From contig JASEFH010000026.1 in NCBI GenBank assembly GCA_030019205.1, positions 1 through 33,080 of the forward strand: DNA of 33,080 bases. The letters run 5' to 3'. Source of the DNA: Methanomicrobiales archaeon. GTDB lineage: Archaea; Halobacteriota; Methanomicrobia; Methanomicrobiales; JACTUA01. The position numbers and the translations under genes were made by a program. How positions within the stretch are numbered: the first letter of the stretch is position 1; each line of letters opens with the position of its first letter. Below the pieces are notes generated by a model. It saw only the letters and a program-made list of their open reading frames with translations, was not told the origin of the DNA and searched no databases. Positions 1 to 33,080 of this stretch are shown piece by piece.

Positions 1-89
1 AGACGCGGTCCGGCAAGATCATGCGGCGGGTCCTGAAGGCAAAGGAACTCGGCATGGATCCGGGCGACATAACCACGCTGGAGGAGTAG
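1..89 (+). CDS. C-terminal end of an AMP-forming acyl-CoA (probably acetyl-CoA) synthetase, partial
   Basis: Only the last 28 codons are inside the window; the reading frame starts at base 3 and ends with TAG at 87-89. The residues TRSGKIMRR near the left edge are the conserved C-terminal A10 motif of the ANL superfamily (acyl/acetyl-CoA synthetases), whose lysine contacts the adenylate and is the usual site of regulatory acetylation. The remaining tail is typical of acetyl-CoA synthetases. Such an enzyme would activate acetate with ATP and CoA for carbon assimilation. The substrate cannot be decided from the fragment. The next gene, tbp, has its own promoter, so the two need not be cotranscribed. 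Confidence 0.8.
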   Translation, partial: TRSGKIMRRVLKAKELGMDPGDITTLEE

Positions 90-137
90 TCCTCTCACGC
101 TCTTTTCTAGCGGACGATCTCCCCCCGCAAGCGAGTC

Positions 138-147
138 ATTTATATAC
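138..147 (+). promoter_or_regulatory. TATA box of tbp
   Basis: The AT-rich stretch ATTTATATAC stands in GC-rich surroundings and is centred about 28 bases before the ATG at 170. An archaeal transcript normally starts about 25-27 bases after the box, so the tbp mRNA is probably leaderless or nearly so, which fits the absence of a Shine-Dalgarno site. Confidence 0.65.
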
Positions 148-169
148 TGTCCTGTGGCATCTTTATACC

Positions 170-724
170 ATGAGAGCCGAAGAGTCACTGAAGATCGAGA
201 ATATCGTGGCTTCTGCAAAAGTTAGCGATCACCTTGATCTCCCCACCCTCGCATCCAAGATAAAGGATGCAGAATACAATAAGAAGCGATTTCCGGGTGT
301 CGTCCTGCGGATGCAGGATCCGAAAATTGCCGCCCTCGTATTCGGAAGCGGGAAGGTCGTCCTGACGGGGGCAAAGAGCATCGATAGCCTCAACAGGGGT
401 CTCGACATCCTCGGGCGGCAGCTGAAGTCCCTGGGGATCGAGATCCCCGAGAACCTGACCTACAAGATCCAGAATATCGTCACCTCCGCTGACCTGGGTT
501 CGCCGATAAACCTCAACAAGATCGCCGTCGGGTTCAACCTCGAGCGGATTGAGTACGAACCCGAACAGTTCCCGGGTCTGGTCTACCGCCTCGAAGACCC
601 GAAGGTCGTGGTGTTGCTCTTCGGCTCCGGCAAGCTGATCATCACGGGGGGCAAGAAGCCGGAAGACGCAAAGAAAGCGGTAAACAAAATCCTTTCCGAT
701 TTAACCAACCTCGGTCTCATTTAG
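170..724 (+). CDS. tbp: TATA-box-binding protein (TBP)
   Basis: General transcription factor that binds the TATA box and, with TFB, recruits archaeal RNA polymerase. The 184 residues show the two imperfect direct repeats of the TBP saddle, roughly 6-92 and 97-182. Each repeat carries the IENIVAS/IQNIVTS opening, an FPG(V/L)V(L/Y)R strand and the LVFGSGK / LLFGSGK strand followed by TGAK / TGGK. Length and architecture are those of a normal archaeal TBP. The ATG at 170 is chosen because it lies at the distance expected for a leaderless transcript from the TATA box at 138-147. The protein ends shortly after repeat two, without the long acidic tail some archaea have. Confidence 0.97.
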   Translation: MRAEESLKIENIVASAKVSDHLDLPTLASKIKDAEYNKKRFPGVVLRMQDPKIAALVFGSGKVVLTGAKSIDSLNRGLDILGRQLKSLGIEIPENLTYKIQNIVTSADLGSPINLNKIAVGFNLERIEYEPEQFPGLVYRLEDPKVVVLLFGSGKLIITGGKKPEDAKKAVNKILSDLTNLGLI

Positions 725-729
725 AAAGC

Positions 730-780
730 ATCCTCCCTCATCTCCTCAATGGATAATCGAGGAGATTCCATTGGGAGGAT
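730..780 (+). terminator. Nested inverted repeat between tbp and the winged-helix gene; candidate terminator or attenuator
   Basis: The outer arms 730-737 and 773-780 are perfect 8-base inverted complements (ATCCTCCC / GGGAGGAT). Inside them 740-747 and 759-766 form a second perfect 8-bp stem (ATCTCCTC / GAGGAGAT). A competing pairing, CAATGG at 747-752 with CCATTG at 768-773, would exclude the inner stem. There is no T-run afterwards, so it is not a classical archaeal terminator; it could be an RNA processing site or a protein-binding element. The structure is directly visible; its role is inference. Confidence 0.4.
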
Positions 781-818
781 CGGAGGGTTTATCATAAGAA
801 TATTAATTTAAAATAATA

Positions 819-830
819 ATATATTTATAG
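819..830 (+). promoter_or_regulatory. TATA region of the winged-helix regulator gene
   Basis: The very AT-rich run 799-829 ends in a good TATA box (ATATATTTATAG). The start of transcription would be near 850, giving a leader of about 20 bases that contains a GAGGGTG Shine-Dalgarno site at 858-864, six bases before the ATG at 870. The AT-rich run is partly symmetric (AATATTA at 799-805 and TAATATATT at 817-825), so a regulator could bind here; that is conjecture. Confidence 0.55.
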
Positions 831-869
831 TCCGATTTTAGAAATTAATGGTATGCTGAGGGTGTATTC

Positions 870-1244
870 ATGAGGTCCGATAAGGTGGTGTATTTTACGC
901 AGAAGGAGGACGAGCTGGCGAACCTCTTGATGGGCCTCGGTATGAAACGGAACGTGGCAAAGGTGCTGGTCTACCTGGCCCGTGTACCCGAAGCGACCTC
1001 GCGCGATATCGAACGGGGGACCGATCTCCGCCAGCCGGAGGTGAGCATCGCGATGCGGTTTTTAAAAGAGTGCTGCTGGGTGGAGAGCCGGGAGAGCAAG
1101 GCGGACAGCAAGGGGAGGCCGGTGAAGATCTACCAGCTCGTACGCCGCATCGAGGACATCATGGACAGCATCGAGAAGGACAAGCAGCGTGAGGCGAAGA
1201 GCCAGCTCGATCTGATCAAGAAGGTGCGGGAGTACATCGTTTAG
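870..1244 (+). CDS. Winged helix-turn-helix transcriptional regulator (MarR/TrmB-like)
   Basis: Small (124 aa) predicted DNA-binding protein. Residues about 12-90 read as a winged helix: ANLLMGLGMKRNVAKVLVYL forms the first helices, TSRDIERGTDLRQPEVSIAM the helix-turn-helix with recognition helix, and the basic segment KADSKGRPVKIYQL the wing. The C-terminal 30 residues are charged and helical (KDKQREAKSQLDLIKK) and could dimerise. No sensor domain is present. It resembles the small TrmB/MarR-type regulators common in Methanomicrobia; the regulated genes are unknown. It follows tbp but has its own TATA box and Shine-Dalgarno site. Its TAG stop overlaps the stop of convergent rpiA by four bases. 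Confidence 0.75.
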   Translation: MRSDKVVYFTQKEDELANLLMGLGMKRNVAKVLVYLARVPEATSRDIERGTDLRQPEVSIAMRFLKECCWVESRESKADSKGRPVKIYQLVRRIEDIMDSIEKDKQREAKSQLDLIKKVREYIV

Positions 1245-1924
1245 ATCTTTTCCTCCCCGCCTCTCCCCACCACGACGATTGTCTTTTCGGCAAATTGTGT
1301 GAACAGCCCGCATTCCAGCACTCCCGGAAGGGAGGTCAGGTGCGCTTCCAGCTCCTCCGGGCGTTCGATCACCCCGAACGCACAGTCCACGACGAAGTTG
1401 CCGTTGTCCGTGATCACGGGACCGTCTTTTCTCACGCCTTCGCGCAGGGAAGGCTCTCCGCCAGCCATGCGAAGCTGCTTCAGGAGGGGCGTGACCGCGA
1501 AGGGCAGCACCTCGATCGGGACGGGCGCCCGCAGTGCGTCGGTCAGTTTCCCCGGGTCCACCACGATGACCAGCTCCGCCGCCGCCGCCGCGACGCACTT
1601 CTCCCGCGTGAGTGCAGCCCCGCCGCCCTTGATGAGCCTTTTTGCCCCGTCCACCTGATCGGCCCCGTCGATGGCGAGGTCCAGCGATGGGTGATCGTCC
1701 AGGGTGGTGAGCGGGATACCGTACTGGCGGGCGCGGATGGCGGTCTGGTAGGACGTGGGGACACCTGCGATCGATAGCCCGTCGGCGATCCTCCTTCCCA
1801 GGCCCTGCAGGACAAAATCGACTGTCGAGCCGGTCCCGAGACCGATCACCATGCCGTCAGCGACCATCTCCGCCGCCCGGAGAGCGGCATCCCGTTTGGC
1901 CGCGAGGATCTGCAACTCTTCCAT
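1241..1924 (-). CDS. rpiA: Ribose-5-phosphate isomerase A
   Basis: Interconverts ribose 5-phosphate and ribulose 5-phosphate; in methanogens this supplies ribose for nucleotides, fed by the ribulose-monophosphate route. The 227-aa length is normal for RpiA. Visible motifs are the phosphate-binding GLGTGST (28-34), the catalytic DGAD (86-89) and KGGGAAL (99-105), and a conserved ITDNGNFVVD segment in the C-terminal part. It lies 65 bases downstream of surE on the same strand, so the two may form an operon. The gap holds a 5-bp hairpin (1948-1962) and no clear Shine-Dalgarno site. Its 3' end overlaps the convergent winged-helix gene by four bases. Confidence 0.96.
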   Translation of the reverse strand: MEELQILAAKRDAALRAAEMVADGMVIGLGTGSTVDFVLQGLGRRIADGLSIAGVPTSYQTAIRARQYGIPLTTLDDHPSLDLAIDGADQVDGAKRLIKGGGAALTREKCVAAAAAELVIVVDPGKLTDALRAPVPIEVLPFAVTPLLKQLRMAGGEPSLREGVRKDGPVITDNGNFVVDCAFGVIERPEELEAHLTSLPGVLECGLFTQFAEKTIVVVGRGGEEKI

Positions 1925-1989
1925 GCAGGGGTACTATCGCCGGGCTAGCATGAAAAGCATGCGGTGGCGTCCGGAGGTCCGGGCGGCGA

Positions 1990-2775
1990 TCAGACTGGCG
2001 AGAAGAGCTCCTGGAGCGCCTTCTTGCCCCCGAAGGCAGTGCAGTCGAGCGTGATCGGGGTGAGGGAGACGTTCCCTTTCCGCACTGCATGAACGTCGGT
2101 TCCCTCCTCCGCATCCTCAAGGAGCGGTCCGTTGATCCAGAAGTAGGGTCTTCCACGGGGATCCAGGCGTTTCTCCACACCGGTTACGAACAGTTTGCGG
2201 GCGAGGCGGGTGATCTCGTATCCGCCGCTTACCCTCGACGGCACGTTCACGTTGAGCACATCCATCCCCTTCGGAAATCCACGGACAAGAAGTCGTTCGC
2301 ATACGTCCCGCACCACCGCCTTCGACTCTTCGAATCCCCGGGCGTAGAATCGAGGATCGTCGAACTTGTCCCCCTGGTCCTCCACCTGGAGCGAGAATGC
2401 CACTGCCGGGACGCCCTGGTTGGAGGCCTCGAGGGCCGCCCCGACGGTCCCGGAGGTCATGATGGACTCGTATGAGAGGTTCTCCCCGATGTTGATTCCG
2501 CTTACGACGAGATCCGGGTCCAGATTCAGGTTGAAGAGGCCGATGATCACCGCATCCGTGGGTTTCCCGGCAACGGAGACAGCCCGTGCACCGTTGAGGC
2601 GGACGTCCGTCGCCCGAATCGGTTCGAAGATCGAGATGGATCGCCCGACAGCGCTCTGCTGCGTGGCGGGTGCAACGATGTGCACGTCGGCAAGAGGGGA
2701 GAGCGCCTCGTACGCCGCCCAGAGGCCTGCCGAGTTGATGCCATCGTCGTTGGTGAGTAGGATCTTCTTTCTCAT
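1990..2775 (-). CDS. surE: 5'-nucleotidase SurE
   Basis: Metal-dependent nucleoside 5'-monophosphate phosphatase of the SurE family, active on nucleotides and sometimes polyphosphate. The 261-aa protein starts with the family signature LLTNDDGI, with the metal-binding aspartates D10 and D11, followed by the conserved VVSGINIGENL segment and the phosphate-binding TSGTVGAALE. Length is typical of the family. The ATG at 2775 opens directly into the motif-bearing first strand. A TATA-like GTATATAC is found at about 2783-2792, rather close to the ATG, so a more distant promoter is also possible. rpiA follows on the same strand, which groups two nucleotide/ribose enzymes. Confidence 0.95.
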   Translation of the reverse strand: MRKKILLTNDDGINSAGLWAAYEALSPLADVHIVAPATQQSAVGRSISIFEPIRATDVRLNGARAVSVAGKPTDAVIIGLFNLNLDPDLVVSGINIGENLSYESIMTSGTVGAALEASNQGVPAVAFSLQVEDQGDKFDDPRFYARGFEESKAVVRDVCERLLVRGFPKGMDVLNVNVPSRVSGGYEITRLARKLFVTGVEKRLDPRGRPYFWINGPLLEDAEEGTDVHAVRKGNVSLTPITLDCTAFGGKKALQELFSPV

Positions 2776-2829
2776 CGTCAGTGTGTATATACGCGCCGCA
2801 GGAAAAAAGGGTGATCCCCGCCGGGCGTG

Positions 2830-3200
2830 TCATGCCGACCCGGCCGCCAGCGCCACCCCCCAGATCGGCTCCGGTGCTCCAATCCCCCCATAGAGTGTCA
2901 GGTCTCCGCACAGGCACCCCGCAGCGTTTCCTGCAGCCAGGGCGGATCGCCCCCGTCCCGGGACTTCGTGCTCCCTCCCCAGCAGCATGCCGCCGGGGGA
3001 CGACACCGCACCGACCCTCACGCATGCCCGCAGGACAGGGGCGCCTCCCATCCCGTGGACGATCTTCCCCGGCGTCCACCGGGCCACCTCCGCCGCGAGT
3101 ATCCTCGTCCGGGCGTTCCCCCGGGCTGTTCGTGGGGCTGGGGGACAGGGAGGTACGCCAGCCCTCTTCCGGGGATTCCTGCCGCAATGATGTGATGCAC
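2830..3200 (-). pseudogene. Unidentified small gene broken by one frameshift (or a sequencing error in a G run)
   Basis: Reading leftwards from GTG at 3200, a frame with good codon use (HHIIAAGIPGRG...) runs to a run of five C on the + strand at 3118-3122 and then degenerates, while coherent coding continues in the next frame (NARTRILAAEVARWTPGKIV...) to a TGA at 2830-2832. Adding one G to the run joins the two into about 123 residues rich in Gly and Ala, ending in a segment with AAGNAAGCLCGDLTLYGG. The GTG is preceded by an AGGTG Shine-Dalgarno-like site at 3210-3206 that overlaps the stop of the PAP2-kinase gene, so the two look translationally coupled. I do not recognise the family. It is either a recent pseudogene or an intact gene with a homopolymer sequencing error. 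Confidence 0.45.
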
Positions 3201-3208
3201 CGCAGCAC

Positions 3209-4213
3209 CTAGATCAGGAAGTAGAAGAGGATCGAGCTGACGATCGGTATGGTGCAATTGTCATCCAGTCTCAGAGGCAGCGATTCCAGGAAGGTGGCCA
3301 GCAGGATTACGACGATGGTCACGGGCGAGGGAAGGATCAGGAGCGCTGTGAGACCCCCGAGCGCGAACCCGACCGATCCTTCCAGCGACTTGTCCCTGTT
3401 CCAGGGCAGCCTCCGCCTCCCGAAACGCCTCCCGATGCTGGTGGCGAGGGCGTCGCCGAGTGAGAGGATCAGGACGACGGCCGTGGCCGCGGCAGCGCTG
3501 TGCCGCAGCAGCCCCACGGTGAAGAGCACCCCGATCCCGAAGTAGAAGGACCCCTCTCCGGGCAGCACGCCGTCACGCTCGTACCAGGCGAGAAGCTGGT
3601 CGATGATCGGAACGCGGATCCCGATCACTTTGGCGTGGATGATGAGCGTGCCGGCGAGAACGATGAGGAGCAGGGGGATGAGGAGGGGTTCGATCCCGAA
3701 GCGCCACAGCGCCGCCGCCAGCACTAGGCCCAGGGTGGCGTGCACCGCCTGCCGGGCATACTCCCGATCGCCTCCGGAGCCCCTTCCGCTGCGGCGCAGG
3801 AGCGAGGTCGCGAAGTTGTACCCGAACCCGCCTACGGCGATGCCGCCGGCGATATCGTACCATGTGTGGGCATGCAGCAGAATCCGCGACCACCCGGTCA
3901 GAACGGCAAGAGTGTAGGCGACAGGGAGGAGGGGATGTCCGATCAGCGCGAAGACGAACGAGAATGCGGTGCTTGTATGCAGACTGGGATAGGCGTAGCC
4001 GGGAGGGCAGTCCACGCCCTCGATGCTCGCACAGGGGCGAATGAGGTCGATGGCACCCTTCAGCAGGATCGATAGCACGATGGTGATCGCGAGCGTGACC
4101 ACGAGGATCCGGATCCGCTCGATGTCCTCCGGGGCCAGCCTCCAATCGCACACGTTCGCCACCCGTCCAGCAACCGTTAGCTGCCTCTCCGCATAATCCC
4201 ATCTGCTCCGCAC
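3209..4213 (-). CDS. Membrane fusion protein: PAP2-family lipid phosphatase + phytol/dolichol-kinase-like domain
   Basis: 334-aa polytopic membrane protein with two recognisable halves. Residues about 35-135 carry the PAP2 acid-phosphatase signature in order: KX6RP (K52...R59-P60), PSLH (76-79, a PSGH variant) and SRX5HX3D (S109-R110...H116...D120). These are the catalytic residues of lipid phosphate/pyrophosphate phosphatases. Residues about 160-334 look like CTP-dependent phytol/dolichol kinases (SEC59/VTE5-type): GDALATSIGRRFG (253-265), the basic RDKSLEGS (273-280) and a C-terminal ESLPLRLDDNCTIPI (310-324). One chain thus seems able to remove and to add phosphate on an isoprenoid alcohol, perhaps salvaging the lipid carrier for glycans. 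Activity of both halves is inferred. The start is GTG at 4213 without a strong ribosome site; a later start is possible. Confidence 0.8.
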   Translation of the reverse strand: MRSRWDYAERQLTVAGRVANVCDWRLAPEDIERIRILVVTLAITIVLSILLKGAIDLIRPCASIEGVDCPPGYAYPSLHTSTAFSFVFALIGHPLLPVAYTLAVLTGWSRILLHAHTWYDIAGGIAVGGFGYNFATSLLRRSGRGSGGDREYARQAVHATLGLVLAAALWRFGIEPLLIPLLLIVLAGTLIIHAKVIGIRVPIIDQLLAWYERDGVLPGEGSFYFGIGVLFTVGLLRHSAAAATAVVLILSLGDALATSIGRRFGRRRLPWNRDKSLEGSVGFALGGLTALLILPSPVTIVVILLATFLESLPLRLDDNCTIPIVSSILFYFLI

Positions 4214-4270
4214 CGCAGCAATGCCATCCTAGGAAAAGAGATATCGGCGATAACGTCGAGAAGTACGTCG

Positions 4271-5158
4271 ATGAAGAGGGCGCTCCTTGCCGAGTACACG
4301 GTGCTCCACGATCCCCAGCTCGCCCCGGAGGGGGCGGCGATGCTGCAGGTGCTGCGCGAGAGTTTCGCGAGGTGCGGCTACGAAGTGGTGTCCCCGTCGG
4401 GAAACGGGTTCGAGGCGGAGCTGGAGCGGCTGGCTCCAGCCTGCGATCTGGGGCTCGTGATCGCTCCGGACCACCTGATCCCCCGCTTCACGAAGATCGT
4501 CGAGGATCATACCCACAATATCGGGTGCGGCAGTACCGCCGCCGCCGTCTGCGCCAACAAGCGGCTGACCGGCAGGGTTCTCGCCTCGCACGGCATCGCG
4601 GTTCCGGAGGAGGTCCAGACGGGCATGCGGGTGATCAAGCCTGTGATGGGCTGCGGGGCGGAGGGGGTCCGCCTCTCGACCGATCCCCCCTCCGGGGGCG
4701 AATTCGGGCAGCGGTTCATCGAGGGTGAGCACCTCTCCGTGAGCCTTGTGGCCGGCCGCGTCGTCGGGGAGGCGTGCCTCTACTACAGCGGCGCCCCCCC
4801 GCTCCTGCTCGCCCTCAACCGCCAGGATATCCGCATCGCGGACGGGCGGTTCGAGTACCGCGGCGGCGAGACCCCGGTTCCGCATGCACGGAAGGACGAG
4901 ATCGCGGACCAGGCGGCCCGAGCGGTGACGGTGCTCGGGTGCCAGGGTTATACCGGCGTGGATGTGGTCGTCGCGGACCGCGTGTACGTTGTGGACGTCA
5001 ACCCCCGGATCACCACGAGCATCATCGGGATCGCCGCCTGCATGGAGGAGGAGATCGCACGGATCCTGGTGGACGCTTCCCACGGGATCCTGCCTGCCGA
5101 GGTGCACTGCCGCGGACGGGTGCAGTTCCAGAAGGACGGGAGCGTGAAGCGGCTGTGA
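4271..5158 (+). CDS. mfnD: Tyramine--L-glutamate ligase (ATP-grasp), methanofuran biosynthesis
   Basis: Predicted MfnD, which joins glutamate to tyramine with ATP to make gamma-glutamyltyramine, a step in building methanofuran, the first C1 carrier of methanogenesis from CO2. The 295 residues have an ATP-grasp layout: an N-terminal Rossmann-like part, HTHNIGCGSTAAAVCANK near residue 85-100, an ATP-binding VIKPVMGCGAEGVRLS segment and FIEGEHLSVSL, and the metal-binding end VVDVNPRITTSIIGI, where D and N would bind Mg2+. The stop overlaps the GTG start of mfnF (GTGA), which supports the assignment because both enzymes act in the same pathway. No Shine-Dalgarno site is evident before the ATG. 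Confidence 0.88.
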   Translation: MKRALLAEYTVLHDPQLAPEGAAMLQVLRESFARCGYEVVSPSGNGFEAELERLAPACDLGLVIAPDHLIPRFTKIVEDHTHNIGCGSTAAAVCANKRLTGRVLASHGIAVPEEVQTGMRVIKPVMGCGAEGVRLSTDPPSGGEFGQRFIEGEHLSVSLVAGRVVGEACLYYSGAPPLLLALNRQDIRIADGRFEYRGGETPVPHARKDEIADQAARAVTVLGCQGYTGVDVVVADRVYVVDVNPRITTSIIGIAACMEEEIARILVDASHGILPAEVHCRGRVQFQKDGSVKRL

Positions 5159-6093
5159 TCGGAATCGACGTCGGGGGGGCAAACCTGAAGGTGGTGGATG
5201 GGCGGAAGGTGGACATCCGATACTGCCCGCTCTTCGCGGGGGCGCCTCTCGCCGACATGCTGCAGAACTACGCCCGGGCCGAGGGGGTGGACGCCGCCGC
5301 CGTGGTCATGAGCGGCGAACTCGCCGACTGCTTCGGGAGCCGGATGGAGGGGGTCTCCTTCATCGTGCGTGCGGTGCGGGCAGCGATTCCCGGGGCGATC
5401 TTCTACGGGACCGATGCCCGATTCCACCGGGAGGCGGTGCCGCAGCTGGCGGCGGCGAACTGGCTCGCATCCGCAGACTACCTTCGGGAGCGGTACCCGC
5501 ACGGCATCCTGGTAGACATGGGCAGCACCACGACGGATATCGTTCCCCTCTCCCGCTTTCCCGAACTGCTGGGGCTGACCGATCTCGAACGGCTGCAGCA
5601 GGGCTACCTGCTCTACAGCGGCATGCTCCGCACCAGCGTGGCGGCGATCCTGCCGGAGGTCAAGATCGACGGCGTTCCGACGCCCACCAGCAGCGAGTTC
5701 TTCGCCGCGAGCGCCGATGCCCATCTCGTGCTGGGGCACCTGCGGGAGGAGGAGTATGCCTGCCCGCCGCCCGACGGGAGGGACGCAACCCTCTCCGGGG
5801 CGATGCGTCGCCTGGCACGGGTGGTCTGCGCCGATCTCGATGAGATCGGGCAGGAAGGGGCGGTCCAGATAGCGCGGGCATGCTGGGAGACCCAGAGAAG
5901 GCAGATCCTCGAGCGGGTGGAGCAGGTGCGGAGGGGGTGCAGGGCGGATACCATCGTCGCGGCGGGGATCGGGTCGCCGCTCCTCGCGAGGGAGCTCGGC
6001 GGCATCGACCTCAGGGAGGAGATCGGGAGCCTCTCCGATGCCCTTCCGGCGTATGCAGTCCAGGAGGTGGCGGGACGAACCGGATCATGGTAG
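5155..6093 (+). CDS. mfnF: MfnF-type methanofuran synthase (hydantoinase/actin-fold H4MPT-linked C1 protein)
   Basis: 312-aa member of the TIGR03123-type family, an ASKHA/hydantoinase-A-like fold in which MfnF couples gamma-glutamyltyramine to the furanmethanamine moiety of methanofuran. Visible are the N-terminal phosphate-binding strand IGIDVGGANLK (2-12), a second nucleotide-binding strand ILVDMGSTTTDIVPL near the middle (about 119-133) and a C-terminal AAGIGSPLLARELGG. GTG at 5155 is chosen as start because it overlaps the mfnD stop in GTGA and begins exactly at the first conserved strand; the in-frame sequence further upstream lies wholly inside mfnD. The stop overlaps the next small gene by seven bases. 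MfnD and MfnF in one operon agree with their consecutive roles. Confidence 0.87.
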   Translation: MIGIDVGGANLKVVDGRKVDIRYCPLFAGAPLADMLQNYARAEGVDAAAVVMSGELADCFGSRMEGVSFIVRAVRAAIPGAIFYGTDARFHREAVPQLAAANWLASADYLRERYPHGILVDMGSTTTDIVPLSRFPELLGLTDLERLQQGYLLYSGMLRTSVAAILPEVKIDGVPTPTSSEFFAASADAHLVLGHLREEEYACPPPDGRDATLSGAMRRLARVVCADLDEIGQEGAVQIARACWETQRRQILERVEQVRRGCRADTIVAAGIGSPLLARELGGIDLREEIGSLSDALPAYAVQEVAGRTGSW

Positions 6094-6314
6094 CCCTCCT
6101 CCTGCTCCTGGCATCGCTCCTGATCACCGCGGTGGCCTGGCTGGTCTTCGATCTGCCGTTCCTATTCCTGCTGCTGTTCATCCCGCTGATCCCCCTGCTG
6201 GGAAAGCCGCCCCGCGTCAGGCGCTGCCCGACCTGCGGATGGCAGGCGACAGGCGGTGAGCGCTTCTGCCCCCACGACGGGACTCTGCTTGTCGAAGCGG
6301 AAGACGGCCGTTGA
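6087..6314 (+). CDS. Small membrane protein with C-terminal zinc ribbon
   Basis: 75-aa predicted protein that begins with ATG overlapping the mfnF stop (ATGGTAG), so it is probably translated with mfnF. Residues 2-39 are almost entirely hydrophobic and can form one helical hairpin or two membrane segments. After the positively charged KPPRVRR comes a zinc-ribbon-like CPTCGWQATGGERFCPHDG (C47, C50, C61, H63), placed by the positive-inside rule in the cytoplasm. No catalytic domain is visible; I know no function for it. Its last 153 bases overlap the opposite-strand gene at 6162-6773, so one of the two may have an inauthentic 3' end. The hydrophobic/zinc architecture and coupling to mfnF make this the more believable of the two in the overlap. 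Confidence 0.6.
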   Translation: MVALLLLLASLLITAVAWLVFDLPFLFLLLFIPLIPLLGKPPRVRRCPTCGWQATGGERFCPHDGTLLVEAEDGR

Positions 6315-6773
6315 GAGGCGCAGCAGGGAGAGCGGCAGAGGGATGCCCAGAATCTTCGTGTACGGGATGGTGCCGAAGTCCCGCCCCGCGTAGTTCCGGA
6401 TCGTGCCCCGGTCGATGACGATCCCCATCGCCTCCATCAGGCGTGCAGCGCGGTGATAGGGCATATCACGGCAGAGCACGCAGCAGAGGTCGACGATGGG
6501 CGTACCGTAGCGGGTGTCCGGGTAGAAGGGTGAGTCCGCATAGCAGAGTTTTCCGCACCGCATGCAGCGGAACCGTTTCACCAGGACGGAGATCTCGCGG
6601 ACCTTCCCCTCGTCCCGGATCGATGCGAACCGTTTCCGCTTGTGGTCGTGCCCCCGAACGTCGCCGCCGCAGGCGTCGCAGGCATCGAGACGGTCGAACT
6701 CGATCCCGTCCATGCGGCAGAGGGCGCCGAGCACCAGGGTCTCAAGCATCGGGGGTACGGGAATCCGTCGCAT
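6162..6773 (-). CDS. Zinc-binding HTH protein resembling a transposase N-terminus, possibly truncated
   Basis: Up to 203 aa. Two CxxC pairs (C32/C35 and C70/C73) flank a basic KRKRFASIRDEG stretch and look like a zinc ribbon. Residues about 88-132, with VDLCCVLCRDMPYHRAARL then MGIVIDRGTIRNYAGRDFG, read as a helix-turn-helix. This layout resembles the N-terminal DNA-binding part of some archaeal/bacterial transposases, but no DDE catalytic domain follows. From about residue 160 the frame only mirrors the opposite small zinc-ribbon gene and has no protein-like character, so the original C-terminus is probably lost. It may be a domesticated or decayed transposase remnant. The ATG at 6773 has a TATA-like sequence at 6820-6833 upstream. 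No insertion-sequence ends were found. Confidence 0.55.
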   Translation of the reverse strand: MRRIPVPPMLETLVLGALCRMDGIEFDRLDACDACGGDVRGHDHKRKRFASIRDEGKVREISVLVKRFRCMRCGKLCYADSPFYPDTRYGTPIVDLCCVLCRDMPYHRAARLMEAMGIVIDRGTIRNYAGRDFGTIPYTKILGIPLPLSLLRLSTAVFRFDKQSPVVGAEALTACRLPSAGRAAPDAGRLSQQGDQRDEQQQE

Positions 6774-6819
6774 GCGGTATGCGCCTCAGGCTGATCGAAT
6801 ATGATCTCAGCCGCTGGAG

Positions 6820-6833
6820 TTTAATAAATTAAT
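6820..6833 (-). promoter_or_regulatory. TATA-like element upstream of the zinc/HTH gene
   Basis: The stretch TTTAATAAATTAAT stands out and, read on the minus strand, would start a transcript at about 6797, some 24 bases before the ATG at 6773. It is enclosed by short complementary arms CTGGA (6814-6818) and TCCAG (6840-6844). A second AT-rich box (CAATATATGC, 6851-6860) faces fdhA1. Confidence 0.4.
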
Positions 6834-6882
6834 TGTACTTCCAGAAAAATCAATATATGCAAAAGAAGGGCGGGATTCGGCA

Positions 6883-6963
6883 TCCACCGATAATCCACAC
6901 CGTAATCCGCTGGTAAGAATTACTATTAAGTAGAGTCAATCGAAAGAGTCACATGTCCGAGGT
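6883..6963 (+). promoter_or_regulatory. fdhA1 promoter, upstream motif and leader
   Basis: Three parts recur before fdhA2. The upstream 10-mer TCCACCGATA is at 6883-6892, 87 bases before the ATG (85 bases for fdhA2). A weak TATA box (ACTATTAAG) lies at 6922-6930. The leader contains TGTCCGAGGT (6954-6963), identical in fdhA2 and ending seven bases before each ATG; its GAGGT is the ribosome-binding site. Within the element AATCC occurs twice about 13 bases apart (6892-6896, 6904-6908). Function as activator or repressor site is inferred from this conservation. Confidence 0.5.
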
Positions 6964-6969
6964 AGACTC

Positions 6970-9039
6970 ATGGACCTTAAGTACGTACCAACCACCTGCC
7001 CCTACTGCGGGACAGGCTGCAGCTTCAACCTTGTTGTAAAAGACAACAAGGTGGCCGGTGTCGCGCCGTTCCAGCGTTCGCCGGTCAACGAAGGCAAGGT
7101 ATGCCCCAAGGGCAACTACGCGCACGAGTTCATCAACAGCAAGGACCGCCTCACTACCCCGCTCATCAAGAAAGACGGGAAGTTCGTCCCCGCGAGCTGG
7201 GACGAGGCCTACGACCTGATCGCCAGGAAGTTCAAGTCCTACAAGCCGAGCGAGCTCGCCGTCCTGGCCTCCGCCCGCGTCTCCAACGAGGACAACTACG
7301 CGATGATGAAGTTCGCCCGCGGTGTCCTGAAGACCCCGCACATCGACCACTGCGCCCGCCTCTGCCACGCCTCGACAGTCGCCGGGCTCGCAGCGACGTT
7401 CGGATCCGGTGCGATGACCAACTCGATCGGCGACATCGCCCAGAGCAAGTGCGTCTTCATCATCGGGTCGAACACCTTCGAGCAGCACCCGCTCATCGGG
7501 CGCCGGGTGATGCAGGCGAAGAAGAACGGTGCGAAGCTCATCTACGCCGACCCCCGGCTCACCCCGACGGGGAAGCAGGCGGACCTCTTCATGCAGTTCG
7601 TCTCCGGTTCGGATGTGGCGATCTTCAACGGTCTGATGCAGGAGATCATCCGCAACGGCTGGGAGGACAAGGAGTTCATCGCGAATCGCACCAAGGACTA
7701 CGAGAAGCTCAAAGAAGTCGTGATGAAGCCCGAGTACAGCCTGGAGAACGTCTCCAAGATCTCGGGCATCCCGGTCGAGGATCTCAAGAAGGCCACCGAG
7801 TGGTTCGCCAAGGCGGAGTCCGCCTGCGTCTGCTACTCGATGGGCATCACCCAGCACACCACCGGCGTGGACAATGTCAAGTCGGTCGCCAACCTCCAGA
7901 TGCTCACCGGCAACCTGGGCAAGCCCGGTACCGGCGTGAACGCTCTCCGCGGCCAGAACAATGTCCAGGGCGCCTGCGACATGGGATGCCTGCCGGTGGT
8001 CTTCTCCGGTTACCAGAAAGTGATCGATCCGGCGGCGCACAAGAAGTTCGCCGACGCCTGGGGATTCCCCGACGGCATCGCCGAGGGCAAGAACGGCTAC
8101 GAGGTCACCGTGATGATGGATGTCCTTGTCGACAAGCCCGGCGAGCTCAAGGCGATGTACATTATGGGCGAGAACCCGATGATCAGCGATCCGGACCTCC
8201 ACCACGTGGAGAAGGCGCTCAAGAACCTGGAGTTCCTGGTCGTGCAGGACATCTTCCTGACGGAGACCGCCGAGCTGGCGGACGTCGTCCTCCCGGCCGC
8301 CTGCTACGCGGAGAAGGACGGCACACAGACCAGCACCGAGCGGCGCGTGCAGCGCTGGCGGAAGGCTGTCGAACCGCCGGGAGAGGCGAAAGCCGACTGG
8401 CAGATCATCAGCGAACTGGCGGCGAAGATGGGCTACGCGGCGCAGTTCCCCTACAAGAGCGCGGAGGAGATCTTCAACGAGATGGCGAAACTGACACCCT
8501 CGTATGCAGGCATGACATACGCCCGCCTATCCAAGCCCGAGGCGCTTCACTGGCCCTGCCCGTCGGCAGACCACCCGGGAACGCCGATCCTGCACAAGGA
8601 CAAGTTCGCGCACCCCGACGGTCTCGGCGTATTCTTCCCCATCGAGTTCAAACCGCCGGCCGAGGTGCCGGATGCGCAGTATCCCTTCGTCCTCACCACC
8701 GGACGTTGCATCTGGCAGTGGCACACGGGCACGATGACCCGCCGCTCGGAGTCCCTGGAGAAGGAGGCCCCGACCGGCTGGATCGAGATTAACGTGGAGG
8801 ACGCCAGGGAGCTGGGGATCAAGGACGGCGAAGCGGTGAAGGCGATCACCCGCAGGGGCGAGGTGAAGGTTCCTGCGAAGGTGACAAAGGACATCAAGAA
8901 GGGCGTCATGTTCATGCCGTTCCACTACAAGGAGTGCGCGGCGAACGTCCTGACGAACAACGCGCTCGATCCGATCGCCAAGATCCCGGAGTTCAAGGCC
9001 TGTGCTGTTCGGGTCGAGAAGATACCGGAGGTGCAGTAA
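6970..9039 (+). CDS. fdhA: F420-dependent formate dehydrogenase, alpha (catalytic) subunit, copy 1
   Basis: Molybdenum/tungsten-bis-pterin enzyme subunit that oxidises formate to CO2 and passes electrons to FdhB for F420 reduction. The 689-aa length is normal. C10, C13, C17 (CPYCGTGC) and C45 bind the [4Fe-4S] cluster. The active site HCARLCH has Cys132 as the metal ligand where some enzymes have selenocysteine, followed by the catalytic His133. The molybdopterin-binding domain follows, with NTFEQHPLIGRRVM, MGITQHTTGVDN and GQNNVQGACDMG, and a C-terminal molydopterin-dinucleotide domain beginning around LTTGRCIWQWHTGTMTRRS. Its stop overlaps the fdhB1 start by one base (TAATG). Bases 7460-7928 are identical to fdhA2, whereas the first 130 codons are much more diverged, a sign of gene conversion. 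Confidence 0.97.
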   Translation: MDLKYVPTTCPYCGTGCSFNLVVKDNKVAGVAPFQRSPVNEGKVCPKGNYAHEFINSKDRLTTPLIKKDGKFVPASWDEAYDLIARKFKSYKPSELAVLASARVSNEDNYAMMKFARGVLKTPHIDHCARLCHASTVAGLAATFGSGAMTNSIGDIAQSKCVFIIGSNTFEQHPLIGRRVMQAKKNGAKLIYADPRLTPTGKQADLFMQFVSGSDVAIFNGLMQEIIRNGWEDKEFIANRTKDYEKLKEVVMKPEYSLENVSKISGIPVEDLKKATEWFAKAESACVCYSMGITQHTTGVDNVKSVANLQMLTGNLGKPGTGVNALRGQNNVQGACDMGCLPVVFSGYQKVIDPAAHKKFADAWGFPDGIAEGKNGYEVTVMMDVLVDKPGELKAMYIMGENPMISDPDLHHVEKALKNLEFLVVQDIFLTETAELADVVLPAACYAEKDGTQTSTERRVQRWRKAVEPPGEAKADWQIISELAAKMGYAAQFPYKSAEEIFNEMAKLTPSYAGMTYARLSKPEALHWPCPSADHPGTPILHKDKFAHPDGLGVFFPIEFKPPAEVPDAQYPFVLTTGRCIWQWHTGTMTRRSESLEKEAPTGWIEINVEDARELGIKDGEAVKAITRRGEVKVPAKVTKDIKKGVMFMPFHYKECAANVLTNNALDPIAKIPEFKACAVRVEKIPEVQ
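7460..7928 (+). repeat. 469-bp segment identical to 10840-11308 (fdhA1 copy)
   Basis: Line-by-line comparison shows no difference over 469 bases, ending at T7929/A7930 (C, G in copy 2) and beginning after A7459 (G in copy 2). The surrounding coding sequence differs visibly, including at silent sites, for example at 7201-7398 versus 10581-10778. Confidence 0.95.
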
Positions 9040-10193
9040 TGGCAAAGAAAGGAGACATGTTCTACGCATGGTCCACGGATGCGGACCTGCAGAAGAAGGG
9101 CGAGTGCGGGGGGGCGGTGTCTGCCATCCTCAAGCATGCCCTCGAGAGCAGGGCGGTGGATGCAGTCCTCGCCGTGAAGAAGGGTGCCGACATCTACACC
9201 GCCGAGCCTGCCCTGATCACCAACCCTGCGGATATCGCTCAGACGGCCGGTTCCCTGCACTGCGGCACGCTGCTCCTCTCCAAACTGGTCAAGAAGTACC
9301 TCGACGGGGCGAACGGCATGAAGCTCGCTGTCACCGTGAAGGGGTGCGACCTGATGGGACTCCTGGAGCTTGCCAAGCGCAACGCGATCAATCTGGACAA
9401 CCTCTTCCTGATCGGCGTCAACTGCGGCGGATCCGTGAGCCCCGTCACGGCCCGGAAGATGATCGCCGACAAGTACGGGGTCAACCCCGACGATGTCGTC
9501 AAGGAGGAGATCGACAAGGGTCAGTTCATCATCCAGACGAAGGATGGCCAGCACAAGGGCATCTCGATGGACGAGCTCGAGGAGCATGGCTACGGACGCC
9601 GCAGCAACTGCCGCCGCTGCAAGATGAAGGTCCCGCGGCAGGCGGACCTCGCCTGCGGCAACTGGGGCGTCATCGGCGACAAGGCCGGGAAGGCGACCTT
9701 TGTCGAGGTCTGCAGCGACCGCGGGGCCCGGATGCTCGATTCGGCAGTGCAGGCGAACAAGCTGGCGGTCGAGGCGCCCAACCCGAAGGGCATCGAGATC
9801 CGCGGCAAGACCGAGAACGCGATGTTCAAGCTCGGCGACAAGTGGCGGAAGAAGGACTTTGCCGCGCTCGGCAGAGATGTCTGGACCACGATCGCGAAGG
9901 AGACGTCGCGGTGCATCAAGTGCTACTCCTGCATCGAGAACTGTCCGGTCTGCTTCGAGGTCGCCGATGAACTGAAAAAACCGAGCCTGCTGGTCAAAGC
10001 CGGAGAACTGCCGCCGAACCCCATGTTCCACCTGCGCCGTTTCGCGCACATCTCGGACTCCTGCATCAACTGCGGGCAGTGCGAGGAGCTCTGCGCGATG
10101 GACATCCCGCTCGCCCTCTTCTCGCACGCGATCCGGGTTGAAGGCGACGCCGCGTTCGAACCGAAACTGGGTGCTCCAGCGTACAAGAACTGA
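9039..10193 (+). CDS. fdhB: F420-dependent formate dehydrogenase, beta subunit, copy 1
   Basis: FdhB transfers electrons from FdhA through iron-sulfur clusters and FAD to coenzyme F420. 384 aa. The N-terminal and central parts are of the FrhB/FdhB C-terminal type (F420-reducing, FAD-binding), with the conserved VKGCD (about 100), GVNCGGS (127-133) and cysteines C191, C194 and C206. Two ferredoxin-like cluster motifs follow: C292xxC295xxC298xxxC302-P and C342xxC345xxC348xxxC352. In the second one the usual proline after the last cysteine is replaced (CAMDIP). The tail ends about 30 residues earlier than in copy 2. ATG at 9039 overlaps the fdhA1 stop. A seven-T terminator follows the stop. Confidence 0.95.
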   Translation: MAKKGDMFYAWSTDADLQKKGECGGAVSAILKHALESRAVDAVLAVKKGADIYTAEPALITNPADIAQTAGSLHCGTLLLSKLVKKYLDGANGMKLAVTVKGCDLMGLLELAKRNAINLDNLFLIGVNCGGSVSPVTARKMIADKYGVNPDDVVKEEIDKGQFIIQTKDGQHKGISMDELEEHGYGRRSNCRRCKMKVPRQADLACGNWGVIGDKAGKATFVEVCSDRGARMLDSAVQANKLAVEAPNPKGIEIRGKTENAMFKLGDKWRKKDFAALGRDVWTTIAKETSRCIKCYSCIENCPVCFEVADELKKPSLLVKAGELPPNPMFHLRRFAHISDSCINCGQCEELCAMDIPLALFSHAIRVEGDAAFEPKLGAPAYKN

Positions 10194-10201
10194 TATCACT
10201 C

Positions 10202-10208
10202 TTTTTTT
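10202..10208 (+). terminator. T-run terminator after fdhB1
   Basis: Seven consecutive T nine bases after the fdhB1 stop, in GC-rich DNA; archaeal RNA polymerase terminates at such U-rich runs. It suggests fdhA1B1 and fdhA2B2 are separate transcripts, in line with the full promoter before fdhA2. Confidence 0.6.
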
Positions 10209-10264
10209 CGAATTCCAGGACTGCCGCTCGGACCGCTGGCGGGTTCGGCCCGATCCGCATGCAT

Positions 10265-10343
10265 TCCACCGATATTCACCAAAAATCGCGGAATTTTCAC
10301 CATCCTTATATACCCTGAAACCCAAGGTCTAAGTGTCCGAGGT
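10265..10343 (+). promoter_or_regulatory. fdhA2 promoter, upstream motif and leader
   Basis: The 10-mer TCCACCGATA (10265-10274) is shared with fdhA1 at almost the same distance from the ATG. It is followed by a clearly stronger TATA box than in fdhA1 (CTTATATAC, about 10305-10313). Transcription should start near 10337, giving a leader of about 13 bases that includes much of the shared TGTCCGAGGT (10334-10343). Confidence 0.6.
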
Positions 10344-10349
10344 TTATCC

Positions 10350-12410
10350 ATGGATATGAAAGTTGTTCCCACAACCTGCCCGTACTGCGGTACGGGGTGT
10401 GGATTCAACCTCGTGGTGCGCGACGGCAAGGCGGTCGAGGTGACCGCCTGGCAGCGCAACCCCGTCAACGAGGGGAAGCTATGCCCGAAAGGACGCTACG
10501 CCCACGAGTTCATCCACCGTGAGGACCGGCTGACAAAGCCGCTCATCAAGAAGAACGGGAAGTTCCAGGAGGCGAGCTGGGACGAGGCCTACGACCTGAT
10601 CGTGAGCAAGTTCAAGTCCTACAAGCCCGATGAGATGGCGTGCCTCTCTTCCGCCCGCGTATCGAACGAGGAGAACTACCTGATGAACAAGTTCGCCCGG
10701 GCTGTGCTGAAGACGCGGCACATCGACCACTGCGCCCGCCTCTGCCACGCCTCCACGGTCGTGGGGCTCGCCGGCGCGTTCGGATCCGGTGCGATGACCA
10801 ACTCGATCGGCGACATCGCCCAGAGCAAGTGCGTCTTCGTCATCGGGTCGAACACCTTCGAGCAGCACCCGCTCATCGGGCGCCGGGTGATGCAGGCGAA
10901 GAAGAACGGTGCGAAGCTCATCTACGCCGACCCCCGGCTCACCCCGACGGGGAAGCAGGCGGACCTCTTCATGCAGTTCGTCTCCGGTTCGGATGTGGCG
11001 ATCTTCAACGGTCTGATGCAGGAGATCATCCGCAACGGCTGGGAGGACAAGGAGTTCATCGCGAATCGCACCAAGGACTACGAGAAGCTCAAAGAAGTCG
11101 TGATGAAGCCCGAGTACAGCCTGGAGAACGTCTCCAAGATCTCGGGCATCCCGGTCGAGGATCTCAAGAAGGCCACCGAGTGGTTCGCCAAGGCGGAGTC
11201 CGCCTGCGTCTGCTACTCGATGGGCATCACCCAGCACACCACCGGCGTGGACAATGTCAAGTCGGTCGCCAACCTCCAGATGCTCACCGGCAACCTGGGC
11301 AAGCCCGGCGCCGGCGTGAACGCTCTCCGCGGCCAGAACAATGTCCAGGGGGCCTGCGACATGGGGGCGCTCCCGAACGTCTACTCCGGTTACCAGGCGG
11401 TCATCGTCCCCGAGAACCGCAAGAAGATGATGGATGCCTGGGGAGTCGAGATCGCCGAGGGCAAGGTGGGCTACACGGTCACCGAGATGATCAACGTCCT
11501 CGCCGATAAGCCCGGCGAACTGAAATGCATGTACATCATGGGCGAGAACCCGATGCTCTCCGATCCCGACCTCCACCACGTGGAGGAGGCGCTCAAGAAC
11601 CTGGAGTTCCTGGTCGTGCAGGACATCTTCCTGACGGAGACCGCCCAGCTGGCGGACGTCGTCCTCCCGGCCGCCTGCTACGCGGAGAAGGACGGCACAC
11701 AGACCAGCACCGAGCGGCGCGTGCAGCGCTGGCGGAAGGCTGTCGAACCGCCGGGAGAGGCGAAAGCCGATTGGCAGATCATCAGCGAACTGGCGGCGAA
11801 GATGGGCTACGCGGCGCAGTTCCCCTACAAGAGCGCGGAGGAGATCTTCAACGAGATCGCGAAGGTAACCCCCTCCTATGGCGGTATGTCCTATGCCCGC
11901 CTCGAGAGGCCCGAGGCGCTCCACTGGCCCTGCCCGTCGGCAGACCACCCGGGAACGCCGATCCTGCACACCCAGAAGTTCGCGCACCCCGATGGTCTCG
12001 GCGTCTTCACCCCGATCGAGTGGAAGCCCCCGGCCGAGGTGCCGGATAAGGACTACCCGTATATCCTCACCACGGGACGGACCATCTGGCAGTGGCACAC
12101 GGGCACGATGACCCGCCGCTCCCCGTCGCTCGAGAAGGAGGCCCCGACCGGCTGGATCGAGATTAACGTGGAGGACGCCAGAGAGCTGGGAATCAAGAAC
12201 GGCGAAGTGGTGAAGGCCAGCACCCGCCGCGGTTCCGTGAATGTACCGGCGAAGGTGACAAAGGACATCAAGAAAGGGGAGATGTTCATGCCGTTCCACT
12301 ACGCCGAATGTGCGGCGAACGTCCTGACGAACAACGTACTCGACCCGGTCGCCAAGATCCCGGAGTTCAAGGCCTGTGCTGTTCGGGTCGAGAAGATCCA
12401 GGGGGCCTGA
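10350..12410 (+). CDS. fdhA: F420-dependent formate dehydrogenase, alpha (catalytic) subunit, copy 2
   Basis: Second catalytic subunit of 686 aa, with the same functional residues as copy 1: the cluster cysteines C10, C13, C17 and C45, and active-site Cys132-His133 in HCARLCH. It differs from copy 1 mainly in residues 1-130, in a segment around residues 340-405 (with a net three-residue shortening after SGYQ), and in the C-terminal third; the remaining parts are nearly identical in protein and DNA. The TATA box is better than that of copy 1, so this may be the more strongly expressed copy; that is inference. fdhB2 begins three bases after the stop. No selenocysteine codon is present in either copy. 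Confidence 0.97.
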   Translation: MDMKVVPTTCPYCGTGCGFNLVVRDGKAVEVTAWQRNPVNEGKLCPKGRYAHEFIHREDRLTKPLIKKNGKFQEASWDEAYDLIVSKFKSYKPDEMACLSSARVSNEENYLMNKFARAVLKTRHIDHCARLCHASTVVGLAGAFGSGAMTNSIGDIAQSKCVFVIGSNTFEQHPLIGRRVMQAKKNGAKLIYADPRLTPTGKQADLFMQFVSGSDVAIFNGLMQEIIRNGWEDKEFIANRTKDYEKLKEVVMKPEYSLENVSKISGIPVEDLKKATEWFAKAESACVCYSMGITQHTTGVDNVKSVANLQMLTGNLGKPGAGVNALRGQNNVQGACDMGALPNVYSGYQAVIVPENRKKMMDAWGVEIAEGKVGYTVTEMINVLADKPGELKCMYIMGENPMLSDPDLHHVEEALKNLEFLVVQDIFLTETAQLADVVLPAACYAEKDGTQTSTERRVQRWRKAVEPPGEAKADWQIISELAAKMGYAAQFPYKSAEEIFNEIAKVTPSYGGMSYARLERPEALHWPCPSADHPGTPILHTQKFAHPDGLGVFTPIEWKPPAEVPDKDYPYILTTGRTIWQWHTGTMTRRSPSLEKEAPTGWIEINVEDARELGIKNGEVVKASTRRGSVNVPAKVTKDIKKGEMFMPFHYAECAANVLTNNVLDPVAKIPEFKACAVRVEKIQGA
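10840..11308 (+). repeat. 469-bp segment identical to 7460-7928 (fdhA2 copy)
   Basis: Direct repeat partner of the fdhA1 segment, at a constant offset of 3380 bases. A further near-identical block is 8212-8483 versus 11583-11854 (two differences noticed), and a shorter one lies in fdhB (9591-9689 versus 12968-13066). Confidence 0.95.
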
Positions 12411-12413
12411 GCC

Positions 12414-13655
12414 ATGGTAACGAAAGGCGACATGCTATACGCCTGGTCGACGGATGACGCCATCCGCGAGGCCGGCGAGACCGGCGGCACCATCACCGCG
12501 CTGCTCAAGTTCGCCCTCGAGAGCGGCATGGTCGATGCCGTCTATGCGGTGCGGAAGGGTATCGATCTCTACGATGCCCAGCCCGTTCTGATCACGGACC
12601 CGAAGGAGGTCATCAGCACGGCGGGCTCCCTCCACATGGGTACCCTGCTCGTACCCAAGCTGCTCCGCCGCTGTGTGACGAGCGCCGATCCGAACATGAA
12701 GATCGCCGTCGTCCTGAAGGGCTGCGACGTGATGGCCGCCTACGAGATGGCCAAGAGGAACCAGCTGAACCTGGACAACCTGATCATGATCGGCGTCAAC
12801 TGCGGTGGATCCGTCCGCCCGGCGGTCGCCCGCAAGATGATCAAGGAGAAGTTCGGCATCGACCCCGATACCGTCGTCAAGGAGGAGATCGACAAGGGCC
12901 AGTTCATCGTCGAGACGGCTGACGGCCAGCACAAGGGCATCTCGATGGACGAGCTCGAGGAGGAGGGCTACGGACGCCGCAGCAACTGCCGCCGCTGCAA
13001 GATGAAGGTCCCGCGGCAGGCGGACCTCGCCTGCGGCAACTGGGGCGTCATCGGCGACAAGGCCGGGAACGCCACCTTTGTCGAGGTGACGAGCGAGAAG
13101 GGCGCCAACCTGATGAACGCGGCGGCCCAGGGCGGCGCGATCAAGACCGAGGCGGCGCCGGCGAAGGGCATCGAGATCCGCGGCAAAGTCGAGAACGCGA
13201 TGCTCAAGCTCGGCGACAAGTGGCGCGAGAAGTACTTCAAGTCGATGGGCACGGGCAAAGACCGGCTGCAGCTGATCATGGACCAGACCTCCCGTTGCAT
13301 CCGATGCTACTCCTGCATCGAGAACTGTCCGGTCTGCTACTGCGTCGAGTGCAGCACCAAGAAGCCCTACCTGGTCCCCCCCGGCGAGATCCCCCCGAAC
13401 TTCATGTTCCACCTGATCCGTTTCGCGCACATCTCCGACTCCTGCGTGAACTGCGGGCAGTGCGAGGAGCTCTGCCCCGTGGAGATCGAGAACTCCCGCT
13501 TCATGCACGCCATCCAGACCGATCTCGAGTCGATGTTCGGCTACGTCCCCGGCGTCGACATGACGCTCCCCGTGCTCGCCCTCGTGGAGGAGCCAACGGA
13601 ACGCGAGCGGCTGACGGCCACGGGATCCGACCAGATCTTCGATATCTTCAAGTGA
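12414..13655 (+). CDS. fdhB: F420-dependent formate dehydrogenase, beta subunit, copy 2
   Basis: 413-aa FdhB with the same arrangement as copy 1: F420/FAD-binding body, C192/C195/C207, then cluster motifs C295xxC298xxC301xxxC305-P and C344xxC347xxC350xxxC354-P, here with the canonical proline. Between the clusters it has extra cysteines (VCYCVEC). The C-terminus extends about 30 residues beyond copy 1 (...GYVPGVDMTLPVLAL...), with a form usual for methanogen FdhB. ATG at 12414 comes three bases after the fdhA2 stop, with the GGGGG of the fdhA2 end as possible ribosome site. A nine-T run follows the gene. By its motifs this copy looks the more canonical of the two. Confidence 0.95.
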   Translation: MVTKGDMLYAWSTDDAIREAGETGGTITALLKFALESGMVDAVYAVRKGIDLYDAQPVLITDPKEVISTAGSLHMGTLLVPKLLRRCVTSADPNMKIAVVLKGCDVMAAYEMAKRNQLNLDNLIMIGVNCGGSVRPAVARKMIKEKFGIDPDTVVKEEIDKGQFIVETADGQHKGISMDELEEEGYGRRSNCRRCKMKVPRQADLACGNWGVIGDKAGNATFVEVTSEKGANLMNAAAQGGAIKTEAAPAKGIEIRGKVENAMLKLGDKWREKYFKSMGTGKDRLQLIMDQTSRCIRCYSCIENCPVCYCVECSTKKPYLVPPGEIPPNFMFHLIRFAHISDSCVNCGQCEELCPVEIENSRFMHAIQTDLESMFGYVPGVDMTLPVLALVEEPTERERLTATGSDQIFDIFK

Positions 13656-13675
13656 GACCCGGACGGGGCATCACC

Positions 13676-13684
13676 TTTTTTTTT
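13676..13684 (+). terminator. T-run terminator after fdhB2
   Basis: Nine consecutive T starting 21 bases after the fdhB2 stop. It should end the fdhA2B2 transcript, so fdhC needs its own promoter. Confidence 0.65.
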
Positions 13685-14059
13685 GACATTTCCCCAGGTA
13701 CCGTGAGGGTTATCCCGGGATCGAATCTCCGGGCGCCGCATGCCGTCATCCGACTCCGAGGACTCCGCATCTCGCTGCGAGGAGTCCGGGGCAGTTCAGT
13801 ACCGCATCTCTGCCGTATCCGTCCATGGAAATCCAAACAAGCGCGCTGGGATCACCTTTAAATCCACTGTACGCACAGTATTACTCCCATACATTTCCCG
13901 GAGCCGGAATGTTGATGCATAGTTGACTTTTCAATCAGGTTTGAGAGATGCCCTTTACACCCGTGCAGGGATATTCCACCCTCTCATACGATAATATCTC
14001 CGAAAATGACAGTACAAAGAGAAAGATATTTATCTAATTTGGGGAAAACTGATCAATTG
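13685..14059. other. Non-coding stretch between fdhB2 and fdhC
   Basis: No convincing gene in about 375 bases. The first part is GC-rich with imperfect inverted repeats (GGACTCC 13760-13766 with GGAGTCC 13781-13787; ACTGT 13866-13870 with ACAGT 13875-13879). The second part (13880-14059) becomes AT-rich and promoter-like, with an extra TATA-like ATATTTAT near 14029. Short open frames here have no protein-like features. Confidence 0.5.
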
Positions 14060-14093
14060 ACCTATACAGGTTTAATAAGTTGCTGGTATAGGT
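14060..14093 (+). promoter_or_regulatory. fdhC promoter with inverted repeat around the TATA-like box (candidate operator)
   Basis: A perfect 8-bp inverted repeat, ACCTATAC (14060-14067) and GTATAGGT (14086-14093), brackets the TATA-like TTTAATAA (14071-14078). Transcription from that box would begin near 14100, so the downstream arm lies between box and start, a usual position for an archaeal repressor. If instead the box near 14029 is used, the repeat would be a leader hairpin. The ribosome-binding site GAGAGGTGTG follows at 14105-14114, before the ATG at 14119. Confidence 0.5.
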
Positions 14094-14118
14094 AGGATGT
14101 TAAGAGAGGTGTGTAGAA

Positions 14119-14991
14119 ATGGTATTCCATCCACCAGTAGCAATCGTTGCTAAGGCTGGCGATGCCGGCAAGTACAAGACGGGGTTGCCATCCTGGAACA
14201 TGGTTCTTCGTGGCTTCCTGTCCGGTGCATTCATTGCGATGGGCGGTGCCCTCGCCACGGTCTGCAGCACGGGCATCATGGCCACCGACGTCGCGATGCG
14301 GTTCGGTACGGCAAGCGCAGGCGTCTCGCAGCTCGTTCTGGGAGCGGTCTTCCCGGTGGGGCTGATCATCACCGTGCTGACCGGCGCAGAGCTCTTCACG
14401 GGCGACGCGATGCTGGCGCCCATGGCGGCATTCATCCACCGGATCAGCTGGGCATCCGTGCTGAACCTCTGGGTCTGGGTGTACATCGGCAACTTCATCG
14501 GGTCGGTATGGTTCGCCTACATCATGGCCTACGGTCCGTTCAGCACCTGGAATGCCGCAGGTGCGGCAACGCTCACCGCATTCGGTAACAGGGGCGTAGC
14601 GATCGCTTTAGCGAAAGTGAGTTACGTCGGCCTTGCGGGCATGTGGTCTGCATTCCTGAAGGCGATTGCCTGCAACTGGCTCGTGAACCTCGCCATCCTG
14701 CTCGGTATCTGCGCGGACGATGCCATCGGCAAGATCGTCGGCATCTGGTTCCCGATCTTCGCATTCGTCGCCTCCGGGTTCGAGCACTCCATCGCTAACA
14801 TGTACTTCATTCCAGCAGGCATATTCACCGACGCGCTCGCCGGCAGTCCGAACGCCGCTGCCCTGAACTGGGTCACCCTGTGGACGAACAATGTCATCGT
14901 GGTCACTCTCGGCAATATTGTCGGCGGTATGTTCTTCGTCGGTGTGCTCTACTGGGTCGCGTTCCGGAAGGAGATCGCTGCCCTGAAGTAG
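14119..14991 (+). CDS. fdhC: Formate channel/transporter FdhC (FNT family)
   Basis: Formate-nitrite-transporter family membrane protein, 290 aa, a pentameric channel-like carrier bringing formate to FdhAB. It has six hydrophobic segments, roughly 28-50, 66-90, 112-135, 160-187, 196-216 and 250-282. Family signatures are GAELFTGDAM after the second segment and GFEHSIANMYFIPAG with the conserved central His. Its position downstream of two fdhAB pairs supports formate as the substrate. It is a separate transcript from fdhA2B2 by the T-run and the promoter region. The ATG at 14119 has a strong Shine-Dalgarno site. The following membrane OB-fold gene begins 22 bases later and may share the transcript. 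Confidence 0.95.
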   Translation: MVFHPPVAIVAKAGDAGKYKTGLPSWNMVLRGFLSGAFIAMGGALATVCSTGIMATDVAMRFGTASAGVSQLVLGAVFPVGLIITVLTGAELFTGDAMLAPMAAFIHRISWASVLNLWVWVYIGNFIGSVWFAYIMAYGPFSTWNAAGAATLTAFGNRGVAIALAKVSYVGLAGMWSAFLKAIACNWLVNLAILLGICADDAIGKIVGIWFPIFAFVASGFEHSIANMYFIPAGIFTDALAGSPNAAALNWVTLWTNNVIVVTLGNIVGGMFFVGVLYWVAFRKEIAALK

Positions 14992-15013
14992 ATACAGAGC
15001 TAACGATATACCG

Positions 15014-15541
15014 ATGAAGATTGGTAATATCCGGGTGAAGGTCTCGGTCATCGTCATGGCCGTCGTGGCCTTCTTCACCATACTTTTAATCTTCGCCTAT
15101 TTTGCGACGGGCGACCTCACCATCATCAAGTGGGGCATTCCGCTTCTCTTCGGGATGATCCTGATTCCGATCGCCCTGAACTACATGAGTCAGAGCACAT
15201 ACGCCGACATGATCCCCGCCTACGAGAAGGAGGCCAAAAAGGTGCGTGTGCGGGCGATCAACCTGAACATGCTCGGGGATCCCATCCGCATCGAAGGCGT
15301 CGTCGAACGTGTCTACTTCCGCTTCCTGAACCGACCCCAGTATCTGATCGCCGACAGGAGCGGCGCGATCTCGGTGAAGATGTTCACATCGCCCAAGGAG
15401 GATGTGAAGAAGGGCGATGTCGTCGAGGTCCTCGGTTCGGTGATGAAGCGCTACATCGTGACGGGCGACGCGGTCGTCAACGCCGTCGCCATCACCAGGG
15501 TCGACCGCGAGAAGAGCGCCCCGGAGAAGAGGAAAAAGTGA
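15014..15541 (+). CDS. Membrane-anchored OB-fold protein of unknown function
   Basis: 175 aa. Residues about 9-31 and 36-58 form two hydrophobic segments with a short GDLTIIKWG turn. Residues about 76-165 look like an OB-fold: VRVRAINLNMLGDPIRIEGVV, then YLIADRSGAISVKMF, and DVVEVLGSVMKRYIVTGDAVVNA, the strand pattern of RPA-like or NfeD-like nucleic-acid/protein-binding folds. The C-terminus is basic (EKSAPEKRKK). The soluble part is probably cytoplasmic. It starts 22 bases after fdhC on the same strand, so cotranscription is likely. A role in formate uptake or quality control of membrane complexes is only a guess. Confidence 0.65.
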   Translation: MKIGNIRVKVSVIVMAVVAFFTILLIFAYFATGDLTIIKWGIPLLFGMILIPIALNYMSQSTYADMIPAYEKEAKKVRVRAINLNMLGDPIRIEGVVERVYFRFLNRPQYLIADRSGAISVKMFTSPKEDVKKGDVVEVLGSVMKRYIVTGDAVVNAVAITRVDREKSAPEKRKK

Positions 15542-15846
15542 CTGTCCGCGGGGCGCAGTTCTCGCGGATAGGTATCGTCTCGCCTGACAGCGCTCTTCCA
15601 CCACCCCCTTTCCCCGGGCTGATGGGACCTCCTTCCGTATGCAGAAGATCTCCCGCTCCTGCTGCGACAGGGGCTGTCCCGGGAGGCTATTGAGTGAGGG
15701 CGGCAAGATTTCCAGGATTTTGCTCTCCCCTTACGCGGTTACGCAACTGGCAGGGTTGAAGGGCAGTTGGGGGAGAGAGTTGGCAGCAGGAAAGCGGGGG
15801 ATGGGATCAGAGGGCTGCAGGCGTCTGGGGGGGATACGCTGCGAGG
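15542..15846. other. Intergenic stretch between convergent genes
   Basis: 305 bases between the stop of the OB-fold gene and the stop of herA, with no protein-like reading frame. The + strand is G-rich at 15761-15835, with several G3-G7 runs. It contains a 15-base sequence at 15761-15775 that recurs exactly at 25568-25582 in another G-rich gap. No T-run terminator was seen. Confidence 0.5.
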
Positions 15847-17445
15847 TTACTCCCCGAACCCCCTCACGAGACCCTCCTCTATCGGCCGCTTCTGCAGCCG
15901 CGAGAGTTCCTGCAGGTAGTCCTCGAAGAGGTGGATGCGGGTGCTCACGGGGAACGGAATCCCCAGACTGCTGATCACCGCCTCGCCGGGCTCGAGTGTC
16001 TGGATCTCGGTGTCCATGCGGGAGAGGTCCTGCTTGGCGCTGCTGGAGAGGATCTCCCGGTCACCGCGATCCCCGAGCCCCATGATGACGAACGTGTTCA
16101 CCTGGGCGAGCACCTTCGGATCGATGTTGCGGGGCTGCTGGGTGATCACGCAGAGCCCGACGCCGAATTTTCTCCCCTCCATGGCGCACTCACGGAAGAT
16201 CTGGGTGCTCCGCCCTCCCGTGCCGAGCACCCGCTGCGCCTCCTCGAGCGTGATCAGCACCTGCCTCGGGCGGGTTTTCTCGGCCACGCCCCAGTCGGAA
16301 CGGTGCCGCTGCATGATCTGGCGGGTGATGACCGAGAGGACGAAGAGCTCGCTCCGTTCGCCCATGCCGGGGATGTCGATCAGCACCACCCGGTTCTCCT
16401 CCAGCGCACGGAGAATATCCGGTATGGCCGATCCGCGGGTGCGGAGGAAGGGATTGCCCCGCACCAGGATGCTCACGTGCCGCTTGATCACGGCGAGCGT
16501 CCCCGGGTGCGAGCTGCGCAGGAGCCTGGCGATGTGAGGGAAGGGCCCATCGTAGGCGCTCGCATCGAAGGTGTCGAACTCGGTCGAGAGGAAGAACTGG
16601 ATGAGCTCCGAGCCGCGCATATCATCGAGCAGCTCCACGACGTCGCGCTGGGCATCCGAGTGATCGAAGAGCAGGTTGAGATCGGAGGCCCGGAAGTCGT
16701 CGTGCTCCAGGTAGAGGCGGGACAGGGCATACTTGCTGCGGTAGGCATCGTCGCGGATGGTGAATACGGAGAGCCCGTCCCGCCCGGCGGAGACGTGAAG
16801 AAGCCCGCGGGTGGGCTCGCCGCTCGAGGATCGGCCACCGGCCACGTACTCTCCGTGGGGATCGACGATCAGGAGCCCGAACTGCCGGACCTGCATGCAG
16901 GATGCGCAGAAGACCTTCATGAAGTTGCTCTTGCCCATGCCGGTCGTGGCGAAGACGCCCATGTGCTGCGGCATCACCTTCGCGTGCAGGGCCACCCGCA
17001 CCTCCTTCAGTACATCCTGCCCTGACTTCATCACGCCCACCTCGATCTCCCCCATCACCCGCCGCAGGAACCCGAAATCGTCCGCACTGGGCTTCTCGAC
17101 CCGGGAGAACTTGGTCGGGATCGTCTTCGCCTTGCGGAAGGTGCCGGAGTCCTGGACGTACCCCAGGGGCACCGCCTCGACCGTGAGGTAGACATCCTCG
17201 CTCAAATGGTAGAAGCGTTCGGCATAGGGTCTCGTGTCCCACTTGCGGTCCTGGAAGTTGCTCTCGTGCAGGAGGTCGGTCACCTTGGCGAAGAACGTCA
17301 GCTGCTTCACGGTGTCCGTGATCTTCAGCACCTCCCCCACGAAGATCCGCCCGTCGTAGGGGACGGTGAACCGGTACTTCAGCACGCTGTCTCCGATCAG
17401 CCGGAACTTGGTTCTGTCCTCATCGTCAATAGCGTTCAAATTCAT
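15847..17445 (-). CDS. herA: HerA-type bipolar DNA helicase/translocase
   Basis: Hexameric FtsK/HerA-superfamily ATPase that works with NurA to resect DNA ends after Mre11-Rad50. 532 aa. An N-terminal HAS-like beta-barrel (about 15-120) precedes the ATPase. Walker A is ATTGMGKSN (166-174), followed by LLIVDPHGEY (191-200), Walker B VLITLEEAQ (396-404) and a sensor-like VITQQPRNIDP. The C-terminal SSLGIPFPVSTRIHLFEDY is typical of the family. The start overlaps the 3' end of nurA by 20 bases, so translation is coupled. The overlap and gene order mre11-rad50-nurA-herA are the classic archaeal arrangement and make the assignment firm. Confidence 0.93.
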   Translation of the reverse strand: MNLNAIDDEDRTKFRLIGDSVLKYRFTVPYDGRIFVGEVLKITDTVKQLTFFAKVTDLLHESNFQDRKWDTRPYAERFYHLSEDVYLTVEAVPLGYVQDSGTFRKAKTIPTKFSRVEKPSADDFGFLRRVMGEIEVGVMKSGQDVLKEVRVALHAKVMPQHMGVFATTGMGKSNFMKVFCASCMQVRQFGLLIVDPHGEYVAGGRSSSGEPTRGLLHVSAGRDGLSVFTIRDDAYRSKYALSRLYLEHDDFRASDLNLLFDHSDAQRDVVELLDDMRGSELIQFFLSTEFDTFDASAYDGPFPHIARLLRSSHPGTLAVIKRHVSILVRGNPFLRTRGSAIPDILRALEENRVVLIDIPGMGERSELFVLSVITRQIMQRHRSDWGVAEKTRPRQVLITLEEAQRVLGTGGRSTQIFRECAMEGRKFGVGLCVITQQPRNIDPKVLAQVNTFVIMGLGDRGDREILSSSAKQDLSRMDTEIQTLEPGEAVISSLGIPFPVSTRIHLFEDYLQELSRLQKRPIEEGLVRGFGE

Positions 17446-18454
17446 CGTGAATATCCCCGAACATGGTCAGATAGTCCTCGATCCGCATCCCTGCCCCGCT
17501 CATCGCCCCGATCAGATCCTGCCGCATCTGCTCCACCAGATCCCGGTCGATCTTCACCAGACGGTGCGCCTCCATGAGCGGGACGGGGTAGCCCGCGATC
17601 CGCCCGTCGTCCGAGTAGCGGGCGAGGGCGGCAAATGTCCTCTCGATCGCCTCGGGCTGCGCGTAGCGCGGCAGCTCGACTTTGAAGGCCCTGCACGCCC
17701 TCGGATGCAGGCGGGCGACGAAAATGGCCCCCTGCTGCCACTCCTTGAACCGCGGGGCCTCGAGAAGGCTGTCGGGTATCCCGACGTACCACGGATGGTC
17801 GATGCCGCATCGATCCGCGAGCCCGGCCGCTGCCGGCACCAGGGGATACCCGTTTCCCCAGGTCACCGATGAGCGTTTGGTCACCGCTGCCAAGAGCACG
17901 CCCCTTCTCCTGCAGCGCTTGAGGAGGTCCAGGATCACGGGCTGGTGGCTCGCGTGGCTGGCGGTGAGCGCCCCGTCCAGGAGGAGCAGGTCGCCTGCGT
18001 CGAGGGTGTCGGCGAGGCGCCGCGCCACGGAGTACTCGAGCGTATCCCGCAGCACCGCCGATGCCTGGACGGGATCGTCGCTGTAGAGGGGCGTCTCCGG
18101 GATCGTCTGGAAGCACCGCCGATACAGCTTCACGAACTCCTCACATTTCCGCTCCGGCCCGATGGCCGCAAGACAGGGGGAGGTGATCCCCCGGTGGAGC
18201 CGTGTGCCCTCGCGGAACGTGCTCTCGCCCGCCCGCACGGCGGCGACGGCGTAGCTGCCGGCGTCCAGGACGATCGCATTGCTCCCGTCGACAGCCGCGA
18301 TGCTCCCCTCGAACCCGGTGCCGCAGGCGGCGTACGATGCCGGACCGAGACCGCTCTCCGCGGAGAAGAGGTCGACCAGATTCTTCGGCGAATAGGCGAT
18401 GATTCGCTCGAGGATGCGGTAGATCCCCTTCCCGTAGGCGTCCACCTCCCTCAT
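17426..18454 (-). CDS. nurA: NurA 5'-3' nuclease
   Basis: 342-aa nuclease with an RNase-H-like fold that digests DNA pulled through by HerA during double-strand-break resection. The first metal-binding aspartate is in IAAVDGSNA (D56), with further acidic residues in VLRDTLEYSVARR (about 134-146) and LLLLDGAL (D160). A conserved His-containing C-terminal region (EAHRLVKIDRD) follows. ATG at 18454 overlaps the rad50 stop (ATGA), and its own end overlaps herA by 20 bases. Sequence similarity among NurA proteins is low, so the assignment rests on the motifs plus the strictly conserved gene context. Confidence 0.88.
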   Translation of the reverse strand: MREVDAYGKGIYRILERIIAYSPKNLVDLFSAESGLGPASYAACGTGFEGSIAAVDGSNAIVLDAGSYAVAAVRAGESTFREGTRLHRGITSPCLAAIGPERKCEEFVKLYRRCFQTIPETPLYSDDPVQASAVLRDTLEYSVARRLADTLDAGDLLLLDGALTASHASHQPVILDLLKRCRRRGVLLAAVTKRSSVTWGNGYPLVPAAAGLADRCGIDHPWYVGIPDSLLEAPRFKEWQQGAIFVARLHPRACRAFKVELPRYAQPEAIERTFAALARYSDDGRIAGYPVPLMEAHRLVKIDRDLVEQMRQDLIGAMSGAGMRIEDYLTMFGDIHDEFERY

Positions 18455-21400
18455 GGCGAGATCTCCTGCACGCGGCTGGTCTGATCCTCCCCCATCTCGA
18501 CGAGGAGCGTGTTGGAGAACTCCCCCTGGACCTCGGAGACATGGGAGATGATCAGGATCTGGGGGAAGTTGGCCTCCTGGGAGCGGAGCGCCTGGATGAG
18601 GTTGCTCCTCCGCCCCTCGTCCTGGCTGCCGAAGATCTCGTCGAAGATGAGGAAGGTGCTGTCATGGACCTGGTGCACCTCGGCGAGGTAGCGGCTGAGC
18701 GCGATGCGGAGCGCGATGGCGATATCGTCCTGCTCGCCCCCGCTGAATCGGTTGACGGGGTAATCGTCCCCCATATCGTGGACGAGCAGGTTGAACTTCT
18801 CGTCGAGGATGACCGATTCGTAGCGACCGTCGGTGATCTGCGCCAGGATGCGCCCCGCTTCGCCTTCGATCCGCCCACGGACGGCCGACAGGAGGTGGGT
18901 GACGAAGTCACCGAGGCACTTCCGTGTCAGGCGGAGGCGCTCCATCTCCTCCCGGATCGCGTCGCATTCCGCGGCATACTCTGCACTCCGCTCCAGGGCG
19001 AGGGAGATCCGGGAGATCTCTCCCTCAAGGTGCCGCAGGTCCCCTTCTGTTCGGGTCCTCTCCGCGGCCAGCCACTGCGCCCGTTCGGTGCATTGGCGAA
19101 GGGAGTCCTCCGCTGCGGCGAGGCGTGCGGGATCGAATCCGAGTCTCGCCAGGGATCGCTCCGCCCAGGCGACCTCGCTCTCGACCTGCTGCCGGTACGC
19201 CTTCCTCTCCGAGAGACTCTTCTCGAGGTCGGGGATCTCGTCCATCCGCACCGCCAGCTCCGCGAAGCGGCGGTGGGAGTCCACCGCCCTCCTGTACTCC
19301 GCGAGGAGGGCTGCGTACCCGGCGGGATCGAATGCGAGGGTCTGGAGCTCTCTCTCCGCTGCCGCAAGGTTCGCCTCCGCCTCCCGGGCCGCCTCCCGGA
19401 GCTCGTCGAGTTCGGCCCTCGCGGCATCCCCGTTCTTCAGACGCTCCCGAATCTGCAGATGCTCCTGCCATGGCTGCATCAGGGCCGCGATCTCTTCCTC
19501 GACATCGCGTCTCTCCTGCGGCTGGAATCCCAGCTCGCGGATCCGGGCGGAGATGAGTTCCTCCTCGGCGATGCAGCCCTCCCCCTCGAGCCCGAGCGCA
19601 GCGAGTTCCTCCCCGAGCGGCTCCATCCGAAGGCACTCGCCCCGCAGCGTATCCGCCTCCTCCTTGCGTCTCCTGAGGACGACGATCTCGCTCTGCAGGG
19701 CATCGTGACGCCCGGGATCGTAGGACTCCAATCCCAGCTCGCGGAGGGCGTCGAGAGCCCGTGCTCTCCCCTCCTCGGCCCTCTGCCGCTGCTCCTGGAG
19801 CGACCGCCTCTCCGATTCGCAGGCAGCCGCCCGCTCCCGCAGACCCTGCAGCGCATTTCGCCTCTCCGCGAGGTGCCGCAGATCCGCGGTCGCCCGCTCC
19901 AGGTCGGCGGCGGCCTCGCGGTACTCCGCATCGAGCGCTCCGATCCGCTGCTGCGCCTCCCGGACCTCCTGGCGGAGCTCGTCCACCAGGCGGCCGAAGT
20001 GATCCCGGAGCGGGCGGTGGCATGTCGGGCAGGCGCCGTCCGCTCCCGCATGCTCGATCTCGCGGAGACGCTGCTCGAGAGCCTCCCGCTCCTCGACGGC
20101 ACCCGAATACCGGGTGGCAGCGCTGCTCCTGCGGTGAGCCGCCGCATCCCGCGCCTCCTCTGTCGCTGCGATCCGCCCGTCGATCCCGTCGAGTTCCGTG
20201 AGCCTCGCCGCGAGGCGGTGGAGTTCCTCCTCCATGCGCGAGAGGTGCCGTTCGGCCGCATCCCGCTGACTCTCCCAGAACGCCGCCTGCTCCGCCGGGA
20301 TCTTGGCCGCCGCCAGGATCGACTCCTCCTGCAGGAGTCCGTCGAGGCGAGCGATCTCACGCTCCCGGCGATCCAGCTCCGCTCCGCGTTCGCGGAGGGA
20401 TGCCAGCTCGGCGGAGATCCTCTGCATCCGCTCCTCGATTCCCCGGAGCCGCTCCCTCACCCGCCCGCACTCCCCCCGCAGGCGGGTGTACTCCGACTCT
20501 TTTGTCCTGAGCTCCTCGAGCCGCCCCCGCAGCTCTTCCAGCCGCGCCAGCGGCTCCTGCAGCTCCTGCAGACGGCACGCATCCCGTGCGCAGCGTTCGA
20601 GCAGGGCTTCGAGCGCCTGGATACGCTGCCGTGCGATCTCCAGCCGATCGCGGTGCTGCCTCCGCTCCCCCTGGAGGCGGTCGTGAAGCGCCTTCCTCTC
20701 CTCCTCGCGCTCCACTTCCCGCACCAGCTCGCGGTAGCGGTTCTCCTGCGCGGCGAGGCTGCGGTACTCGCCCTCCAGCATCCTCCGTGCGCTAATCTCC
20801 GCCTCCAGCCGTTCGCACTCGTCCGCCACACGCTGGAGTGCCTCCCTCCGTGCGATGATCCCCTGCTGGAGGGAGATATGCTCCCGCTCCTTCCCGCGCA
20901 GCGCATCGACCTTCGACTCCCGCTCCCGTATCGCTGCGGCGACCGCCGTCTGCCGTTCATCCATGCCCTTCAGCCGCTCCCGGAGGGCGGCCTCCTGCCG
21001 GCGAGCCGCTGCAAGCTCCTGCTGCAGACTCTCCGCATCCAGCTCCTTGAGCCTCCCCGAGAGTTCGGTATGGCGCTCCTTCTGCTCGTCCAGAAGAGCC
21101 TTCAGATCCTCGTCTGCAGCGTCCCGGATCGCGTCGATGCGTAGCGCCTGCATGAACCAGCGCCGACGTTCGCCGGAGCGGCTCTCCAGGAGCGAGAGGA
21201 GATCCTTCTGCCCTGCGTAGATGGTATTCCTGAAGTCGGTCGGCCCCATCCCGACGATCCGCCGGATGGCGTGCTGGACGTCGGTCACCCCCTCCGCGAT
21301 CTGGCGGCTGCCGGCAAAGAGGCGGGCCTCGTGCTGGGTGGACGACCCGCTCCTGCGGAAGTACCGGACGACCGTGTAGTCCGCCCCGCCCGCGCCGAAG

Positions 21401-21627
21401 TCGAGGCGGACGGTTGCCCGTGCCCCGTCCCCGGCGGCGGCGCTGACGATGTGGTCGGGGTCGACGCCGCTCGACTGCACGCCGTAGAGCGCAAAGAGGA
21501 TCGCCTCCACGAGGCTGCTCTTCCCCGCCCCGTTGTTGCCGACGATACCGGTGATCCCGTCGCGGAACACGACCCGCTCCTCGGCGAAGCGCTTGAAGTT
21601 CTGCAGGTGCAGGCTATGGAGCAGCAT
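18451..21627 (-). CDS. rad50: DNA double-strand-break repair ATPase Rad50
   Basis: SMC-like ATPase that tethers and processes broken DNA with Mre11. 1058 aa from the chosen start. Walker A GNNGAGKSS (30-38) opens the protein. Two long charged coiled coils (about 170-520 and 560-900) flank a zinc hook CPTC (533-536). The C-terminal lobe has the ABC signature FSGGEQD (about 961-967), Walker B FLIFDEIF (about 992-999) and an SH switch histidine in IISHVSE. The ATG at 21627 begins directly with MLLHSLHLQNFKRF; the in-frame ATG 14 codons earlier lies inside mre11 and adds only Arg/Gly-rich residues, so I rejected it. The gene overlaps mre11 by 14 bases and nurA by four. Confidence 0.96.
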   Translation of the reverse strand: MLLHSLHLQNFKRFAEERVVFRDGITGIVGNNGAGKSSLVEAILFALYGVQSSGVDPDHIVSAAAGDGARATVRLDFGAGGADYTVVRYFRRSGSSTQHEARLFAGSRQIAEGVTDVQHAIRRIVGMGPTDFRNTIYAGQKDLLSLLESRSGERRRWFMQALRIDAIRDAADEDLKALLDEQKERHTELSGRLKELDAESLQQELAAARRQEAALRERLKGMDERQTAVAAAIRERESKVDALRGKEREHISLQQGIIARREALQRVADECERLEAEISARRMLEGEYRSLAAQENRYRELVREVEREEERKALHDRLQGERRQHRDRLEIARQRIQALEALLERCARDACRLQELQEPLARLEELRGRLEELRTKESEYTRLRGECGRVRERLRGIEERMQRISAELASLRERGAELDRREREIARLDGLLQEESILAAAKIPAEQAAFWESQRDAAERHLSRMEEELHRLAARLTELDGIDGRIAATEEARDAAAHRRSSAATRYSGAVEEREALEQRLREIEHAGADGACPTCHRPLRDHFGRLVDELRQEVREAQQRIGALDAEYREAAADLERATADLRHLAERRNALQGLRERAAACESERRSLQEQRQRAEEGRARALDALRELGLESYDPGRHDALQSEIVVLRRRKEEADTLRGECLRMEPLGEELAALGLEGEGCIAEEELISARIRELGFQPQERRDVEEEIAALMQPWQEHLQIRERLKNGDAARAELDELREAAREAEANLAAAERELQTLAFDPAGYAALLAEYRRAVDSHRRFAELAVRMDEIPDLEKSLSERKAYRQQVESEVAWAERSLARLGFDPARLAAAEDSLRQCTERAQWLAAERTRTEGDLRHLEGEISRISLALERSAEYAAECDAIREEMERLRLTRKCLGDFVTHLLSAVRGRIEGEAGRILAQITDGRYESVILDEKFNLLVHDMGDDYPVNRFSGGEQDDIAIALRIALSRYLAEVHQVHDSTFLIFDEIFGSQDEGRRSNLIQALRSQEANFPQILIISHVSEVQGEFSNTLLVEMGEDQTSRVQEISP

Positions 21628-22762
21628 GCTCCTCCTCCCGCGTCCGGGCCATCGCCCGCTCCAGGACATCCCGCCCTTTCCGGAGCACGTAGTCCCTCTG
21701 AGCGGGGGGGAGCGGTCGTGTTCGGACGAACTTCTCGAACTCCTGGAGGTAATCGATCCCGACCAGATCCTGCCTCTCGAACCGGGAAGCGGACTCCTCG
21801 GGGAGAATCGCCCGCAGGCGGAGGTCCAGGACCCTCGCCCGCGCCTCCTGGAGAACCTGCGGATCGATCTCGCGGAGCGCCCCGCGCGAGATCCGGTCGA
21901 GCGTGATCTGGCACATCACGCTGCCCCCCTCCAGGCGCTTGACGCGACCCGCGATCTCGCGGCCGATCTCGACGACGGATCGCCCGTCGCAGACGATCGT
22001 CCCGAGATCCGTCATGGGGGTGTGCGGGAGGGGCAGGTGCTTCACACGGCGGGACGCGGGATCGACGAGCAGCCCCCCCTTCCGATCGCCGATCTCGCCG
22101 TAGTTGCAGTACTCCAGGGACCCGCTGTACCAGGCGTTGTCGGCGACCTGGACCTGCCCGTGGAAGTGCCCGAGGGCGATGTAGTCGAAGCGATCGGAGA
22201 GCATCGTCGAGTCGATCTCGTGCTCCGCAACGGAGTGGAGTCGCCTGTCGGAGAGGATGCTCGCCAGACCGTGCACGACGAGCACGTTGGCGGAACTGCC
22301 CGAGAGTTCGATCGCATCGAATGCGCGGCGGTAGTCCTCTGCCTGCAGCATGTTGGGGATCAGGTGGAAGCAGACGTCGTCGATCTCCACGCGGCGGTAG
22401 GCGTAACGGTAGGCGGCGTGGATGTCGGCGGCATGATACTCGAGCACCTCGAACGGGGAGGTGGTGTGCCGCGTCTTGACCATGCTGTGGTTGCCCGCGA
22501 TCGCGACCAGGGGTATGCCGCTCTCGTGGAGGCGGTTCAGCGCCTCGAGCACGACGGTGTATGCGCGGGTCTTGGGCTTCACCTGGTGGAAGAGATCCCC
22601 CGCGTGCACCACCGCGCCGGGCTTCAGCGCGATCAGTCTGTCCACGCTCGCCAGGAAGTTATCGTAGACGAGCGTCTCCCGCAGGTTCATCCCTGTATCG
22701 GGATCCAGACGGTTGAACGCGGATAAACCCAGATGGGTGTCTGCGATGTGGACAAACTGCAT
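21614..22762 (-). CDS. mre11: Mre11 nuclease, partner of Rad50
   Basis: Mn2+-dependent phosphoesterase that opens DNA ends. 382 aa. All phosphodiesterase motifs are visible: ADTHLG (D8, H10), HAGDLFH (D56), GNHS (N91, H92), VVHG (H164) and GHFHG (H199, H201). A capping domain and a Rad50-binding helical end (LQEFEKFVR...) follow. ATG at 22762 has a perfect GGAGGT ribosome-binding site (22773-22768) five bases before it. A TATA-like CAAATAG lies about 15-20 bases further upstream. It is first in the mre11-rad50-nurA-herA operon, whose four genes overlap one another. Confidence 0.96.
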   Translation of the reverse strand: MQFVHIADTHLGLSAFNRLDPDTGMNLRETLVYDNFLASVDRLIALKPGAVVHAGDLFHQVKPKTRAYTVVLEALNRLHESGIPLVAIAGNHSMVKTRHTTSPFEVLEYHAADIHAAYRYAYRRVEIDDVCFHLIPNMLQAEDYRRAFDAIELSGSSANVLVVHGLASILSDRRLHSVAEHEIDSTMLSDRFDYIALGHFHGQVQVADNAWYSGSLEYCNYGEIGDRKGGLLVDPASRRVKHLPLPHTPMTDLGTIVCDGRSVVEIGREIAGRVKRLEGGSVMCQITLDRISRGALREIDPQVLQEARARVLDLRLRAILPEESASRFERQDLVGIDYLQEFEKFVRTRPLPPAQRDYVLRKGRDVLERAMARTREEEHAAP

Positions 22763-22837
22763 ATACTACCTCCAGCGGAAAAGCACTATTTGAAGCGTGC
22801 AGTATGCGGCGCGAAGCTGAATCGCGGAGATCACCAC

Positions 22838-22849
22838 TATCTATATACC
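22838..22849 (+). promoter_or_regulatory. TATA box of the SepCysS operon
   Basis: TATCTATATACC is a clear archaeal TATA box; transcription should start around 22870, a few bases before the GTG at 22876. The GGTGAT at 22866-22871 could act as ribosome site only if transcription starts a little earlier. The region is the shared divergent promoter with mre11. Confidence 0.6.
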
Positions 22850-22875
22850 AAGATCGATATTAGTATGGTGATTTG

Positions 22876-23058
22876 GTGACCAAAAGGGCTGTCGATGCAG
22901 TTTTTCTTGCCCTGTTCGCCCTGACGGATCTGCGGGCGATGCTGCGGAAGACCGCACCGGATCACAGGCTCGACCCGCAGCAGCAGCAGGAGGCGAGAGC
23001 GCTCATCGCGCAGGTACGCGGGCAGCTGGAGCGGCTCGAGGAGGATCTCCTGCCATGA
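22876..23058 (+). CDS. 60-aa helical protein translationally coupled to SepCysS
   Basis: Begins with GTG (or TTG three bases earlier) just after the operon TATA box and ends with TGA overlapping the ATG of SepCysS (ATGA). The predicted protein is fully helical: a hydrophobic first helix (VDAVFLALFALTDLRAML) and a charged second helix rich in Gln and Arg (QQQQEARALIAQVRGQLERL). I do not recognise it with certainty. In class I methanogens SepCysE bridges SepRS and SepCysS, and I recall reports of a short SepCysE-like N-terminal element linked to SepCysS in other methanogens; a stand-alone version would fit this position. That link is a hypothesis from context and helical character only. Confidence 0.55.
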   Translation: MTKRAVDAVFLALFALTDLRAMLRKTAPDHRLDPQQQQEARALIAQVRGQLERLEEDLLP

Positions 23059-24233
23059 TGTGCGGGGATGCGATCGAGGTGCGGGAGCTGGACGAACTCT
23101 ATATCAACCTCGACCCCATCCAGGCCGCGGGACGGCTCACACCGGAGGCGATGAAGGCGGTGATCGCCTACGGGGACGGCTACTCCGTCTGCGACTTCTG
23201 CAGGAAGCCGTTCCGCCTGGACTTCATCGAGAAGCCCCCCGTGAAGACGTTCCACCAGGATCTCGCCCGCTGGCTGAACATGGACCAGGTGCGTCTCGTG
23301 GCGGGCGCCCGGCGGGGATTCCATGCGGTTGCCCACACCTTCGCGCGGGAGGGGGACGTGGTGCTGCTCACGGCGCTCTCCCACTACACCGAATTCCTGG
23401 CGGTGGAGGCGGCGCGGGCAATCCCGCTGGAGATCCCGAAGAGCAGAGGAAACATCATCACCGCCGAAGCCGCGGCCGAGAAGATCGAGGAGGTGATGCA
23501 GCAGCACGGTCGTCCTCCCGCGCTGCTCTTCGTCGACCACTTCGACTACCAGTTCGGGAACGAGCACGAGGTGAAGGCGATCGCCCGGGTCGCCCATCAG
23601 TACGACATCAAGGTGCTCTACAACGGCGCCTACACCGTCGGCGTCCTGCCCGTGGACGGGAAGGACCTCGGGGTGGACTTCGTCGTGGGCTCCGGGCACA
23701 AGAGCATGGCGGCGCCGGCCCCTTCAGGTGTGCTGGCCGTCCGCGAGGAGTACGCGGGCGAGCTCTTCCGCACCACGGCGGTCCGGGGGGACGTGACCGA
23801 ACGGACGTTCGGGATCAAGGAGGTGGAGATGATGGGGTGCACCCTCATGGGGGTCACTCTGGTCGCCATGATGGCCTCGTTCCCCGAGGTGCGGGAGCGG
23901 GTGCGCCAGTGGGACGCCCAGCTGCGGAACAGCCAGATCGTGGTGGACGCCCTGCGGTCCATCGAGGGCACCGAGATTGTGAGCGAGTATCCCCGCAGAC
24001 ATACCCTGACGCGGGTGAACACGACCCGGTCCTTCGACCGGGTGGCCAGAACACACAGGAAGCGGGGTTTCTTCCTCACGAGCGCGCTCAAGGAGCGGGG
24101 GATCGCCGGCATCATCCCCGGGGCGACCAGGGTCTGGAAGTTCAACACCTACGGGATCACCGAGCAGCAGGCGCGGCACGTGGCCGACGCCTTCCGGGAG
24201 ATCGCACTGGAGAACGGGCTATCCGTCACCTGA
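23055..24233 (+). CDS. pscS: O-phospho-L-seryl-tRNA:Cys-tRNA synthase (SepCysS)
   Basis: PLP enzyme that converts O-phosphoseryl-tRNA(Cys) to Cys-tRNA(Cys), the only or main route to cysteine in many methanogens. 392 aa, as expected. It has the fold-type I PLP lysine in VGSGHKSMAA (K216), D161 and H162 in LFVDHFD above the ring, and the three cysteines known to be essential in the family: C46 and C49 (CDFC) and C262 (MMGCTLMG). The first cysteine pair lies after the conserved LDPIQAAGRLTPEA. The ATG at 23055 overlaps the upstream 60-aa ORF. At the 3' end it overlaps convergent thiI by eight bases. SepRS and SepCysE are not in the window. Confidence 0.94.
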   Translation: MMCGDAIEVRELDELYINLDPIQAAGRLTPEAMKAVIAYGDGYSVCDFCRKPFRLDFIEKPPVKTFHQDLARWLNMDQVRLVAGARRGFHAVAHTFAREGDVVLLTALSHYTEFLAVEAARAIPLEIPKSRGNIITAEAAAEKIEEVMQQHGRPPALLFVDHFDYQFGNEHEVKAIARVAHQYDIKVLYNGAYTVGVLPVDGKDLGVDFVVGSGHKSMAAPAPSGVLAVREEYAGELFRTTAVRGDVTERTFGIKEVEMMGCTLMGVTLVAMMASFPEVRERVRQWDAQLRNSQIVVDALRSIEGTEIVSEYPRRHTLTRVNTTRSFDRVARTHRKRGFFLTSALKERGIAGIIPGATRVWKFNTYGITEQQARHVADAFREIALENGLSVT

Positions 24234-25404
24234 TCTCCTCGATCTCCCCGTTCAGGGCCCGGATCTTGCGGGCTTCCCGTGCAGCCGCATCGGCGAGGGC
24301 GGAGATGCCGATCCGCTCTTCGGCCTGCTTCACGGGGACCTCCCGCGCCGCCGTCGCCGGGTAGCGGGGGACCGCCCTGCAGCAGAGCTCCCCCTTCGTC
24401 TGCTCGAAGGTCCCGATCTTCCGCGCCAGGTCCACGATCTCGCTTTTGTCGTAGGCGATCAGCGGGCGGAGCAGGGGGAGAGACGCTGCCGAACTGATGA
24501 GCGCCATGTTCTCCAGGGTCTGCGAGGCTACCTGCCCGAGGCTGTCACCGGTCACCAGGGCGCGGACGTCCGTCCCGGCGGCGAGGCGGCTCGCCGTCAT
24601 CAGCATGAACCGCTTGCAGACAACGCAGCGGAGCCTCGGCTCGACGGCCTCGGCCATGCGGTCGTAGAAGGGCTCCGCGTCCACGACGAGAAGGTCAAGG
24701 GGATACCCCCGGCACCAGGTGGAGAGCGTGCGGTGATGGTCGGCGACGACGGCGCTGCGGTCGCGACCCACCCATCGCCCCCCGTCCATGTAGACGTGCA
24801 CCACCTCGCAGCCGCGGCGCATCATCAGCCAGGAGGCAACGGGGGAGTCCAGCCCCCCGCTGACGAGGGCCAGCACCCGACCCTGGGTGCCCCAGGGGAG
24901 TCCGCCGGGCGCCGGAATGCGGCGGTCGTACACCAGCCCGCCGAACCCCCGGGCCTCCACGAAGATCTCGTAGTCCGGGCAGCCGAGATCGACCGATATC
25001 CCCGGAATCGCCGCCATGATGGCTGCACCGACCGCCGCGCCCAGTTCCTGGCTCGTGAACCCCTGCACGCGCTCCCGCCGCGCCCGCACCGCAAACGACA
25101 TCCCGGGCGCGAGCCGCTCCTTCGCGCGGGAGAGGGCGGCCTCCGCCAGATCGGAGACCGCGTTCGTCGTGGCGGTGCCGATGCTCACGTCCACCACGCC
25201 GAAGATGCGGCTGACGGACTGCGCTATCCTCTCGGGATCCGGGCCGAAGACGAGGATCCGCCCGCGGTGCTCCTGGATCCGGTAGTCGAGGGACCCGGCA
25301 TCCAGCGTCCTCCGGATGTTCTGCACCAGGCGATGCAGGAATCGGCGGCGGACCGGTTCGCTTTTTAAGAAGACCTCGCCGTAACGGACGATCACGACGT
25401 CCAC
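24226..25404 (-). CDS. thiI: tRNA 4-thiouridine synthase ThiI
   Basis: Adenylates and thiolates uridine 8 of tRNA. 392 aa: N-terminal ferredoxin-like and THUMP domains (about 1-165), then a PP-loop ATP pyrophosphatase domain with VSGGLDSP (181-188). There is no C-terminal rhodanese domain. C260 and C263 (RCVVCKR) plus C341/C342 (ELCCRAVP) match the CxxC...C set that in methanogen ThiI is reported to hold an iron-sulfur cluster and allow sulfide as sulfur donor. The start is GTG at 25404, with a GAGAGGTG site at 25420-25413. Its 3' end overlaps SepCysS, another enzyme of tRNA sulfur chemistry. Confidence 0.93.
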   Translation of the reverse strand: MDVVIVRYGEVFLKSEPVRRRFLHRLVQNIRRTLDAGSLDYRIQEHRGRILVFGPDPERIAQSVSRIFGVVDVSIGTATTNAVSDLAEAALSRAKERLAPGMSFAVRARRERVQGFTSQELGAAVGAAIMAAIPGISVDLGCPDYEIFVEARGFGGLVYDRRIPAPGGLPWGTQGRVLALVSGGLDSPVASWLMMRRGCEVVHVYMDGGRWVGRDRSAVVADHHRTLSTWCRGYPLDLLVVDAEPFYDRMAEAVEPRLRCVVCKRFMLMTASRLAAGTDVRALVTGDSLGQVASQTLENMALISSAASLPLLRPLIAYDKSEIVDLARKIGTFEQTKGELCCRAVPRYPATAAREVPVKQAEERIGISALADAAAREARKIRALNGEIEEIR

Positions 25405-25461
25405 GACAGATGCACCTCTCTCGTTATCGGCATGCTCTGCAGTACAACAGTCGGCCTTCTC

Positions 25462-25470
25462 CTTAATAGT
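25462..25470 (-). promoter_or_regulatory. TATA-like box of thiI
   Basis: Read on the minus strand the box is ACTATTAAG, identical to the box before fdhA1. It predicts a start near 25440 and a leader of about 36 bases that includes the GAGAGGTG ribosome-binding site. Confidence 0.5.
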
Positions 25471-25559
25471 GCTTTTTTATGGGGCAACGGGGGACGTTAG
25501 TCCACCTCTGCGGGATGCATTATCTTCAGGGATTCAGGAACAAAGCCCAATCGTACCGC

Positions 25560-25605
25560 GGGGGTGGGGGCAGTTGGGGGAGGGGGAGCGCACTCCCCTC
25601 CCCCC
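25560..25605 (+). repeat. G-quadruplex motif with overlapping C-rich hairpin arm
   Basis: Four runs of five G (25560-25564, 25566-25570, 25576-25580, 25582-25586) are separated by loops of 1, 5 and 1 bases, a textbook intramolecular G4 motif on the + strand. The last two runs can instead pair with the C-rich stretch 25593-25605, giving a 12-bp stem with one bulged G and the four-base loop CGCA (25589-25592). The two folds exclude each other. The element lies between the start of thiI and the 3' end of the CNNM gene. Confidence 0.7.
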
Positions 25606-25811
25606 TACAGTGCGATAGGTCGGGTCAGGGAGCACGAGAACGGCGTCTTCTCACCGCATCCCCGCATGAACGTCCATTCGTATGAGGATACAAGGGGTAC
25701 ACCCATCTCTCCCACAGGAGCGACAAGGCCTCGATGGGAGCATCGCCAGTCGAGTGTCTTGGTCGGCCTGATCAGAACGAGCTGCCCAGGTCGCCCCCAT
25801 GGTTCGGACAT
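25605..25811 (-). CDS. Doubtful 68-aa ORF downstream of the CNNM gene
   Basis: ATG at 25811, TAG at 25605. The predicted product is basic, Trp/Cys-containing and has no recognised motif. Codon use is less GC-biased at third positions than in the neighbouring genes. It begins 51 bases after the CNNM stop, behind a weak AT stretch (CTTTTTAGGG read on the minus strand) and without a clear ribosome-binding site. The rest of the 25405-25861 gap holds the thiI promoter, the G-quadruplex motif and nothing else I can identify. It may not be expressed. Confidence 0.2.
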   Translation of the reverse strand: MSEPWGRPGQLVLIRPTKTLDWRCSHRGLVAPVGEMGVPLVSSYEWTFMRGCGEKTPFSCSLTRPIAL

Positions 25812-25861
25812 ATCCCTAAAAAGTGCGTGCGCCAGGTGGCTTCGATCGATCCTGCCCTGTA

Positions 25862-27181
25862 TCAGCCCCCGGCCGTGGCGGCGGCGGGCGGCGGCAGCGG
25901 CGTCACCAGCATCTTGTCGATGCGGTTCCTGTCCATGTCCACCACCTCGAACCGCAGCCCGCCCCACTCGAACCGCGTGCCGATGGTCGGGATATGCCCC
26001 GTCTGGAGCAGCACGAAACCTGCCAGGGTCTGGTAGGTATCCTCGGCGGGCAGCGTATCCATTCCGAAGATCTCCTTGAACTCGTCTACCGGGAGCATCC
26101 CGTCGAGGAGCCAGGAGCCGTCCTCGCGCTGGATCGCCATGGGTTCGGCCAGCTCCTCGACGGAGGGTATCTCGCCCACCACCTCCTCCAGGATGTCCTC
26201 CAGCGTGATCAGCCCCTGCACGCTCCCGTACTCGTCGATGACGAGGGCGAAGTGGATTCCCGACTGCTGGAAGATCTCGAGCGCCTTGAACACACGAATG
26301 CTCTCCGGGACGAAGAGAATGCGGCGGAGCGATGCCCGCAGATCCGTCGGCGATCCCGACAGGAGCTGCGCGACGATGTCCTGCACCCGCACCATGCCCA
26401 GCGTCTCGTCCAGCGAACCTTCGGCGACCGGATACCGCGAGTGGCCGCTCTCCACGATCTTGTCGCGGATCTTCTCGGGGGTGTCGTTGACGTCCATCCA
26501 GACGATCTCGGTGCGGGGCGTCATCAGGGCGTTCACCCGTCGGTCCCCGAGCTCGAACACGTGCTCCACCATGTCCCTCTCGGTCTCCTCGAACGTACCG
26601 GCCTCGATCCCCTGCTCGATCAGGATCCGGATCTCCTCCTCGGTGACCGTCGGCTGCGGAGGCCCCCGCACGCCGAACAGGCGGAGAACCGCATCCGTCG
26701 ATACGGACAGGACGTACACGAAGGGGGCGGCGATCAGGGAGACCGCCCGCATCGGATTTGCCACGAGACCGGCGAGACGTTCGGGATTCTGCAGTGCGAG
26801 CCTCTTGGGGACGATCTCCCCCAGCACCAGGGTCAGGTATGTGATCGTAACGACGACGATGCCGAGGGAGAGGGAGGCGCTGTAAGGGGCGATGGCGGGT
26901 ATCGTCGAGAGGACGGCATCCAGCTGGGCGGCGACGGTGGCGCCTCCGAAGGCGCCGGCGAGGATGCCAATCAGGGTGATCCCGATCTGGATCGTGGAGA
27001 GGAATCGGTTGGGGGATCTCAAGAGCTCGAGCGCCGCCCGGGCGTTCTCGTCCCCGCCGTCGGCCATCTGCTGGAGCCGCGCCCGCCGGGCCGAGACAAC
27101 GGCGAACTCGGCCAGGGAGAAGAGGCCGTTTCCGAGGATGAGCAGGAGGAGGATGATGACGTTCACCGTCAGATCCGGCAT
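25862..27181 (-). CDS. CNNM/CorC (TlyC-type) membrane protein with DUF21, CBS pair and CorC_HlyC domains
   Basis: 439 aa. Four hydrophobic segments within residues 1-190 form the DUF21 (CNNM) membrane domain, with FSLAEFAVVSARRARLQQM near the start and LVLGEIVPKRLAL characteristic of the family. CBS domains occupy about 200-325 (VNALMTPRTEIVWMD; YPVAEGSLDETLGMV; ALVIDEYGSVQGLITLEDI), and a CorC_HlyC domain follows to about 425, ending in an Ala/Pro tail. Such proteins are linked to Mg2+/Co2+ export or divalent-cation homeostasis; hemolysin is a historical name. The ATG at 27181 was chosen over an in-frame start 86 codons upstream because it follows GGGGAGGTGG and begins exactly with the first membrane helix. 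A TATA box GATATGTATATC lies at 27282-27271. Confidence 0.92.
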   Translation of the reverse strand: MPDLTVNVIILLLLILGNGLFSLAEFAVVSARRARLQQMADGGDENARAALELLRSPNRFLSTIQIGITLIGILAGAFGGATVAAQLDAVLSTIPAIAPYSASLSLGIVVVTITYLTLVLGEIVPKRLALQNPERLAGLVANPMRAVSLIAAPFVYVLSVSTDAVLRLFGVRGPPQPTVTEEEIRILIEQGIEAGTFEETERDMVEHVFELGDRRVNALMTPRTEIVWMDVNDTPEKIRDKIVESGHSRYPVAEGSLDETLGMVRVQDIVAQLLSGSPTDLRASLRRILFVPESIRVFKALEIFQQSGIHFALVIDEYGSVQGLITLEDILEEVVGEIPSVEELAEPMAIQREDGSWLLDGMLPVDEFKEIFGMDTLPAEDTYQTLAGFVLLQTGHIPTIGTRFEWGGLRFEVVDMDRNRIDKMLVTPLPPPAAATAGG

Positions 27182-27270
27182 GGTCCACCTCCCCGGCTCT
27201 CTTTCATGCGCATCGGCCCCACTCCTTTCGGTGTTCCGGTGGTCGCGGTCGCAGTTTATGCTTTCGGGCT

Positions 27271-27398
27271 GATATACATATCGTGCGGCGCACCCGATCC
27301 TCCCCCGACACCGGGGGCACGCCGAATCGCCATAAACGGGCTGATTGCCTGATTTTTCCCGTCTCCGGGATTTGAATAGAGAAGGTTCATATTTTATG
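27271..27398. promoter_or_regulatory. Divergent promoters between the CNNM gene and the DUF2150 gene
   Basis: The near-palindromic GATATACATATC at 27271-27282 is suitable as a TATA box for the leftward CNNM gene, with a leader of about 70 bases. TTCATATTTTATG at about 27386-27398 serves the rightward DUF2150 gene, whose ATG at 27420 would be leaderless or nearly so. Nothing else is seen in this 238-base gap. Confidence 0.5.
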
Positions 27399-27419
27399 CC
27401 ATACTGATGTGGTACTGAA

Positions 27420-28046
27420 ATGGCAAAGAAACGCAGCAAGGAAGAGGAGCAGCCGCAGAAGTTGTTCTATATCTTCTATAGCCAGGAGCGCTGGAATAAC
27501 TGGATCAACACGTTGAGAGGGATGAACTTCGAGCCCGAGGGCGATGAGATGCCGGAGGGCTACCAGGCGCTTTACAACTTCACCGAGGATATCACCATCT
27601 CGACCCTGAAGATCGTGCGGCTCTACCAGAACGGGCGGTTCACCAGGGAGGAGGCGCTGGAGAAGCTCGGGCAGGTGGAGGCGATCGTGATGTCGGATCT
27701 GCCCGAGGACCGGATCGGCGAGATCGTCGAGTCTCTCCAGCTCTCCCTCCTGGTGCTCTTTGCCTCCTGCCGCAAGTACCTGGAAGGCGGCTTCGACAAG
27801 AGCGCGATCAAGACTCACGTGAAGGAGGGTCGGGCCCTCGCCGATACGGATCTGGAGGGGGCGCTGGCGCTCGCCGCCGATATCGGCGCCAGCGTCATCG
27901 ACGGGGCCTCCTGCTGCGAGAAATACTTAAAAGACGATATGAAGGACTCCACCTTATTTGACGAGTGGCTGATCGAGATCGAGACGATGCGCGACGAGAT
28001 GAAGAGCCTGAAGAACTTCGACGAGGAGCCCGGAGAAGTCACGTGA
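27420..28046 (+). CDS. DUF2150 family protein
   Basis: 208-aa soluble, acidic, mostly helical protein of a family restricted to archaea and, as far as I know, without an assigned function. Recognisable family features are the KLFYIFYSQERWNNWINTL opening (residues about 14-33), a central long helical stretch, and GASCCEKYLKDDM (about 161-174) with paired cysteines. The N-terminus MAKKRSKEEE is basic and disordered. The next gene starts inside its stop codon (GTGA at 28043-28046), so the two proteins are presumably made together and may interact. Confidence 0.8.
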   Translation: MAKKRSKEEEQPQKLFYIFYSQERWNNWINTLRGMNFEPEGDEMPEGYQALYNFTEDITISTLKIVRLYQNGRFTREEALEKLGQVEAIVMSDLPEDRIGEIVESLQLSLLVLFASCRKYLEGGFDKSAIKTHVKEGRALADTDLEGALALAADIGASVIDGASCCEKYLKDDMKDSTLFDEWLIEIETMRDEMKSLKNFDEEPGEVT

Positions 28047-28492
28047 TCGCGGACAAAGCCCGGTTCCGCGCGTCGAGGAAGGTGGAGCGGATCTCCGGCG
28101 TGCGGCTGCCGGAGTTCATGTTCCACGGTGCGTTCCTGGAGGCGATCAGCACGCTCAACTTCCGGAACCTGGAGGACAGTCTGCACGACCAGCTCCTGGC
28201 CTTCGTCCGGGAGTTCCTGACCTGCGACTGCCGCGACGCCCCGCTCTGCGGATGCCCCGAGAGGCGGTTCGCGATGCTGATCATCGAACTCCGCGAGGGC
28301 GGCATGGACCACCGCGAGATCTCTGCGCACCTGCTCGAGGAGTACGGGATCGATATCTACCCCGCCGACATCCTCTCGTTTCTGGAGGACTCCGTCCACG
28401 TCCTGGAGGCGATCCGCGACGTGGCGAATCTCCAGGGGGAGGAGGACCTGGCGAAGAAGACCGAGGAGCACATCAAGAGCATCGAGGGATGA
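28043..28492 (+). CDS. Conserved four-cysteine protein, possibly DUF5814-related
   Basis: 149 aa from GTG at 28043, chosen because it overlaps the DUF2150 stop; in-frame sequence upstream lies inside that gene. A compact cysteine cluster CDCRDAPLCGCPER (C61, C63, C69, C71) after a helical region suggests a zinc or iron-sulfur site. Residues 80-135 look helical, with MDHREISAHLLEEYGIDIYPADILSFLEDS resembling a helix-turn-helix. I recall a similar cysteine-containing segment next to archaeal SF2 helicases (DUF5814), but cannot confirm it. Tight coupling to DUF2150 is the best clue to function: the pair probably forms one module. Confidence 0.7.
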   Translation: MIADKARFRASRKVERISGVRLPEFMFHGAFLEAISTLNFRNLEDSLHDQLLAFVREFLTCDCRDAPLCGCPERRFAMLIIELREGGMDHREISAHLLEEYGIDIYPADILSFLEDSVHVLEAIRDVANLQGEEDLAKKTEEHIKSIEG

Positions 28493-28677
28493 ACCGCGAT
28501 CGGCTCGGGAATGCGCCCCCTCCGATGACCTCATTCAGGCAGTCGATCGATCTCCGGCAGCGGGTACGGTTTGCATGGGATCTGTGGAACCCGTCACCTG
28601 CCAATGCGGTCCAGTTCGTCGGCGTGCAGCCGGGATCCGGACCCGAATTCGTCTCGGCGCGGTCCGGATCGGTGTGA
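28489..28677 (+). CDS. Doubtful 62-aa ORF before wecB
   Basis: The ATG overlaps the previous stop (ATGA) and the TGA is four bases before the wecB ATG, so it fills the gap neatly. The predicted product has no recognised motif and no clear hydrophobic segment; it has a proline-rich start and a central RFAWDLWNPSP. Position in a tight series supports it; sequence character does not. Confidence 0.3.
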   Translation: MNRDRLGNAPPPMTSFRQSIDLRQRVRFAWDLWNPSPANAVQFVGVQPGSGPEFVSARSGSV

Positions 28678-28681
28678 AGCC

Positions 28682-29752
28682 ATGAGAGTCGCATCCATCG
28701 TCGGGGCGCGGCCCAACTTCGTCAAACTGGCGCCGCTCTCGAAGGAACTGCGGCGGCATTGCGAGGAGATCATCATCCACACCGGCCAGCATTACGACTA
28801 TGCCCTGGACAGGATCTTCTTCAGCGAGCTCGGCATCCCGGAGCCCGATTACCACCTACATGTGGGGTCCGGAACGCACGGCTACCAGACGGGAGAGATG
28901 CTGAAGAGGATCGAGGAGACGCTCATCTCGGCGCCTCCGGATCTGGTCCTCGTCTTCGGCGATACGAACACCACCCTGTCCGGTGCCCTCGCCGCCGCGA
29001 AGCTCCGCATCCCGCTTGCCCACGTCGAGTCCGGGCTGCGTTCTTTTGATCGCCGCATGCCCGAAGAGATCAACCGCATCCTCGTGGATCACTGTTCGGA
29101 TCTCCTCTTCTGCCCCACGGAGACCGCCGTGCGGCACCTGGCGAGAGAGGGGATCACGGAGGGTGTTCACCTGACGGGGGACGTGATGGTCGACGTTCTG
29201 CGGGGATCGGTCCATCTGGCGATCGGAAAATCCAGGATTCTCGAGGAGCAGCATCTCGCAGCCCGCGGCTACTACCTGGCAACCGTCCACCGCGCAGAGA
29301 ATACCGACAATATCGAAAACCTGAACAATATCGTGGCTGCGTTCTGCGAGATCGGCGATGTCGTCTTTCTGTGCCACCCGAGGACGGAGAGGAGGCTGAA
29401 AGAGTACGGCCTCTGGGATCGCCTGAACGCCTGCATCACCGTCCTGCCTCCCGCAGGTTTCTTCGACATGATCTGTCTGGAGAGAAATGCGAAGATGATC
29501 CTGACCGACTCCGGCGGCGTGCAGAAAGAGGCGTACATCTTCAAAGTGCCCTGCATCACGCTCCGGGACTCGACGGAGTGGAGCGAGACACTCGAAGAGG
29601 GGTGGAACGTGCTGGCGGGAGCGGACAGGGATGCCATCATCTCCCTGGCCGAAGGCTTCCAGCCCGATGAAGGTTCCCATACAGAACTATTCGGAAGAGG
29701 GGACGCCAGCGCGAGAATCGTGGAGATCATCCGCAGCACTTTCGGCGACTGA
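28682..29752 (+). CDS. wecB: UDP-N-acetylglucosamine 2-epimerase (non-hydrolysing)
   Basis: Interconverts UDP-GlcNAc and UDP-ManNAc, precursors for archaeal surface glycans. 356 aa. Family motifs in order: VGARPNFVK (near residue 7), HTGQHYD, LVFGDTNTTLSGALAA, HVESGLRSFDRRMPEEINR, ATVHRAENTDN and the UDP-binding DSGGVQKEA. Acidic residues and the histidines of the active site are present. The ATG at 28682 has a GGTGTG site five bases upstream. It faces a glycosyltransferase and a flippase on the other strand, together a small envelope-glycan region. Confidence 0.95.
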   Translation: MRVASIVGARPNFVKLAPLSKELRRHCEEIIIHTGQHYDYALDRIFFSELGIPEPDYHLHVGSGTHGYQTGEMLKRIEETLISAPPDLVLVFGDTNTTLSGALAAAKLRIPLAHVESGLRSFDRRMPEEINRILVDHCSDLLFCPTETAVRHLAREGITEGVHLTGDVMVDVLRGSVHLAIGKSRILEEQHLAARGYYLATVHRAENTDNIENLNNIVAAFCEIGDVVFLCHPRTERRLKEYGLWDRLNACITVLPPAGFFDMICLERNAKMILTDSGGVQKEAYIFKVPCITLRDSTEWSETLEEGWNVLAGADRDAIISLAEGFQPDEGSHTELFGRGDASARIVEIIRSTFGD

Positions 29753-30218
29753 ATTGCCCGCACGAAGCGCCGCCGATCTTCTCCACGAGCCGTCCCGGCG
29801 AATCGAACGGCGGAGATGGTTTGATTTATAGCGCCGTTGCCGGATCGCGTCCTCGCGGGATTGCCATTCTCTTCGGGGCGTTCTGCTTTCCGCCACGGTG
29901 GGCGGTACGATCCGGCAGCTGCCGGGCAACTCGATGCCGCCCGCTCGCCGACCGGAGCAAACGGGATTGGCGGGCGCTCCTGTTTCGGTTCGCGCGGGAG
30001 GGAAGCGATGGCCCGGCATTCGAGCGCGGATCGAGGCAGTCCCCTATTGCATCGTTCCGCAGGACGGCCTTCGGTTCGCCATCGGAGAGCGGCCCCCGGG
30101 AACGGGGCTTCTCCTGCCAGCTCCCGAACAGAGCGATCGCAGCAGGCGCGACGGGGGTCGTGTTCGGTGCGATCACGAAGGAGGCGGTAGCTGCGATACC
30201 GCCGTGCTCCGCTGCCTG
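29753..30218. other. Gene-poor stretch between wecB and the GT4 gene
   Basis: 466 bases with no reading frame I can support. A TATA-like TTTGATTTATA at 29820-29830 (+) stands alone in GC-rich sequence and could start a transcript near 29853, but no recognisable coding follows. Short open frames on both strands are of low-complexity Arg/Ser/Pro type. It might be a decayed gene or hold an untranslated RNA. Confidence 0.4.
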
Positions 30219-31412
30219 CTATGCTTCGGATCTCTCACGGCGGGACGCGAGGGCGTACTCGTAGACATGCAGCGTCTCCGCCGAGACCCTCTCCCATGTA
30301 TAGGTGGCTTCGACGTGCCTCCTCGCGTTCTCCCCCAGCGCCTTCGCCCGGGGAACGTGGTCGGCCAGATCGACGATTGCGTCCGCCAGCGCTCCCGCGT
30401 CCATCGGGGGCACCAGCAGCCCGATGCCATCGCCGCCTTCCAGGATCTCTTTCAAGCCGCCGATGGCGGTCGCGACGACGGGTTTGCCGCAGGCCATCGC
30501 CTCGAGCACCCCCAAGGGAAAGACCTCCTCCGCGCCGCCCACGGGGATCGAGGGGGCGACGCAGCAGTCGGCCATATTCAGGTACCGCGGAATCTCGCCG
30601 TGGGGGATCCTGTCTGTCAGGGATACGAATCCCTCCATGCCCTCCCGGGAGATCGTCTCCCGCAGCTCCTCCCCGAGTGGTCCCCCGCCGATGGCGATCA
30701 GGCGGATGGAGGGTCTTCTTGCATGCGCCTCCCGGATCGCCGTCAGGAGGTAGCGGATCCCGCTCTGCTCGGTGAACGATTTTACAAAGACCACCACAAA
30801 ATCGTTCCGGGAGATCCCGAACCTCTCCCTCTCCCCTCTCGCATCGAAAGCGGCAAACCGTTTCGTGTCCACCCCGTTCGGAACGAAGAACACTTTTTCC
30901 GGGTCGGCGCCCAGTTCACGGACCACCCAGTCTCTCAGGCGGCTTCCGACGGCGATGACCGCATCCGCACGCTGCACGGCCCACCTCTCCACCCAGCGGT
31001 AGATGTGGAAGCGGATCGAACCGGGGCGGATCTCCCCGTTCGCGACCGACTCGAGCGTGAGATACCCATGACATGTCAGCACGAGGGGTCTTTTTCGGTC
31101 CAGCAGGCCGATTAAGGCGTTGAAGGGGCCGTGCGCGTGGTAGAGGTCCAGACCATCCCGCAACAGCAGCGCTCTCTTCACCTTCTGCAGGATGCCCTGC
31201 AGCAGCACCAGGCGACCCGGCACCCAGAGCCTCTCCTGCCACACCTGAACGGGGCCGTCCGAGCGGTGGCCGGGGCCCGCCGCATACGGCGGCGACTCCA
31301 TGTGGATCACGGATACGGCATGCTCGCGGGAGAGGCACCTGGCCAGATGCCGCACGACATGCGCCGGCCCGCCGATCTGGGGCTCGTAGTCCCCGATCAT
31401 GAGCACCTTCAT
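30219..31412 (-). CDS. Glycosyltransferase family 4 (GT-B fold)
   Basis: 397 aa. The N-terminal half opens with MKVLMIGDYEPQIGGPAHVV, whose GG loop is typical of GT4 acceptor/donor binding. The C-terminal half contains the donor-binding region: VPNGVDTKRF, VKSFTEQSGIRYLL, IGGGPLGEEL and the EX7E element EEVFPLGVLEAMACGKPVV. It would transfer a sugar from an NDP-sugar to a lipid-linked or surface glycan; neither sugar nor acceptor can be told. ATG at 31412 is chosen over in-frame sequence 57 codons upstream because it starts the first strand. Ribosome-binding site is weak (GAGG). A TATA box GGTATATCA at 31504-31496 gives a leader of about 60 bases. The flippase gene lies upstream on the same strand. 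Confidence 0.9.
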   Translation of the reverse strand: MKVLMIGDYEPQIGGPAHVVRHLARCLSREHAVSVIHMESPPYAAGPGHRSDGPVQVWQERLWVPGRLVLLQGILQKVKRALLLRDGLDLYHAHGPFNALIGLLDRKRPLVLTCHGYLTLESVANGEIRPGSIRFHIYRWVERWAVQRADAVIAVGSRLRDWVVRELGADPEKVFFVPNGVDTKRFAAFDARGERERFGISRNDFVVVFVKSFTEQSGIRYLLTAIREAHARRPSIRLIAIGGGPLGEELRETISREGMEGFVSLTDRIPHGEIPRYLNMADCCVAPSIPVGGAEEVFPLGVLEAMACGKPVVATAIGGLKEILEGGDGIGLLVPPMDAGALADAIVDLADHVPRAKALGENARRHVEATYTWERVSAETLHVYEYALASRRERSEA

Positions 31413-31495
31413 CGAGAGCCTCTGCACGCCTCGGGGAATTCCCCCACCCGGCTGGAGGAAATCACCGGAATGGGTTCTGTTCTGGCGCGTGGGCC

Positions 31496-31504
31496 TGATA
31501 TACC
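31496..31504 (-). promoter_or_regulatory. TATA box of the GT4 gene
   Basis: On the minus strand GGTATATCA is preceded by GGGAAA, a reasonable BRE-TATA combination. It lies in the 207-base gap after the flippase stop, so the glycosyltransferase can be transcribed separately. I see nothing else in the gap. Confidence 0.45.
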
Positions 31505-31619
31505 TTTCCCGATCGGCGGGAACAGGTTTGCCTCGCGGCGGGCAGCTCCCGCAGGGGAGAGCGTGCGCTCTCACCGCCTGCATCGGGAGGCTCCCTGCCG
31601 TCCTCGACCCGGATCGGTG

Positions 31620-33071
31620 TCAACGGTCCAGCCACCAGGGCCAGGGGATCCCCAGCTGCACGACGATCTCCCGGAAGTCCTCAAGAAACGCCCGGTCCAG
31701 CCGCAGCAGCACCAGGGTATACACCACCCCTCCCAGAAGGACCGTCAGGAAGAGTGTGACCACGCTGTCCGGGGGAACGATGAACCGCAGGATGCCGACG
31801 GCTGCCGCCATGACCAGCGCCGCGATGCAGATATTCAGGACAGGCCTCCTCTCCAGCCTCACGCGGATGAGCCGCGAGAGCACGCGGTAGGCAAGCGCGG
31901 CGTTGAGCAGCATGGTGGCGAGCGTCGCGATCGCCGCCCCCACGATGCCCACCAGCGGGATCAGGGCGATATTGATCAGGATGTTGGCCGTGGCCGCGGC
32001 GGCGGTCACCTTGAACGACTCCCGCGGCTGATCGAGGGCGCTGATGCTGCTCGTCAGGAGGTACATGAAGACGTTCACGATCTGGACGGCCAGGAGGACG
32101 GCGAGGGCCGGCGCCCCCGTCACGAACGGCTCTCCGTAGAGGTAGAAGAGCAGTCTGTCCCCGAGCAGCCACCCGCCCACGGCGACGGGGATCGCCAGGA
32201 TGAGGGCGTAGGAGAAGGAGCGGGCCATCGCCGTCTCCACGATGCGCAGATTCCCATCCGTACCCCATCCGCTGATCTTCGGGAACAGCACGGTCTGCAG
32301 GGCGATGGTGGTGAAGGTGGCGATCGACGTGAGCTGGAATGCGGTGCGGTAGATGCCAACATCGGCATTGCCCAGAAAATAGCCGATCAGGATCGTATCC
32401 GAATACGTGTAGACCAAAGTCCCGCTCGCCGCCAGGAACGACCAGAAGGAGAAGGAGAAGAGGCTCTTCAGGTGGCCAAGGTCGAACCGCGCCAGGCGGA
32501 GATCCAGAAACCTGAAATTGATCGCACCTCCGACGATGACACCGGCAATGAATCCCCCGGCGAGACCTGCAAGGCCGTATCCCAGGAAGACGGCCAGGAT
32601 CTGCACCAGAACCTTGATGACGTTGCCCAGCAGGTTGCTGACCTGGTACACGCCCACCTTGCCCGTCCCATAGATCCCCCTCCCGATGCTGGACGAGAAG
32701 ATGCCGACGATTAACGCCGCAATGAGCCAGAAGAACATCCCCGACTCCTGCAGGTCCACGAATCGATCCTGCAGAGCGAGAAGCAGCAGCACCGATCCCG
32801 CGATCAGCAGGACCCGCAGGAACACGTATGCCGTGAAGAACGCCGACTGGTCCTTCCCCTCCGATATCCGTTTGACCGCGGCGCCGCCGAACCCGCCGTC
32901 CCCGATCAGGTCGAAGATGCCCAGGTAGGCGAGGAAGAGGAAGTAGGCACCGAGGATGGAGGGACCGAGCACGTGGGCGAAGTAGAAGGTGGCGACAAAC
33001 CCGATGATCGTCAGGGCGATCGTGGATGCGAGCGTGATGAGGCTCTGCCGCTGGACCGCACCGAGGCCCAT
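31620..33071 (-). CDS. Wzx-like polysaccharide/lipid-linked oligosaccharide flippase (MATE/MOP superfamily)
   Basis: 483-aa integral membrane protein with about 12-14 hydrophobic segments. The N-terminal FYFAHVLGPSILGAYFLFLAYLGIF is the typical first helix pair of Wzx/RfbX flippases (polysaccharide biosynthesis family), followed by LIGDGGFGGAAVKRISEG. Such proteins flip lipid-linked glycans across the membrane. Only nine bases remain upstream in the window, so an earlier start cannot be excluded; ATG at 33071 gives a normal N-terminus. Next to the GT4 gene and wecB it supports a glycan-assembly region. Confidence 0.9.
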   Translation of the reverse strand: MGLGAVQRQSLITLASTIALTIIGFVATFYFAHVLGPSILGAYFLFLAYLGIFDLIGDGGFGGAAVKRISEGKDQSAFFTAYVFLRVLLIAGSVLLLLALQDRFVDLQESGMFFWLIAALIVGIFSSSIGRGIYGTGKVGVYQVSNLLGNVIKVLVQILAVFLGYGLAGLAGGFIAGVIVGGAINFRFLDLRLARFDLGHLKSLFSFSFWSFLAASGTLVYTYSDTILIGYFLGNADVGIYRTAFQLTSIATFTTIALQTVLFPKISGWGTDGNLRIVETAMARSFSYALILAIPVAVGGWLLGDRLLFYLYGEPFVTGAPALAVLLAVQIVNVFMYLLTSSISALDQPRESFKVTAAAATANILINIALIPLVGIVGAAIATLATMLLNAALAYRVLSRLIRVRLERRPVLNICIAALVMAAAVGILRFIVPPDSVVTLFLTVLLGGVVYTLVLLRLDRAFLEDFREIVVQLGIPWPWWLDR

Positions 33072-33080
33072 GACGCGCGA

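Follow-up and report, generated by a model that had tools for sequence, protein, structure and literature searches.

A PAP2 core fused to a polyprenol-kinase-like domain in a Methanomicrobiales archaeon, a candidate for lipid-carrier turnover

The window, i.e. the whole stretch of DNA analyzed here, comprises the 33,080 nucleotides of contig JASEFH010000026.1 from a Methanomicrobiales archaeon. On its minus strand we observed a gene in which a PAP2 domain is followed, in the same chain, by a domain similar to CTP-dependent polyprenol kinases (Table 1). The stop codon of this gene occupies positions 3209-3211. Besides the GTG at the 5' end of the frame, translation could start just as well at in-frame GTG codons at residue 18 or 21, and relatives start near these two residues. 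The G+C content and the GC3 of the fusion gene are the same as those of the adjacent genes. Its neighbors code for SurE, ribose-5-phosphate isomerase and TBP, while the divergent genes encode ATP-grasp and hydantoinase-like proteins. No role for the fusion was suggested by any neighbor gene in the window.

Other parts of the window carry features of their own. The ORF at 870-1244 has no Pfam match and resembles a helix-turn-helix regulator; the ORF at 6162-6773, also with no Pfam match, carries CxxC pairs. Formate-dehydrogenase-like gene pairs are arranged in tandem at 6970-13655. The two large-subunit genes share an identical 469-bp block (7460-7928 and 10840-11308), and this identity suggests a recent gene conversion or duplication. 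A row of HerA-, NurA-, Rad50- and Mre11-like genes, named from reading the sequences only, spans 15847-22762. About 24 kb from the fusion, genes for UDP-GlcNAc 2-epimerase, a glycosyltransferase and a polysaccharide flippase at 28571-33071 form a possible surface-glycan locus.

Table 1. Features of the fusion gene and its upstream region (positions in the window; residues of the 334-aa product).
Feature	Residues	Position	Strand	Remarks
PAP2-polyprenol-kinase-like fusion gene		3209..4213	minus	334 aa, GTG start; full-length homologs
Divergent intergenic region, 57 bp		4214..4270	.	Common to the fusion gene and the ATP-grasp gene 4271-5158 (+)
PAP2 domain	36-139	3797..4108	minus	PF01569 E=2.6e-10; four-helix core only
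PAP2 motif C1, KGAIDLIRP	52-60	4034..4060	minus	K52-x6-R59-P60
PAP2 motif C2, PSLH	76-79	3977..3988	minus	P76-S-L-H79; PSGH in relative L059
PAP2 motif C3, SRILLHAHTWYD	109-120	3854..3889	minus	S109-R-x5-H116-x3-D120
Positively charged linker RRSGRGSGGDREYAR	141-150	3764..3793	minus	Probably cytoplasmic (inferred topology)
CTP-dependent polyprenol-kinase-like domain	150-334	3212..3766	minus	Homology, CdsA profile match, AlphaFold model
RQAVH	154-158	3740..3754	minus	Corresponds to the charged clamp R-K-x-x-H seen in prenol kinases
GDALATSIG...KSLEG	253-279	3377..3457	minus	Nucleotide-site region common to CTP-using enzymes
ESLPLRLDDNCTIP motif	310-323	3245..3286	minus	E310, D318, N319 invariant in 54/54

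The original prediction had placed two domains in one chain, a PAP2 phosphatase and a CTP-dependent kinase of the polyprenol, phytol or dolichol kind, and this layout is supported. The PF01569 match scored 40.6 bits against the curated cut-off of 27.2, and shuffling the N-terminal half 20,000 times never produced the C1-C2-C3 triad. Relative to the pattern K-x6-RP...PSGH...SR-x5-H-x3-D, the catalytic residues are all kept in the window protein, with PSLH for PSGH as the sole deviation; this glycine-to-leucine replacement had already been noted with the original prediction. The position of the C2 glycine varies naturally, with Asp in other C55-PP phosphatases, and the PgpB mutant G162D is inactive (PMC7413402).

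The position of C1 and the hydropathy profile indicate a four-helix core and not the six-helix arrangement of PgpB. The fused PAP2 lacks two N-terminal helices. It is a reduced core, since in the stand-alone PAP2 proteins of these genomes C1 is preceded by additional helices. The four helices span the whole Pfam domain and, therefore, membership in the PAP2 family stands. The full-length AlphaFold model of the fusion was poor and unreliable in the PAP2 half, and its Foldseek matches in the PDB were noise.

The domain search of the two halves, proposed with the original prediction, was successful outright only for the PAP2 half. When the window protein alone was searched against Pfam, NCBIfam and, by phmmer, the PDB, this was the only half named: residues 150-334 had no Pfam or NCBIfam match, including no match to a curated kinase model, and PF01940 (DUF92) did not match the window protein. 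For the C-terminal half, a 20-sequence profile of its family matched Thermotoga maritima CdsA in the PDB (4q2e, E=4.8e-5), a CTP-using CDP-lipid synthase. The CTP_transf_1 model produced weak matches in 4 of 20 members, with the best E-value of 0.005. We also found the kinase half to share about 33% identity with stand-alone proteins, each of about 185-220 aa, present in 138 of the 199 genomes of the order.

Nine residues (E151, R154, H158, R213, D254, G261, E310, D318, and N319) are invariant in all 54 homologs, while T258, K275 and G279 each vary in one of the 54. The clamp position 155 is either K or Q among the homologs, with RQxxH in the window protein. The spacing of R154-Q155-x-x-H158 is the same as in the clamp of the Plasmodium prenol kinase PfPolK, Arg29-Lys30-His33 (PMC10849223). 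An AlphaFold model of the kinase half had eight helices (pLDDT 85, pTM 0.82); a Foldseek search of the PDB with this model returned nothing below E=0.9 and thus no significant structural match. The putative kinase assignment is drawn from the motifs, the superfamily and the fusion partners, and not from a match to a characterized kinase.

The survey of archaea, also proposed earlier, found the fusion in the window genome and in nine full-length relatives. Within the window's own family (11 genomes) it was present in this genome only, and in the phylum sample it recurred only in family f21, presumably Methanotrichaceae, where a search of 50 genomes yielded the nine full-length fusions at 35-48% identity. 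The ten fusion kinase domains form one group in the tree (support 86/94); given this grouping, the simplest history would be that the fusion arose once and was then transferred. Neither the viral contigs searched with the fusion profile nor the plasmid search produced anything. Broken fusion copies were observed in two f21 genomes, G481 and G525 (L055 577-1437 and L116 8076-9224).

The two halves differ in their conservation across the family. All ten full-length fusions keep their kinase motifs intact. The PAP2 motifs, however, survive only in the window protein and in its closest relative, L059, where all three are canonical (KLVVNISRP, PSGH, and SRVYEGFHSWFD); in the remaining eight, C1, C2 and C3 are gone in whole or in part. 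D120 is the only PAP2 residue invariant across the fusions, and among seven scanned fusion relatives PF01569 still matches only L059. The tree places L059 between L054 and the seven remaining fusions that lost the motifs (85/86); if this branching is right, the PAP2 motifs would have been lost at least two times. Still, the decayed PAP2 halves had dN/dS of 0.19-0.25, compared to 0.08-0.15 for the kinase half (five pairs; in the fifth, the kinase half was saturated). The decayed halves are therefore under purifying selection and are not drifting freely.

Such a pattern could mean that the protein is a polyprenol kinase only, with the PAP2 half as an N-terminal domain for structure, lipid binding or regulation and the residual motifs seen here being ancestral. 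The low dN/dS of halves that lost their motifs in eight of ten fusions indicates that a non-catalytic role is kept in those proteins. In addition, eukaryotic dolichol kinases have variable, non-homologous N-terminal domains that support the kinase activity (PMC11542857), and PSLH stands in place of PSGH. On the other hand, despite the decay elsewhere, the window protein keeps every catalytic residue but the C2 glycine and L059 keeps the full set; moreover, another PF01569 or BacA phosphatase was undetectable in the window genome. We regard the kinase-only explanation as possible but somewhat doubtful.

The window genome is 99.6% complete, and the fusion is its sole PF01569 protein as well as its sole member of this kinase family; BacA/UppP was not detected in it. 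A BacA/UppP gene was observed in one relative of the window's family (G008:C52:35370-36095), while checks of 14 other genomes detected none.

In five f21 genomes (G487, G520, G521, G500, and G525), an intact PAP2 gene with PSGH lies head-to-head with a fusion whose PAP2 half is decayed, the fusion in G525 being a broken copy. The predicted start-to-start distances in the first four are 27-221 bp. Three of these loci are syntenic and two have other surroundings, with three different gene settings in all. Since the neighbors differ among the loci, the PAP2-fusion pair stayed together while the surroundings changed. Linkage of the two gene types recurs in the window's order, where a PAP2 gene adjoins the stand-alone kinase divergently in G068 and convergently in G108, G188 and G198 (one genus). 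Many other genomes have both genes but not side by side; in one genus, about 20 kb lies between them. A strict rule tying a decayed PAP2 half, in both directions, to the presence of a neighboring PAP2 partner failed, as G467, G522, G506 and G284 have decayed halves with no adjacent partner. In G506 and G284, neither PAP2 nor BacA was detectable.

With respect to glycosylation, AglB/STT3 homologs are present in the window genome. In G522 and G506, the fusion is head-to-head with a sugar nucleotidyltransferase gene, with AglB nearby, and this AglB linkage was seen in these two related genomes only; in G500, a polysaccharide flippase gene is located about 3.5 kb from the intact fusion.

Given that the N-terminal segment and the linker are both positively charged and that the PAP2 core has four helices, the two segments should lie in the cytoplasm. 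C1-C3 would then face outward, as they do in PgpB (PMC7413402), and the kinase clamp inward. Two sites on opposite faces would act in sequence and not as a local futile switch. Such a topology, along with the loss of PAP2 catalytic residues in eight of the ten fusions, goes against the general switch between opposed activities envisaged in the original prediction. The proposed link to polyprenol recycling fared better and is retained in our reading. The product would be an integral membrane protein that combines a PAP2 phosphatase core and a CTP-dependent polyprenol kinase of the same kind as VTE5 and the dolichol kinases. The outward PAP2 site would hydrolyze polyprenyl pyro- or monophosphates, the cytoplasmic kinase site would re-phosphorylate the polyprenol (or archaeal dolichol) with CTP, and this CTP step would restore the lipid carrier used for surface glycans.

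We hold with moderate confidence that the fusion serves lipid-carrier turnover as an outward polyprenyl-(pyro)phosphate phosphatase and an inward CTP-dependent polyprenol kinase. Such a function is favored by the PAP2 match with the full C1-C2-C3 set, the homology and invariant residues of the kinase half, the CdsA profile match and the PfPolK-like clamp, as well as by the status of the fusion as the only PF01569 and kinase-family protein of its genome, the recurrent PAP2 adjacency, the DUF92 fusions considered next and the AglB context. Points against it are the PSLH form of C2, the two helices missing from the fused PAP2, the dead PAP2 halves in most of the family, G284 and G506 with neither PAP2 nor BacA, the limited AglB linkage and the null Foldseek result for the kinase model.

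Acidobacteria also have proteins whose N-terminal part is homologous to the kinase half. The two scanned members, L031 and L032, have as their C-terminal part DUF92 (PF01940), the family that includes the phytyl-phosphate kinase VTE6; L033-L036 are of similar length. In these VTE5-like kinase-DUF92 fusions (L031-L036) both steps from prenol to prenyl diphosphate would sit in one protein. None of the archaeal DUF92 proteins examined for a kinase domain carries one. DUF92 genes were found in 29 of the 31 genomes checked, with two in the window genome, away from the fusion. The same two activities could, then, serve salvage of geranylgeraniol or another archaeol precursor, with DUF92/VTE6-like proteins making the diphosphate, and not recycling of a glycan carrier. 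VTE5-type kinases do use C15-C20 alcohols (PMC9782597, PMC10849223), and a geranylgeraniol kinase activity is known in Sulfolobus, as cited in PMC9385802. However, DUF92 occurs with or without the fusion, and the coupling to PAP2 together with the AglB, nucleotidyltransferase and flippase neighbors better fits a long-chain glycan carrier. The salvage role thus appears unlikely.

The C-terminal half might also be a CTP:lipid-phosphate cytidylyltransferase of the CdsA/CarS kind and not a kinase. CdsA was the sole good PDB match of the profile, and CarS (5guf) did appear in the Foldseek list of the kinase model, though far down and with no significance. Yet the clamp and the E/DDN motifs follow the kinase branch, and the DUF92 fusions fit an alcohol kinase. 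CDP-lipid synthases (CdsA/CarS) carry the signature H-G-G-x-x-D-R-x-D, whereas HGG is absent from all 334 residues of the window protein. We consider a cytidylyltransferase quite improbable.

A sequencing, assembly or frameshift artifact joining two genes is refuted by the nine full-length homologs with the same domain order and boundary, and the single open frame and the grouped kinase domains count against it as well.

Returning to the carrier-turnover reading, we tentatively extend it to the related methanogens. The window protein may be an archaeal transmembrane carrier-recycling enzyme, outward PAP2 and inward kinase, while its relatives may pair a pseudo-phosphatase half with a separate, head-to-head, active PAP2, the pair supplying or recycling archaeal dolichyl phosphate.

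A 2016 survey stated that the late steps by which archaea make and recycle dolichyl phosphate were uncharacterized and that dolichol kinase homologs were missing from most archaea (PMC5088576). PAP2 proteins and polyprenol kinases are already known, and so is, in Bacillus, the logic of a phosphatase working along with a kinase (PMC5723303). What is new is the combination of PAP2 and kinase domains, the series of decay seen in it and the repeated linkage of PAP2 and kinase genes in methanogens; our literature search, which reached few subscription journals, found no prior description of a PAP2-kinase fusion. The fusion and the PAP2 adjacency, together with a widespread archaeal kinase-like family that has no name in Pfam or NCBIfam, provide concrete phosphatase and kinase candidates in methanogens. 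The natural series from an intact to a dead phosphatase on a constant kinase makes the role of the N-terminal domain directly testable. If our reading is true, the fusion enzymes may recycle the lipid carriers that archaea use for surface sugars.

Compared with known systems, the C-terminal domain shares with the VTE5, FOLK, PolK and SEC59/DOLK kinases the eight-helix membrane domain, the R-K/Q-x-x-H clamp, the match to the CTP-enzyme superfamily and the stand-alone size, a likeness drawn from motifs and not from direct alignment; it differs by its N-terminal PAP2 core. With the PAP2 undecaprenyl-pyrophosphate phosphatases PgpB, YbjG and BcrC the fusion has in common the C1-C2-C3 motifs and the Pfam family; while these proteins have six helices, the fusion has a four-helix core with PSLH, is joined to a kinase and is decayed in most relatives. 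The Acidobacterial VTE5-like-DUF92 proteins are likewise two-enzyme fusions with a homologous kinase domain, but the partner is a C-terminal DUF92 and not PAP2. Bacterial PAP2-DgkA or PAP2-DAGK fusions probably exist as well. In Bacillus, BcrC/UppP and the undecaprenol kinase DgkA follow the same logic, a phosphatase and a kinase feeding one polyprenyl-phosphate pool (PMC5723303), although there the genes are separate and the kinase family is unrelated to that of the fusion.
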